64,000 bases of DNA from Basidiobolus meristosporus CBS 931.73. Its lineage: Eukaryota; Basidiobolomycota; Basidiobolomycetes; Basidiobolales; Basidiobolaceae. The stretch's first letter is position 1. Every line of letters begins with the position of its first letter. Shown here one piece after another: positions 1 through 64,000 of this stretch. The DNA is taken from NCBI GenBank assembly GCA_002104905.1, contig MCFE01000220.1, positions 1 to 64,000 of the forward strand. The letters run 5' to 3'. The notes under the pieces are model-generated. The model saw only the letters and a list, made by a program, of their open reading frames with translations. It did not search any database and was not told the DNA's origin. A program made the position numbers and the translations under genes.

Positions 1-407
1 AGGGATAGGAGGGAGGGCATGTGGGGGAATCATAGGGAGGATACAGGGGGACTTTGGGTAGGACTCTGGGGAGTACTCTTGGGCAAAAAGTGGGTACTGC
101 ATTTAGTACTCACACATTCCACTCTTTGTGCCATTCTCTCTGGAAAAAGAACTCCTCAAAAGATTTACCAGCTTGTTGAAAAACTCTCCTTCCCTTCAAG
201 TCACAAACTTCCTCAAGAAATACTACAGTGAACAAGCAGTCTTGCTACACTCTCCTCTAGACTTTGATATTGAGGATATTTGGGATACAGCAAAGTCCAA
301 GTTTATCTTGTAGGCTTCCTGCATCTCAGATATTCATATGCAAACTTGGCTTCTTTATTTATTATTTAAATAAAGATTTCACCCTTTGGTGATGATCATC
401 CCCCTAA
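1..407 (+). mobile_element. Degenerate transposon copy 1: ORF tail plus 3' double hairpin
   Basis: An open stretch at about 128-313 encodes a peptide tail whose motif order (LEK-LL-RF, KNSPS, VT-FL, LHSP) recurs in the broken copy near 1640-1790, so the two are copies of one element. About 40 nt after its stop comes the family's 3' end: an inverted repeat CTTTATTT/AAATAAAG (353-375), then hairpin TCACC/GGTGA (379-392), an 11-nt spacer, and CTAA (404-407). The left border lies outside the window. Coding relics upstream suggest a non-LTR-type or nonautonomous retroelement. The hairpin plus CTRR also resembles a Helitron 3' end, but the base after CTAA is not T. Confidence 0.5.
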
Positions 408-639
408 CAACAACTTGCACTAGTTCAACAGCATCCACTTGGATGGGTTGTAAATGCCTCTGTATATCACTCAAAACAGTACTGTAGGCTCATTCAGAGT
501 CTTTGTGGTATAGAGGCATACCTGACAGATTTGAGACTCTTGGGATTAGATTTGGTATGCAATATGCTAAGTCCTTCCTTAAAAATCCATTACAAGGCTT
601 AGTAAATATCATGAAGTCTCAAAAGTAGCTACAACTTCA

Positions 640-1935
640 GACTCTTTAATTGTGCAAGATATACACAAGCCAGAAGGCTACAAAAAGTTCCTAGCTCACA
701 ATGCTGGTCTTTCTTCTAATTGTCAAGTACTATTTGCCCTTGCAATGGCTGAGAGAAAGGTTTACAACATCTCAAGAACCACTAGGCCCAGCAACAGAGT
801 GGGATTGATTGCAGTAAGTAGTTGCCATGCACATAGTCCTGCAGATGTCTCATTATATATGAAAGAAACATTCATTGCATTTCAAGCTATCAAATGGAGA
901 TATTTTTGGGATCCAAATATCCTAAATGTCAGAAATACTTTCACTACACTCATGCTGACAAATGCTTTGGATTCAAGGTTACTGATGCACTATTTCAATT
1001 TCATAGCCAAAATGCTTTGAAATTAAGACTTTCAACTTTGATACCAGCATTTGGGCCAGATTATTATAGATAAGACTTTAGTGAATGCCATCCCTTCCCA
1101 AGTCTGAAGTGCATCCCATATTGACTCCAATTACTCCCTGTTTTTGCATGTTACAAGGATACTATCTTAATTGTTGAGCTCTGGATATGAACTTCCCATT
1201 ATAGTGCCTGTAAACTTAACTCTAACTCTTCCTGTCAACAAGACTCCCCAAGAATCATCTGCTTGTGCTCACTCTTCCTACTCTGAAGCTGTCAAAAAGT
1301 CTGTTCCTGCTTCCTCAAGATATCCTGCTGCACCTCCCACAACCAAAAGAAAGTTTCCTGCTACTTCTGATTTGCCTCCTGCTACTGACTGGGCTGTCTG
1401 CTACTTTGCCAATGTGGAGTCTATTCCTATTTCTGAGCATAGGATGTATCTCAGGCAATAAGGTTACAATTTGTCAAAGACTGTTAACATGAGATTTATC
1501 AACTATCACACTCTGGAGGTAGTACTTGACAAAAGTATTGCTAAAGAATTCTCTCAAAATGTCTCTGACTGTTTTTCTGGGAACCTACTGACCATGCCTT
1601 TAAAGAGTTTCCTGATTCTCCAGTTTACAAGACCTAGTCACTAGAGAAATCTCTGCTCTCAAGATTCACTTTATTTATCAAAAACTCCCCATCTCCTGCT
1701 GTTACCCACTTCCTATAAGATTATTTTATCTCTCAAGCTTATCACTTCACTCCCCCATGAATCTGAACTCCAGTGTACTCTGGGATACTGCCTTAACTTT
1801 AGCGTAGATTTATTCATATTCAATTTGTGTTTGCTTTGGGAATCTTCTATTCCCAGCTGGCTTCTTTATTTGTAGTTAGACTTGTCTGAAATTAAATAAA
1901 GATTTCACCTACCTTGGTGACTTACCCTCCCCTAA
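640..1935 (+). mobile_element. Degenerate transposon copy 2, zinc-knuckle-like ORF with stops
   Basis: One reading frame is mostly open from about 652 to 1641 but is cut by stops near 1018 and 1459, with a frame change near 920-970. In the alternative frame at about 915-975 a Cys/His cluster resembling a worn CCHC zinc knuckle appears. Downstream, an aromatic segment around a WAVCYF motif and a ThrLeuGluValVal segment look like the ORF1/gag part of a retroelement. The copy ends with the same 3' end as copy 1: hairpin TCACC/GGTGA at 1905-1920, 11-nt spacer, CTAA at 1932-1935. The left limit is approximate. No reverse transcriptase is visible, so the copy cannot move by itself. Confidence 0.5.
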
Positions 1936-2129
1936 CCCTTTGGCAGCAATATTTGAAACAGCACACTCCCTTTATGATGAATATCAATCCTGATCACATT
2001 CCCTTCATCAATGTTGTTCACAAATCGTTCTTACCTCTCTTGCTCCCCCCTTCCCACTGAACAGCATCTTGAGTACAGAGGAACTACCATGTCTCCTTAT
2101 TCACTTACCTACAAGTTCCCCTCAGCCAT

Positions 2130-2221
2130 GCACTCTTGTATCAAAGCTATAACAGTAGTGCTGGCTTCTTTGTTTCAACTGAAATAAAGATTTCACCTGT
2201 TGGTGACTGTCTCCCCCCTAA
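2130..2221 (+). mobile_element. Transposon copy 3, 3' terminus only
   Basis: The GGCTTCTTT box at 2163, the AAATAAAG arm, hairpin TCACC/GGTGA (2193-2206), an 11-nt spacer and CTAA (2218-2221) repeat the arrangement of copies 1 and 2. Immediately after CTAA, copia pol sequence begins on the opposite strand, so this is an exact junction between two elements. The loop sequence and length vary between copies (4, 6 and 4 nt) while the stem and the 11-nt spacing do not, which suggests selection on structure. No coding part could be assigned here. Confidence 0.45.
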
Positions 2222-3625
2222 GATTAGCCCAAAGCTCCTGAATGGCTGCCTGGCTTGTTTCCCATATATGCAGGCTTCACAGTACTCCAAATTTGCTGGG
2301 GGATCAACTTTTACACCAGAAATTAGCTGATCTTTGATCATTTTGCGCAAATAATCAGAATTGATATGCCCAAATCTCCCGTGTCAAAGCATTGGTGTTT
2401 CTTCATTTGAGTTATGTATATTGGCTTCCAGATACAATGGAATATAAGTCAACTTGTAAAGATTCTGATCACTGATACACAAAGCAATATGGGCACCATT
2501 TTGAGCAGTGATCCTGCATCTATAATTGTCAAAACTGAAACTGAGTCCTTCTGCTGTGGCAGGACCTACAGATAGTAGGTCCTTGGCTATGTCTGGTACA
2601 TAAAGTACTTCTCTAAAGGTCAGTGTATGGCTTCCTTGATGGCTTCTTAGGTTTACTTGGCTAGTTCCTTCTCCCACTGCATCAAGTGTTCTATTGTCAC
2701 CCATGAAAACCTTCTTATTTGAATCTTCTTGATATTGGGTAAAAAGTGCTTTTTGGTGTGTAAAGTGTTGAGATGCCCCAGAGTTAATATGCCATGTCTG
2801 AGAATCCTTGTTTGTGGTCATATTTAGTGCAGATATGAATAGTCTATCTTCAGTTGTTGCATCATTTCCATGTTCAGGCTTTTTCTGCTGATTATCTCTC
2901 TTTTCAAAGAACCAGTTTGATTTGTGTCCTTTCCTTTTGAAGTAGTTACAAAACAGGTTGCTACTGCCTTTAAAAGGTCTTGGGTATCTCCTTAGTTGGT
3001 TATCACTGCTTATTAAAGCCTTTTCTTCTTCCTTCTCATTGGCACTTGATTTTCTTAATTCTTCATCTAGGAGCCTTCCATATACATAATTTAAGGTCAA
3101 ATCTTCAGTTCTGGACTCTAGGGCTGATACAAGGCCCTGAAACGTGTCTTTCAGGCTATTCAGGATGGTAAATATCACATCCTCATCAGTAGTTGATATG
3201 CCCACAGATTCCATCACATCTGCCAGCAGGGTAATTCTGTTAATTAGATTTTTCATTTCTTCTCCTAGCTGCATCTTTGTGGTGAAGAATTTTTGTCTCA
3301 GATACATTTTCTTAGCAGCTGAACATGACTGGTAGGTGTCTTCTAATGCCTTCCAGGTATTCTTTGCTGTTTTTGCTCTTGAGCATTGAATTAGCAGTTT
3401 GTCTTTAACATTAAGGCAAATACAGTTATAGGTACTTTGTTCTTTCTTCTGGTACCTTAAGGCTTCTGCTCCCACATTTTCAGGAGGGCATTCTTCTCCC
3501 ATGACAATATCCCAAAGGCCTCTTTCTTGTAGCATTATCTTCATCTTCACCATCCACACTTGGTAGTTAGATCCATCCAACTTTTCAGCAGAGGGAAAAA
3601 TTCCAGTAATAGTGGTAGTAGACAT
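2222..3625 (-). pseudogene. Ty1/copia gag-pol relic, truncated in integrase
   Basis: Read on the minus strand from the ATG at 3625, the order is a copia gag (UBN2-type) domain, a degenerate zinc knuckle near residues 225-240, an aspartic-protease site and a GAG-pre-integrase zinc segment. The protease site reads INSGAS where active copia proteases have a catalytic Asp (DSGAS). A TGA at 2384-2386 stands where copia has Trp in the Trp-His before the integrase zinc site, and the frame then continues (RFGHIN, then CEAC) until it is cut at 2222. An upstream in-frame ATG at 3652 lies inside the primer-binding site; the copy at 63592 starts at the equivalent of 3625. The element is inactive. Confidence 0.85.
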
Positions 3626-3644
3626 TGCAGAGAGTGACAGCTTG

Positions 3645-3656
3645 GGGCTCATAACC
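3645..3656 (-). other. Primer-binding site matching the initiator tRNA-Met anticodon arm
   Basis: Minus-strand GGTTATGAGCCC directly follows the LTR end (ATAACA). It is complementary to the anticodon stem-loop of eukaryotic initiator tRNA-Met (GGGCTCATAACC) rather than to a tRNA 3' end. This is the half-tRNA priming known for Drosophila copia and yeast Ty5. Confidence 0.7.
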
Positions 3657-4005
3657 TGTTATAAGAGTCTTGAAGATATTGGAAGTGATTGGGAGGACAA
3701 GTAGATTATGTGGCTTTCACTTAATTATTTATTGAATGTAAAAGTAGTATTTATACTTTTACATGATCTTGGCATTACAAGCATGTGGGATAGGCTCAAA
3801 AAGATCCCAGGAACATGTGTGCAAAGTTTGGGGCTGTTTGGACAACTTTGAGAATTTTCATGTTCTGGGTACCTGGTACTCTGGTGAATATATTCTAAGT
3901 AAATCCCAACAAGGAATTTGGTCAGTATTCTCTAGGATTTGAAGGCAATTATCTAAGTGACTAAGTTAGGTGAGTATTTAGGTGGAATTAAGAACTTTTA
4001 CAACA
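3657..4005 (-). repeat. Copia LTR, 349 bp
   Basis: Bounded by TGTT and AACA on both strands, as expected of an LTR, and lying directly next to the primer-binding site. In element orientation it starts TGTTGTAAAAG at 4005 and ends CTTATAACA at 3657. About 115 nt of its start is closely matched by 63886-64000 at the right edge. Its end is matched, much diverged, by the stretch ending at 63560. The partner LTR of this element is missing. Confidence 0.75.
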
Positions 4006-5168
4006 GCAAAGAACATTGAAAAAAATTGCACCCCAGATTTACATAATAATTGGTCAAAATCTTTCATCATTAAAATAAACAAGTGGCTTTTAATTGGTTC
4101 TCTACCAATTATCTCACTCTCTGATCCCAGACACTCAGTCACCTCCTATGTTTGTGTATATTGATTGGCTGTCACCTCTTTTTCACACTCCTTACTTCCT
4201 GACTCAACCAATGCTCTTACTTTTCATGCATACAAATTGGTTTATTTCTGTTGAAACTTCAGTTGTAGCTCAATTGCCAATTGTACTGATCAATACAAGT
4301 CCCTCACCTAACACTAACATTAAGCCCAACCCCACACTCAACAAGTAACTCCACTAAAATCCACCACTCAATTAGTATTTCTGCTGTAATGCCCTTTTTC
4401 CATAATTTTGGCAGGAACCCTATAGCTTTATGCCATTGTTCATTCACTGGTTCCCATACATCCTGGTCTTCAGCCAGCACTGCAAGGTCTAGCACTTCAT
4501 CTGCCAGCAATAATAATAATAATAAAACCCAGATCCCCAGGCATGTAATTCTAGTGCTCATATCAATTGTCTGGATGGATTTGATTGTGAGCCAGACTAC
4601 CCAGGATGCGTTGGTGGGAGTGGTACATGTTTGCATGGGCAATCCAGAGCCATGGATATGAAATCCTAGCGCCCACATCAAGATGGATCACACTGGGCTG
4701 GCAAAAGCAGAATTAGTGTTTGTGACAGTGAGTATTAGTAAATACCATATGCTTAATGATCACTCTATATTGCACGGGAAGGCGTTTTTGGCTGAACAAG
4801 AGATGTATCGTGTTGATTTAACTTTTCCAATGCATAGCTTTCTTTTTTTTTAATGACAAATTTATTGGAAAACTAATAACAAGCGGCTGAAATGGTTGAT
4901 GGAGACTGTTTATTCACGAATCATCCTCCATCTCGAAAACGCTTCATGGCGTGTATTTTATATCGCAGCCCTCATTAATATGACACGTAATTTGCTGAAT
5001 CACAATATCTTGCTTACGTAACGAAGCATTGAAAGAGTATCTAGGAAAATCGCATCAACGGTTAAATGGATATGTTATTCCGAAAGATAGTTGCATCCGC
5101 AGTACTCTTCGTTCAAGTATAAATATTGACATACAACACCTTTTCGCATTATATAGCAAACCTACATA
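4006..5168. other. Gene-poor spacer with an AAT microsatellite
   Basis: An (AAT)n run lies at about 4508-4524. A 124-codon minus-strand ORF (4304-4678) runs through it as a poly-Leu stretch; its segment around WEPVNEQW weakly recalls the Myb/SANT-like N-terminal part of some transposon proteins, but the match is too weak to call. The last 100 nt are AT-rich and include TATAAAT-like sequence before the reductase start at 5169. Nothing else recognisable. Confidence 0.4.
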
Positions 5169-6320
5169 ATGTCAGAAATTTTTGGGCCTGCACCCGAGCC
5201 TTCCACTGAGTTAGGACGCTACCGCATCCTTTCTTCCACCGCTGGTATTCGTGTTTCACCACTACAACTTGGAGCAATGTCCATTGGTGACGCGTGGTCT
5301 GACTTCATGGGCTCCATGGACAAGGCGGCGGCATTCAAAATGCTTGACGCTTACTATGATGCTGGAGGAAACTTCATTGATACCGCCAATAATTACCAGT
5401 CGGAGCAGTCCGAGACTTGGATTGGTGAATGGATGGCCCAGCGCCAAAACCGAGATCAGATTGTAATTGCAACCAAATACACCACTTACTACAAAGCCCA
5501 CGAACTGGGCAAGGGAAAGGCACCAAACCACTGCGGAAACCACAAAAGAAGTTTGCACATGAGTGTCCGTGACTCCATGCGTAAGCTACAGACAGATTGG
5601 ATTGATATTTTGTATGTTCACTGGTGGGATCATACAACTTCGATTGAAGAAGTCATGGACAGTCTCCATATCCTTGTGCAACAAGGCAAGGTCTTGTATC
5701 TTGGTATCTCAGATACCCCAGCATGGATTGTGAGTGCAGCCAACTACTATGCTCGTACCCATGGCAAGACGCCATTCAGTATTTACCAGGGCCGATGGAA
5801 TGTTCTGCGGAGGGACTTCGAGCGTGAGATCATCCCCATGGCACGTCACTTTGGCATGGCTCTAGCTCCTTGGGATGTGCTAGGTGGAGGGAAGTTCCAG
5901 ACTAAAGACGCAATTGCCGAACGTAAGAAGAGAGGAGAAGGCCTCCGAAGCATGTTTGGCGGAGAGCAGAGCGAAGAGGAGGAAAAAATTAGTGCTGCAC
6001 TGGAAAAAGTAGCATCAGAGCATGGTATCAAGTCATTAACTGCCATTGCTATCGCATACGTTATGGCTAAGGCCCCACGGGTTTTCCCGCTGGTTGGTGG
6101 GAGAAAAGTGGAGCATCTTGAGGACAATATCCGAGCATTGAGCATCAAGCTGACCAGTGAGCAGATTGAATTCTTGGAAAGCGTTGTTCCATTTGAGCCA
6201 GGATTTCCAAACAATCTCATTGGACCTGACCCGAAGGTTACTGGCGAATTTACTGGTCCTACCGCAAGCAGTGCCCATTTGGTGATTGAACAGGATGCAA
6301 AGCCTATCGGTCACGCTTAA
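5169..6320 (+). CDS. Aldo/keto reductase, aryl-alcohol dehydrogenase type
   Basis: A single-exon protein of 383 residues with a complete TIM-barrel aldo/keto reductase fold of the fungal AAD/norsolorinic-acid-reductase-like group (AKR9). The catalytic tetrad is visible: Asp71 and Tyr76 in the FIDTANNY stretch, Lys103 in ATKYT and His151 in VHWWDH. The NADPH-binding C-terminal part contains [13 protein letters not shown] around residue 313. Such enzymes reduce aldehydes and ketones with NADPH in the cytosol; the substrate cannot be read from sequence. The ATG at 5169 is the first in frame and sits about 25 nt after a TATAG-type AT-rich stretch. No signal peptide and no intron. Length is normal for the family. 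Confidence 0.9.
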
Positions 6321-7130
6321 TTCCGACTTTATTTCACTGGACTGGCAATTATGTCTTGGTGGCTCAAAAATCCATGCAGAATAAAATCATTCTTGTCAGT
6401 TAAGGTTCTTGATCCAGTCAAAACGATTAGATTGACCATATAAGACGCAATCTCGATTGATATGTACAGTCCGGAGCAGGGATCGGAAATGGTCATTGGT
6501 ATTACCGGGTATACGTCACTCGAACGCCAGTCGATTAATTAATTGATTAACACGAATACTACGGAATTATGGCATTCACCAGATAATGATAATTTATTCT
6601 CGAGTGGAGTGTCATTAGCAAGCCCCCATGTCAGGTGTCTCGCCTTGGGTCCACCACTAGGCGCGCCAAAGATGACCATAGTATGTAACTCTCTGAGACT
6701 CGTTGTAACTAGCACCATTTCCAGGAACATTAGTTCCAGTTGGCTTGGTGGGGCAGTAGTGGTAGGGTCAGGACCACCGTCAGTGATGGCAACCCTAATC
6801 TTCAAAATAATCTCTGTGCTACAGCTGTTTCCCAGATGTCCAACTACTTTTCCAATTGCCTCGAATAATTGCAAAATGCCAGATTTCAATGGGCAAATTC
6901 GTGATTGATGATCGAAAACTCATGTTGGAATTAGTTAGTTCAATTTGGTTGCATTTAAGCCTGTTCCATCGAGCTTTCCAATACTGATTACAGATGATTT
7001 GGCAGTAAGTTTATTAATATATAAGATGTGGCATGGCTAATCAAGTGATTTTGCGCTCATCCATATATGTACTATCTAGAAGTACCCTACTTTGCCAAGA
7101 AATCTTCAAACGCATGCCAAAGCAATCTTG
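6321..7130. other. Intergenic, nothing supported
   Basis: Two overlapping opposite ORFs near 6540-6908 lack an ATG start and any recognisable domain. The stretch is probably the 3' ends of the convergent reductase and cyclin genes. Confidence 0.5.
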
Positions 7131-8108
7131 CTACGTGCTCGTGTTTGAGCACAGCAAGTAACTCAGACTCGAGCCGTACGTTTTGCCACTTTGAATACTC
7201 AATTTCCGGAATCGATTTCTAGGCTGTTCGTAGAATTCGATCTGATGAGCGGTCTGGGAATGCATGGGACCCGAACAGGAATATTGATTGATGGTCGTAG
7301 CATGCGTTGTATCGGGGCGACGGATGATCATCTCCACGTTAGCTCCCGAAAACTTGTGCTTTAAGGGAGCAATCAGGTCGGCAGAAGATATACTTTTGTT
7401 TATGTAACAAGCATCCTTGAATTCTACCGAACTGTAGACCATAGGAGAAGATTCTTCTGAGGCGGTAGGGGTCGAAGGTGGCGACCAGGACTGATATATA
7501 GAGTCATCCACGCTGGAAACTGGAGAATCGAGCTGCTCAGCAGCCATCGAAGTTTGTGGAATATCCAGTGCTGGCTCTTTCTTGTTTAGCAGACAATCGG
7601 CAAAATATTGAAGCTCTTCAGAGTCGATGTTCAGATTGAATTCGGTCAATTTAAGGAATTGAAGCTCCAGCGAATTCAGTTCTGAGGCAGCCAAACCGCC
7701 AACTTTGGCGTATCTGGTGTTGGTATAGAAAATATCGGAGAAAAATTTGGTAGCTATCACGAAAGCGACTATGATGAGCCTGTGGATGTTGTATGGGTCG
7801 ATGACAAGGCCTTGTTCGTTCTTGTCGCGGCATTTGCTCCGTATCCGCTCGAGATAGACTACAACGGCAATTAAACAGTCATTGGTGCTAGGGCAGTACT
7901 TGAGGATTCGCGTAAGGTAGGCGTGAACATCAATGGAAGGAATCTTGCGAGCGTGGAATGGTGTATTGACAGTGCGGCGTGTGTTGGCACCATTGTCAAG
8001 GCAAATGTATAGACTTTCCTCAGTTGAACGGGCGACTTGGCCAAGATATTCGGCGACGAGGGTGATTGTGTCAGTGACAGGGAACTTTACAAAATCGAAA
8101 GAGGGCAT
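7131..8108 (-). CDS. Pho80-like cyclin (Pho85-type CDK partner)
   Basis: A 325-residue protein starting at the ATG at 8108; the longer reading frame upstream has only a TTG. Residues about 10-180 form a PHO80/cyclin-U box: a KIPSIDVHAYLTRI stretch, a helix with VVYLERI, then VIATKFFSD, YAKVGG and LNSLELQFLKL, all characteristic of the family. These cyclins bind Pho85-like kinases and act in phosphate, glycogen and cell-cycle signalling. The remaining 140 residues are Ser/Pro-rich and low-complexity, probably a regulatory tail carrying SP sites. No intron. It lies convergent to the reductase gene; the adjacency suggests no joint function. Confidence 0.85.
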   Translation of the reverse strand: MPSFDFVKFPVTDTITLVAEYLGQVARSTEESLYICLDNGANTRRTVNTPFHARKIPSIDVHAYLTRILKYCPSTNDCLIAVVVYLERIRSKCRDKNEQGLVIDPYNIHRLIIVAFVIATKFFSDIFYTNTRYAKVGGLAASELNSLELQFLKLTEFNLNIDSEELQYFADCLLNKKEPALDIPQTSMAAEQLDSPVSSVDDSIYQSWSPPSTPTASEESSPMVYSSVEFKDACYINKSISSADLIAPLKHKFSGANVEMIIRRPDTTHATTINQYSCSGPMHSQTAHQIEFYEQPRNRFRKLSIQSGKTYGSSLSYLLCSNTST

Positions 8109-8926
8109 ATTTACAGAGAATTGGGTTACAAGAGTGATATGTACAGTACACTCGGGCAATTTCTTGGCAAGAAGCGTAACCCAATAAGTGACAGATAATT
8201 GATAGCTACAGAAGTGGAAACCACTTTGGATAAGGCCTAGTATTTATTCATAACTGAACTCAAAATTCAATGCTACTTTAGGACAGATTTTTCCATTGAT
8301 CCAGACGCCTAATCAGGACCCAATCTAGTATCTTGAGCATTAGGGAATTGATAGTATGGCACCATGTACAAGGCTGAATCCAATTATGCAGGGTTGCAAT
8401 CTCAGTCATTTCCTGTAAATTATGGCTATTTTCCATTCCGGCGGTATGAACCCAATTTCAATGATCCCTGAATATAAATAGATAACATTACTTCTATAAA
8501 TAGGAGCTTCTAGAAAGCCAAATGAGTAGTGATTGATGGGTGATTGGAATTCCAAAAATTAATTGACCAAGTTTTGATGAGCGTTTTAATCAAGCAATTT
8601 AGTAAATCAACCTGGATCTTCATGGTATGGGTCATCCAAAGGCTGGGGGTGGTTGGGGTTGTCCGTGTGTGGTACAGTAATTTCGCCTCACTCTTCTTGA
8701 TTATTTAATTGTCAATGTAGCCATAACAAATGTGGGTGAACTTTTTTTTGGTCAGTGCTGTACGAGCTTAAGTTGATGAACTGATTCTTGTGAGCCAATC
8801 AACATATGCTAATGATTATTATTCAAAATACCCTCGTCACGAACCACTTACTTTGTATTATAAAAGAGTGCAAGGCTGTTGACGAAAAACCACCACTCTG
8901 GTGTCTTTTACCTTCATCCAAGAGCA
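8109..8926. promoter_or_regulatory. Divergent intergenic region: cyclin and LRR gene 1
   Basis: About 800 bp lie between divergent starts. A TATAAAAG box at about 8860 sits some 65 nt before the LRR start. No conserved element recognised otherwise. Confidence 0.4.
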
Positions 8927-10435
8927 ATGGCTACTTCTACCTGGGCTTCCTTCACTTCCGGCGAATCTGGCGCTTATGTCAAGATCACCACCACCGAGCT
9001 TCTCAACAAGTTCATTGATGAGATCTCATCCAATGATGCTTTTGCCAAGGCCTTGAAAGGTCTTGATGTCAGCCCCTTGTTTATGCATCAAATCCAATCC
9101 TCTGAAGATGAGGAGGAGGATTTACAAATCCATGAATGCAATGCCGAGGGCAGTAATGCTTGTCTCTTCAATGACTCCCAGCTAACCACCGTCATTGAGA
9201 AATGCTCGAACCTCGAGGTTTTGTGCATTGGTTATGGCCCTCAAATCATCGTTGCCGGTGACTTGATTAACATCTCAGGCCCTGAAGCTGGCATTGATAC
9301 TTCCAACGGACCAGCCTGCCTGTCCGAGGATGTGTTGAAGAGAGTTTCTGAGCTCTCCAAGTTGGAGATCTTGAACTTGTATGGCTGCGATAATCTTAGC
9401 CAAGATATTGTTGCCCAAATTGGCCGCGGTTGCCCTAACCTCAAGCAACTCTGCATTGATGGTGAAGGTGACGATGAGGACGATGATGGTTTTGAAGACA
9501 TCTCCGATGATGAGGAGGCCGTTGAAGGCGAAGAAGCTGAAGATAAGGTAGCTGAGGAGGAAGTTGTAGAAGAAGAGGAAGAGAGACCTTGGACTGTTGA
9601 AGACTGGAAAGCCTTCCAAAACCTCGAGGTCCTGTCTGCTGACAGCGTTGAGCTTGCCGTCGTTGCTGATCTCCCCAAGCTTACCCATGTTCAGATCTAT
9701 CCATTCGCTGAGCCAGATGTCTTGAAGAAGTTCATTGAAAGTCATGCTGATAGCCTCCGTTACATCAATGTTGCCGAGGAATATGATTACGAAGATGCTG
9801 ATGAAGTTTCAGTGTCCCATGCTCGTATGCCGTCAGAAATTTTCAAGTGCGCCAAGCTCGAGTCCTTCAACACTGATGTCTTTGACTACAAAGAAGCCAG
9901 AGCTGACGGATTCCTCACCAAGGTTATTGAATCATTCCCCAACTTGAAGCACTTGGAAATCGCTGCTGATGTCGAAGTTGCCAGTACCGCTCAAATCGTT
10001 GCTTCCAAACTAACCAACCTCGAGACCCTCGTCTGGGAATCGGAGTCGGTTGGCGATGAAGCAGTTGAAACCATTGTCAAGGCTCTTACCAACCTCCGTA
10101 ACTTGCAACTCTCCTTCAGCGAGAAGTTGAGTGAATCTACTGTTGGCCTTATTGCCGAGGGTTTGAAGAACCTCGAACAAATCAACGTCAACACCATCAC
10201 CCCTGCTGGTTTCGAAGTTTTCAAGAACAACTGCCCTCATTTGTCCGAGATTGGGGTCATCCAAGGTGAGAACCTTACCAAGGAACACCTTGCCAACATC
10301 AACGAGAAGCTTCCTAACTTGCGTAGCGTCTGTGTCGGAGGAGAGATCCCCGAAGAGATGCTTGATGCCCTCATGAATGTTGTTCCTGATGTTGAATATA
10401 ACATTGAAGGATTAGATGAGTCCGATGAGGAATAG
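8927..10435 (+). CDS. Acidic leucine-rich-repeat protein 1
   Basis: A 502-residue intronless protein from the ATG at 8927; an upstream extension lacks an ATG. The chain alternates irregular RNI-type leucine-rich repeats (motifs such as LEILNLYGCDNLS and CPNLKQLCIDG) with one long acidic insert at about residues 185-218, just before RPWTVEDWKAFQNLEVL. The repeats resemble those of F-box/LRR and RNI superfamily proteins, but no F-box is seen, so it is more likely a free adaptor or scaffold. No signal peptide. Two paralogues lie in this window: 11028-12530 next door in tandem, and 29958-31436. Identity to the tandem copy is patchy, nearly perfect in the first half and clearly lower afterwards. 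Function unknown. Confidence 0.85.
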   Translation: MATSTWASFTSGESGAYVKITTTELLNKFIDEISSNDAFAKALKGLDVSPLFMHQIQSSEDEEEDLQIHECNAEGSNACLFNDSQLTTVIEKCSNLEVLCIGYGPQIIVAGDLINISGPEAGIDTSNGPACLSEDVLKRVSELSKLEILNLYGCDNLSQDIVAQIGRGCPNLKQLCIDGEGDDEDDDGFEDISDDEEAVEGEEAEDKVAEEEVVEEEEERPWTVEDWKAFQNLEVLSADSVELAVVADLPKLTHVQIYPFAEPDVLKKFIESHADSLRYINVAEEYDYEDADEVSVSHARMPSEIFKCAKLESFNTDVFDYKEARADGFLTKVIESFPNLKHLEIAADVEVASTAQIVASKLTNLETLVWESESVGDEAVETIVKALTNLRNLQLSFSEKLSESTVGLIAEGLKNLEQINVNTITPAGFEVFKNNCPHLSEIGVIQGENLTKEHLANINEKLPNLRSVCVGGEIPEEMLDALMNVVPDVEYNIEGLDESDEE

Positions 10436-10969
10436 ATACTAGAGTAGACCGTTAATAACACATGACATATAGTTAACACTGTAAATTAGTGACATCTAAC
10501 CAGATGCGCAATGACCATTTATTAATTGGGCTATATTAGACCATAATCATAGCATGTACTCCTAATACCAAAATAAACCATCTAAAATGCAAGCTTCATA
10601 AAGATAACTGAGAAAGCAGTGTCGGGTGTTGTTGTTCGTGGATCCTCATCTCTAGCTAGTGTGTGGTAACGGAAATGCTATAATATACGCTAACTTTCAT
10701 GGAAAACACAGGAATTCAACAACATATAGAAGATACTGGAATGATTGTGGATCAACATACGACAAAGCTCAGAGCACAAAATTTTGGCTCCACAAGATAC
10801 TCCATTCGGCCAGCATTAATATTAATACATAGTTGTGAGAGGGCACCCTGTTTCAGGCCAATCAAGCATTCCATTATCTATTGGGTTTTGTGGATCAATC
10901 TCACTACGAGGACAGTATAAATGTACCACTGGCCTGCACGGTGTTGTATCATCATCCTTTAGTGGTTGA
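10436..10969. other. Intergenic between LRR genes
   Basis: AT-rich, with stop codons in all frames apart from a short open stretch at 10699-10920 without recognisable content. Contains the 3' region of LRR gene 1 and the promoter of LRR gene 2. Confidence 0.4.
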
Positions 10970-11017
10970 CGAATTGCCCTACGAATTGCCCTACGAATTG
11001 CCCTACGAATTGCCCTA
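10970..11017 (+). repeat. Four perfect 12-bp tandem repeats in the LRR2 leader
   Basis: CGAATTGCCCTA is repeated four times without a mismatch, ending 10 nt before the ATG at 11028. It therefore lies in the probable 5' untranslated region. LRR gene 1 has no such array. Confidence 0.9.
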
Positions 11018-11027
11018 ATTTCTAAAG

Positions 11028-12530
11028 ATGTCTACTTCTAACTGGTTCGCTTTTACTTCGAACGAGTCTAGTGCCTATCTCAAGATCACCACTACTGAGC
11101 TTCTCGACAAGTTCATTGATGAGATCTCATCCAATGATGCTTTTGCCAAGGCCTTGAAAGGTCTTGATGTCAGCCCCTTGTTCATCCGTACCGCTGTACC
11201 TGATAGAGAAGAGGCTGAGAGCCATGAATGTAATGCCGAGGGCGGTAACCCATGCCTTTTTACTGACTCCCAACTAACCACCGTCATTGAGAAATGCTCG
11301 AACCTCGAGGTTTTGTGCATTGGTTATGGCCCTCAAATCATCGAAGCCGGTGTCCTATTAAATGTGTCCGGTCCTGAAGCTGGATATCAAACCTCCAACG
11401 GACCAGCCTGCCTGTCCGAGGACGTGTTGAAGAGAGTTTCTGAGCTCTCCAAGTTGGAGATCTTGAACTTGTATGGCTGCGATAATCTCAGTCAAGATGC
11501 TGTTGTGCTCATTGGCCGCGGTTGCCCCAATCTCAAGCAGCTCTGCATTGATGGTGAAGATGATGAGGAGGATGATTTCGAAGATATCCTCAACGAGGAA
11601 GAAGATCAAGATGCTGCAGACAAGGAAGCTGAGGAGGAAATTGTAGAAGAAGAGGAAGAGAGACCTTGGACTGTTGAAGACTGGAAAGCCTTCCAAAACC
11701 TCGAGGTCCTGTCTGCTGACAGCGTCGAGCTTGCCGTCGTTGCTGATCTCCCCAAGCTTACCCATGTTCAGATCTATCCATTCGCTGAGCCAGATGTCTT
11801 GAAGAAGTTCATTGAAAGCCATGCTGATAAGCTCCGTTATACAAACGTTACTGAGGAGTATACCTACACTGATCCTGAAGATCCTGAAACCCCTATTCCC
11901 CACCACAAACTTCCAGTTGAGATTTTGAAATGCTCTAAATTGGAGTCCTTCAACATGAATGTCTATGATTATGCCGAATCTCACAGTGAAGGGTTCTTTA
12001 GAAAGGTTATCGAGTCTTTCCCCAACCTGAAACACTTGGAGCTTACCGATGATAGTGATGTTGCAACCACCGTAGCTTCAGTCACATCCAAATTAACCAA
12101 CTTGGAAACTCTTATCTGGGATTCTGAGGAAATCACCGATGAAACCGTCGGTGCGATCTCCAAAGCCCTCCCTAACCTCAAAAACTTCCTTCTTGCTTTT
12201 GGTGAGGAAGTCAGTGATAATGGCGTTGCTGCCATTGCCGAGAACCTCAAGAGCCTTGAGCAACTCTCCCTTCCCACCATCAGTCCTGCCAGTGTCAACG
12301 TCCTTAAAAACCAATGCCCCAAATTGGTTGAAGTCGGGATCATCCGCAGTGATAGTCTCACTAAGGAGCATGTTGAGGATCTTAAGGTCAGGCTTCCTAA
12401 CCTTCGAGGCATCTGCATTACTGGAGATATCAAGAAGGAGGTGATCGAGTGCTTGATGGCCCAAGTTCCTGAAGTTCAATATCACCTTGAGGGCTTGGAG
12501 GACAACGGAGAAGAAGCTGATGAGGAATAA
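11028..12530 (+). CDS. Acidic leucine-rich-repeat protein 2
   Basis: A 500-residue intronless tandem paralogue of the gene at 8927. It shares the N-terminal block (KITTTELLDKFIDEISSNDA), the RNI-type repeats and an acidic insert at about residues 180-208, and ends in another acidic tail (EEADEE). Nucleotide identity to copy 1 is almost complete in tracts such as 11658-11829 against 9587-9758, then falls sharply after about 11830. The second half has diverged in sequence while keeping the repeat spacing. The ATG at 11028 follows the 12-bp repeat array. No known domain other than LRRs; role unknown, perhaps a cytosolic or nuclear adaptor. Confidence 0.85.
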   Translation: MSTSNWFAFTSNESSAYLKITTTELLDKFIDEISSNDAFAKALKGLDVSPLFIRTAVPDREEAESHECNAEGGNPCLFTDSQLTTVIEKCSNLEVLCIGYGPQIIEAGVLLNVSGPEAGYQTSNGPACLSEDVLKRVSELSKLEILNLYGCDNLSQDAVVLIGRGCPNLKQLCIDGEDDEEDDFEDILNEEEDQDAADKEAEEEIVEEEEERPWTVEDWKAFQNLEVLSADSVELAVVADLPKLTHVQIYPFAEPDVLKKFIESHADKLRYTNVTEEYTYTDPEDPETPIPHHKLPVEILKCSKLESFNMNVYDYAESHSEGFFRKVIESFPNLKHLELTDDSDVATTVASVTSKLTNLETLIWDSEEITDETVGAISKALPNLKNFLLAFGEEVSDNGVAAIAENLKSLEQLSLPTISPASVNVLKNQCPKLVEVGIIRSDSLTKEHVEDLKVRLPNLRGICITGDIKKEVIECLMAQVPEVQYHLEGLEDNGEEADEE

Positions 12531-12805
12531 TCAATTATTATAGAGCAAGAGCAAGAGAGTCTAGAGCCAAGCCTCACCTCTCATACAATCTATCCTTGAA
12601 CGTTTATGTAATTTTAGTGGAAATTACCTGAGATGGCTTAGCGGCTGGATGAGCCATAGTTAGAGGTAATTACATGATGACCCATAGTTAAACTAATGTA
12701 TCTGGCCAGACTTGTTCAAAATAAAGATGTCTTTGTTTACAGCTTTTACTTGACGATACAGATATGACTTATTCACAGTGAAGTTCAAGTGGTAATGATG
12801 GTAGA

Positions 12806-14604
12806 TTAGAGTTTGGAGTTTAACTTGGTGTTGGATAGTTTATCCAGAAGCTGGCGATCTTCCATCGTTAATCGTTTGTGAGGAAGGATGGACGAGCCCT
12901 CTCCTCTACGAGGCACATCCTTCTCGGGAATGCCAGTCTCGCGGGAGATTAACGCCACTACACGAGGTTCACAGAATCGGCCCTGGCATAAGCCCATACC
13001 AGCTCTAGTACGCTTCTTGATGGAGTCTACAGTGTGCGCAGGCAAAGGTCTTCCTATGGCGTCTTTAATTTCCGCCTCAGTGACCCTCTCGCATCTGCAA
13101 ATAATATTTTTGCATGGATCTGGATCGTCAATCACCCCATCAAAGTCCTCACCCTTAGGCACTATGACGGCATTGCGATAGGGATTGAAATTAGGATTCG
13201 GTTCAAGTCCGACCACCACAGATTTGGATGGACAGGTAGCGCAGTTATTTTTACACGAGTCCGCTTCTTCTCCAGTTGTGGAGCATTTGCCCCTCCGTAC
13301 ACGTCCGCGCTGCTGTATACGTTCCCGGAGAACACAGTTGGAGATGATGTCGGTGACGAGTTTGGCTATAGCAGGAGAGCTCGTTAGCCCTGGCGAGTCA
13401 ATTCCAGCCACATTAACGAATCTCTTCACTTTGGACTCCTCAACAATGAAGTCGTACTGGTCCGTCTTCGCGCGATAGCCGGTATATGAGGTCAGGGCTT
13501 TCTTGGCATTAAACCCGGGAACCAAGTGTCTGGCCGCATTCAGTATAAATTGGGCGACCTGTTGGTTGTCCATATCGCGATCCTGGTCAACCACGTTTCC
13601 ACCAGGGGCCGTTGCTTGAATCTCAGCAGAGACGCTTCTCGAGGTAGGGCCCAATAAGAGATTACCATGGTAGGTCGGACTCACCAGAATGCCTTTGCCG
13701 ATGATCTTGTTAGGCAACGGGAATAGGACATGATTTGCTAGATGTCCTTGTGACTTGTCCAAAATGATGTATTCTCCCTTTCGAGGGACGATACGGAAAT
13801 GATCGACCCCCACCATCGCTGCTACTTTGTCGGAATATCTACCCGCGCAGTTGATAACGAATCTAGTACGGAAGCTGTTTCGAAGAGCGGGTGAATGTGG
13901 ATCAGATGGCTGGTTATCTGGCTTCCATTTGCCTGTGGTTCCATATGAGTAGTGGTGATGGTGGTTGTATTGGTTTTGATAAGGAAATAGGCATTTGGGT
14001 CATCTTCCTCGTCTGGCTGATTTTCATAGCCAATCTTGTGAGGTAGTTTTTGTATATCAATTACCTCATGGTTCAAGAGGATTTCTACCCCGTTCTGAAC
14101 TGCATTCTCGGCCAAGGCTATAGTATATTCATAGGGCGAAACAAGTCCTGCGTCAGGACAATACAGAGCGGAGTAAACCTGAGGGTTAATGTTGGGCTCC
14201 ATAGCAAGGACTTCTTCTCGGTTTAATATGAACAGACGATTGACACCGTTAGCTTTGCCGTTAGCATATAGAGCCTCCAGAGCCTTATTATCCTCTTCTG
14301 AGAAGCCAACTACTAAGGAGCCTACCAGCTTGAACCCAAAATTGAGCTCCTTGTTGAGGATGGGGAAGAGTTGATTTCCTTGATGAGAAACGATGGATTT
14401 TAAGGTTCCGTGCTTTTCGTCATAACCACCGTGTATAATACCCGAGTTGGCTTTAGAGGCACCTTGAGAGACATCGTCAGACTTCTCGAGGACTAGTACT
14501 TTGAGACGATACTTGCTCAACTCCCTTGCGATGCAGGAACCTACTGCTCCTGCACCGATAACAACAATGTCATACATTTCCGTGTTGCTGGAGTGTGTTG
14601 ACAT
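12806..14604 (-). pseudogene. GlpA-like FAD oxidoreductase with BFD [2Fe-2S] domain, one frame break
   Basis: From the ATG at 14604 the protein opens with a Rossmann FAD motif (IVVIGAGAVGSCIARELSK) and a DAO-family dehydrogenase domain. It ends with a BFD-like [2Fe-2S] domain whose four cysteines are visible as CRC and, further on, CQGRFC. This is the layout of anaerobic glycerol-3-phosphate dehydrogenase subunit A and related 2-hydroxy-acid dehydrogenases. The frame breaks once, between about 13880 and 13980. The span of 1799 nt is one short of a multiple of three, and restoring a base in the AAAA run at about 13974-13977 would rejoin both halves (about 599 residues). No GT exists there to make an intron. 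It is a pseudogene or an assembly error. A 49-codon upstream extension crosses a TATA-like box and is probably leader. Confidence 0.8.
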
Positions 14605-15272
14605 GGATGGATTGAATGGTAAGTGAAAATTGAGAATTTGATAGATACTGATGGAAGAGGAAACATTCAAATGCTCTATTATAAATCCAATGCGGTTTCT
14701 GAAACCCACGACTGCTTTTTTTCCTCGAATTTTCCTCAGATTGAGAGGCACTAAGACCTCTGCCTGATTGGTTCCATGGCCATCAGAATGCAGTTAAATA
14801 CAGGGTATATTAGAAGCACATCGCATTTATTCCCAGATCAAATGGTCTATTCTAGACTTTCAGATGATTGCCATTCTGGTGTAACTTCTCTCCACAACAA
14901 TGCGGATTTTTTGTAAGTACGGTGCTCCAATCACATCCACAACCTACTCCAGATGGACAGTTCTACACCATGAGGCGTACTGGAATTAAATGCTAGCTTT
15001 AAATTGCTGCTTATTCTAAAAATGTGCTTGTGGGAACTGAACGGGCTAGACGAAACTGTCTTATCGATATCTACATCTAGTTTTAAGTTAGCTCGCTCCA
15101 CTTCGCATAAACATCAACTCCAGCCCAGATAGAGGCCGAGATCACTTAGGGTTGGAGTTTATTCAGGTGGGTTATTGTGAATTGATGTGCATATTCTCGA
15201 TCAGAAATATATATATACTCGAATTAAGAAATACATTTAGCACAAGCAAGCGGTAATGGCCATTTTCCCGAT
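14605..15272. other. Intergenic, no gene seen
   Basis: About 670 bp holding the promoter of the flavoprotein gene (a TTTATAAT sequence on the minus strand near 14680) and the 3' flank of secreted-protein copy 1. No open frame of interest. Confidence 0.5.
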
Positions 15273-16460
15273 TTAGTAGCCACCACTGTTGTAGCCACCA
15301 TTGCGACCGCCAGAGTATCCACCGTCGTGACGCATCATATCCACCATTGATGACCGCCATCGATATCCACCGTTGTGTCCACCAGTATAGCCACCATGTC
15401 TGTTGTATCCAACCCGAATCTTGCCATCCAAGAGATTGCACACACTAGGATTGACGCTGACTCCAACAAGCTGCGCTGCTCCAACAATCACTCGACACTT
15501 CAGTCTCTCGAGACGGAGAAGGTCGATGTCGACACCCAAGCGAAGGCAAACGCCTAGATCGATTTTGGCGCCACACAAGGTGTGGATCTTGGCAATGATG
15601 GTCTCGCACGACTTGGGGTAGCGGGGCTTTCCGGTCGTTGGTGGGTAGGTAGGAGGCTGGCAGCTCTTGCATGGCTTCTCTGGAGTCGGTGGGTAGGATG
15701 GAGGGTTGGGAGGCTGACAGCTCTTGCATGGCTTCTCAGGGGTGGTGGGGGGATAGGCCGGAGGCTGTACAGGAGGCTTGCCAGGCTCACCAGGCTTACC
15801 AGGTTTGCAAGGCTTCTCTGGCTCAGTGGGGGTCTTGGGTGGCTTGGATGGCTTGTCGTGCATGACACTCACCTCGCCATCTCTCTTGATGTGCTTCTTC
15901 CCGTTGCCTCCAAGGGCCAGGCAAACCTTCGCGTCAGCCTTGATCCCCAGGATGTTGGCTGCGGCACAAGCCTCAACACAGGTCATCTTGGATGGGACGC
16001 CGCTGATGAGGGGGACCAGCTTGATGATGACATCGTTCAAGCAGACCTTCGCATCCACCTTGATGCCGAATGCGGCGAGTCGCGCGACCACGCCGTTACA
16101 CGCAGATTTAGCATGTTTGGCAGAGACTGAGGTGGTCTTGGACTTCTTGCCATGTCCAGCAGAGGCCAAGCACACCTTCGCGTCAGCCTTGATTCCCAGA
16201 ATGTTGGCTGCTGCCACGGCTTCTATGCATGTCATCTTGGATGGAACACCGCTGATGTGAGGGATCAGCTTGACAACGGTGTTGTCCAAGCAGACCTTAG
16301 CGTCAGCCTTGACCCCAAAGACAGCGAGCCTTGCCACTACTCCGTCGCAGACGGACTTCGAGTGTTGAGCGCTGATGGGAGTGGCACTCAGATTGATCGG
16401 CTCTTCGGCCATTACAAGCACAGCAGGTAACAAAGCTAAGGCGCTAGCGAAGAGCTTCAT
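15273..16460 (-). CDS. Secreted Cys-X18-Cys repeat protein, copy 1 (left gene of pair 1)
   Basis: 395 residues from the ATG at 16460. Residues 1-18 form a signal peptide (MKLFASALALLPAVLVMA). Two tandem modules follow, each with two Cys-X18-Cys units sharing the pattern of a variable helix, then (I/V)K-x-DAKVCL. Then come KKHIKR, a Kex2-like site, a Pro/Lys/Cys linker with a short GKPGEPGKP stretch and CKSC motifs, a third Cys module, and a Gly/Tyr/His tail. The tail is damaged: after HNGGY it reads through a Trp/Arg/Met-rich segment of about 13 residues before GGY repeats resume, the result of frame changes that sum to zero. The linker has GEPGKP where sisters have GKPGKP. No known family recognised; probably wall- or spore-surface associated. 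Confidence 0.85.
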   Translation of the reverse strand: MKLFASALALLPAVLVMAEEPINLSATPISAQHSKSVCDGVVARLAVFGVKADAKVCLDNTVVKLIPHISGVPSKMTCIEAVAAANILGIKADAKVCLASAGHGKKSKTTSVSAKHAKSACNGVVARLAAFGIKVDAKVCLNDVIIKLVPLISGVPSKMTCVEACAAANILGIKADAKVCLALGGNGKKHIKRDGEVSVMHDKPSKPPKTPTEPEKPCKPGKPGEPGKPPVQPPAYPPTTPEKPCKSCQPPNPPSYPPTPEKPCKSCQPPTYPPTTGKPRYPKSCETIIAKIHTLCGAKIDLGVCLRLGVDIDLLRLERLKCRVIVGAAQLVGVSVNPSVCNLLDGKIRVGYNRHGGYTGGHNGGYRWRSSMVDMMRHDGGYSGGRNGGYNSGGY

Positions 16461-17116
16461 GGTGTCGACCGATCGAGAAAGAGGGGGCAAAGGAGAGATG
16501 AGTTTGAATTGATGTGCCTGCCGGTGGAAGATCGTATATTTATAGCAAGCATTCTCTTCCGAAGATCAGTAAGTCAGTGACATACTGAGCCAACAACCAG
16601 TTCGGAGTGAGTCGAATATTTGGATACACTACCTGTAGTTGAGCACATAATAACTAAGCACTGCAATGTGAAACTTGACGATATTTCTAGTTTTCCCAAA
16701 ACGAAGAATTGCTGGTAGCATCTGATTATCATTCTTCCTCAGCTAGTGCCATATCAGACCCAAACATTCAGGTATGAGATGATGGTATGTTTGGATTCAC
16801 AAATTCGATCTATTGGTGAACAAAAGGGTTTCCTTAAATTGCATGCACCGCTGATCATTGAATTCATAGATATGCCAGAAGTATTGCTTGGTTCATCTTA
16901 CAAACTAAATGTAACCGGATTCTCAAGCATGCCAAAGTTCCAGTTATTTGCACTTGGGGTTGTGCGTCCAAATATACCTCCCCCGCCCTAGACAGATTAG
17001 AGACTCAACGAACTTTGGAGGAGACTGCTTGCTATAAATATACGATCTCCCGCCAGCAGTCAAACAATTCAAAGTCATCTCTCCTCTACTCCCCTCTTTC
17101 TCGATCGGTCGACACC
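16461..17116. promoter_or_regulatory. Bidirectional promoter of pair 1 (orientation I)
   Basis: 656 bp between head-to-head genes. A TATAAATA box lies on the minus strand at 16537-16544 and on the plus strand at 17033-17040, 77-84 nt from each ATG. The whole segment recurs reverse-complemented at 20738-21393. Its two ends recur in the same orientation at 25001-25643. Confidence 0.75.
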
Positions 17117-18358
17117 ATGAAGCTCTTCGCTAGCGCCTTAGCTTTGTTACCTGCTGTGCTTGTAATGGCCGAAGAGCCGATCAATCTGAGTGCCACTCCC
17201 ATCAGTGCTCAACACTCGAAGTCCGTCTGCGACGGAGTAGTGGCAAGGCTCGCTATCTTTGGAGTCAAGGCTGACGCTAAGGTCTGCTTGGACAACACCG
17301 TTGTCAAGCTGATCCCTCACATCAGCGGTGTTCCATCCAAGATGACATGCATAGAAGCCGTGGCAGCAGCCAACATTCTGGGAATCAAGGCTGACGCGAA
17401 GGTGTGCTTGGCCTCTGCTGGACATGGCAAGAAGTCCAAGACCACCTCAGTCTCTGCCAAACATGCTAAATCCGCGTGTAACGGCGTGGTCGCGCGACTC
17501 GCCGCATTCGGCATCAAGGTGGATGCGAAGGTCTGCTTGAACGATGTCATCATCAAGCTGGTCCCCCTCATCAGCGGTGTCCCATCCAAGATGACCTGTG
17601 TTGAGGCTTGTGCCGCAGCCAACATCCTGGGGATCAAGGCTGACGCGAAGGTCTGCCTGGCCCGTGGAGGCAATGGGAAGAAGCACATCAAGAGAGATGG
17701 CGAGGTGAGTGTCATGCACGACAAGCCATCCAAGCCACCCAAGACCCCCACTGAGCCAGAGAAGCCCTGCAAACCTGGTAAACCTGGTAAACCTGGCAAG
17801 CCCAGCAAACCTCCTGTCCAGCCTCCGGCCTATCCCCCCACCACCCCTGAGAAGCCATGCAAGAGCTGTCAGCCTCCCAACCCTCCATCCTACCCACCGA
17901 CTCCAGAGAAGCCATGCAAGAGCTGCCAGCCTCCTACCTACCCACCAACGACCGGAAAGCCCCGCTACCCCAAGTCGTGCGAGACCATCATTGCCAAGAT
18001 CCACACCTTGTGTGGCGCCAAAATCGATCTAGGCGTTTGCCTTCGCTTGGGTGTCGACATCGACCTTCTCCGTCTCGAGAGACTGAAGTGTCGAGTGATT
18101 GTTGGAGCAGCGCAGCTTGTTGGAGTCAGCGTCAATCCTAGTGTGTGCAATCTCTTGGATGGCAAGATTCGGGTTGGATACAACAGACATGGTGGCTATA
18201 CTGGTGGACACAACGGTGGATATGATGGCGGTCATAATGGTGGATACAATGGCGGTTACAACGGTGGGCATAATGGCAGTTACGATGGGGACCGTAACGG
18301 TGGTTATAATGGTGGTCATGATGGAGGATACAATGGCGGTCGTAACGGTGGCTACTAA
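17117..18358 (+). CDS. Secreted Cys-X18-Cys repeat protein, copy 2 (right gene of pair 1)
   Basis: 413 residues, the longest copy; start at the ATG at 17117, with the preceding open codons being leader. Signal peptide 1-18. Cys pairs are at 38/57, 78/97, 121/140 and 161/180 (extra Cys165), all spaced X18. The KR site is at 192-193. The Pro/Lys/Cys linker spans 201-285, including KPGKPGKPGKPSKP and two CKSC motifs. The C-terminal Cys module is 286-350 (Cys288/308, X19; Cys325/344, X18). The tail 351-413 repeats GG(Y/H) with Asn and Asp. No transmembrane segment and no GPI signal. By analogy with glycine/tyrosine-rich wall proteins the tail may be cross-linked, but that is inference. The coding region is nearly identical to the five sisters except in the tail. 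Confidence 0.88.
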   Translation: MKLFASALALLPAVLVMAEEPINLSATPISAQHSKSVCDGVVARLAIFGVKADAKVCLDNTVVKLIPHISGVPSKMTCIEAVAAANILGIKADAKVCLASAGHGKKSKTTSVSAKHAKSACNGVVARLAAFGIKVDAKVCLNDVIIKLVPLISGVPSKMTCVEACAAANILGIKADAKVCLARGGNGKKHIKRDGEVSVMHDKPSKPPKTPTEPEKPCKPGKPGKPGKPSKPPVQPPAYPPTTPEKPCKSCQPPNPPSYPPTPEKPCKSCQPPTYPPTTGKPRYPKSCETIIAKIHTLCGAKIDLGVCLRLGVDIDLLRLERLKCRVIVGAAQLVGVSVNPSVCNLLDGKIRVGYNRHGGYTGGHNGGYDGGHNGGYNGGYNGGHNGSYDGDRNGGYNGGHDGGYNGGRNGGY

Positions 18359-19050
18359 ATTCCGTTAAGCATTTGCAGCTTATTGTGATTCTGATATACC
18401 TCTTTGTATTTGTTGATAAGCTCATGCAAATTTATGTGAGGTTTTAAATGTTCATTTGGTAATTAACTCTAAATAAATCCACTTACATGATCAACTCGAT
18501 CCGCATATTGCTGGATGACTAGAGGTGGATTGGCGGCTCAAATAAGTAATGCATCTTCAAATTGCTTCATGGTCGGACTGGAAATTGTGTTGCAAATGCT
18601 GACTAAAGGAGTATTATGATCGGTCTAGCTAATGGTGGATTTTATATAGTATTGTCCCAAAGGTTCCCTCAATCTCCCTTCGCCATAATCAGTAACTTTG
18701 AGTCAGTATATGAGATGCAATACACTACCAATTGCGAATCTGAGTATCCATAGTGAGATGACATTTCGAGTAGAACACTATACAATAAAAAGCGCTTGGA
18801 ATCAATCTACGGTTCCTACTTAGACCATCTTGGGCTTGAAAAGTATTATAATCTATATATTACTTTTATATTTTCATATTGATTTGAGTATTTCCACTGT
18901 ATTGCCTATCGATGATTTGTCTGGAATTAACAATCAGTAAGAATCGTAGTAGAGACTGTATCGGTTGGTGTAATGGTAGCCTCAAGGCCAACTTTAACTG
19001 TGAGATCTGGGATTGTTATATTGGCAACTACTAACTATGGAAAGGTGTAG
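18359..19050 (+). repeat. 3' flank repeat of pair 1 with a decayed tail relic
   Basis: This downstream flank aligns in the same orientation with 22614-23250 after copy 4, though clearly diverged. Near 18950-19000 it holds a stretch homologous to the relic at 23173-23229, where a GGRN...Y-stop tail is still readable; here it is degraded. No intact gene. Confidence 0.55.
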
Positions 19051-19564
19051 GTCTTACTGCTTCACTTTTGGAATACTAAAATTCAATTCAGACCAAGCCT
19101 CTAGCTGAACGCACCTGTACATATGTTCTGTTTAGTTCATGGCTCCAACTATTGTCTAATTTAAGTGTATCTTGATAGTATGTATACAGGCCATTAGAAC
19201 ATAACAATATAATCGTGTGTACTTGAGAGATCAAGGCTCTGCCTTAATTCAAATACATCAAGATTGCTAAAATATTTCATTGTGCCTTTCACTTATTGAA
19301 TCCCCAGTTTTCTCCCTATAAACTTCATATGACTAAACAGTTGCCTTAAAAATGCTAATACAAGCAAGCCTCTAATTCGCGATATAATTAATTTCCCCAC
19401 AGCGTTCTTGTCTACACTATAATAACAGTAACATTTGCTGCTCAACCTCCAAGCCATATATGTATTAATATAGACATTCAATACTTTATTAATAAACAAA
19501 TGTTAACAGTTCGCATTAAAGAGTATATTACGCACTGACGAATGATCGCAGATATTATCAATAT
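19051..19564. other. Spacer between pairs 1 and 2
   Basis: AT-rich. 19293-19564 aligns with about 23580-23872, the region just downstream of secreted copy 5 (minus strand), showing that the 3' flanks of the minus-strand genes were also duplicated. No gene. Confidence 0.45.
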
Positions 19565-20737
19565 TTAATAGCCACCACTGTTGTATTCACCATTGCGACG
19601 GCCATTATATCCACCATTATGACCGCCATCATATCTACCGCTGTGTCCACCAGTATAGCCACCATGTCTGTTGTATCCAACCCGAATCTTGCCATCCAAG
19701 AGATTGCACACACTAGGATTGACACTGACTCCAACAAGCTGCGCTGCTCCAACAACCACTCGACACTTCAGTCTCTCGAGGCGGAGAAGGTCGATGTCGA
19801 CACCCAAGCGAAGGCAAACGCCTAGATCGATTTTGGCGCCACACAAGGTGTGGATCTTGGCAATGATGGTCTCGCACGACTTGGGGTAGCGGGGCTTTCC
19901 GGTCGTTGGTGGGTAGGTAGGAGGCTGGCAGCTCTTGCAAGGCTTCTCTGGGGCCGGTGGGTAGGATGGAGGGTTGGGAGGCTGACAGCTCTTGCATGGC
20001 TTCTCAGGGGTGGTGGGGGGATAGGCCGGAGGCTGGACAGGAGGCTTGCTGGGCTTGCCAGGCTTACCAGGTCTACCAGGTTTGCAAGGCTTCTCTGGCT
20101 CAGCGGGGGTCTTGGGTGGCTTGGATGGCTTGTCGTGCATGACACTCACCTCGCCATCTCTCTTGATGTGCTTCTTCCCATTGCCTCCAAGGGCCAGGCA
20201 GACCTTCGCGTCAGCCTTGATCCCCAGGATGTTGGCTGCGGCACAAGCCTCAACACAGGTCATCTTGGATGGGACACCGCTGATGAGGGGGATCAGCTTG
20301 ATGATGACATCGTTCAAGCAGACCTTCGCATCCACCTTGATGCCGAATGCGGCGAGTCGGGCGACCACACCGTTACACGCGGATTTAGCATGTTTGGCAG
20401 AGACTGAGGTGGTCTTGGACTTCTTGCCATGTCCAGCAGAGGCCAAGCACACCTTCGCGTCAGCCTTGATTCCCAGAATGTTGGCTGCTGCCACGGCTTC
20501 TATGCATGTCATCTTGGATGGAACACCGCTGATGTGAGGGATCAGCTTGACAACGGTGTTGTCCAAGCAGACCTTAGCGTCAGCCTTGACTCCAAAGATA
20601 GCGAGCCTTGCCACTACTCCGTCGCAGACGGACTTCGAGTGTTGAGCACTGATGGGAGTGGCACTCAGATTGATCGGCTCTTCGGCCATTACAAGCACAG
20701 CAGGTAACAAAGCTAAGGCGCTAGCGAAGAGCTTCAT
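19565..20737 (-). CDS. Secreted Cys-X18-Cys repeat protein, copy 3 (left gene of pair 2)
   Basis: 390 residues from the ATG at 20737, in the same layout as copy 2: signal peptide, two double Cys-X18-Cys modules, Kex2-like KR, Pro/Lys/Cys linker with GRPGKPGKPSKP and CKSC motifs, C-terminal Cys module, short Gly/Tyr/His/Arg tail ending GGY. Its leader and upstream region match those of copy 2 rather than copy 1, although it is the left gene of its pair. The reading frame is intact. Differences from copy 2 are a handful of substitutions in the modules, while the tail differs in length and order. Confidence 0.88.
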   Translation of the reverse strand: MKLFASALALLPAVLVMAEEPINLSATPISAQHSKSVCDGVVARLAIFGVKADAKVCLDNTVVKLIPHISGVPSKMTCIEAVAAANILGIKADAKVCLASAGHGKKSKTTSVSAKHAKSACNGVVARLAAFGIKVDAKVCLNDVIIKLIPLISGVPSKMTCVEACAAANILGIKADAKVCLALGGNGKKHIKRDGEVSVMHDKPSKPPKTPAEPEKPCKPGRPGKPGKPSKPPVQPPAYPPTTPEKPCKSCQPPNPPSYPPAPEKPCKSCQPPTYPPTTGKPRYPKSCETIIAKIHTLCGAKIDLGVCLRLGVDIDLLRLERLKCRVVVGAAQLVGVSVNPSVCNLLDGKIRVGYNRHGGYTGGHSGRYDGGHNGGYNGRRNGEYNSGGY

Positions 20738-21393
20738 GGTGTCGACCGATCGAGAAAGAGGGGAGTAGAGGAGAGATGACTTTGAATTGTTTGACTGCTG
20801 GCGGGAGATCGTATATTTATAGCAAGCAGTCTCCTCCAAAGTTCGTTGAGTCTCTAATCTATCTAGGGCGGAGGTGGTATATTTGGACGCACAACCCCAA
20901 GTGCAAATAACTGGAACTTTGGCATGCTTGAGAATCCGGTTACATTTAGTTTGTAAGATGAACCAAGCAATACTTCTGACATATCTATGAATTCAATGAT
21001 CAGCGGTGCATGCAATTTAAGGAAGCCCGTTTGTTCACCAATAGATCGAATTTGTGAATCCAAACATACCATCATCTCATACCTGAATGTTTGGGTCTGA
21101 TATGGCACTAACTGAGGAAGAATGATAATCAGATGCTACCAGCAATTCTTCGTTTTGGGAAAACTAGAAATATCGTCAAGTTTCACATTGCAGTGCTTAG
21201 TTATTATGTGCTCAACTACAGGTAGTGTATCCAAATATTCGACTCACTCCGAACTGGTTGTTGGCTCAGTATGTCACTGACTTACTGATCTTCGGAAGAG
21301 AATGCTTGCTATAAATATACGCTCTCCCACCAGTAGTCAAACAATTCATACTCATCTCTCCTCTACTCCCCTCTTTCTCGATCGGTCGACACC
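20738..21393. promoter_or_regulatory. Bidirectional promoter of pair 2 (inverted, orientation II)
   Basis: Reverse complement of 16461-17116 over essentially its whole length, with the same 656-bp size. TATAAATA boxes are at 20814-20821 (minus) and 21310-21317 (plus), 77 nt or slightly more from the ATGs. The coding and 3' regions outside are not inverted relative to pair 1. Confidence 0.75.
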
Positions 21394-22613
21394 ATGAAGC
21401 TCTTCGCTAGCGCCTTAGCTTTGTTACCTGCTGTGCTTGTAATGGCCGAAGAGCCGATCAATCTGAGTGCCACTCCCATCAGTGCTCACCACTCGAAGTC
21501 CGTCTGCGACGGAGTAGTGGCAAGGCTCGCTATCTTTGGGGTCAAGGCTGACGCTAAGGTCTGCTTGGACAACACCGTTGTCAAGCTGATCCCTCACATC
21601 AGCGGTGTTCCATCCAAGATGACATGCATAGAAGCCGTGGCAGCAGCCAACATTCTGGGAATCAAGGCTGACGCGAAGGTGTGCTTGGCCTCTGCTGGAC
21701 ATGGAAAGAAGCCCAAGACCACCTCAGTCTCTGCCAAACATGCTAAGTCTGCGTGTAACGGTGTGGTCGCGCGACTCGCCGCATTCGGCATCAAGGTGGA
21801 TGCGAAGGTCTGCTTGAACGATGTCATCATCAAGCTGGTCCCCCTCATCAGCGGCGTCCCATCCAAGATGACCTGTGTTGAGGCTTGTGCTGCAGCCAAC
21901 ATCCTGGGGATCAAGGCTGACGCGAAGGTCTGCCTGGCCCTTGGAGGCAATGGGAAGAAGCACATCAAGAGAGATGGCGAGGTGAGTGTCATGCACGACA
22001 AGCCATCCAAGCCACCCAAGACCCCCACTGAGCCAGAGAAGCCTTGTAAACCTGGCAAACCTGGTAAGCCTGCAAGCCCAGCAAGCCTCCTGTCCAGCCT
22101 CCGGCCTATCCCCCCACCACCCCTGAGAAGCCATGCAAGAGCTGTCAGCCTCCTACCTACCCTCCATCCTACCCACCGACCCCTGAGAAGCCATGCAAGA
22201 GCTGCCAGCCTCCTACCTACCCACCAACGACCGGAAAGCCCCGCTACCCCAAGTCGTGCGAGACCATCATTGCCAAGATCCACACCTTGTGTGGCGCCAA
22301 AATCGATCTAGGCGTTTGCCTTCGCTTGGGTGTCGACATCGACCTTCTCCGTCTCGAGAGACTGAAGTGTCGAGTGATTGTTGGAGCAGCGCAGCTTGTT
22401 GGAGTCAGTGTCAATCCTAGTGTGTGCAATCTCTTGGATGGCCAGATTCGGGTTGGATACAACAGACATGGTGGTTATAGTGGTGCACACAACGGTGGAT
22501 ATGTTGGCGGTCACAATGGTGGTTTCAACGGTGTACACAATGGCGGTTACGATGGTAACCGTAACAGTGGCCATTATGGTGGCTACAATAGCGGTCGCAA
22601 TGATGGCTACTAA
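21394..22613 (+). pseudogene. Secreted Cys-X18-Cys repeat protein, copy 4, frameshifted in linker
   Basis: Starts at the ATG at 21394 with the same signal peptide and four Cys-X18-Cys units. One G is missing near 22072, where sisters have CCTGGCAAG and this copy has CCTGCAAG. Translation then runs out of frame through a Ser/Arg/Pro-rich segment to a stop at 22311 (305 residues). The original frame resumes undamaged to 22613, including the last Cys module and a Gly/Tyr/His/Asn tail with its own repeat order. It is either a recent pseudogene making a truncated secreted product without the C-terminal Cys module and tail, or a base-calling error; the remainder shows no decay. Confidence 0.85.
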
Positions 22614-23250
22614 ATCCCGTTGAGCATTTTCTGTTTCTTGTGTGATTCTGATATGCCGTTTGGTATTTGTTTATAAGCTCATGTCTATGCGAGTGAGGTT
22701 CCAAATGTCAATGCAGTAACCTATTGAATAAAAGCCAATTACATGATCAACTTTAATACATTTTGCTGGATTATTGGAGGTGGATTGGTGGCTCAAGTTA
22801 GTACTGTATCTTCAAAATACCTTGTGATTAAACTGGATATTATGGAGCAAATACTGCCTAAAGGAGGACCATGACCGATGTGGTCAATGGGGGATATTAT
22901 ATTTATACAATCTCTCGTGGCGATAACAAGTACCTTCGAGTTGAGGTATTAAATGCAATGCACTACAAATTGGGAAGCTTGGTATGTGTAGTAGGATAAC
23001 GTTCTAGTTAGAGTAACGTACGATACATAATGTATGGAGCTACGCTCCGTCTCTAGACAGGACTATCTCGGCTGTATGTTACATATTTAGGTTCAATTTT
23101 TTTGAAGTAATTCATGCATGTTTCCTAACGATGTTTTGGCTCCAATTGTCGATTAGTGAGAATCATATTGGAGACCATGACGGTGGGCGGAATGCTAGCC
23201 GCAAAGATCACTATTTCGATGGCTACTAAAAGGAAATATGGGTTTTATTG
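22614..23250 (+). repeat. 3' flank repeat of pair 2 with a readable tail relic
   Basis: Homologous to 18359-19050. At 23173-23229 an in-frame stretch reads as a tail remnant containing GGRN and ending DGY followed by TAA, like the family's GGY-stop ends, but with no Cys modules attached. It suggests a lost neighbouring copy or an old extension of the tail. Confidence 0.5.
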
Positions 23251-23872
23251 GCTACTTTGAACGACAAAAATGATTTAGGCATTGTTGCTTCAGAATGTGT
23301 ACATGAATCAAGAGATATTGGGTGTCAGTGGCACTTGGCCTGAAGAGGTGTTGACCGGATAGGGAGAAGTCCCAATAAGAGGTACTTCTCGATTGCCGGC
23401 ATTCAATGATGATTGAGTGTCAAACCAAACTAACCAACAAAACAGCCATTCCAACCATCATTGTGGGATATAAATAAATCTTGACGTAAACAAATGAAAT
23501 CTCATAGTGTTTTTATCTAACGCCGAAAAATACATTAATGCCGTATTTTTCAGTGTACCAACTATATTCTCATCTTACTACTAATATACTTGAAATGCAT
23601 AAGCGTATGTCTCTAAAATGGTTGTCTACACTAATGTCGAAGTACTTACGCCATAGGCAGTGTAAGAAGTTCTACTAACTCGACCTTCTCTGCGAAGCTC
23701 TCTTCGCAATAACAACAGCATTTACCACACCATCACCAACTTGTACAGGTGAGCTTTATTCAAAATAGCTATTACATGTAGGCATTCAGCTCTTTGCTAA
23801 TAAGTATATACTAGCAAGACGCAATAAAAGATATGTTACCTACTGCCAAAAAAATACAAATATGAACTATAT
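23251..23872. other. Spacer between pairs 2 and 3
   Basis: AT-rich spacer with no gene. The last 290 bp align with 19293-19564, the matching 3' flank of copy 3. Confidence 0.4.
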
Positions 23873-25000
23873 TTAATAGCCACCACTGTTGTATTCACCA
23901 TTGCGACCACCATTATAGCCGCCGTTACGGTTACTGTCATACCCACTATTATGTCCACTACTGTGTCTATCGGTGTAACCGCTATGTCTGCTGTATCCAA
24001 CCCGAATCTTGCCATCCAGGAGATTGCACACACTGGGATTGACACTGACTCCAACAAGCTGCGCTGCTCCAACAATCACTCGACACTTCAGTCTCTCGAG
24101 ACGGAGAAGGTCGATGTCGACACCCAAGCGAAGGCAAACGCCTAGATCGATTTTGGCGCCACACAAGGTGTGGATCTTGGCAATGATGGTCTCGCACGAC
24201 TTGGGGTAGCGGGGCTTTCCGGTCGTTGGTGGGTAGGTAGGAGGCTGACAGCTCTTGCATGGCTTCTCAGGGGTGGTGGGGGGATAGGCCGGAGGCTGGA
24301 CAGGAGGCTTGCTTGGCTTGCCAGGCTTACCAGGTTTGCCAGGTTTGCAAGGCTTCTCTGGCTCAGTGGGGGTCTTGGGTGGCTTGGATGGCTTGTCGTG
24401 CATGACACTCACCTCGCCATCTCTCTTGATGTGCTTCTTCCCATTGCCTCCAAGGGCCAGGCAAACCTTCGCGTCAGCCTTGATCCCCAGGATGTTGGCT
24501 GCGGCACAAGCCTCAACACAGGTCATCTTGGATGGGACACCGCTGATGAGGGGGATCAGCTTGATGATGACATCGTTCAAGCAGACCTTCGCATCCACCT
24601 TGATGCCGAATGCGGCGAGTCGCGCGACCACACCGTTACACGCGGATTTAGCATGTTTGGCAGAGACTGAGGTGGTCTTGGACTTCTTTCCATGTCCAGC
24701 AGAGGCCAAGCATACCTTCGCGTCAGCCTTGATTCCAAGAATGTTGGCTGCTGCCACGGCTTCTATGCATGTCATCTTGGATGGGACACCGCTGATGTGA
24801 GGGATCAGCTTGACAACGGTATTGTCCAAGCAGACCTTAGCGTCAGCCTTGACTCCAAAGATAGCCAGCCTTGCCACTACTCCGTCGCAGACGGACTTCG
24901 AGTGTTGAGCACTGATGGGAGTGGCACTCAGATTGATCGGCTCTTCGGCCATTACAAGCACAGCAGGTAACAAAGCTAAGGCGCTAGCGAAGAGCTTCAT
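23873..25000 (-). CDS. Secreted Cys-X18-Cys repeat protein, copy 5 (left gene of pair 3)
   Basis: 375 residues from the ATG at 25000, the shortest intact copy. Signal peptide, two double Cys-X18-Cys modules, KR site, linker, C-terminal Cys module and tail are all present. The linker lacks one CKSC-containing unit (one instead of two), and the tail is rich in Ser, Arg and His (RHSGYTDRHSSGHNSGYDS), unlike the GGY/GGH pattern of copies 2-4. Its leader shares a variant (GATCAATC instead of GGTCGAC-type sequence) with copy 6, so the two converted each other. Frame intact. Confidence 0.88.
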   Translation of the reverse strand: MKLFASALALLPAVLVMAEEPINLSATPISAQHSKSVCDGVVARLAIFGVKADAKVCLDNTVVKLIPHISGVPSKMTCIEAVAAANILGIKADAKVCLASAGHGKKSKTTSVSAKHAKSACNGVVARLAAFGIKVDAKVCLNDVIIKLIPLISGVPSKMTCVEACAAANILGIKADAKVCLALGGNGKKHIKRDGEVSVMHDKPSKPPKTPTEPEKPCKPGKPGKPGKPSKPPVQPPAYPPTTPEKPCKSCQPPTYPPTTGKPRYPKSCETIIAKIHTLCGAKIDLGVCLRLGVDIDLLRLERLKCRVIVGAAQLVGVSVNPSVCNLLDGKIRVGYSRHSGYTDRHSSGHNSGYDSNRNGGYNGGRNGEYNSGGY

Positions 25001-25643
25001 GGTGACGATCAATCGAGAAAGAGGGGAGTAGAGGAGAGATGAGTTTGAATTGTTTGACTGCTGGCGGGAGATTGTGTATTTATAGCAAGCATTCTCCTCC
25101 GAAGATCAATATGCCAGTGACATATTGAGCCAACAACCGGTTCGGAGTGAGACGAATCCTACCGTCGAGAACGACTAACATATCTGTCAGCACTTCGTAC
25201 TACCATGTGAATTATGAGGAGGTTTGTAGCTTCCCTACGAATGGTTGTACCTCAAGGCATTTGATAATCATTCATATAGAGCTGGTGCGAAATCAGACCC
25301 AAACATACAAGCACAAAATGATATTTTGTTTGGGTTCACAAATTTGATTGATAAACAGAAAAGAGAAATGCCCTAAATTACATTTATTGCTGATCATTGA
25401 ATCCGCAGATATGCCTAAAGTAATGTTTGATTCATGCCACAAACCAAATACAACTCAAGCAGCTTCACCTTTGATTGCTGGTACTGGAGTTGTGTACCTA
25501 AATATACCCCCACTCCGGGCAGATTAGAGACTCAACGAACTTTGGAGGAGACTGCTTGCTATAAATATACGATCTCCCGCCAGCAGTCAAACAATTCAAA
25601 GTCATCTCTCCTCTACTCCCCTCTTTCTCGATTGATCGTCACC
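25001..25643. promoter_or_regulatory. Bidirectional promoter of pair 3 (orientation I, diverged)
   Basis: The ends match pair 1 in the same orientation, while the middle (about 25150-25480) has diverged strongly. TATAAATA boxes lie at 25077-25084 (minus) and 25560-25567 (plus), again 77-84 nt from the ATGs. Confidence 0.7.
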
Positions 25644-26792
25644 ATGAAGCTCTTCGCTAGCGCCTTAGCTTTGTTACCTGCTGTGCTTGTAATGGCCGAA
25701 GAGCCGATCAATCTGAGTGCCACTCCCATCAGTACTCAACACTCGAAGTCCGTCTGCGACGGAGTAGTGGCAAGGCTCGCTATCTTTGGAGTCAAGGCTG
25801 ACGCTAAGGTCTGCTTGGACAACACCGTTGTGAAGCTGATCCCTCACATCAGCGGTGTCCCATCCAAGATGACATGCATAGAAGCCGTGGCAGCAGCCAA
25901 CATTCTGGGAATCAAGGCTGACGCGAAGGTGTGCTTGGCCTCTGCTGGACATGGAAAGAAGCCCAAGACCACCACAGTCTCTGCCAAACATGCTAAATCC
26001 GCGTGTAACGGCGTGGTCGCGCGACTCGCCGCATTCGGCATCAAGGTGGATGCGAAGGTCTGCTTGAACGATGTCATCATCAAGCTGATCCCCCTCATCA
26101 GCGGCGTCCCATCCAAGATGACCTGTGTTGAGGCTTGTGCTGCAGCCAACATCCTGGGGATCAAGGCTGACGCGAAGGTCTGCCTGGCCCTTGGAGGCAA
26201 TGGGAAGAAGCACATCAAGAGAGATGGCGAGGTGAGTGTCATGCACGATAAGCCATCCAAGCCACCCAAGACCCCCACTGAGCCAGAGAAGCCTTGCAAA
26301 CCTGGCAAACCTGGTAAGCCTGGCAAGCCCAGCAAGCCTCCTGTACAGCCTCCGGCCTATCCCCCCACCACCCCTGAGAAGCCATGCAAGAGCTGTCAGC
26401 CTCCTACCTACCCACCAACGACCGGAAAGCCCCGCTACCCCAAGTCGTGCGAGACCATCATTGCCAAGATCCACACCTTGTGTGGCGCCAAAATCGATCT
26501 AGGCGTTTGCCTTCGCTTGGGTGTCGACATCGACCTTCTCCGCCTCGAGAGACTGAAGTGTCGAGTGATTGTTGGAGCAGCGCAGCTTGTTGGAGTCAGC
26601 GTCAATCCCAGCGTGTGCAATCTCTTGGATGGCAAGATTCGGGTTGGATACAACAGACATGGTGGCTATACTGGTGGACACACTGGTAGATATAATCGAG
26701 GTCATAATGGTGATTACAATGCTGGGCATGATGGTGGTTACGACGGAGATCGCAATAGTGGCTATAATGGCGGTCATGATGGTGGCTACTAA
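25644..26792 (+). CDS. Secreted Cys-X18-Cys repeat protein, copy 6 (right gene of pair 3)
   Basis: 382 residues from the ATG at 25644; the long open leader before it is untranslated by comparison with sisters. Same modules as copy 2, one CKSC linker unit as in copy 5, and a tail of YTGGHTGRYNRGHNGDYNAGH type, still Gly/Tyr/His-rich. Frame intact. It closes the six-gene array. After its stop the sequence becomes single-copy. Confidence 0.88.
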   Translation: MKLFASALALLPAVLVMAEEPINLSATPISTQHSKSVCDGVVARLAIFGVKADAKVCLDNTVVKLIPHISGVPSKMTCIEAVAAANILGIKADAKVCLASAGHGKKPKTTTVSAKHAKSACNGVVARLAAFGIKVDAKVCLNDVIIKLIPLISGVPSKMTCVEACAAANILGIKADAKVCLALGGNGKKHIKRDGEVSVMHDKPSKPPKTPTEPEKPCKPGKPGKPGKPSKPPVQPPAYPPTTPEKPCKSCQPPTYPPTTGKPRYPKSCETIIAKIHTLCGAKIDLGVCLRLGVDIDLLRLERLKCRVIVGAAQLVGVSVNPSVCNLLDGKIRVGYNRHGGYTGGHTGRYNRGHNGDYNAGHDGGYDGDRNSGYNGGHDGGY

Positions 26793-27098
26793 ATTGGGAG
26801 GTGCTTGGCTGCAGTATATATTTTAGTTCAGTCTCTTTGTATTTGTTTATGAGCACTTACAGTAACCTATTTGAATAAAGTTTACCTACCTGTTCCGTTT
26901 CGATAGTGATCTAATCACCAGCTTCCAAGTTTATATTAGAGATGCAGGAAGACCAAACTAATAATTAATAGTCGCCAGCCTGTACACAATAGTAGTAAGG
27001 GGCTTCGTATATTCCAGTGGTTTGCGAATTTAATAGTGATTTATTTATATAATGGCTCAATGGTCAGATTTGCTGATCAGTATGGTTTAGTTTGATAA
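26793..27098. other. Intergenic after the secreted-protein array
   Basis: About 300 bp of AT-rich sequence between convergent genes, with AATAAA near 26874. No gene. Confidence 0.4.
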
Positions 27099-27879
27099 TC
27101 AACCAGATATGAATGCCTGTAAGCCCGAAGCACCACACAATGAGACTACACAGCCAGCAGTAAGTAGTCCTCTGAAAATCATTGACCGCCAGTCCCACAG
27201 ATACCACAATTCATCAGCCCATCTTGAAACGGTGACATTCCAACTATTTACCCTATCGTTGTTTTCGACTATTTCCATCAAGAGAGGCTGCCTACAATAC
27301 GGACACGACTTGTCTCCAGGGCCGGATTCCCACCACACCTTGATACAAAACCGATGGGCCACGTGTTGTGACATTTTACAGAAGTTGTACAACTCGTTAG
27401 GAACATATGCTGGCTCGTCACCGTTGAATAGCATACCCTCAGACTCTGATGTTGGTAAATCTCGTACACCTGCACCATAACATATGCAACAGTCAGCATC
27501 CGTAGCTCCGATGGGTGCCGGTCTTCCAATCAAAGTGACTCTAGACCTGCGACGGCAGATTGTATTTAAAAGAAGCAAATGAATTATCTCATCGCACACA
27601 ACAGCAGAGCATGTCAAAGCGATTAACGATGGTATCATTGAATGGGAAATCCTCCCTTGTCGAATCAAACTGAGTGGTGGCTTCGGAAGTTTTCGTAACT
27701 ACAATACTAGGTTGTGAGTAAGAATGGCCAATAATGATGTATTTACACTTCTGGGCTACCCAGTACACCACAACACTTCCACGGCTTAACTTACTTTGTG
27801 ACGCATCCAGCGTAAGACGCCATAGGCCAACTAGCAACGTGAAGTGGTTATTGTAAATCCCGGTCCAACTTGAAGACAC
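27099..27879 (-). CDS. RING-type zinc-finger protein with C-terminal hydrophobic segment
   Basis: The minus-strand frame at 27099-27655 carries a RING-variant zinc finger: CCIC, then a long loop, CKMSQHVAHRFC, and finally CPYCRQPL. It ends with a hydrophobic stretch suited to a membrane anchor. Such proteins are E3 ubiquitin ligases of endomembranes. An upstream exon (about 27795-27879) encodes FTLLVGLWRLTLDASQ. It joins through a GTAAGT donor (first intron base 27794); the acceptor that keeps frame is at about 27656, giving a 139-nt intron. No ATG is visible in that exon, so the true N-terminus lies further right and is not resolved. Function is inferred from the RING only. Confidence 0.6.
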
Positions 27880-28442
27880 GAGTTTAACCGAGCTCTTACC
27901 GTCAAGTGATAGAAAGTAAAGATGCGTTTTTCATCCTCGTTCAGCAACTGTCGCCTAAAGAAGTACCCATGATGTTGCAAGACAGAAGCTTGGGAAAAGT
28001 ATGAGCGTTAACGGTCAGATTACAAGCAACGCCATGTCTTTTCAGGGGGTAAACCTTTTGCCCAAGAGCTGCAGGCAAGTGCCACAGAAACGATACGTAG
28101 ACTCCAGAGCCAATTATCACGATCTGTTTGTAGCATTATAAAGCAAACTTTGCGAAGGGGAAATCCCAAGAATTTGTCGTACGAATATAACAGACAGGAA
28201 AATTCAAGAGGAAGAAGCAATTCACTTGGATTGGATGGCTTAGTTCATATACAAAGCAACACAAGTCACTCTCTGCCCTCGATAGATCTACTGCATTGTG
28301 CTTTTGATCTATTGAATTTACTTAATTCAATCATGTAATAATCATGCCTGCAGGTAAACATTCTTTCATTTTTTTAGCATGCTTTTACGATCAAGAATTT
28401 ACGCAGCAATGATAGCTTAGCTTGAACATTTTAGTTAAATCC
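27880..28442. other. Divergent intergenic region
   Basis: Probably contains the first exon of the RING gene on the minus strand and the promoter of the endonuclease gene. No exon could be placed with confidence. Confidence 0.35.
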
Positions 28443-29864
28443 ATGGCTGCTGTTCGACGCTCAGAGCGTTTATCAAACAAAAAGAGTGCTTGTAAAGTAG
28501 TAGAAGCAAGAGGTCCAGAAGAAAAACCTTCCGGTTTACAAGCAAGGAAACGCAAAGCAAAAACGACAGTAACCAAGCAAGATAAAAGCTCACCAGATAT
28601 ATCGTTAACCTCCGAAACCAAGGTTACGATCCCCAACCCTGCCAATAATTCGGAATCCGTGTTGGAACAGTCGACAACAGCCTGCAAACATAGAAAAGAA
28701 GGTTAGCGCTAGTAGGTTTGTTATAGACCCGAGAGAATCCTAATTTCATAGGAAAGATCATATAGACATGTCAATCAAAACAACGGCCTCCATTACACCA
28801 TTACTCCTACGCAACCAGCAATCCAAAAAATTCGTCGGGGCGCACGTTAGCGCGGCTAAAGGGGTATACAATGCAATTTATAATGCGCACCTGATAGGGT
28901 AATTGCCACACTGATATCTCTTGACTTGTATATTGAACTAAACTGTCTGATCCGGACAGTGGTCAAGCGTTTGCGCTGTTCTTGAAGTCCCAGCGGAAAT
29001 GGACCTCCCCGGACTATACGTCAAAACAGGTGGAAACGTTTCATGCGGCTCTTCAGAACTTCGCATACTCCCCCAGCCAAATATTACCTCATGGAAGCTA
29101 TTTGGTGAATCTTGGAAATCCAGATTCCGAAAAGCGAAAGCTTTCGTATGAAGCATTCCTGGACGATTTGAAAAGGTGTGAGCAGCTCGGTCTGAAGCTG
29201 TATAATTTCCAGTAAGCAAGCGTCCCACGATATATGTGCATCAAGTAGATTTGTAGTAAGTAGATTTGCTCATCCTCGTTAGCCCTGGATCGACAGTGGG
29301 GAAATGCACAAATCAAGAATCCATTCAATACATCGCTGATGGGATCAATCAAGCGCACCAGGAAACCAAATCGGTTGTATGCGTACTTGAGAACATGGTA
29401 AGCATGCGCGGTTAGGCGGTGGGTCCTGAGCTAACACCTTGGAAACGTAGGCTGGCAGCGGGAACGTCATTGGATCCAAGTTTGAGGAGTTGAGATCGAT
29501 CATTGACTTGGTAAGAGATCAGAGTAGAGTTGGCGTTTGTCTGGACACCTGTCATGCGTTTGCTGCCGGGTACGATCTGAGAACAGAAGTGGAGTACAAC
29601 AAGGTCATCGATGAGTTCGATAAAATCGTGGGTCTGAACTATCTACGTGGCCTTCACCTCAACGATTCCAAGACCGAGCTGGGCTCCAAAAAGGACCGCC
29701 ACGAGCTCATCGGCAAAGGACACATTGGCCTAGATGCCTTCAGATTCATCATGAACGATGCTAGACTCGAGGGTATCCCAATGGTTCTAGAGACTCCGTT
29801 CAGTGGGGATGCCGGATACGCCCAAGAAATAGAACTTCTGTATAGCTTAGTCGAGGACAAGTGA
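28443..29864 (+). CDS. APN1: AP endonuclease, endonuclease IV family
   Basis: Five exons (28443-28701, 28766-28898, 28960-29211, 29283-29397, 29451-29864) add to 1173 nt, a 390-residue protein. After a basic Lys/Arg/Ser-rich N-terminus (probable nuclear signal, about 105 residues) comes the endonuclease IV barrel: [70 protein letters not shown] and VLETP. These supply the His/Asp/Glu ligands of the three-zinc site. It cleaves DNA 5' of abasic sites in base-excision repair. Introns of 53-71 nt all fit GT-AG. It is convergent with LRR gene 3, 93 nt away. Confidence 0.92.
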
Positions 29865-29957
29865 CCTCTTGGTTGGACATGTTGTGCCAGTCTTAATATG
29901 TTGATTTTATTATCCTCAAACATCAATAATATACAAGTCGAATGAAACAACATTAGT

Positions 29958-31436
29958 CTAGTGCTCACAGCCACAATCGCCGTGCTCGTGCTCGTGTTCG
30001 TGATCGTGTGGAACATGATAGTGAACTTCAGGCACTTGATCCATGATCACCTTCAAGATACCTTCTCCGATCTCACCGGTGATGCAGAGATTTTGCAATG
30101 AGGGGAAGCTTTCCAAAAGGTCGATGACATCCTCGGCAGCCACATCGTTGCAATCGAGAACACCGAGTTCATACAGACGAGTGCAATGGGCCTTCAATGC
30201 CTTGAGACCGGTGGGGGTCAACTCTTGAAGAGTCAATTGCTCCAACAATGGGAGATTCTCGGCGATTGATACAACACCGGCATCTGTGACTTGGACACCG
30301 AAAGAAAGATGAAGGTTGCGTAGCTTTTTACATGAGGTGGCAATGGTCTTGACCATGTCATCGGTGATCTCGTCGGATTCCCAGACAAGGGATTCCAAGT
30401 TGGCGAAGTTAGAAGCGAGTGATTGAGCAACCCCTTCTGTTGGCAGATCGAATGCCACCTCGAGGTGCTTGAGGTTGGGGAGCGACTCGGCCAACTTGGT
30501 AAGGAAGCCAGATGAGTGGACCTCGTTATGATCGAACAAGTTCATGTTGAAAGACTCCAACTTGGGGCACAGAAGAATGTCCAAGGGCAATCTCTGGCTA
30601 GGCCCAGACTCGTCGACAGGCTCACATTCTTCAAATACGTTGAGGTAGCGGAGGGTGTCCTTGCGTGACTGGATGAATGTTTTCAAGTCCTCAGAGTCAC
30701 CATAGGGGTTGACTTGTACTCTGGTAAGCTTGGGGAGATCACAGATCAAAGAGAAATCAACGCCATCGGCACAAAGGGTTTCGAGGTTCTGGAATGGTTC
30801 CCAATCTTCCTTAGTCCAGTCCCTGCTTTCAGTCTCCTCACTAGCCTCCTCCTTGTCGTTTTCCTGACCCTCTTCGTCCTCTTCTTCCTCGTCTTCTTCC
30901 TCGTCTTCATCTTCACCATCAATGCAAAGCTCCTTGAGGTTGGGACAACCACGTCCAATAGCTGCTACAGTATCATGGCTAAGGTTGTCACAGCCATACA
31001 GGTTCAACACCTTTAGGCTGCTAAGCTCCGAGATGTGCTCTAATACAGAGTCGCTCAAGAAAGCGGGACCACGGAGTGGCGAGTGGCTGGTCTCTGGGGT
31101 AGACATGTTCAACAAAGCACCCGAGCCGATCAATTCCGGGCCGTAACCAATGCAAAGATACTCCAATCCCTTGCACTTCTCCAGGATCACAGCCAAGTCC
31201 TCATCGGTAAAGACCACGGGCTCTTCCTCCTCCTCAGGCTCTTCATCGTCTTCGCTGGCTAGCTTTTCCTCTAGAGGCTTCTTAAGGAACAAGGGGCTCA
31301 AGTCGAGGCCTCTGACGCTGGAAGAAAAGCTTCCAACCTGAATTTCCTCGATGAACTTGGCCAAAAGTTCCTCAGTATAGATACGAAGGTAGCTACCAGA
31401 GTCGGTATTAGTATAATCAGACCAAGTAATAGACAT
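29958..31436 (-). CDS. Acidic leucine-rich-repeat protein 3 with His-rich tail
   Basis: 492 residues from the ATG at 31436; the longer frame has no earlier ATG. Single exon. It is a distant paralogue of the two LRR genes at 8.9 and 11.0 kb, with the same opening (SYLRIYTEELLAKFIEEI), RNI-type leucine-rich repeats and an acidic insert of about 30 Glu/Asp at about residues 178-210, followed by DWTKEDWEPFQNLETL. Unlike its paralogues it ends with a His/Glu/Cys string (HDHEHEHEHGDCGCEH), a plausible metal-binding tail. No conversion tracts with the other two are visible. Function unknown; presumably a cytosolic or nuclear scaffold. Confidence 0.85.
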   Translation of the reverse strand: MSITWSDYTNTDSGSYLRIYTEELLAKFIEEIQVGSFSSSVRGLDLSPLFLKKPLEEKLASEDDEEPEEEEEPVVFTDEDLAVILEKCKGLEYLCIGYGPELIGSGALLNMSTPETSHSPLRGPAFLSDSVLEHISELSSLKVLNLYGCDNLSHDTVAAIGRGCPNLKELCIDGEDEDEEEDEEEEDEEGQENDKEEASEETESRDWTKEDWEPFQNLETLCADGVDFSLICDLPKLTRVQVNPYGDSEDLKTFIQSRKDTLRYLNVFEECEPVDESGPSQRLPLDILLCPKLESFNMNLFDHNEVHSSGFLTKLAESLPNLKHLEVAFDLPTEGVAQSLASNFANLESLVWESDEITDDMVKTIATSCKKLRNLHLSFGVQVTDAGVVSIAENLPLLEQLTLQELTPTGLKALKAHCTRLYELGVLDCNDVAAEDVIDLLESFPSLQNLCITGEIGEGILKVIMDQVPEVHYHVPHDHEHEHEHGDCGCEH

Positions 31437-31592
31437 GACGATGAACTGAATCCTGAGAGGAGACAACTCGATTTATAAGAGAAAAAATTCTCCAAGCCAA
31501 GCAAATTTCGATTTGCTCAAATGTTTGTTTATCAAATGCATAATAACAGATCGTTTATTTGTTTTCTGAAATGATCAAAAAAGAATCATGCA

Positions 31593-33062
31593 CTATCGAG
31601 TCAGCTCATCTACGCGATTGCGATGGATGGTGAAAGAAGGAGTAACCCAAGCACCACATGAACACTGAGCACCTACACCAAGAACCAAACTTAAAAATGG
31701 TTGCATTCCGAGGAGGGGCTACCTGCTACTTACCTGCCCAGCAGTAGTTTCCGAGTTTACCATCGCACTTGGGGCATAGGATCTTCCCCTCCAATGCCCC
31801 AGAATCAAGTCCGGATATCCACTCCATGGGCTCGATAAAATAAGAAGAACAAGTTGAATGGTTGATGGAAGTTGGATCGGCGCCGATGGCCTAGATAGAA
31901 CGTTAGCTGCTGAATACTCCCCAGGCACATGAGAAACTTACCTGGGAGATGTGAAGTTCCGAGTCTCGTTTGTGATAAGAGAAAGCAGTTTGGCCTTTAC
32001 CCGGAACATGCTCGATGATATGCTCATTAGACACAAGGTTTCTCCTGCAAGGACAATTAACATCAAGCTATACATTTGCTTCGCAAGCTTTGTAGTTACC
32101 GGCATCTCTTGCACCGCAGTTGCTTGACCTTTGGCGTACCAACGGAACTTTTGACCTTCTCCGGATCAGCACCAAGCGTCATTTCCTCAACATATCTCAT
32201 CACTGGTCATCCCACAGGTATTAGATCAACATTGTCTGGCAGCGCACCACGGTGGATTTTATACGTACTGCCCATTTGCTCCGCATCGCTAGCCATCAAG
32301 AAACGGCGGTATGCCGCATTTTTCACATCAACGTCGTAATCGATCTCTTTGTACAGAACAAGTTGGTCGAAGAAACCATGATTGGGGCTGAAATGTCCAA
32401 CGTTCAGTATATTCAAACTCTTTAAACGAACTAAAAAACCCCCACTAACTTCGCCATGAATCGGACCGCTTTGATTTTTTTGAGTGCTTCCAGAGGCTCC
32501 AAATTGAATGTCTTCATCAAATAAGCGCAGACAAATGTAACACTTCTAGATACTCCGGCCACACTACGATGCATGAGCGTTGTCAGCAACCCATAAGTTG
32601 GATTCAAAAGCAACACAACGGAAATACAAGCACCTACCAATGAACCAAAACTTTCCCTCCTTGGTCTAAACAATCTTGGATGTATTGGTTGGTTTCGGGA
32701 AAGTGTTTAATAATATTGCACTCGGCCATGTCTTCGATGTCGACGATTTTGTACTCAAATTTCTAAAACAGAAAATGAACACTGGTTAGCTTGACACACA
32801 TGGCAACGTCAAACGAAAAAAAATCTCTCTGGTGTGGCTTACTTCGGGAAAGGAGGGTGTCATGAAATTGGTTGCTTGCAACACGTGAGTGATGCCGGCA
32901 TTCTGTAAGAATTCCAAGTTTTCAGCAGCTTGAGCGCTTTTGGGAGGGAGTTGAGTCAGCTAAGCCCTAGGGAGAAAGATAGAGGATACAAAACACGTAC
33001 TTTCCAACGAACAAACCGGGAATCACCTCCTGCATGTCTTGCAACTGCACCTGTGGATTCAT
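31593..33062 (-). CDS. YVH1: Dual-specificity phosphatase Yvh1/DUSP12
   Basis: Nine exons on the minus strand (33062-33001, 32936-32843, 32762-32638, 32563-32450, 32387-32269, 32202-32100, 32044-31942, 31890-31734, 31672-31593) total 957 nt and give 318 residues. The phosphatase P-loop HCVAGVSRS is split by intron 3 inside the catalytic Cys codon. The C-terminal half is the Yvh1 zinc-binding domain with CKRCR, HISQ and CPKCDGKLGNYCWAG, then CSCGAW. Yvh1 releases Mrt4 from pre-60S ribosomes, and the zinc domain, not the phosphatase, does this in yeast. Introns are 51-80 nt. Divergent from the proteasome gene by about 470 bp. Confidence 0.92.
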
Positions 33063-33535
33063 TATATTATCAAAACTTGGCGAAAATTGCACACTGGCAC
33101 TTGGTTTTGGCAATTTTTTGGACGTATTTTTTTATTTTCTTGACTGCTCTGCAAGTGAATGAATGGCAATTCTATCAAAATCGACATCTGCCGAAAATGA
33201 TTTAATCCGCTTGGGAATACATGATTCCAAAATGAATGGCACCCAAATGCTCTCCTTGATGTGAATGACAGGGACATGGAGGAGATGTATATGCTACGGA
33301 TTTAGCGACAGGGGTAACGTCAATGATGATGGATAGCTACGTTGCTTACGGAAGTGCACTACGAAATAGAAAAAAAACCATTGCATAAGTGAGTTTCTAA
33401 ACGATAGAAACAACAGGAGCCGTTCGTAAAGTCCTAACGAAACGACACATTTAATTTCCAATCCTTCCTGAATAACCCTTGCCCTGATTCGAAAGCCAAT
33501 CAACCTATAAAGCTCACAAGCCCAAGTTTAATAGT
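33063..33535. promoter_or_regulatory. Divergent promoter region between YVH1 and PRE1
   Basis: 473 bp with no ORF of note. A CCTATAAAG box lies about 30 nt before the proteasome start. No proteasome-associated control element was recognised by eye. Confidence 0.4.
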
Positions 33536-34197
33536 ATGGAGTGTCTCTTTGGTTTCGTTGGTAAAGACTTTGTTGTCACTGTGAGTGATAACTCCGCTGC
33601 TCGCTCCATCACTGTTATGAAAACGGATGAGGTGAAGAGCAGAGAGCTGAACAAGCACACCCTTATGCTTTATAGTGGTGAGCCAGGTGACACCGTCCAA
33701 TTTGCTGAATACATTCAAAGAAATATTCAACTCTACGGCATCAGAAACGGGGTTGAGCTCTCACCCACCTCCGCTGCGAAATATACCAGACGCGAACTTG
33801 CCAACTCTTTGAGAAGCAGAGTAAGCTCATCTTTCACCACACCCCTTTAAGTGCCTGTTTGTTCTGATGCCGTTGTTTTTTGACCTTTCTGTAGCACCCC
33901 TATCAAGTCAACTTGCTTATTGGTGGATACACCGAGAAGGAGGGTTCCTCTCTTCATTGGATTGATTACTTGGGAGCCCTTGCTGAGGTTCCATTTGCTT
34001 CCCATGGTTATGGTGCTTTCTACCTCATGTCACTCATGGATCGTTTCCACCGCCCCGACATCAATGTCGACGAGGCTAAAGTTCTTGTTCAAAAGTGCAT
34101 AGAGGAACTCAAACGTAGATTCATCGTCAACCTCCCCAACTTCTCCATTCAGATTATTGACAAGGAGGGTATCCGTGATCTTGATGTCGTCTACTAA
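33536..34197 (+). CDS. PRE1: 20S proteasome subunit beta-4
   Basis: Two exons (33536-33820, 33895-34197; intron 74 nt) encode 195 residues, the usual size of Pre1/PSMB2. The start MECLFGFVGKDFVV and the stretches YTRRELANSLRSR, LLIGGYTEKEG, HWIDYLGAL and YGAFYLMSLMDR are the standard beta-4 signature. There is no N-terminal Thr after a propeptide, as expected for this non-catalytic ring subunit. It builds the inner beta ring of the 20S core in nucleus and cytosol. Start and length leave little doubt. Confidence 0.95.
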
Positions 34198-34453
34198 TTC
34201 TTCATACCACACTGCGCACACAACCCCTGCTACTCTTGACCGTATTAAATTTACCAAAGGTACTTTCTCTGTTTATTTTTTCTGTCGTGCCTGCTTTTCT
34301 GAACCTACCCGTGTCTTCTATATTGCTACCAAGTATACGGACTAATTAAAAGTTGGCATGTTTTTCATTGGGAAATTGCCTTTACATGATTGAACAACGA
34401 CTGTTTGTGTATGGTATACTGGGATACATGGCTAGAACTACAGTTGGCTATAT

Positions 34454-35925
34454 TTATTGAATAAAGGAGAGGTTGTCTGGTGCTTCGGTTGATAAATTCG
34501 CGTTAGCAATGTATTCGTCGTTCCTATGCAAAGAAGTTAGGGTGGCCCTGGTCTGACTGCTCGCTTGATGGTGCTTACCAGAATTTTGTCAAGTGTCTTT
34601 GTCCTGAATCGCAGAGGATGGTGACGATGGTGTGGCCAGGGCCCAGCTGACGAGCCATGCGAACGGCGGCAACACAGTTAATGGCCGAGGAGCTTCCGAT
34701 AAAGAGACCTAAAGGAAATGGCTGTTGGTCCACGTCTCATGCGGGGGTCTGGTGGAAATTGAAGAATTACCGTCTTTGTTAACAAGATATCTAGACATGG
34801 AGACTGCCTCTTGATCTGTGACGCTGATGGCATCATCCACCCACGAGTCTCCATTGATCATGTTGAAATTTTGAGTCAGCCGATTGATACCAACTCCCTC
34901 CACCACCGTGTCCACTTGGTGTCTTTTGCGGGTGCCCTCTGCCTCTAAATGGGAGTAGAACGTATTGTACTTGACCTTGTTGTAGAGACCGGAGCCTTGA
35001 GGATCCGACAAAACCACAAGCAGATCGGGAATGCGTGGCTTGAGATAGCGCGTGATACCAGCGATCGTACCACCGGTACCAGCACCAGCGATAAACACAT
35101 CTACCTTCCCTCCTGTTTGGCGATAGATTTCGGGTCCAGTGTGATTATAGTGGGCCTCGAAATTTGACAGATTCTCGAATTGGTCGGCAAAGAAACCAGT
35201 TTTCTTGGCATCCGGATCGTCCTTTCCGTATTCCATGGCTCTGCGCTTAGCCAGGTTGACGAAATGGTTCTTGTCCACAATCCCGACGGGCCTGACCTTC
35301 TCCACCTCTGCTCCTAGCCTTTCTAACAACTGATACTTCTCTTGGGCTTGATCATCAGGCATAACGATGTGGCATTTGTATCCCTTGGCTCTCGCGATAG
35401 TGGCCAGGGAAATACCAGTGGAGCCAACGGTTCCCTCGAAGATACACGAATCCGTATGCGGGAAGAGGATGGACTCCGACTCTGCATACTGCAACATGCT
35501 TAGTGCAACTCTATCCTTAGGGCTTCCGGCAGGATTCAAAAACTAATTGAAAAATGTGGGCGATATGCTTAGTCGAGCTTCAAGTGACAAAGTTCACCGG
35601 CATAGGTACCTCTGCTTTGGCCTATCGTTGGGGAGAAGCGAATCGATCCCAAAGGAGAAAATACAGGAGGTAAGTTCATAGTTTTGGCGAGACTCCACTC
35701 TATATTTACCAGAATCTCGCAGCCGGTAGCCTCGGAAAGACTTTTAATTCTCATTAGGGGGGTGTTCCCGATTAAACCCTCAACCCCATCGACAATCTCG
35801 CTCTTCAACTGTTTACTTTTCTTGGGGCCGTTTCGATAGGTCCACAGGTGAGCAGCCAGCCAGGTGGCACCGACACCTAATAGAAATCCCAACACTAGGG
35901 GGGAGGAGTCCGGTCGATTCGACAT
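34454..35925 (-). CDS. Cysteine synthase, membrane-anchored type 2, with 12-nt microexon
   Basis: Five exons (35925-35710, 35621-35610, 35542-34771, 34708-34579, 34523-34454) total exactly 1200 nt, giving 399 residues. Residues about 9-29 form a transmembrane segment ([18 protein letters not shown]), as in fungal cysteine synthase 2. The PLP enzyme core follows: [13 protein letters not shown], then AKAE from the microexon, then [11 protein letters not shown] with the Schiff-base Lys, GAGTGGT, and GLFIGSSSA. It makes cysteine from O-acetylserine and sulfide, or a related beta-replacement, probably at the mitochondrial surface. Without the microexon the conserved core would lack four residues. 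Introns 55-88 nt. Confidence 0.9.
35610..35621 (-). other. 12-nt microexon of the cysteine synthase gene
   Basis: Reads GCCAAAGCAGAG (Ala-Lys-Ala-Glu), preceded by ATAG and followed by GTACCT on the minus strand. It sits in phase 0 between exons 1 and 3 and completes the family motif EILAKAEFLNP across the three exons. Confidence 0.8.
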
Positions 35926-36431
35926 GGCAAGATATTCCTACGGTCTGGAAACAAAGTCAACCATGCGCCAGTCAAAAGAAATCGGATATCCTGGCGTGAA
36001 AAAAAATCGCAGCAATTGGAAGAAATTGACGTGATTGATGTGATTCCAGTCCCCAGAGGGACACAAGCAGCACACCACTACAACAGATAGCAACCTAGAA
36101 GAAGGGATGCGATATGGCCAAGTAGGGTAATTCTATCAGATAGTAAGTTGGCTTTCGAGCTCTTCTTGTGCGCGAGCCGAACATATCTAATCATCATATC
36201 AGCAGTGCCTAAAATTCAAAGTCATATTAAATATTTATCTGTGTGTGGCGATGACCAATTTGGTCACTACCGGGCTCTCCAGTAAATATCTCAGGAAAAA
36301 CAAGTCTCATCCAATCAGTTCAGATCTAGAATGTTGCCAACTACGTATGGTTGACCTGTTTCTACCTCGGGAAACTGTGGGGATGCTTCTTTATAACCAA
36401 GTCCAAGTGACTTCCAACCTTTACTGCCAAT
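35926..36431. other. Divergent intergenic region
   Basis: About 500 bp between the cysteine synthase and glycogenin starts. A CTTTATAACC box lies some 45 nt before the glycogenin ATG. Nothing else recognised. Confidence 0.4.
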
Positions 36432-37519
36432 ATGGACGCTTACGTTACTCTTGTTACCAACGACGCATATTTCTTGGGTGCTAGGGTCTTGGCCCAGTCT
36501 CTCAGAGAGGCCTCCACTTCAAAAAAGATCGTATGCCTGTATACCCCAACAGTCACTCTTCCAGTCCAAAAGGAGATGAGCATCTTCTTTGACGAACTTG
36601 TACTGGTTGACCCGATAGACTCGCAAGACGCCAAGAATTTGAAGGTTCTCGGACGTGGTGAGCTGGGAATCACCTTTACCAAGCTCCATACTTGGCGGTT
36701 GACTCAATATCGCAAAGTTGTGTTCCTGGATGCTGATACCCTACCACTACGTAATGTCGATGAACTTTTCGAGCTAGAGGCTGAGTTCTCCGCTTGTCCA
36801 GACGCGGGTTGGCCAGACTGCTTCAACTCGGGTGTTTTTGTGTGCTCACCTTCCCAAAAAACTTATGATGAACTTATCCAGCTGGCCTCTACGGAGGGCT
36901 CTTTTGATGGTAAGGAGCTATTGGCATTGTTTTTACTGTTATCCAGTACTAAATCCTTCCTGTCACAACACAGGAGGTGACCAGGGCCTGCTGAACGTTT
37001 ATTTCACCAACTGGAGTAGAATGCCCTTTACATACAACGTCACCCCGAACGCATTTTACAGGTATCTTTAGTGTTGCCTTAGTTGATTGGTGCGACAATC
37101 GATGCTTATATTTCACCAAAAGCTACGCCCCAGCATACAGATACTTCAGGAAGAGTATATCCATTGTTCACTTTATTGGTAGCCATAAACCATGGGGGCT
37201 TCGTCGGTTCCAGGATGGAACGCCCATGTTACTTGGCAATGTAAACGAGGAGTACGTAAGTCTTGTCTCCAAATGGTGGGCTACGTTTGATCGCTCTAAG
37301 GAGTATTTACTTGAAAACTCGGTAGGTTGCATGTGCAACTCTTAAGATAACCGATTTACTCAACAATTCATGTTGTACTACCAGATCACCGAAGATAGTA
37401 CGGAACAGGAGCATCTGCCACCACCCCCTAGCCCGGAACCCATTGCTAGTCGCAGTTCCGGCCTATCCACAACCAAGGGCAAATATTTAATGGATTTTGC
37501 CTGGCTTCGCAAATCCTAA
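36432..37519 (+). CDS. Glycogenin, glycogen-initiating glucosyltransferase (GT8)
   Basis: Four exons (36432-36909, 36974-37061, 37123-37321, 37385-37519) sum to 900 nt, 299 residues. The GT8 fold shows YVTLVTNDAYFLGARVLAQSL at the start, the metal-binding DADTLPL motif, FNSGVFV, GDQGLLN and HFIGSHKPW. It uses UDP-glucose to glucosylate itself and build the glycogen primer in the cytosol. The protein is short: after the catalytic domain only a Pro/Ser tail remains, ending LMDFAWLRKS, which may be the short glycogen-synthase-binding end, though that is inference. Introns are 61-64 nt. Confidence 0.9.
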
Positions 37520-37804
37520 CCAACATTCGGAGAAGCATGCCTGTGATACCCAAAATATAATATAGATTACCCCGCTTCTGTTGCAAACCTTGAGCAGTCA
37601 TGATTAAGTAAATCACTATTTAATATAAAGATACGCATTAGATGTCAACCACCCAAATAACCTGATGAGAAATCTGCCAATCAAATAGCTCTACGTGATC
37701 TTACACGTAATGAGTGGCTAGCCCCGAATCAAATTTGTAGCTTATTATATTTGAAGCTTGAAAGTTCGAGTTTGAACACTACTTTCATTACCGAAGCCGC
37801 GATA

Positions 37805-38500
37805 ATGAACTCGTTAAGAAAAGTTACTCTGTTGCTAACCTTGTTGGTTGCAACCATTCTTCGTTATCACTCCTTTTGCCAAGGCCCAGCCTCTTATCAC
37901 CCACAAGGTCTACTTTGACGTCAAACAAGGTGACCAAGATATTGGCCGCATCACAATCGGCCTCTATGGTGAGGTAGTTCCCAAGACTGCCGAGAACTTC
38001 CGTGCCTTGGCCACTGGCGAGAAAGGCTTCGGCTACAAGGGCTCCAAGTTCCACAGAGTCATCAAGGACTTTATGATCCAGGGTGGTGACTTCACCCGTG
38101 GTGACGGTACTGGTGGCAAGTCTATTTATGGTGCCCGCTTCGAAGATGAGAACTTTACCCTCAAGCATACTGGTCCAGGAGTTCTCAGCATGGCTAACGC
38201 CGGTCGTGATACCAACGGCTCTCAGTTCTTCATCACCACTGTCACCACCTCCTGGCTAGATGGCCGCCACGTTGGTAAGTATTATTTCTGGTCAGTGTCA
38301 TAGATGCGAGCACAGGCTAACCGTTCTACCACCTTGTAGTGTTTGGCAAGGTGCTCAGTGGTATGGATGTTGTCACCAAGATTGAGAACAGCCAAGTCAA
38401 CTACTCCAGCAAGCCATTCACCGATATTGTCATTGCCGAAAGTGGTGAGCTGCCTGTCGAGGCAGCTGATAATGAGCCAGCTGTGAAGGATGAGCTATAA
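37805..38500 (+). pseudogene. ER cyclophilin 1 with KDEL end, frameshift in signal peptide
   Basis: Two exons (37805-38274, 38340-38500; intron 65 nt). The cyclophilin core is complete: [15 protein letters not shown] with the catalytic Arg, SQFFITT, and Trp in [13 protein letters not shown]. The last residues are VKDEL before TAA, an ER-retention signal. In the signal peptide, near 37861, it has CATTCTTCG where the sisters have CATTCTCG, one T extra. The frame from the ATG at 37805 therefore breaks and stops early, and no other ATG opens the mature frame. The 631 coding nt are one over a multiple of three. Either a very young pseudogene or a sequencing error. Confidence 0.85.
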
Positions 38501-39260
38501 ATCACTGATTCATTGTATATCCTATGCATCCTCCCCCACATTCACATTACGCCAGAGTAAACATATGTGATCGTTGAGTAGAGGTTCAAAAGAATAAACC
38601 ACAGTTTGTTGGATCAAAGACTGCTGATGATTGTGCCTATTGTAATGTATGCTGGGATCAAGCTTGTGACACACTGTGACTGAATCTTTATCTCGTTCCT
38701 ATCAGTCATGCCTGCATCCTATTCATCCAGACCTAGTCACTCGGCAAGGGAATTGGATATAGGCCTGCTTGTGCTCAGTTACTGTAGCATGCAACTACAC
38801 CATACTCTAGCATGCAAGCTTGGATTCGACTTCGATTTCATGAGGAAAGTTGATCAGTTGCTAGCCATGAGCTGCCGGCTGAGGAAGGGATTAACGGGCT
38901 AATTTTCGAGCTAATGCAGCACACTCTACGCCACACTACTATAAGCGTATTCGTCCAGTAGTATCAATTAGGGCTGATTCGGTTCTACTATACCATACCT
39001 TTAGCATGGTAGGCAGTTACATATTGATTGCAATGGGATACAGATATTGGCTTCATCCCACTTGGTCATTGTGGTGATTTCATTCACCCGCAATTGGGGA
39101 AATAGGCATAGCATAAGGTTTAACAGCCCGACCAAAATGCTCACAGTTTTCCACACGTGATGTTCCGCTATTCTCAAATCGTCTTTAGATAGAATTCCCG
39201 ATGGAATAGGGTGGTGGATTTAATCATGAAATACTTCAATGCTCAGGTTTAGTTTCAATA
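38501..39260 (+). repeat. Spacer of the cyclophilin array, copy A
   Basis: About 760 bp that recur with high identity at 40588-41392 after the truncated cyclophilin. No gene of its own. It includes the promoter of cyclophilin 2. Confidence 0.7.
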
Positions 39261-39970
39261 ATGAGCCCGTTGAGAAAAGCTGCTCTGTTGCTAACCTTGT
39301 TGGTTGCAACCATTCTCGTTATCACTCCTTTTGCCAAGGCCCAGCCTCTTATCACCCACAAGGTCTACTTTGACGTCAAACAAGGTGACCAAGATATTGG
39401 CCGCATCACAATCGGTCTCTATGGTGAGGTAGTTCCCAAGACTGCCGAGAACTTCCGTGCCTTGGCTACTGGCGAGAAGGGCTTCGGCTACAAGGGCTCC
39501 AAGTTCCACAGAGTCATCAAGGACTTTATGATCCAGGGTGGTGACTTCACTAGTGGTGACGGTCGTGGTGGCAAGTCTATTTATGGTGCCCGCTTCAAAG
39601 ATGAAAACTTTGCCCTCAAGCATACTGGTCCAGGAGTTCTTAGCATGGCTAACATCGGTCGTGATACCAACGGCTCTCAGTTCTTCATCACTACTGTCAC
39701 CACCTCCTGGCTAGATGGCCGCCACGTTGGTAAGTATTATTTCTGGTCAGTGTCATAGATGCGAGCACAGGCTAACCATTTTACCACCTTGTAGTGTTCG
39801 GCAAGGTGCTCAGTGGTATGGATGTTGTCACCAAGATTGAGAACAGCCAAGTCAACTACGCCAGCAAGCCATCCACCGATATTGTCATTGCCGAAAGTGG
39901 TGAGCTACCTGTTGAAGAAATCGATAACGAACTGAATTTCAAGACGACTTTTAAGCCAATTCAGTCCTGA
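39261..39970 (+). CDS. Secretory-pathway cyclophilin 2, KDEL replaced
   Basis: Two exons (39261-39729, 39795-39970) give 214 residues. The signal peptide ([20 protein letters not shown]) precedes a complete peptidyl-prolyl cis-trans isomerase domain of cyclophilin B type with catalytic Arg and Trp present. It assists folding of secretory proteins. Instead of KDEL the C-terminus runs [14 protein letters not shown] and ends PIQS, so this form should leave the ER. The intron is in the same place and nearly the same sequence as in copies 1 and 3. It carries substitutions in the core ([23 protein letters not shown]) that copies 1 and 3 lack. Confidence 0.9.
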
Positions 39971-40287
39971 TGCAGTATGATTGGTTACCATATAATATCT
40001 CTCCTCTATTTGTTTTAAATGATATCGCTGTTACAATAAAAGTGTCGTTGGGAGTATTTGTTTGTTTAGATGACATCCTCTTGGTACTCTGATTGGCTTG
40101 TGGTGGAAATACTTAAAATATCTGAGGATGTGTGATATTTTCTTCAGATTGCCGCAGGAATTACTTGCATCGATAATACAAGCATACATTCTCGTTGTCG
40201 TATTGTCCAACGGTTTTAAAGCGGCTTCTCAAAGCACAACTACCTTTACTCCTGGAATTGTATATTATGACAAGAACTACCTAACGT
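39971..40287 (+). repeat. Duplicated 5' end of the RING-ligase gene (promoter and first codons)
   Basis: Aligns with 42103-42417, the flank and first codons of the RING gene at 42399. The start codon context and about five codons are recognisable (ATGACAAGAACTACC here, ATGGCAAGACTTACC there). Homology ends at about 40287, where cyclophilin sequence begins. Confidence 0.7.
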
Positions 40288-40587
40288 CGGTCATGAGACC
40301 AACGGTCCCCAGTTCTTCATCACCACTGTCACCACCTCCTGGTTAGATGGCCGCCACGTTGGTAAGTATTATTTCTGGTCAGTGTCATAGATGCGAGCAC
40401 AGGCTAACCATTCTACCACCTTGTAGTGTTTGGCAAGGTGCTCAGTGGTATGGATGTTGTCACCAAGATTGAGAACAGCCAAGTCAACTACTCCAGCAAG
40501 CCATTCACCGATATTGTCATTGCCGAAAGTGGTGAGCTGCCTGTCGAGGCAGCTGATAATGAGCCAGCTGTGAAGGATGAGCTATAA
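40288..40587 (+). pseudogene. Truncated cyclophilin, 3' part with KDEL
   Basis: Begins inside the cyclophilin core (equivalent of [13 protein letters not shown], here [13 protein letters not shown]), keeps the intron (about 40361-40425) and exon 2, and ends AVKDEL-stop. Exon 2 is almost identical to cyclophilin 1. It lacks the signal peptide and two thirds of the domain, so no function is expected. It is the downstream relic of a tandem duplication whose junction joins RING 5' sequence to cyclophilin. Confidence 0.8.
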
Positions 40588-41392
40588 ATCACTAATTCAT
40601 TGTCTATCCTATGCATCCTCCCCCACATTCTCATTACGCCAGAGTAAACATATGTGATCGTTGAGTAGAGGTTCAAAAGAATAAACCACAGTTTGTTGGA
40701 TCAAAGACTGCTGATGATTGTGCCTATTGTAATGTATGCTGGGATCAAGCTTGTGACACACTGTGGCTGAATCTTTATCTCGTTCCTATCAGTCATGCCT
40801 GCATCCTATTCATCCAGACCTAGTCACTCGGCAAGGGAATTGGATATAGGCCTGCTTGCGCTCAGTTACTGTAACATGCAACTACACCATACTCTAGCAT
40901 GCAAGCATGGATTCGACTTCGATTTCATGAGGAAAGTTGATCAGTGCTAGCCATGAGCTGCCGGCTGAGGAAGGGATTAACGGGCTAATTTTCGAGCTAA
41001 TGCAGCACACTCTACGCCACACTACTATAAGCGTATTCGTCCAGTAGTATCAATTAGGGCTGATTCGGTTCTACTATACCATACCTTTAGCATGGTAGGC
41101 AGTTACATATTGATTGCAATGGGATACAGATATTGGCTTCATCGCGCTCAGTCATTGTTGGATTGCATTCACTCTGCTTTAAAACACTACTGCCATTACA
41201 TAGCCACAGCCTAACAAATGCCGGAAGATCCTTGATTCTGAGCAATTGGGGGAATGAGCTTATCATAGTCCAACCAAAATTGCTGACTTTGTTACACACG
41301 TGATGTTCCGCTAATCTTTACATAGAATTTCTGGTAGAATATAGTAGTGGAATTAATTATGAATACTGTAAAACGCAGGTTTAGTTTCGATA
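40588..41392 (+). repeat. Spacer of the cyclophilin array, copy B
   Basis: Repeat of 38501-39260, nearly identical for its first 500 bp and then diverging (41140-41390). Supplies the promoter of cyclophilin 3. No gene. Confidence 0.7.
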
Positions 41393-42102
41393 ATGAGCCC
41401 GTTGAGAAAAGCTGCTCTGTTGCTAACCTTGTTGGTTGCAACCATTCTCGTTATCACTCCTTTTGCCAAGGCCCAGCCTCTTATCACCCACAAGGTCTAC
41501 TTTGACGTCAAACAAGGTGACCAAGATATTGGCCGCATCACAATCGGCCTCTATGGTGAGGTAGTTCCCAAGACTGCCGAGAACTTCCGTGCCTTGGCCA
41601 CTGGCGAGAAAGGCTTCGGCTACAAGGGCTCCAAGTTCCACAGAGTCATCAAGGACTTTATGATCCAGGGTGGTGACTTCACTAGTGGTGACGGTACTGG
41701 CGGCAAGTCTATCTATGGGCCAAGTTTCGAAGATGAGAACTTCACGCTCAAGCACGCTGGTCCAGGAGTTCTCAGCATGGCTAACGCCGGTCGTGATACC
41801 AACGGCTCTCAGTTCTTCATCACTACTGTCACCACCTCCTGGCTAGATGGCCGCCATGTTGGTAAGTATTATTTCTGGTCAGTGTCATAGATGCGAGCAC
41901 AGGCTAACCATTCTACCACCTTGTAGTGTTTGGCAAGGTGCTCAGTGGTATGGATGTTGTCACCAAGATTGAGAACAGCCAAGTCAACTACTCCAGCAAG
42001 CCATTCACCGATATTGTTATTGCTGAAAGTGGTGAGCTACCTGTTGAAGAAATCGATAATGAACCAATTTTCAAGATGGTCTTTAAACCAATATGGTTCT
42101 GA
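41393..42102 (+). CDS. Secretory-pathway cyclophilin 3, KDEL replaced
   Basis: Two exons (41393-41861, 41927-42102), 214 residues. Signal peptide and core match cyclophilin 2 in layout, with [15 protein letters not shown] in place of the neighbours' version. The catalytic Arg and the Trp of SWLDGRHV are present. The C-terminus lacks KDEL and ends KMVFKPIWF, so like copy 2 it is probably secreted. Its 3' flank is shared with copy 2 and leads straight into the RING gene, which shows the ancestral gene order. Confidence 0.9.
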
Positions 42103-42398
42103 TGCAGTATGGTAGGTTACCATACAATATCTCTCCTCTATTTGTCTTAAATGATATCACTGTTACAATAAAAGTGTCGTTGGGAGTATTTGTTTGTTTA
42201 GATGACATCCTCTTGGTACTCTGATTGGCTTGTGGTGGAAATACTTAAAATATCTGAGGATGTGTGATATTTTCTTCAGATTGCCGCAGGAATTACTTGC
42301 ATCGATAATACAAGCATACATTCTCGTTGTCGTATTGTCCAACGGTTTTAAAGCGGCTTCTCAAAGCGCAACTACTTTTACTCCTGGAATTGTGTATC

Positions 42399-43959
42399 AT
42401 GGCAAGACTTACCTCCAGACCCATGGAATGTGGCAAAAAGCGGCTAGCACTAGCAATTGAGTCCCCCAAGCGTACCCCAATTGAGGATAAGGATAGCGAT
42501 AGCGACTTCGTTTGTTCTAACGTCTTCCAAAGGCAAAATAGCAAGCAAAAGCTATGCCTTAGCACAAAGCAGTTGGACAAAGGCGGTAATTCTGAAGTAG
42601 CTAAACTACGCGCCGAACTTGAATCACTTAAAGCAGTACTTGTCACCAAAAACGATGATATTGCTATTCTGAACTCGCATATAGATCAAGTCAAGAACAG
42701 TAATTCTAACTCTCTACTGCTCTATTTGCCACCTTAATGCTAACCTTGTTTTGAAAAGCTTTGACTTGTATTATATGCGTAAGCTTATTTAACGAACCAT
42801 ATACTATTGATTGCGGTATATTTTAATTGGGTTACTCTTTCGACAATTCGTTTGCTCATATGCTCTGTCACCACTATTTAGGTCACACCTTCTGTTACGG
42901 TTGTCTACGTCAGTGGTTGGAGTTTCGAAAAGTGTGCCCCACCTGCCGACACGAAGTCAAGAAGGAGCCTATTCAAGCCCTGAGTCTTAGAGATCAAGCT
43001 AGCATTCTAGGTGACAAAGATACTAAGAATGCAGTTACCAAGCCCTCTAACACCACAGATATATGGGATGGTTTATTCTCTTCTGCACCTGCACCTACTC
43101 TTATACAGGATGCCGATGATGCTGTGAAGTACGTAGCCATCTAACACCACAAAGATGCGATTTAGGATAATAACACCATGTATGTTCTAGTCGCTGTGCT
43201 CAATGTGGGTGGGAAATCGTAGAAGGGATCTGCGTAAACTGCGCACAGCATTACTCAGGTGACGAAACCGGAATTATCGATAGCCAAGATGAGTTTGATG
43301 AAGAATCTCCCCAAGCTCACAGACCTTCTCCACCGAGACAAACTAACAGACAAAGAGCAAGGCCTCAACGCCGTAATCCATTCATTCTTGACGAGGCAGA
43401 CGCTGATACACCAGATACTACACCCGGTCATTTCGACAACGAACCTGACAACTACGAGTTTGACTCGTTTATTGTATCAGATTCGAGATCCCCCTCGGTG
43501 TACTCGGATTCCGATGATGACATTGGTTTTGTTCCTAACGGATTGGAGACTAGCCCAGTCTACCGTAGAACTCGCAATGGTAGACCTAGACGACAACTTC
43601 GACCTATTCCAAATCCATTCTCCGAGATTATTCGAAGATACGCACCACATTACGGCGAAAACACTTCACCAATGACCCCAGATGATGTCTTCACCCGAAC
43701 CAACCGAAACCCAACCACACCTTCCACGACAACAACCTCACAATCATGTATTGTTCTCAGTGATTGTGAAGATGATATCGAAGAGGAAGAGATTATTGCA
43801 GGCCAGAGCGACCAGGAAATCACCAGTGAAATAGATGACCTCAGTGATGAAGCAAGCCAAGTTATAGAGGAAAGCCCGCAAATCAGAAGAACTCTACGAT
43901 CTCGCGGACCAAGCACTCGACAACAGCTTACCGCCCTTACACTTAGCGACTCCGAGTAG
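42399..43959 (+). CDS. RING-finger E3 ligase-like protein with second zinc motif, RING partly degraded
   Basis: The best model has four exons (42399-42635, 42685-42778, 42882-43128, 43191-43959), 1347 nt, 448 residues. A Glu/Lys-rich, probably coiled-coil N-terminus is followed by a RING: CSIC in exon 2, HTFCYGCLRQW and CPTCRHEV in exon 3. Then comes a C4 motif (RCAQCGWE, GICVNCAQHY) and a long acidic Ser-rich tail ending LSDSE. This layout vaguely recalls Psh1-type ligases, but I am not sure. The Cys expected just before the RING His is missing at the exon 2/3 joint (the model reads MRHTF where CGHTF is usual). A base may be lost there, or the finger is degenerate. Confidence 0.6.
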
Positions 43960-44187
43960 CCCGCTGAACCCATGCTATTTCAATAATTGTAGATATTTCG
44001 TATATACTTCTCTTACAAAATAAACCCGCAACTCCGTGTCAACACCATAAAACCGAGCACACCTCATATCTGGATTTTATCTATTTGAATTGTAAAGAAT
44101 AAAGCACATACCAACATATGTACACGAAAAAGGCAACTACGCATAGTAGCAGATTACCTCTCCAGCTCAGAGTAGCTATCAGTCACC

Positions 44188-44550
44188 TCAATACACAGTT
44201 TGAGAAAGCGGAATACTCTGGCAGGGAATGTTCGCCTCTGTTGCCTCTTTAAGAGATAAAGCTGTTTCAGCCGTCTTGTCCAACGAAGAAATGGACTCCA
44301 TCTGAAAGTCAGAAGGTCTACGAATGATGTGCACCGCAGTGTTGAAGTTTTGTAACGTCACAAATGAGAAAACTATTCCTTTGCGCGGGTCATCTCTTGA
44401 CGGTGAGCGGACGGGAATTCCTTTACGACGGTGTGTCTTTGGTGGAGTAGTGTTTGTTATAGTGTTGGTCTTCACAACTTTTCGGGTGGTTTTGGTGCGA
44501 GAGGTACTCGTTCTCTTTCCTTTTTTGCTGGTGCTTCTACGTTTTGACAT
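44188..44550 (-). CDS. Small basic hypothetical protein
   Basis: 120 residues from an ATG at 44550. The first 45 residues are extremely rich in Lys, Arg, Ser and Thr (KRRSTSKKGKRTSTSRTKTT), suited to nuclear import or nucleic-acid binding. The rest has no recognisable motif. No intron, no signal peptide. It is convergent with the RING gene. I do not recognise the family, and a chance ORF cannot be ruled out. Confidence 0.4.
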   Translation of the reverse strand: MSKRRSTSKKGKRTSTSRTKTTRKVVKTNTITNTTPPKTHRRKGIPVRSPSRDDPRKGIVFSFVTLQNFNTAVHIIRRPSDFQMESISSLDKTAETALSLKEATEANIPCQSIPLSQTVY

Positions 44551-45120
44551 GATATGGGGCTAGGGAGTATACAGGTTATCTACAGGAGCAATTCAAGACA
44601 AACTACCAAATGCTCCGGAAAGGAAACGAATACAGCAGTGGGACAATCTTGAGCGTTAGCTGTCTTTATCAGCATTTTTTCCACCTACGTGGTGTTCTAC
44701 TTTTGCTCGGGACGGAAATGCTGGAGGTTGAGGTCTCTGGTTGGTCATCGACATATTTTCCGGCCCATTATTGGACTGTTCCTGATGGGTTTATCCGATC
44801 CATCTTTTAGAGTCACAACCAGATCTCATTCATGGACAACAATATATTAGTCAATCTGACCATTGCAAACGCCATCATTTGTTGATCGACATTGTTACTG
44901 TTTTAGACCATCGCCTCGAGGACCACCACAATCACCACTGCTAATCGGACGTGCTACTGTATTCTCACATTCGTGGGAAAGTGCCTGCCATCCACTACCC
45001 AAAATCATCCACGTTTCGTACAAAAGTCGATAATTTCGCATAGCTCAAGGAGCATTTATAAACCCATTGGCGAGCACGTACCAATATTCATACACTCGTT
45101 TTCACCAAACACAGCACGAT
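44551..45120. other. Intergenic, no gene seen
   Basis: About 570 bp between divergent starts. A CATTTATAAACC box at about 45055 sits some 65 nt before the isomerase ATG. Confidence 0.4.
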
Positions 45121-46049
45121 ATGACGAAAGTTGGTGGCCCAGAACTTATCGTTGGTGAAATCAAGGCTCAGCCCGCCCTAAGCAACCAACTAGTCACCAC
45201 CAAACTCATACTCGAAGAGAAACTCGCCATTGTCTACATTCACCGTGCACCGGCCAATGCGTTCAGTTACGAGTTAATCAAAACCATGACCGAAACCTTC
45301 CGAAAGATCGAAGAGATCAAGTCGATCAGAACTGTGATTTTCACCTCAAGCGTAGACCGCTTCTTCTCAGCAGGTGTGGATTTGGAGGAATTTGGTCGAG
45401 GAAAGGAGGAGTGGTTGGACTATTGGAGGACTTTAAGGTCAATGTTTATCACTATCTACGAGTCGCGTTTGAATATTATCTCCGCCATCAACGGGTTTGC
45501 CATTGGCCTTGGCTGTGCATTAGCCTTAGGTAAGTCTGAAGTAGGGTTTCTTTCTTGGTATTCCAAAATATTCTGACCAGGCTTCTATTCGACATAGCCT
45601 CCCAAGATCGGTACATGTTGAACGGCCCAGGCACCATTGGCATCAACCCAGTCAATATCGGGATCCCCGTTCCCATCTGGCTCATGCAGCGCTACGTTGA
45701 GCTGGTGGGTCAGAGGCTGAGCGAAAAGCTGCTTATCATGGGGGTATCTTTAAAGGCACCTGAGGCCAAGGAGATCGGACTAGTAGATGAAGTGTTTGAA
45801 AATGAAGAGGAGATGCTTGCCGCCTGCATCGAACTTGCTCGTGCGAAACACAAGATCAACGAATTGGCCCAGGTTGAGACCAACAGGCTCCTCCGGCATT
45901 CGTTCGTCAAGACGTTTTATGCGGAAGAAGAGGAAGATGTGGAAAGAATGGCATATTTCGTTCAACTACCCGAAATCAAGCAGATCATACAAGACAAGTT
46001 GGAGGAGATGAGGTCTAGGAGGGCCAGCAGGCAAGCCGAGCACAAATAA
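45121..46049 (+). CDS. Enoyl-CoA hydratase/isomerase (ECI1-like)
   Basis: Two exons (45121-45529, 45598-46049; intron 68 nt), 286 residues; the ATG at 45121 is chosen because the upstream extension has none. The crotonase fold shows FTSSVDRFFSAGVDLEEF, with its oxyanion-hole region, and INGFAIGLGCALALAS. The later part, GTIGINPVNIGIPVPIWLMQRY, then VGQR and LGLVDEVF-like sequence, resembles delta3,delta2-enoyl-CoA isomerases, which move double bonds in beta-oxidation of unsaturated fatty acids. No C-terminal SKL is present (it ends AEHK) and the N-terminus is not a clear mitochondrial signal, so location is open. Confidence 0.8.
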
Positions 46050-46226
46050 ACCAACGTGCATTTAGCAAAGCATCTATGGGGCATTTCGTTTATTCAGGAA
46101 TCTATCAAATGGCATCTGCATAGGAAAAGAACGGTGGGGAAAAAGTGTGTATATGTTGGGTAGGGATAATCGTAGAAGGGTTTAATTGGATTGCTTTGAA
46201 ATAATTAATTTACAAGTAAACTTTCT

Positions 46227-48317
46227 CTATTGTTCGTCTCCCTGTTGGCCGGATTTGTCGAGAGTGAATTCAATGATCGAAACTCCATTCTTGGCCTCCT
46301 TGATGCGTAGCCATCTTCCGAGCTTGTGCTCTTGTCCGATGGCAGCAACGAGGTAAGCCTTGGTGCTTGTCATGGAAATGTCGTGGTTGAACTTCAACGC
46401 ATTGATCACGCCAGGCTAATTGGGAAGACTCGGTGTCAGTAGACCCAAGAGAAAGCAACGACCCTATACACACGTACCATAGCAATAGTGGACAACGGGG
46501 CGAAGCTGCGGAGATCCTTACTCAACTTCCATAGGCGGATCTGGCCATCCCAGGAACCTGGATCCAAGCGCAAAGGTAAGAAACATGGGCCAATCTAAGC
46601 ACAGTATGGATCGCTTACCAGTTGCGAACACATCAGAGTATTTCAGCGAAGCGATGGACGTGATCCAGCGGGGGGTTTGGGAGAGCTCATCGATCCCATG
46701 GGCAACGGGATATGTGAATACGGCCTTCTTCTTGGTGGTACTCCACAAAGAGATTGTGCTGCAATTGATCGTTAATTAGCATTCGCCGCCAACACCACCC
46801 CCGGCTCTGCAAACTAACCCTGAGTCCGATCCAGATAAGAAAGTCTCTTCGTCGATGAGAGAGATGACGTCGATGGATCCTTCAACGAATGAGATCTGGC
46901 TGTTCTTGTCCTTCTTGCTACCTCCACCACGGAACACCAGCTGGGTTTCGTCTATGATCTTCCACAATCTGACAGTTCTGTCACGCCCACCACAGGTAAC
47001 ACAGTTCTCACGTGATAGCGTGTCAATATCAGTGATAGTATCTTGATGTCCAAATCTAACGAGCCAGTTAGTACACAGCCATCTGCATCACTTCGCAGTA
47101 CTTACAAGGTTTCGATGTAAGCCAACTCATCAATATTCCACAGCTTGATGGAGCGATCGTTGGAGCAAGAGTAAAGCTGGTTAGATCCCTTGCGGAAGGC
47201 AAGCCCCTATAGCCAGTGCGTTAATTTATGCATCACACGATTTCGAGATTTGGCAATTCCTACCGAGATGGCATCCTTGTGCTTCTTGAAAACCCCCAGG
47301 TGAGTGTTATCATTGACCGACCAAATGTTGATCAGCTTGTCTTTACCTCCACTGGCCTAAAGAATCAGCCACAGTTAGTTTGCATATGGAGAACAACAGG
47401 AAACCATTGTGCTTACCAAGTATTGTCCGTCAGAGCTGACGGCCAGACAAAGGACGTGATCGGTGTGGCCAGTGAAGCCTTTGACTCCTTTTCTGCCACC
47501 AGGGAAGGTGTGGGCCTTCTTGCCAGTAGCAACATCCCCTAATTATTACTGATCAGAACACTGGGTACAAAGCTTGTCTGAGGTGTGACATATTTACATT
47601 TAATGATAGAGCCGTCTTTAGATCCAGTAAAAACGAACTTCTTGTTTGCGGTGATTGCCACGCTGGTAACGGAGAGTTGATGGCCGCGTTGCTTACGAAT
47701 ATCGCCCTCTTGGACTGGTAGGATGAACTGCGAAAACTGTTAGCCTTACGTTTGTGGGGGCAATAGGCGAGATTCGTTACCTGATCAGCCAAAGCACGAT
47801 GCAATCTACCGCTAGCTTCCAACTAAATTTGCATGAGTATGGTGTCACAAAAAGGCCAAAAAGCAAGCGCGTATCGTACCGCATCTTGTTGGAGACGTTC
47901 AGCGATCAAATCCTTATCTACATCCGCAGCGTCAAATTCATCCTCATTGCCTACTCAAATGGTATGAATGACATGTTTTTGGAAGATAAGAGCAACTACG
48001 GCAAAAGCCGAGAGTATGCAACATATCAAAGTGATAAAGCAGTTTCGTACCCATGTCAGTCCGCAAGTTGTCAATGTATTTTTTGGCGAGTCTCAATCTC
48101 TTTTCAGCAGGGGTCTCCTGGATTTCCTCCTCACTCTCGACCTCGCTTCCTTGCAAGTCCATGTCGTCGATTCCACCAGGACCAAGTTCATCGCCGGAAG
48201 ATTCGTCGGAGGAGGCGTTTTTCGAATTCTTTGGTTTGACCTGATTCTCGGCCGCTTGTTGAGCGGTTCTCTTACGTTTTCCGGAGATTTTTTGGTAACG
48301 AAAAAGGAGTCCACCAT
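46227..48317 (-). CDS. RRP9: U3 snoRNP WD40 protein Rrp9 (one-base gap near start)
   Basis: Eleven exons on the minus strand (48317-48051, 47953-47880, 47822-47781, 47727-47598, 47538-47417, 47356-47264, 47206-47106, 47055-46819, 46758-46619, 46557-46478, 46415-46227), introns 50-97 nt. The start MVDSFFV, a Lys-rich acidic N-terminus with EKRLRLAKKYIDNLR, seven WD40 blades (KFVFTGSKDGSIIKW, CGGRDRTVRLW) and the end AAIGQEHKLGRW identify Rrp9/U3-55K, which binds U3 snoRNA for 18S rRNA processing in the nucleolus. The A-run at 48288-48293 has six bases where seven are needed to keep frame (1475 coding nt, one short of 492 codons). Everything else is intact, so an assembly error is likely. Confidence 0.88.
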
Positions 48318-49391
48318 AATTAATCTCTATATTATCCACTTTTCTGAACCGGGAGAACTTGGTAAACACGCTTGATAACAGTGTTTTGAAAAACAAAACC
48401 GCACTACCAGTACTGGGTGAAAAAAGGAATGCACTTGGTGCGAAATGCGGAAAAAAAAAAGAAAAATTTCGAAGTTCGTCGCTAGCGGATTTTTTTCAGT
48501 GATCCCTATGTGACAGCGATTTAGGAGAGAAGAAAATCCTCGCATAACTTCGGCCAACTTTCTCACATTAACCACAAACTTAACCGAGATGCCCAGCCGC
48601 CTCAGCGTGATGGTTGATTTCCCTTTTGGTGAAATTGGTACGACGGATGATGCTTGTTTGGGCAGCCGGATTTGTAACTGGCAATATGCATATTTCCCAG
48701 AACTCCTGGATGATTTAATCGAGCTATTGGTGATTCGTTGTTGATATAATGAGCACTGCTAGTTACACAAAAGACTTGGGTCAAAGTATTGCTAACGCCA
48801 GCGTGTTCTAGGTTGATACTTTCCAAATGAGGCATTGGCGACATTATTGGCTTAGACAATCAGCTCACCTCACCCATGCCATCCACGCTCCCATTTGCCG
48901 AACAACTTAATCAACCATCACCAATCCCCGAGCCACCGATTCATCATTGAAAATCCTCGCAAGCGGTTCCTTTGATTGATCGCCTCCACTTGGTGAACCT
49001 TCTCCACGATAGCCAATTCCTCACCTGGCCTATTTTTAGTTGGGCCTTCTTAATTTGTCATATGAAGTGGCCAATAGGGGCGGTGGTTGAGTTTAATATC
49101 TAAATTGCCTGTGAATACTTTTGATTGGCCAGCGCTAATTCGTGAGCAGCCTTATAATTATCATACCAGCTCTCAGGCTTCATTCAGCGTTCGTCTGATT
49201 TAAGCATACAGTCATCAGGGTTCCTTGAGTTGGTTGACAATTTCCTTCGAGAGAACAATTGGTCGAGAACTCAACCTTATCCTCAATCCTCATACGCATC
49301 CTTTATCTTTATCTCACTTCCTGCCAAACCCTCTCGATAGTATCGAGTGTAGATTCCCAACCGTTCCTGTTTATCAGCGAGAGCAAAGGCT
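48318..49391. other. Intergenic, about 1.1 kb
   Basis: Contains a purine-rich run (A10 near 48452) close to the RRP9 start and AT-rich sequence before the SH3 gene, with a CCTTATAATTAT box near 49150. The short open frames here lack ATG starts or recognisable content. No RNA gene seen. Confidence 0.4.
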
Positions 49392-51710
49392 ATGAGAGTT
49401 CATATTTTGGTTCTAGCAGCGGCAGCAGTAGTTTCACACTCATCCGTTTGGGTGGAGGCCAGCAAGGTTTGCCGAGATGTTCAATGCCTGAAAGGTTTGT
49501 GCTATGTTACGTATATCCTGCTGAAGGCAAGGACTAACCCCTGCCTCTTCGCACAGAGAGCAAAGTGTATTCCCCTCGCCTGGTCAAAAGACAAGAACCC
49601 CCTCCGCCGGAAGCCTCAGGTAGTTTATTTTTACTTTTCTCTTGAATGCAAAGCGGTTCGTAGTGGTATTGTCCTACCTTTTCGTACTAGCCTGTTTTAT
49701 TTGGCCCTTCTGCCAAACCCACTCCACCTCACAAAGCTTATTCAATATCTCAAATTGTCAACGATTCAATTGTAGTGCCCACTTCTGACTCTTTTTCAGA
49801 ACCCACCCCCACAGTATCCCCAGAGCCCACCTCCCCCCCTGCCACCTCAGTAGAAATCTCTGAGACCTTTCGGTCCGCTTCAGAACCAACTTCTCCCCCT
49901 TCTACCTCGAATGCGGTTTCTGAACCATTTCCTCCCACTTCAGAGAATCCTTCAGATTCATTGAATCCTACCTTTGACTCTACCACACCCGAACCTACCT
50001 CTGCTGCTGAATCTCCCAGCGATGCACCTACCTCAATACCCACTTCCCCTTCTGATGTAAACGATACAGGTAATACCTGATATCTTTGAAATATCTGGGT
50101 GCACTGGTGGAAGTTCTTGTGTGGCAATTACTAATTCTTATTAATCAACGTAGGGTCTCCCGCACCAACCTCAGCGCCCTCGCAATCGGAGGGTCTTCCG
50201 CCCACATCCTCTGAGTTTCCTCCAACCTCTGAAGTGCCGCCTCCAGTATCTAGCCCAACAGTTCCCCCAACGTCTGAAGTGCCGCCTCCGACCTCTACTC
50301 CCCCACCAACTTCGGAGGCTCCACCACCAACCTCTGAGGTGCCTCCCCCTACATCTACCCCACCCCCTCAACCTACCTCAGAAAATCCTCTCCCTACATC
50401 CAGCACACCTCCCCCGGAGACTACTCCGACACCTCCACCAACCTCCGATGTACCACCACCAACCTCCGATGTACCGCCACCGACCTCTGATGTACCGCCA
50501 CCAACCTCAGATAGTATTCCTGCTACTTCACCAACCACTCCACCAGTTAACCCAACAACTCCTGGTAGTCTCAGCCCAACCTCCTCTTCAGGATCGGTTG
50601 ACCCTACTCTACCACCAGTAAATCCTGATGATGGTAAGAAAGAGTCTGGGGGCAGCAATACCGGAGCCATTGTTGGCGGAGTGGTGGGCGGTATCGCATT
50701 CATTGCGGCCATAGCCGGCTTTATAGGATATAGATATTATCAGAAGAAGAAGCAGTTTGCTGACATGAACTTCGATTTCGATGATATTGCCATGTCATCC
50801 CCGCCACCAACCACTGGACCCACCGGAGGAGCCCGATTCAACGCAGTCAATTCCACTTCTCCATCGTTCTCTCATAACTCCAGAGATTTCGGAACCGGGG
50901 CAGCAATTGGTGCCGGAGCAGCCGCAGCTGCAGGGGCGATGGTCAGACCACAGGAGTCTCAGCGTCCACCATCTCCAAACGACTACCATTCCAATCCAAG
51001 AACAAGACAGGACTATACCCATTCTCAAGTTAGCTCGCAACCCAGCTTTGTTAGCACTGACGCTTTTATTGCGTCCAACGCTGATCACAACCAGCGTAGC
51101 CGTTATTCTCCAGAGCGCCCATCTAACCAACACCATAACGTTGCCCCCACTCCTTATGAAAGACCTAACCAATACCATGACTCCGAGTATAGCAGCATGC
51201 CAACGCCCAGCCACCAGGATCGTGGTGACTTTGTCGCCCCACTGCCGGCCGTTCGCCCTGACAGTAATAGATTGGCACCTGGCTTAGCAAGGGATAGCAC
51301 GCTCAGAAGCAGCGTTACCTCGTCAAGTGCTGGCCCTGGAATCAACGAGGCGGATCTAGAAGGTAAGCGATGGATTCTCCATATATAGAAGATTCATCCT
51401 AATGGATTGTGACAACACAGAAACGGTGATTGTTGGATTTGACAGAAACCAAGGAAACCGATCCAACACTAGCCTAAGTAATCATAGCGCGGAGTTGAAC
51501 TCCAGCGGGTCTGATCACCCACTCTTTTCCATGACAGCCATTGAGCCCTACATGCCTGAGAGACCGAACGAATTGCTGGTTCAGCCGGACGATGAGTTGA
51601 TCATCACCGAGGAAGTAGGGGACCAGTGGTTCATCGGATACAACCGCACTAGAAATCCCGACGTCAAGGGATACTTCCCGCGTAACTGTGTTGTTGGTGG
51701 ATACTACTGA
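49392..51710 (+). CDS. Single-pass mucin-like membrane protein with cytoplasmic SH3 domain
   Basis: Five exons (49392-49494, 49557-49619, 49776-50069, 50154-51362, 51421-51710) total 1959 nt, 652 residues. In order: a signal peptide (MRVHILVLAAAAVVSHSS), a Ser/Thr/Pro ectodomain that becomes PPPTSEV/PPPTSDV repeats, one transmembrane helix (GAIVGGVVGGIAFIAAIAGF) with a YYQKKK stop-transfer, a disordered cytoplasmic part with an Ala-rich patch, and a C-terminal SH3 domain (ALEPYMPERPNELLVQPDDEL-like core, QWFIGYNR, GYFPRNCV). Heavy O-glycosylation is expected outside. The combination suggests a cell-wall or osmotic-stress sensor that recruits Pro-rich partners, but no partner can be named. Confidence 0.85.
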
Positions 51711-52033
51711 TTTCTGAGAAATAACCGCCCGCCAGGCAATGTACTAGTATGAATCATTTATACAACTCACCCACCAGGCTGTGCATCAGTATGATTTATT
51801 TATATATGGAAATGCCTACATCCGCCATAGCACATTCAATCCATGTCATTCTACCTTAATACACCTAGTCTAAATTTTGATTCTAATAATAAAGTCCATT
51901 TGCTCAGTGAGTGTATTGGTCATTTGTTCAGTGAATGTATTGCTCAGATGATATGGGGATATGATACAGGCCGATTTGCATGGAACATTCGGTGGTTGGT
52001 GGTTTTTTTTGACTTACTGATTAGGGTAATTAT
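51711..52033. other. Intergenic between convergent genes
   Basis: About 320 bp, AT-rich, with AATAAAG-type signal near 51889. No gene. Confidence 0.4.
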
Positions 52034-52675
52034 TTACATCTGCCCATCGGATTCTTCCGAGCATCGAGACATCGTTTCTGAGCCAGAGTCCTTCATCAGG
52101 TCCTTGGAAAAGTAGTACGAATGGTGGTCGTGGATGGCTCGCTCCACAAGAAGCTTGATCTCGTAGGAGCACCCCAGCGTCAGCCCTTCGGTGCGAAGCG
52201 TCGCCTCCCAGTTGGCAAAGCCGGCCTTCATCCTCTTCCAGTCCGACTTGCTGAAGTTGATGTCCGGGTTGGCCTCCTTGTGGTGGTCAATGAGAAAGGC
52301 CTTCCAGCGCTCGCCCACTTTCTTGGGGAGCACCGACCGCTTCATCTGATAGATCCCCTTGCTTGACCAGACCTGGAAGTAGCGTGAGGGGTCGTTGAGG
52401 TTGAACCGAATCATGTGTTCGGTCAGGGACTCGGTGATTGCGCTGAGGAGATAGTATCTCTGGCGTAGGGTGATCGAGTTGGAGTCTAGCTGCTCATACC
52501 AGTAGACCACTTGGTCGAAGCATTTGGTGCTTGGATAGGCTCTGTCGAGGCTCTGGGAAGTGAAGACGATCTGGTTGTAGACATCGTCGTGACGAGAGCT
52601 GGCCTTGAGGAGGGTAAGCTCCAGTTCTTCACGGGACATCCTTGACACCTGGTTCAATATCTGTTGGTTCAGCAT
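52034..52675 (-). CDS. Unknown protein, left copy of an inverted pair
   Basis: 213 residues from the ATG at 52675, no intron. The protein is helical and charged: SREELELTLLKASSRHDD, then DRAYPSTKCFDQVVYWYEQL, RYYLLSAITESLTEHMIRF, VLPKKVGERWKAFLIDHH and WKRMKAGFANWEATLRTEG. No signal peptide or membrane segment. It is almost identical in protein and DNA to 53234-53899, in opposite orientation, except for a shorter end (CSEESDGQM). A CTATAAATAC box lies about 50 nt upstream. I recognise no family. Confidence 0.75.
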   Translation of the reverse strand: MLNQQILNQVSRMSREELELTLLKASSRHDDVYNQIVFTSQSLDRAYPSTKCFDQVVYWYEQLDSNSITLRQRYYLLSAITESLTEHMIRFNLNDPSRYFQVWSSKGIYQMKRSVLPKKVGERWKAFLIDHHKEANPDINFSKSDWKRMKAGFANWEATLRTEGLTLGCSYEIKLLVERAIHDHHSYYFSKDLMKDSGSETMSRCSEESDGQM

Positions 52676-53233
52676 TTCGTAAAGTAGAAGGCATAAGTGA
52701 AGGTGATACGTTGCACATTGATCGGTATTTATAGGTGAGATGACAGATCAGTACCCAAAATAGGAAGAACCCTATTGTCCATGTGTGAAGTCGCTTGCAT
52801 GCACCTCCCTTGAACACTACCGACAAGCTAGCTAAATCGGAGTAACTTGCTATTTCGAACGAATGATTCTAGAAAACGAAGACCAATCAGGACGATGGAG
52901 CGGTTGTAAGTTCAAGCCAAGCATCATTAGGGCGGTGAATCCAAAGCGAAGCATCCAAATAATCACTCTCTGATACCATGCAAGATCTCCGCCGGTTTGG
53001 TTTAATGAAAATCGGACTTTAGATATACCTGTGGGTCAGCTACCCAAGCGGTTGGGGCTAATCTCCTAGGCTAATCTCTAAAATAGATAGAATGAACAAT
53101 GTTCCATAAATGCTCATTATATCAACGAGAGAAAGGAAATGCCCTAATAATGTGGAATTCTCCTTGGTCCATTGTGAGCATTCGTATATATGCCTAGGCG
53201 CTCCCCGTGCCTATCAAATTGTCCAGTAAAAAA
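52676..53233. promoter_or_regulatory. Shared intergenic region of the inverted pair
   Basis: 558 bp between head-to-head copies. Unlike the promoters of the secreted-protein array, the two halves are not obvious copies of each other beyond short patches next to the genes. Confidence 0.4.
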
Positions 53234-53899
53234 ATGCTTAATCCGCAGATTATGAACCAGGTGTCAAGGATGTCCCGTGAAGAACTGGAGCTTACCCTCC
53301 TCAAGGCCAGCTCTCGTCACGACGATGTCTACAACCAGATCGTCTTCACTTCCCAGAGCCTCGACAGAGCCTATCCAAGCACCAAATGCTTCGACCAAGT
53401 GGTCTACTGGTATGAGCAGCTAGACTCCAACTCGATCACCCTACGCCAGAGATACTATCTCCTCAGCGCAATCACCGAGTCCCTGACCGAACACATGATT
53501 CGGTTCAACCTCAACGACCCCTCACGCTACTTCCAGGTCTGGTCAAGCAAGGGGATCTATCAGATGAAGCGGTCGGTGCTCCCCAAGAAAGTGGGCGAGC
53601 GCTGGAAGGCCTTTCTCATTGACCACCACAAGGAGGCCAACCCGGACATCAACTTCAGCAAGTCGGACTGGAAGAGGATGAAGGCCGGCTTTGCCAACTG
53701 GGAGGCGACGCTTCGCACCGAAGGGCTGACGCTGGGATGCTCCTACGAGATCAAGCTTCTTGTGGAGCGAGCCATCCACAACCACCATTCGTACTACTTT
53801 TCCAAGGACCTGATGAAGGACTCTGGCTCAGAAACGATGTCTCGATGCTCGGAAGAATCAGAACCGATCTCGGACGGCCAGTCTGACATAGCGATTTAG
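53234..53899 (+). CDS. Unknown protein, right copy of an inverted pair
   Basis: 221 residues from the ATG at 53234; the longer upstream frame begins with GTG. The sequence matches the left copy residue for residue over most of its length, with a changed start (MLNPQIMNQVSRM instead of MLNQQILNQVSRM) and a longer tail after CSEESEP. The near-absence of silent differences means a recent duplication or gene conversion. No introns. Function unknown; the charged helices would suit a soluble regulatory or nucleic-acid-associated protein, which is only a guess. Confidence 0.75.
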   Translation: MLNPQIMNQVSRMSREELELTLLKASSRHDDVYNQIVFTSQSLDRAYPSTKCFDQVVYWYEQLDSNSITLRQRYYLLSAITESLTEHMIRFNLNDPSRYFQVWSSKGIYQMKRSVLPKKVGERWKAFLIDHHKEANPDINFSKSDWKRMKAGFANWEATLRTEGLTLGCSYEIKLLVERAIHNHHSYYFSKDLMKDSGSETMSRCSEESEPISDGQSDIAI

Positions 53900-54399
53900 C
53901 TCGATTTATGAAAGTAAATTTGTCATGGACCTGTAACCTTGATCTCAACCGTAACCGTAACCGTAACCATAACCACCGACCTGTCCGTAACAACCCTTTC
54001 ACACAACGAGTACCTTCCCCATCAATCTACCCTATCCTCCATCGAGGGATTCCCATATTTGGGGAAGAGGACCCATTCCGATCAGTTCTCTAGATGTAAA
54101 CATTCCCAAACCGAGTTCCCTCGAAGTTCCTCAATCACAAAGAGGATTCCTGTTTCGGAGAAACTTGGCGCACGATAGAATTCTCCACCCGTTTAGCTTC
54201 CAGGCGATCGTTATCAGTGAACGACGCCGGTTCCACGATCGAACTTTCCTCGCCCATATGATAAAATCCCCACCGAAATGAGTATTCCTGATATTATGCG
54301 TTTATTGATGTGGTTCAAATAACAACCAATTTGAGGGAATATGGATTAGAGGTGGGTTCATGGGAGGTGAATATGAAATGGGTGCTATGCATAGTTCGT
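53900..54399. other. Intergenic with a short AACCGT repeat
   Basis: A hexamer AACCGT is repeated about three to four times near 53946-53968. The rest holds no gene. The stretch contains the 3' ends of two convergent genes. Confidence 0.5.
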
Positions 54400-55905
54400 T
54401 TAAATGACCAAAATGGATGCGACGAATGCCAGGGCAGAAGAGGCGAGCAATGAGACGCCCACGGAAACACCAGAGCCGGTAGGGTTGGTGAGCTTGTCAC
54501 CATCGGCGAGGCATTGGGTGGCATAGCTCTGGAGTGGAGCTTTGCTATCCTTGCAGGTGGTGTCAGCGTATTTGGTGGAGACGTTGTCGGCGAGATTACG
54601 GAACCACTTGAAGCTGTAGTCCTTGGTGAGTCCGGTGTGCATTGCGTTACCAACATCCTCAAGAGCAGCGTCCTGCATGAGAACACCACTGGACAACCAA
54701 TCCATACCACCGGATTTGCTCTGAAGGAGGTCATAACGGTAGACCTTCTTGTTCTTCAGGAACTTGAGATCGGCATCGGCGGCAAAGCCGTAGTATTTGC
54801 GGAAGCTCTCAATGTCGGTAACACCACTGAAGGACTCATCGACAAGAACATCAGCTTGCTTCAATGCTTCCTGGAAGGGCTTGACATCTTTGAAGGTGAT
54901 GGTAGTGGTGGCTGGGGTTTCGGCACCAGCAGTCTCAGCAAGAATCTTGCCACCAGCATCTTCAACCAGTTGTTTCTTATAATCGGCCACAGAAAGAGTC
55001 CAACTTTGAGTGTTGTTGTTGTATTGAGAAGGGGCAGAATAACTGGCCCAAGCAAACACAGGCTTGGTGTCTTTGGACAGGGCGGATGACTTCTTGGCAA
55101 TGCAGTTGTAATTGTTGTTGATATCGGCGGTGAGCTTATTGGCTTGATCCTCGTAGTTGAAGAAAGTGGAGTAGAATTCGAGCCATTCTACACGATTCAG
55201 GGTTCCAGGATCCTGGGATTCGCTGGTTGAAACAGATTTCGCATTCAATTCTGCGTTGTCAGGGAAACTACCCTGGAAGATGACATCAACGTTGCTTAGT
55301 ATCTGGGTAGTTCCGTTTTTATCTTCGGCATTGATGGACAGGGTCTTCTTGGAATCAAGATTTTGCACAACACATGGGGAAGTGATGGCTTCCTCGTACT
55401 CGACGGCAGCAATTTTGTCGCGAAGACCAAGCATCTAAGGGAATGAAAGCCAGGTTTAGCAAAGCAACCCAAAGGGAACTAGAGAATCCAGAATATCTTA
55501 CGTCAAGATAGGGAACAGCGGTGGTAAGATAGGTGGCAACCGATTTGACAGGAACCTCGACGAACTTATCGCTAGTGGCGTTTACTGCGGCGGGCTTGGC
55601 GGTTCCTCTTTGATAGAGGATGTATCCTTGCTTTTGCGCCAAATTGACCAAGTACTTGTATGACTTGTGATATTCAATGGACCACAAGGCGGAGGAATCC
55701 ACTAAACAAACAAACCGTTAGCCATTGAAACTTTGTAGCGCTACCCGAAAGTCAACTCACCATGAACCTTCTTAGGGAACCAGTCTTGGTCCTTGGAAGC
55801 GTCAACGCTGACAGCAGGGTCAACGATGTTGGCGTCCTGGGCCAGGGCGCATGATACCAATGTAGAAGCAGTGAAGAACAAAACTAATGAGCGAAGAGGG
55901 GCCAT
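54400..55905 (-). CDS. GPI-anchored periplasmic-binding-protein-like surface protein
   Basis: Three exons (55905-55761, 55701-55502, 55434-54400) total 1380 nt, 459 residues. A signal peptide (MAPLRSLVLFFTASTLVSCALA) opens it. The middle resembles bacterial solute-binding proteins of the iron/siderophore class: DAGGKILAETAG, ADVLVDESFSGV, FLKNKKVYRYD and KSGGMDWLSSGV. The end is a hydrophobic tail after an NPTGSG omega-site region, as for GPI anchoring. Family members in fungi are wall or plasma-membrane proteins of unproven function; metal or ligand capture is inference. Asn-rich glycosylation sites (NNNT) are present. No neighbouring transporter gene is seen. Confidence 0.8.
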
Positions 55906-56483
55906 TGTAAGCTTGAATGATGATGAACAAACTTCGGGAATCCTGGACTTAAATACCTATGCGGTTCCACAACCCGTAAGCCAATGGGTTTCCTGTGATA
56001 CATTGACCTTAAAACCGAGCATATTGGTCGACGGACGCCGACACAATTGAATTAATGAAGATAAACTAATCTCAAGAATAGTGATTCATGGCACTCCCTT
56101 TGGTCCATTATGCTTAACACGATTACCATTATAAGGTTACGAATATACAGTTTCCTTACTGTCTCATATGTACATATATATACATCGTCTATACTTCTAG
56201 CGGTGCTCTCCTAGGATCATCACGGTGGTGGAATTCCACTTGTGTGAGAATCAGACCAGAAAAAAATCCTTCCGGTTCCTTGATTGAAGATCCACTGAGT
56301 ACCGAATTTCCATATCAAGCCTAACGACTGTCGCATCCGGCAATGATGAGATCCAGTTCTGAGCAATGGACTCATCGATTCACGACCATTGCCATGCCCT
56401 ATGTGGAGTGCCACAAATTCATTCCACCATGAGGATGAAGATTTTGCGTTTGTTGTTGTTGTCCAAGTGTTTCTGTATCATCC
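55906..56483. other. Divergent intergenic region
   Basis: About 580 bp between the GPI-protein and asparagine-synthase-like starts. Nothing recognised beyond AT-rich promoter sequence. Confidence 0.4.
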
Positions 56484-57825
56484 ATGGCTGCAACCCAAGA
56501 ACAAATCCAGCAGTGTCGCCAGGTGTTTGCCAGGGCCCTAAAAAGGGCTGGCCAGAGTGACTGCATGCTGCTATCCGGAGGCTTGGACACCTGCCTTTTG
56601 GCCGAGTATTCACAGGAGTTGGGGGATATGCTTGGCCTGAAAGCTGGTGTCACAGTCAAGGTAACTAAAGCTTAGGCATTTTTTCAAATGCGCGGAGATC
56701 TCAACGAGCGCTTCCTCGATGACAAGCTTGCGACGAGGCAACTGACTACGCGTACGCCGAGAAGATCGCCAAGAAATGTAACTTGAAGTACCATCTCGTC
56801 GAGACGACCTTGGAGCAACTCCTCGAGGAGATGGAGTTCTGTGTAAAGGTGTTCAAGAGTTTCGACCCGATGCAACTGAGGAACAACGTGGTTATCGCTC
56901 GTGCCATGATGGAGGCCAAGCGACTGGGATACGAGTCGGTCTGCACAGGTACGAATGCGCGCAGGACACACGAAGCTCCTCTTTGTTTCCTAACCACCAG
57001 CTTTCTAAGGGGATGGCGCTGATGAGCTATTTGGCGGGTACAGCTTCATGATAAAGATGGAGAGCCCGGACTTCGAGAAGTACAGTGACCACATGGCCAA
57101 TGTGATGAGTTTCTCTGCGGGACCTCTGGCCAAAGAGCTCGGCCTAAAGCTTAGCCAACCATTTTTGGACCCCGAAGTGATTGAATTCTCAAGAACTTTA
57201 AATAGAGTAATATAATGCACCCTAATGCCATCCAATGGCCCTAGAATTCGATTGGATTAATCCTTTCGTCGAGTAGGCGGTCAAAGTGGGCATCCACGAC
57301 GATTTTCAACATGGGAAATTCATCTTACGTCAGGCGTTCCCGGATATGGTCTCAGTCTGGCGAGTGAAGGAGCCCATCGAAGGTAGCCACCAGAGAGTTG
57401 CCCCTATTCCCACCAGATCCTAACCCCGATTGCCTTGCTAGTCGGTTCCGGATCCACCACTCTGCCCCAGTATCTCCAAGAACGCATCGATCCTGAAGAC
57501 CTCGCGCGCCAGCAAAAGGAGATTCTGGAGCAAGATAGAATCAATATCCGTGACGCAGAGCACCTGGCCTATTACAGGTATTTCATTGGTACTGCTCCCG
57601 TTTGGGGTTGTCCTCTCACTCACTCCGATCGCCCCTCAGGATCTTCAAGAGAGTGTTTGGTGACCAGTGCCCTACTCCACGCTTCCAGGACGATCCATGC
57701 ATCCAGTGCGGATATCAGATTGCATCCAAAGACAAGAACTTCTGTTATACTTGTGGCCAATGGTACTATTTCCCCTACTGCCGCTACTATTTCCTCTACT
57801 ACCTAGGCCTTTCCGAATGTACTAA
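56484..57825 (+). CDS. Asparagine-synthase-like PP-loop ATPase with zinc ribbon
   Basis: Exons at 56484-56660, 56727-56948, 57010-57206, 57277-57382, 57442-57577, 57640-57762 and 57807-57825. The ATP-binding PP-loop SGGLDT, then TGDGADELFGG and the QPFLDPEV-KVG-ILRQAF series mark the asparagine-synthetase C-terminal fold. There is no glutaminase domain. A four-Cys ribbon (CIQCGYQI, CYTCGQW) closes the protein. This layout resembles archaeal-type stand-alone domains, perhaps ammonia-using ligases or tRNA/cofactor-modifying enzymes. Exon 1 to exon 2 is one base out of frame with canonical splice sites (980 nt in total), so that junction is unresolved or a base is missing. The last, 44-nt intron is tentative. 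Confidence 0.7.
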
Positions 57826-58089
57826 CCCTATGAAACCTCCAGGCCAGCCAGATCATCCACCAGTCAGTAGCCTACCCATTGTTCCATCCGTTCTGGTTTC
57901 CTTTGTTCCAGATCACATAGTTCGTGTACGATTCATCCATCCAATCATCCCGATTGTTTGGGTAATATCAATAACAATAAAATTCCCAATCATAAACATA
58001 AACATTGTACGAAGTACAAAGGTATCCGCTTTACCTTGTAGAGAAAACGTTCTTTCCCCCCTTCGTTCTCTTATTAGTATTCGATCATT

Positions 58090-60914
58090 ATGGATGGTCT
58101 TCCTTCAACACCAGGTGCTCTCCCCTCCACTCCCGGAATACTTCCTTCCACCCCCGGGCCCATCCCTTCAACTCCCGGACATCTTCCTTCCACCCCCGGT
58201 GCCGAGTACAACTTCCTAGGCTCAACCTTGGAACATGAAAATGAGATGGACCACAGAGAGCTTTCGGAGCGCCCCAAGCGCCGTCCCAATCAGGTCAACG
58301 CCGACAGTGTTCCCAAGGTAGATGACACCGCCGCCGCCGCCTCGCGAGAGGAGTTCGAAAAGTTCCTTGAACAGTAAGCCTCCTTTCACTTCAGCCTCCA
58401 TAAACCCCTTCCCACGTTAACCGTTCGTTCAAAGCTTCACCGAAGAGAACCCCGAAGATGGCCAGGTGTTCAGACCTTACATTGAACAGATTCAACAATT
58501 ACGTACCGAGGAGTTGCACACCATCTACGTTGACTACCAACATATCCTTGAATACAACGACGTGCTGGCCAATGCCGTGGCCCTGCATTACTATAGGTAA
58601 GTGCCATGTTCTCCCCATCGGGTACTCTAGCCTTCGTTGTTGCTTACAATCCCCCGTTTCCTCCGAAAGATTCGAACCTTACCTGCGCAAAGCCATTCAA
58701 AACCTCGTGCGCAAATACATCCCATCCTACCTTTACCTCAATTCCTCCAACGTCCCCACCAGCGGAACATCCGGAAACCAGCGTGAATTCCAGGTGGCCT
58801 TCTACAACTTGCCCGCGGTGAGCCGAGTACGTGAGCTCCGTACCGACAAGATTGGCCAGCTGATGTGTGTGAGCGGTACCGTCACTCGTACCAGTGAGGT
58901 TAGACCGGAACTCGTGTACGGTACCTTCACTTGCGACGACTGTTTCACCTTGGTGCGTGGTGTCCTCCAGCAGTTCAAGTATACGGAGCCCTCCATCTGC
59001 CAGAATCCCACCTGCCAAAACAGAAGTAGCTGGACTCTCAACCTCGACCAATCGAAGTTCATCGATTGGCAAAAGGTTCGAGTCCAAGAAAACGCCAATG
59101 AGATCCCCACCGGAAGCATGCCTAGAAGCGTGGAGGTGATCTTGCGTGGGGAGACGGTGGAGCGTGCTAAAGCCGGTGACAAGGCAGTATTCACCGGATG
59201 CCTCATTGTGGTGCCAGATGTTGGCCAACTCGGCACCACCGGTACCCGAGTGGAAGCTCACCGAGATACCAAGGAATTCGGTAGATCCAAAGAGGGTTTC
59301 GCCAATGAAGGAGTCTCCGGGTTGAAAGCCCTCGGTGTACGTGAGTTGACCTACAAATTGGCCTTCTTGGCCTGTTCCGTGGAATCCGCCGATAACAAAT
59401 CCGGAATTCGTAATGTCAAAGGAGATAGCGAGGATGCCGAAGAAGATCAGTCGGTCCTCTTGAGCCAATTCACCCAAGAAGAGATCAACGATCTGCGTAA
59501 CATGGCCTCCATGAGCAATGTCATCTACAGCAAGCTGGTCAACAGCATCGCCCCGACCGTGTTCGGCCACGAAGAGGTCAAGAAAGGCATTCTGCTGCAG
59601 TTGATGGGCGGTGTTCACAAAACCACCGCCGAGGGGATGAATCTTCGTGGGGACATCAACGTGTGCCTCGTAGGTGATCCCAGTACCAGCAAATCACAGT
59701 TCTTGAAGTACGTTTGCAGCTTCCTCCCCCGCGCTATATTTACTTCTGGTAAGGCTTCTAGTGCGGCCGGTTTGACCGCGTCGGTGACCAAGGACGAGGA
59801 AACCGGTGATTTTACCATCGAGGCTGGTGCGCTCATGCTGGCCGACAATGGTATCTGCGCCATCGACGAGTTCGACAAGATGGACGTTGCCGACCAGGTA
59901 GCTATCCACGAAGCCATGGAACAGCAAACCATTTCCATCGCCAAAGCGGGCATCCACGCCACCCTTAACGCGCGGGCGTCCATTCTGGCCGCTGCCAACC
60001 CGGTCGCCGGTCGATATGACAAGAAGATGACCCTTCGACAGAACATCAACATGTCCCCGCCCATTATGTCCCGTTTCGATCTGTTCTTCGTGATCCTGGA
60101 TGAATGCAACGAGACCACCGATTACAATCTTGCCCGGCATATCGTCAACGTGCACCGGTTCAAGGACGAGGCGTTGGAGCCGGAGTTCTCGACCGCACAG
60201 CTCCAAAGATACATCCGTTTCGCCCGCACCTTGAAGCCTAAGCTGACCCACGAGTCATCCAAACTGTTGTGGCAGAAGTATTGCGACCTTCGTTTGGCTG
60301 ACGCGAGCGGGCTCAGCAATAACTCGTACCGCATCACCGTCAGACAGCTCGAGAGCATGATCCGTTTGTCCGAGGCCTTGGCCAGAGTCCACTGTGACGA
60401 GGAGATCGGTACGAAGTACGTAAGAGAGGCGCATCGTCTGCTGCGTCAATCGATCATTCACGTTGAAACGGACGACACCGTGCTCGAGGATGAATCCGAG
60501 GAGCAGGAGAAGCCCATCTCCTCCATGGACATGATGGAGGAGAGCGAGGAGATGTCCGCCGACCGTACCGACGACTCTTCCCAGATCCCCGAGAAGAAGA
60601 AGATCGCCATCTCTCGTGACCATTTCAACGCCATCCGCAACATGCTTGTCCTTAAGTTGCGCCAGGTGGAGAATGATGACAACGACACCCCCATGACCAG
60701 AGGTCAGCTGATACAATGGTATCTTGAGCAGAAGGAAGACGAGATCGCGACCGAGGCGGAATTGGTCGCCGAGCAGAAGCTGGTCCACCAGGTGATCAAG
60801 AGTCTCATCACCAAGGAGAACGTGTTACTGGAAATCAAACCACCCAACTGGGTCGAGGGACAATCCTCGGAGAACGTCTACATCAGTGTTCATCCCAACT
60901 TCGTTCTCTTCTAA
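58090..60914 (+). CDS. MCM6: DNA replication licensing helicase subunit MCM6
   Basis: Three exons (58090-58373, 58435-58596, 58670-60914), 2691 nt, 896 residues. The N-terminus holds five LPSTPG-type repeats in 37 residues. The core follows MCM6: RTDKIGQLMCVSGTVTRTSEV, a zinc finger (CDDC, then CQNPTC), Walker A GDPSTSKSQ, Walker B CAIDEFDKM, the arginine finger SRFDL, and a winged-helix end. It is one of six ring subunits that unwind DNA at replication origins in the nucleus. The STPG repeats are candidate CDK/DDK target sites. The end is convergent with the nucleoporin gene, 163 nt away. Confidence 0.93.
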
Positions 60915-61077
60915 ATCCCCCCGCCTCCTCGACCACTATCGCTTTCCCTGATACATAGATGACTAGCGAACCCCTCCCCCCATTTATTTTCGGAATCATC
61001 CGTGTTGGTTTACATTTCTCTTGTGTATATATTTCAAATAAATCGTAGCTCAACCGAAACCTAACCTAGCGCTCACC

Positions 61078-63253
61078 TCAGAAACCACTTACCATGAACG
61101 TCCATGCACCGGTCTCGTAGTGGTAATCCAAGAACCTCGTCCCCGCCATCGCCTGCAATCTCCTGACGTGACGCCGCACCTTGGCATGCCCTACCTCTCG
61201 GATGGGCATCCCGGTTGCCTGATCGGTGGGCCAGCATCGATTGATGGTGATGATGGCCGAGGTGTTGAGTCCCTTACCGGGAGGTGGCTTGCATTCTTCC
61301 TCGGGAAAGATTGTGCAGACCCTGCTCTCAAAACTCACCACCTCCCCGGGGATACTCGCCACCGACGAAAGCCCTGACAAATCGACCGTTTCCAAGAATC
61401 GTACCTTACCGTATCCCGTACGCCCCACTTCCAACCCCTCCACTCTCTTCAGCTGCGCCGGGGTCATGGTTTTAAGAATGGCCAGTGGTGGCGACATCCA
61501 ATACTCACCTTCCGCCTCCCGCTTGGCCACATCGCTCCCATCCTCGGTAAGTAAATCAGGCGTCGCCGTGGAGACGGGGGATGGATGGGCTGCTGGGGTG
61601 CGCATCGGCCTGCCAGGACCACCAACAGGTGGGCCAGATCCCAGAATCGCACCCCTCCCCTCACTCGAGTCGTCTGCGGAGTTTTCACTTGAAATAGCGC
61701 TCGGCATATCGATGTCAACGCCGGACGAAGGGTCATTCAGCTTCGAGGCGATTTCGCCTGTCTGAATGTCGGTGGAGCCCACCATCCCAGATGTAGGAAC
61801 CACGGTGGACGGGCTAAGGGGAGACTGCGACTTGTAGTGACGGAGTTTGATACGGGTCCTGTCACGTGGCGTGATCCCTCTAGATGGTGATGCAGTGGGA
61901 ACCCGCTTATCTGACCCCCATTTCACTTTCGGTTCAGCGCCGCTCCCTGAGGGGCCCTCGCTAGGCGGGGTCGGATTTCTTGCCGCGGGTCCGTTCAAAG
62001 AAACATCGGAGAAAAGCGGATTATTTCCGTATGGATACCTATCAATGGCTGCCTGTAGAACGGGTTGCTCTTTGCTGGCAACAGGTTCCGGCGGGCTAGT
62101 AGACTGGCTCACATTGGCGGGGTGATCATTCGGAATATTCGCGTTGGCTTGCGGAGTGTATCCGGCGATCGGGGTGGTGGTGTTGGTGATAGGATCGTAG
62201 GTGATCGGAATATCGCTAAACAAGTAAGGTCTGCGCGTATGTGAAGAGTTACCTCCTGGGTTAGACGAAGGTGCGGGCCGCTGTTGCTGGAATGGGCTAG
62301 GGTTGACGAGGTATGTGGGGTTGGCTGTTGAAAGAAGTGAGCTAACAGTCGATAGAATCCCAAACAATCCTTGATTTACCTGACGAGACGGTGGATGCGT
62401 CTGCCATAACCCGAGAAGGGTTGCTGCGCTCGGGGGAAATGTTTGCGACTGAGACCACTGCACTGAACGGGTTATACCCTTCAGGTCGGTGCTGTTGAGG
62501 TCTCCTGCCTTGTTGGTAATCCTGTAGTCGCAGCTCCTCGAACGAGTGCCTCTCGTAAAATGGCATGGCGCTGATGCTTTGGAACCAGGTGTTCCTCCTT
62601 GGCTCAAAGTTGGTCGCCTCGGTTACCATCCTCGGGGCGAACGAGGGGGTAGATGTTCCTTTGGGCCCCCCGTTGAACGTATTCGCGTTACTCAAGACTA
62701 CGTTTCGACCGAAGAGGCCGCCAGGGTTGGCTGACGAGCTCCAGGTAGCAGTCTGGCTTGAGCCTAGATTTGAAAGGTTAATTAACACTTGGGCTAGCAC
62801 GCATACGCCGCGACACACGTCCACTTCACTCTCGTATCGCCAAGGCCGAGCTATCTGCAAGTCAACCGGTATAAGCTGCATAGGGCTCGTTCACAAAGGA
62901 CTGGCTGCTTACTTGAGTTGAAACATCCTGTTGGCACAGGTGGGATGGTTTGGTTGGCGAAGGCCGAGGATGGGTCTCGTGAGTTCCCTGTCCGGTAAAC
63001 AAGCAAAAGAGCAGTTAGTGCACAAGGTGGTAAACCTGGCCAGAAGCTGTTCAACCACTTACCAAAGCAAGATTGCTCGAACGGCTTACCGAAAATAGAG
63101 GAGGGAGCGCTCGAAAACCTAGCGCCTCCGTTCTCCTGCGCTACATACCAGAATGGTTAGTGGGTGACGCGAGGTGCAAAAAGGCCGGAAAGACTCCCGA
63201 AACTAACCTCTACCGAACGCGGAAAAACTACCGGTGGTGGAGTTGCCGAACAT
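61078..63253 (-). CDS. Nup98-family nucleoporin, ends at the autocleavage site
   Basis: The ATG at 63253 opens FG-type sequence (MFGNSTTGSFSAFG, SSIFGKPF). Exons are 63253-63208, 63140-63063, 62987-62913 and 62763 to about 62380, then a long last exon to 61078. Exon 4 has the Nup98 linker motif FEELRLQDYQQGRR; the last has GLFG and the Nup98 C-terminal fold (EYWMSPPLAIL, VGRTGYGKVRFLETVDL, GLNTSAIITI, FLDYHYETGAWTF). Nup98 domains cleave after HF, but here the chain ends VSGF-stop, with Gly in place of His and no Ser. A GTAAGT directly after TTCATG leaves open an undetected final intron. The frames of exon 4 and the last exon do not join at 62380 with canonical sites. Confidence 0.8.
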
Positions 63254-63399
63254 TCTGGTGGGTTTAGTTGTATATGTGTCAACACTGGTGCTGGTAGAAG
63301 GGATATGGTGACTGTTCTTTGTGTTGTCTGGAATGCAGTGACCACTATCCCACAGTGACTTTTTATAGTACCCAACTTATTTGAAGTGCTCCTGATGGT

Positions 63400-63885
63400 G
63401 GATCATATTTGTATTAGATGATTGATCCATTTATTGGGCTAGGTCGATCGATTTCCGCAGTCATAGATTGGCCAGTGCAATTAATAATGCAGGGTGATGT
63501 GGCCTCATTGTCTACTCGTTATTACAATCACCTCCAATATCTTTGGAAACTCTCACAACAAGCTACAGGCCCCAAACAGGCCATATCTGCAATGTCTGTC
63601 ATAGATATTCCTGGAACCTTCCCCTCTGCCAAAAAGCTGGATAGACCCAACTATCAGACCTGCAAGGTGAAGATGAAGTTGATGTCACCAGAATGAGGTA
63701 TTTGAGATATTCTCATGGAAGCAGAAAACCCTCCTAGAGATGTAAGAGAAGAAGCTTAAAGGGATCAAACAAAGGAACAAAGTGCTTCTAACTCCATAAA
63801 CTGAATATCAAAGACAAACAGCTAATTCATTGTTAAGCTTGAATACCAAAGAATGCTCAGAAGGGATTAGGAGACACCATCTAAT
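63400..63885 (+). mobile_element. Old copia relic: LTR end, primer site and gag start
   Basis: The stretch ending CACAACA at 63560 is a diverged match to the end of the LTR at 3657-4005. The primer site (63561-63575) is mutated, and gag starts at the ATG at 63592 with PGTFPSAKKLDRPNYQ, matching the left copy. A TGA at 63694-63696 and further stops break it. Homology to gag continues to about 63880, where it is interrupted by a second LTR. The left border is approximate. Confidence 0.75.
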
Positions 63886-64000
63886 TGTTGAAAAATTTGT
63901 ATTTCCACCTAAATATTCACCTAACTTAGTCACTTAGATCATTACCTTCATATCCTAGAGAATACTGACCAAGTTCCTTGTTGGGATTTACTTGGAATAT
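63886..64000 (+). repeat. Start of a second copia LTR nested in the old gag
   Basis: TGTTGAAAAATT opens at 63886 and the next 115 nt closely match the start of the left-hand LTR (4005 downward on the minus strand). The LTR runs off the window. Its neighbour on the left is gag sequence of an older copy, so this is a nested insertion. Confidence 0.75.

Follow-up and report, generated by a model that had tools for sequence, protein, structure and literature searches.

In the early-diverging fungus Basidiobolus meristosporus CBS 931.73, two independent loci were found at which the promoter spacer between near-identical head-to-head genes occurs in both orientations: in the window (the whole stretch of 64,000 nucleotides that was analysed), where the second pair of a gene array is turned relative to pairs 1 and 3, and between the near-identical contigs C455 and C1148 (locus 2). 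It is probable, at roughly 0.6 by our estimate, that in this array of Cys-repeat genes, seen so far only in Basidiobolus, the homogenised head-to-head pairs act as inverted repeats that could occasionally flip the promoter they share.

The array (15273-26792) contains three copies of a 4.27 kb unit, with six gene copies in the order -,+,-,+,-,+. The first pair is formed by g1 (15273..16460, minus strand, 395 aa) and g2 (17117..18358, plus strand, 413 aa), with the intergenic region IG12 between them (16461..17116, 656 bp), whose asymmetric core was placed at about 16571-17006 by sequence comparison. The second is formed by g3 (19565..20737, minus strand, 390 aa) and g4 (21394..22613, plus strand) around IG34 (20738..21393, 656 bp), and the third by g5 (23873..25000, minus strand, 375 aa) and g6 (25644..26792, plus strand, 382 aa), both with a shorter linker, around IG56 (25001..25643, 643 bp). 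Apart from g4, the sixth copy, all are open frames for a predicted secreted Cys-repeat protein. The frame of g4 is broken in the linker (frames 21394-22311 and 22287-22613), therefore there are five open frames and not six. The sequence-only reading had described six near-identical genes in three head-to-head pairs; the copies and their order were confirmed, but the broken frame of g4 had been overlooked, as had the promoter inversion and the genome-wide family.

All six copies begin with MKLFASALALLPAVLVMAEE, and their pairwise identity is 97.5-99.3% over codons 1-190 (dS 0.014-0.091) and 59.1-87.1% in the tails. The pairs are separated by two tail-to-tail spacers (18359..19564 and 22614..23872), the second of which is 61.5% identical to the first (38.5% different). 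A transposon origin of the first spacer is unsupported, as its stretch 18400-19540 matched only itself and, at 69% over 344 bases, the next spacer in a search skipping very common words. No second contig carrying the window array turned up in a search for one. Another head-to-head pair of near-identical genes, from a different family and with no second spacer copy for comparison, lies at 52-54 kb of the window.

By their anatomy, the head-to-head intergenic regions are candidate shared promoters. Those of the window are 643-656 bp long and carry TATAAA at -84 on both sides (3/3), and those of locus 2 carry TATAAA at -106 on both sides (2/2). The earlier proposal of one bidirectional promoter per pair agrees with this anatomy, but the three promoters of the window differ and the middle one is inverted.

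The cores of IG12 and IG34 are 98.4% identical in inverted orientation versus 56.9% in direct orientation (20 shuffles: mean 54.1, max 57.1), and the whole intergenic regions 97.6% versus 62%. IG56 has the orientation of IG12 (core 70.2% direct, 54.1% inverted), with a difference of 24% in matching orientation. In the second pair, g3 has a g2-type promoter half and g4 a g1-type half, the region upstream of g4 being 97.0% identical to that of g1. Most of IG12 together with most of g2 (16515..18266, plus strand) forms an inverted repeat with most of g3 and most of IG34 (19588..21339, minus strand); at 1752 nt and 98% complementarity, its length and identity exclude chance. The tails are in direct order, with g3 closer to g1 (79.3%) than to g2 (73.7%) and g4 closer to g2 (87.1%) than to g1 (71.3%). 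The right 3' flank (18300-18799) is also direct, with 58-73 matches per 100 versus 36-48 inverted, but sites beyond +1118 are mixed in the window pairs.

In matching orientation, only 2.4% separates IG12 from IG34, against about 30% for the right 3' flanks. An old duplicate simply inverted in place would not give this pattern, and the window flip therefore needs some copying. This could be explained by a gene-conversion tract running through the spacer from an inverted neighbour, which would have carried g2, IG12 and part of g1 onto g3, IG34 and part of g4, or the reverse. As g2 and g3 are inverted neighbours, and the 97.6% identity of IG12 and IG34 is far above that of the flanks (about 70%), we give this explanation of the window locus a little less than even odds. 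However, such a tract is unneeded at C455/C1148, where the flanks are as alike as the spacer.

At locus 2, the cores are 99.7% identical inverted versus 56.8% direct (shuffle mean 53.8, max 56.2), and the flanks are 99.2% and 99.9% identical in direct orientation. From -500 to -200, 179 of 180 sites are swapped (sites within the spacer are not independent), while beyond +900 the unswapped sites number 90 of 101, the others being 8 R/R and 3 L/L. Conversion patches lie between the swapped and unswapped zones. Among the four copies there are 0 differences over codons 1-100, and dS is 0.053-0.115 over codons 101-270. Three stretches sampled between C1148:14500 and 30300 show the two contigs to be collinear; at C1148:1-1500 and 10001-11500 the matches are to dispersed repeats, which makes these parts uninformative on allelism. 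Relative to C455, C1148 may be a haplotype or a segmental copy. Thus at both loci, at sequence level and in one assembly, a segment occurs in two orientations between inverted repeats.

Each pair has coding arms and core promoters that are near-identical in opposite orientation, with an asymmetric spacer of 0.42-0.67 kb (as trimmed) between the arms. The arms stay alike while the tails, the 3' flanks and the pair-3 spacer diverge. Under our preferred explanation, gene conversion between the arms would keep them alike, and recombination within them, by crossover or, at the window locus, also by a conversion tract reaching through the spacer from the inverted neighbour, would turn the promoter round. 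A flip would join an upstream regulatory half and a 5' coding half to a different linker and tail, and because the TATA elements are situated within the inverted arms, both genes would stay promoted afterwards. We regard the flip as most probably a side effect of homogenisation, not a programmed switch.

A third head-to-head set, on C602, has a core promoter that is not palindromic and no second full copy of the promoter, so it adds no clean case. On the 5' side, the first plus-strand gene of C295 is of the type of the C602 minus-strand gene (96.5% over 230 nt) and also of the third C602 gene (96.7% over 419 nt), and it matches the second C602 gene over only 56 nt at 80%, indicating that 5' halves have been exchanged here too. 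It was not counted as a flip because the contig ends within the gene and the promoter is absent.

An assembly artefact at both loci, with the short asymmetric spacer joined the wrong way round between near-identical arms or with chimeric reads, seems unlikely to us. The arms, at 1.2-1.75 kb and 92.7-98% identity, and the 300 identical coding bases adjoining the promoter at locus 2 could favour such an error, C1148 is a contig of only 30 kb, and the frame break of g4 could also be a sequence error. However, two loci are affected, and the L/L and R/R conversion patches at locus 2 are not predicted by a simple mis-join. The arm and spacer at locus 2 together measure about 2.4 kb, a length that PacBio reads usually span. 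CBS 931.73 is stated to have been sequenced with PacBio (PMC7466969).

Less probable still is a regulated or selected promoter switch, in which inversion would set which tail variant receives which regulatory half, as a eukaryotic counterpart of promoter inversion in bacteria. Both orientations are usable with the TATA elements inside the arms, the spacers are asymmetric, the tails are variable and two loci of one family are involved; however, no fixed breakpoint was seen, and the switch points lie somewhere in the long arms, as homologous recombination predicts. In the Saccharomyces flip/flop region, inversion was suggested to be a by-product of homogenisation, and no orientation change was seen across some 53,800 mitoses and 950 meioses (PMC9731477).

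Our best reading by analogy is that the promoter inversion resembles this Saccharomyces system at promoter scale. In the chromosome XIV region (YNL018C/YNL034W and YNL019C/YNL033W), near-identical paralogues likewise make up a homogenised inverted repeat, and the segment that they enclose occurs in both orientations, but 24 kb with 15 genes invert there and whole genes with their promoters are inside the repeats (PMC9731477). Here, only the promoter spacer and the 5' gene halves are turned, at two loci of one family. Inverted-repeat recombination also changes orientation in the flip/flop mating-type switching of Ogataea, Komagataella, Ascoidea and Pachysolen, and orientation varies among strains of Ascoidea rubescens, whose 2-kb repeats contain the 5' end of a gene (PMC6692504). 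That system, however, is a cell-type switch in which the regions that invert span 8 to 138 kb (PMC6692504), whereas the spacer in the array is below 1 kb and its inversion is not known to be regulated. Bacterial invertible promoters (fimbriae, Bacteroides) likewise have promoter DNA in two orientations beside surface-protein genes. They are turned by site-specific recombinases at short repeats, in contrast to the array, which has long homologous arms and in which both sides remain promoted.

The protein layout given by the sequence-only reading was found in the five open copies: a putative signal peptide, judged by eye here and in complete relatives, four Cys-X18-Cys units (Cys 38-57, 78-97, 121-140 and 161-180) and a Kex2-like KR at residues 192-193, followed by a Cys/Pro/Lys linker, a third Cys module and a Gly/Tyr/His tail of variable length. 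The third module is present but not separate, as it aligns as a divergent copy of the same unit and an L017 module matches it at E 1.6e-4 to 2.1e-4. The KR at 192 is the sole KR/RR in four of the five open copies, g3 having also RR at 380 in the tail. The units are inferred to be cationic, helical and disulfide-bonded, with Kex2 cleavage at KR 192-193; helix-loop-short-helix units in an AlphaFold2 model of the relative P0008 are a hint only, the model being poor (mean pLDDT 46.6). In Kex2-processed repeat proteins (KEPs), Kex2 sites flank each of several repeats. For B. meristosporus CBS 931.73, 43 KEPs have been reported (PMC7329392), and the array proteins resemble KEPs in predicted secretion, repeats and a KR site. 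However, the array proteins have a single KR between two protein parts instead of one per repeat, and repeats bounded by Kex2 sites were absent from the open copies.

The family had not been recognised from sequence alone, and nothing above cut-off was found for the array proteins or relatives in Pfam, for four proteins in NCBIfam, or in PDB sequences; the Cys modules matched no characterised family in the sequence searches run. Pfam Ribo_biogen_C (21-22 bits, cut-off 29.9) was rejected because it fell below cut-off and was confined to one 34-residue stretch. Word-limited protein searches gave relatives from this genome and, besides it, only B. ranarum, in line with the expectation of homologues confined to one lineage. 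Within the B. meristosporus genome, the unit matches on 14 contigs (E up to 0.001), including weak matches on C946 and C200 (E 2.4e-4 to 5.4e-4) known by match alone. A scan for the motif C-x-x-[IVL]-[VI]-A-x(5)-G-x(7)-C, with at least two per protein, counted 228 units in 35 frames. Of the 14 sources scanned, 13 contributed, and the richest single frame had 22 units; this count used our own filter, includes near-duplicate contigs and cut frames, and drops all L020 frames. On these sequences, this is a putatively secreted Cys-X18-Cys family with a 20-residue unit, so far seen only in Basidiobolus.

It is improbable that the proteins are hydrophobin-like surfactants, as the UniRef name Hydrophobin of the B. 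ranarum relative P0006 and the Cys-rich N-terminal part, hydrophobic on average (GRAVY +0.39 to +0.44), could suggest. Hydrophobins have eight Cys with two Cys doublets, whereas the open copies have 17 or 19 Cys and no CC pair. Hydrophobin Pfam families were absent from the matches of six array pieces (E up to 1) and of ten relatives including P0006 (E up to 10), and the name of P0006 was rejected, as it has no Pfam family at E up to 10.

The sequence-only suggestion of a surface or matrix protein agrees with the composition. From their sequence features, the proteins are most likely extracellular wall, spore-coat or adhesive matrix components, and the family may supply much of the surface material in Basidiobolus, an amphibian-gut genus also isolated from a human eye (PMC7466969). 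If the orientations are real, one secreted-protein family of this fungus has promoter inversions at two or more loci, one locus being present in both orientations in one assembly. Promoter flipping by ordinary homologous recombination would then be directly testable in a eukaryote, and the concerted evolution of duplicates would be linked to regulatory rearrangement. It is a long shot, though conceivable, that by bringing variable tails together with other regulatory regions and 5' halves, shared-promoter inversion would provide a homology-driven surface-variation system in a eukaryote.

The window carries six near-identical genes (g1 to g6, window 15273-26792) in the order -,+,-,+,-,+, as three copies of a two-gene unit of ~4.27 kb (start-to-start spacings e.g. 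4277 and 4263). Five of the six copies have open frames (395, 413, 390, 375 and 382 aa), and the frame of g4 is broken within the linker. Despite this break, the Cys modules of g4 (window 21394-22613) match the other copies as closely as those match each other. The break could be recent, a sequence error or kept by conversion. Every open copy starts with an N-terminal signal peptide (judged by eye), followed by four C-X18-C units (Cys at 38, 57, 78, 97, 121, 140, 161 and 180) with an additional single Cys at 165, then KR at 192-193, a Cys/Pro/Lys linker, a third Cys module and a Gly/Tyr/His tail. The N-terminal part is an internal duplication of two halves (249-nt spacing, dN 0.13, dS 1.36); in the window proteins it has a mass of 17.8-17.9 kDa, a pI of 9.5-9.6 and a GRAVY of +0.39 to +0.44, and the C-terminal part is hydrophilic. 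Between array copies dN/dS was 0.05-0.2 in 11 of 15 comparisons and 0-0.32 across all 15; by this measure, the arms (the near-identical inverted stretches of gene and core promoter) stay alike under purifying selection.

The head-to-head intergenics of the three pairs, IG12, IG34 and IG56, are putative shared promoters, respectively 656, 656 and 643 bp long, and each carries a TATAAA at -84 on either side. The 100 bp adjoining each ATG are 87-100% alike across all six copies, so the core promoters belong to the inverted arms. The asymmetric cores, defined as the intergenics minus 110 bp at each end, were compared using 20 shuffles per comparison (shuffled means 53.3-54.1, maxima 55.0-57.1). 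IG12 and IG34 matched at 98.4% inverted vs 56.9% direct, IG12 and IG56 at 70.2% direct vs 54.1% inverted, and IG34 and IG56 at 69.5% inverted vs 54.1% direct. Beyond the core, direct order is kept. By tail identity, g3 goes with g1 and g4 with g2, and the 3' flank to the right of pair 2 resembles its pair 1 counterpart (58-73 direct vs 36-48 inverted matches per 100; 69% in a separate comparison). The end and 3' flank of g5 match their g3 counterpart at 72%. With an inverted core between direct tails and flanks, g3 has a g2-type upstream region and g4 a g1-type one. Sites differing in both pairs place the switch somewhere from +462 to about +1144; those further out are mixed because the tails are repeats. 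As IG34 differs from IG12 by 2.4%, far below the difference of the 3' flanks, it is likely that the flip involved copying from the inverted neighbour and not simple inversion alone.

A second locus of the same genome, on contig C455, has a family gene pair (509 aa on the minus strand, 582 aa on the plus strand) with flanking sequence that recurs on contig C1148, which may represent the second haplotype or else a segmental copy. Collinearity with C455 was seen in three sampled stretches of C1148: 14500-16500 (95.5%), 19000-26500 (98.4-99.2% outside the intergenic) and 28801-30300 (99%). The gene-adjoining flanks match in direct order (left 99.2%, right 99.9%), and the 1104-bp intergenic matches at 99.3% inverted vs 60.2% direct. 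For its core the values are 99.7% inverted and 56.8% direct, the latter slightly over the top of 20 shuffles (56.2). From -500 to -200, 179 of 180 differing sites are swapped; beyond +900, 90 of 101 stay on their own side and the other 11 are converted, with patches in both states between these zones. The first 100 codons do not differ among the four copies. This is the picture that recombination within the arms, together with patchy conversion, leaves behind.

The head-to-head family pairs in the loci read are the three in the window, C455/C1148 and one on contig C602, and the flip was seen in both testable sets (the window and C455/C1148). In C602, the minus gene has a mosaic structure drawn from the two neighbouring plus-strand genes, and its promoter showed no palindromic arms and no second full copy. 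Contig C295 shows an exchanged 5' half. The window also holds a second near-identical head-to-head pair (52047-52677 and 53232-53862), inverted and 98.6% identical over 631 nt. The encoded protein is unrelated to the array family and drew no Pfam hit at E up to 0.01; a relative at 72% is found on contig C674. This genome may contain many inverted head-to-head duplicates.

Elsewhere in the window, direct duplicates (91-97%) span 37800-42414 and include a frame for a cyclophilin-type isomerase whose start is secretion-like (39210-39755). Three related frames lie at 8864-10432, 11019-12527 and 29961-31472, two in tandem at 75% and the third a partial inverted match at 70%; the first and third, the two that were scanned, gave weak LRR matches. 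A Copia-type gag frame occupies 2387-3658.

Family matches at E up to 0.001 were found on 14 of the genome's contigs: one search gave 12, and a later one added C946 and C200, whose matches are weak. A purpose-made motif filter, with near-duplicate contigs and cut frames counted in, picked up 228 copies of the 20-residue unit, C-[PDN]-[DG]-I-V-A-[RK]-L-N-x-L-G-I-K-V-D-A-N-V-C; they fall in 35 frames and come from 13 of the 14 sources scanned. Long Gly-rich or Pro-rich spacers separate the units in many family proteins. At locus L009 (2365-5460 on contig C1005), a frame of 1032 aa contains 22 Cys units by count, with Gly/Asn-rich spacers between them, and near-duplicate pieces are present on C875. 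At locus L020 (contig C147), Cys units stand at the beginning of very long frames made of Gly/Lys/Asp/Tyr repeats. Relatives from B. ranarum (P0004 and P0005) and from contig C968 carry a single copy of the module that is duplicated in the N-terminal part, with KR, linker and third module, so the four-unit N-terminal form looks derived. Among other related database proteins, P0006 is without KR and P0007 without the third module, and in the family profile search P0008, from Basidiobolus meristosporus CBS 931.73, was 100% identical to the protein of locus L017. Pfam, NCBIfam and PDB sequences gave no match above cut-off for the family proteins searched, and none of the open-licence papers listed on Basidiobolus and on secretomes and cell walls described this family, judged by title and abstract opening. 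Three protein searches gave 7, 5 and 3 matches, each of them either the window or a protein of B. ranarum or B. meristosporus. Because these searches rely on shared words and missed relatives present in the genome itself, restriction of the family to the genus Basidiobolus is provisional.

At the level of sequence, inverted arms containing TATA elements enclose an asymmetric spacer that is present in both orientations within one assembly, that of CBS 931.73, a PacBio-sequenced strain (PMC7466969). Homologous recombination between the arms most likely turns the promoter round. The closest known parallel is the Saccharomyces flip/flop region, where orientation changes were suggested by the authors to be a by-product of the continual homogenisation of inverted repeats of paralogous genes (PMC9731477); flip/flop mating-type loci are a second (PMC6692504). 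Among the open-licence papers listed, judged by title and abstract opening, none reported a promoter inverted between paralogous genes of a eukaryote. The proteins probably have an extracellular structural role. An adhesive one is possible, since the capilliconidia of a Basidiobolus relative are described as bearing adhesive material (PMC13370150), though this is not evidence on the proteins themselves. Flipping is itself probably a by-product, through which regulatory halves would be exchanged between tail variants.
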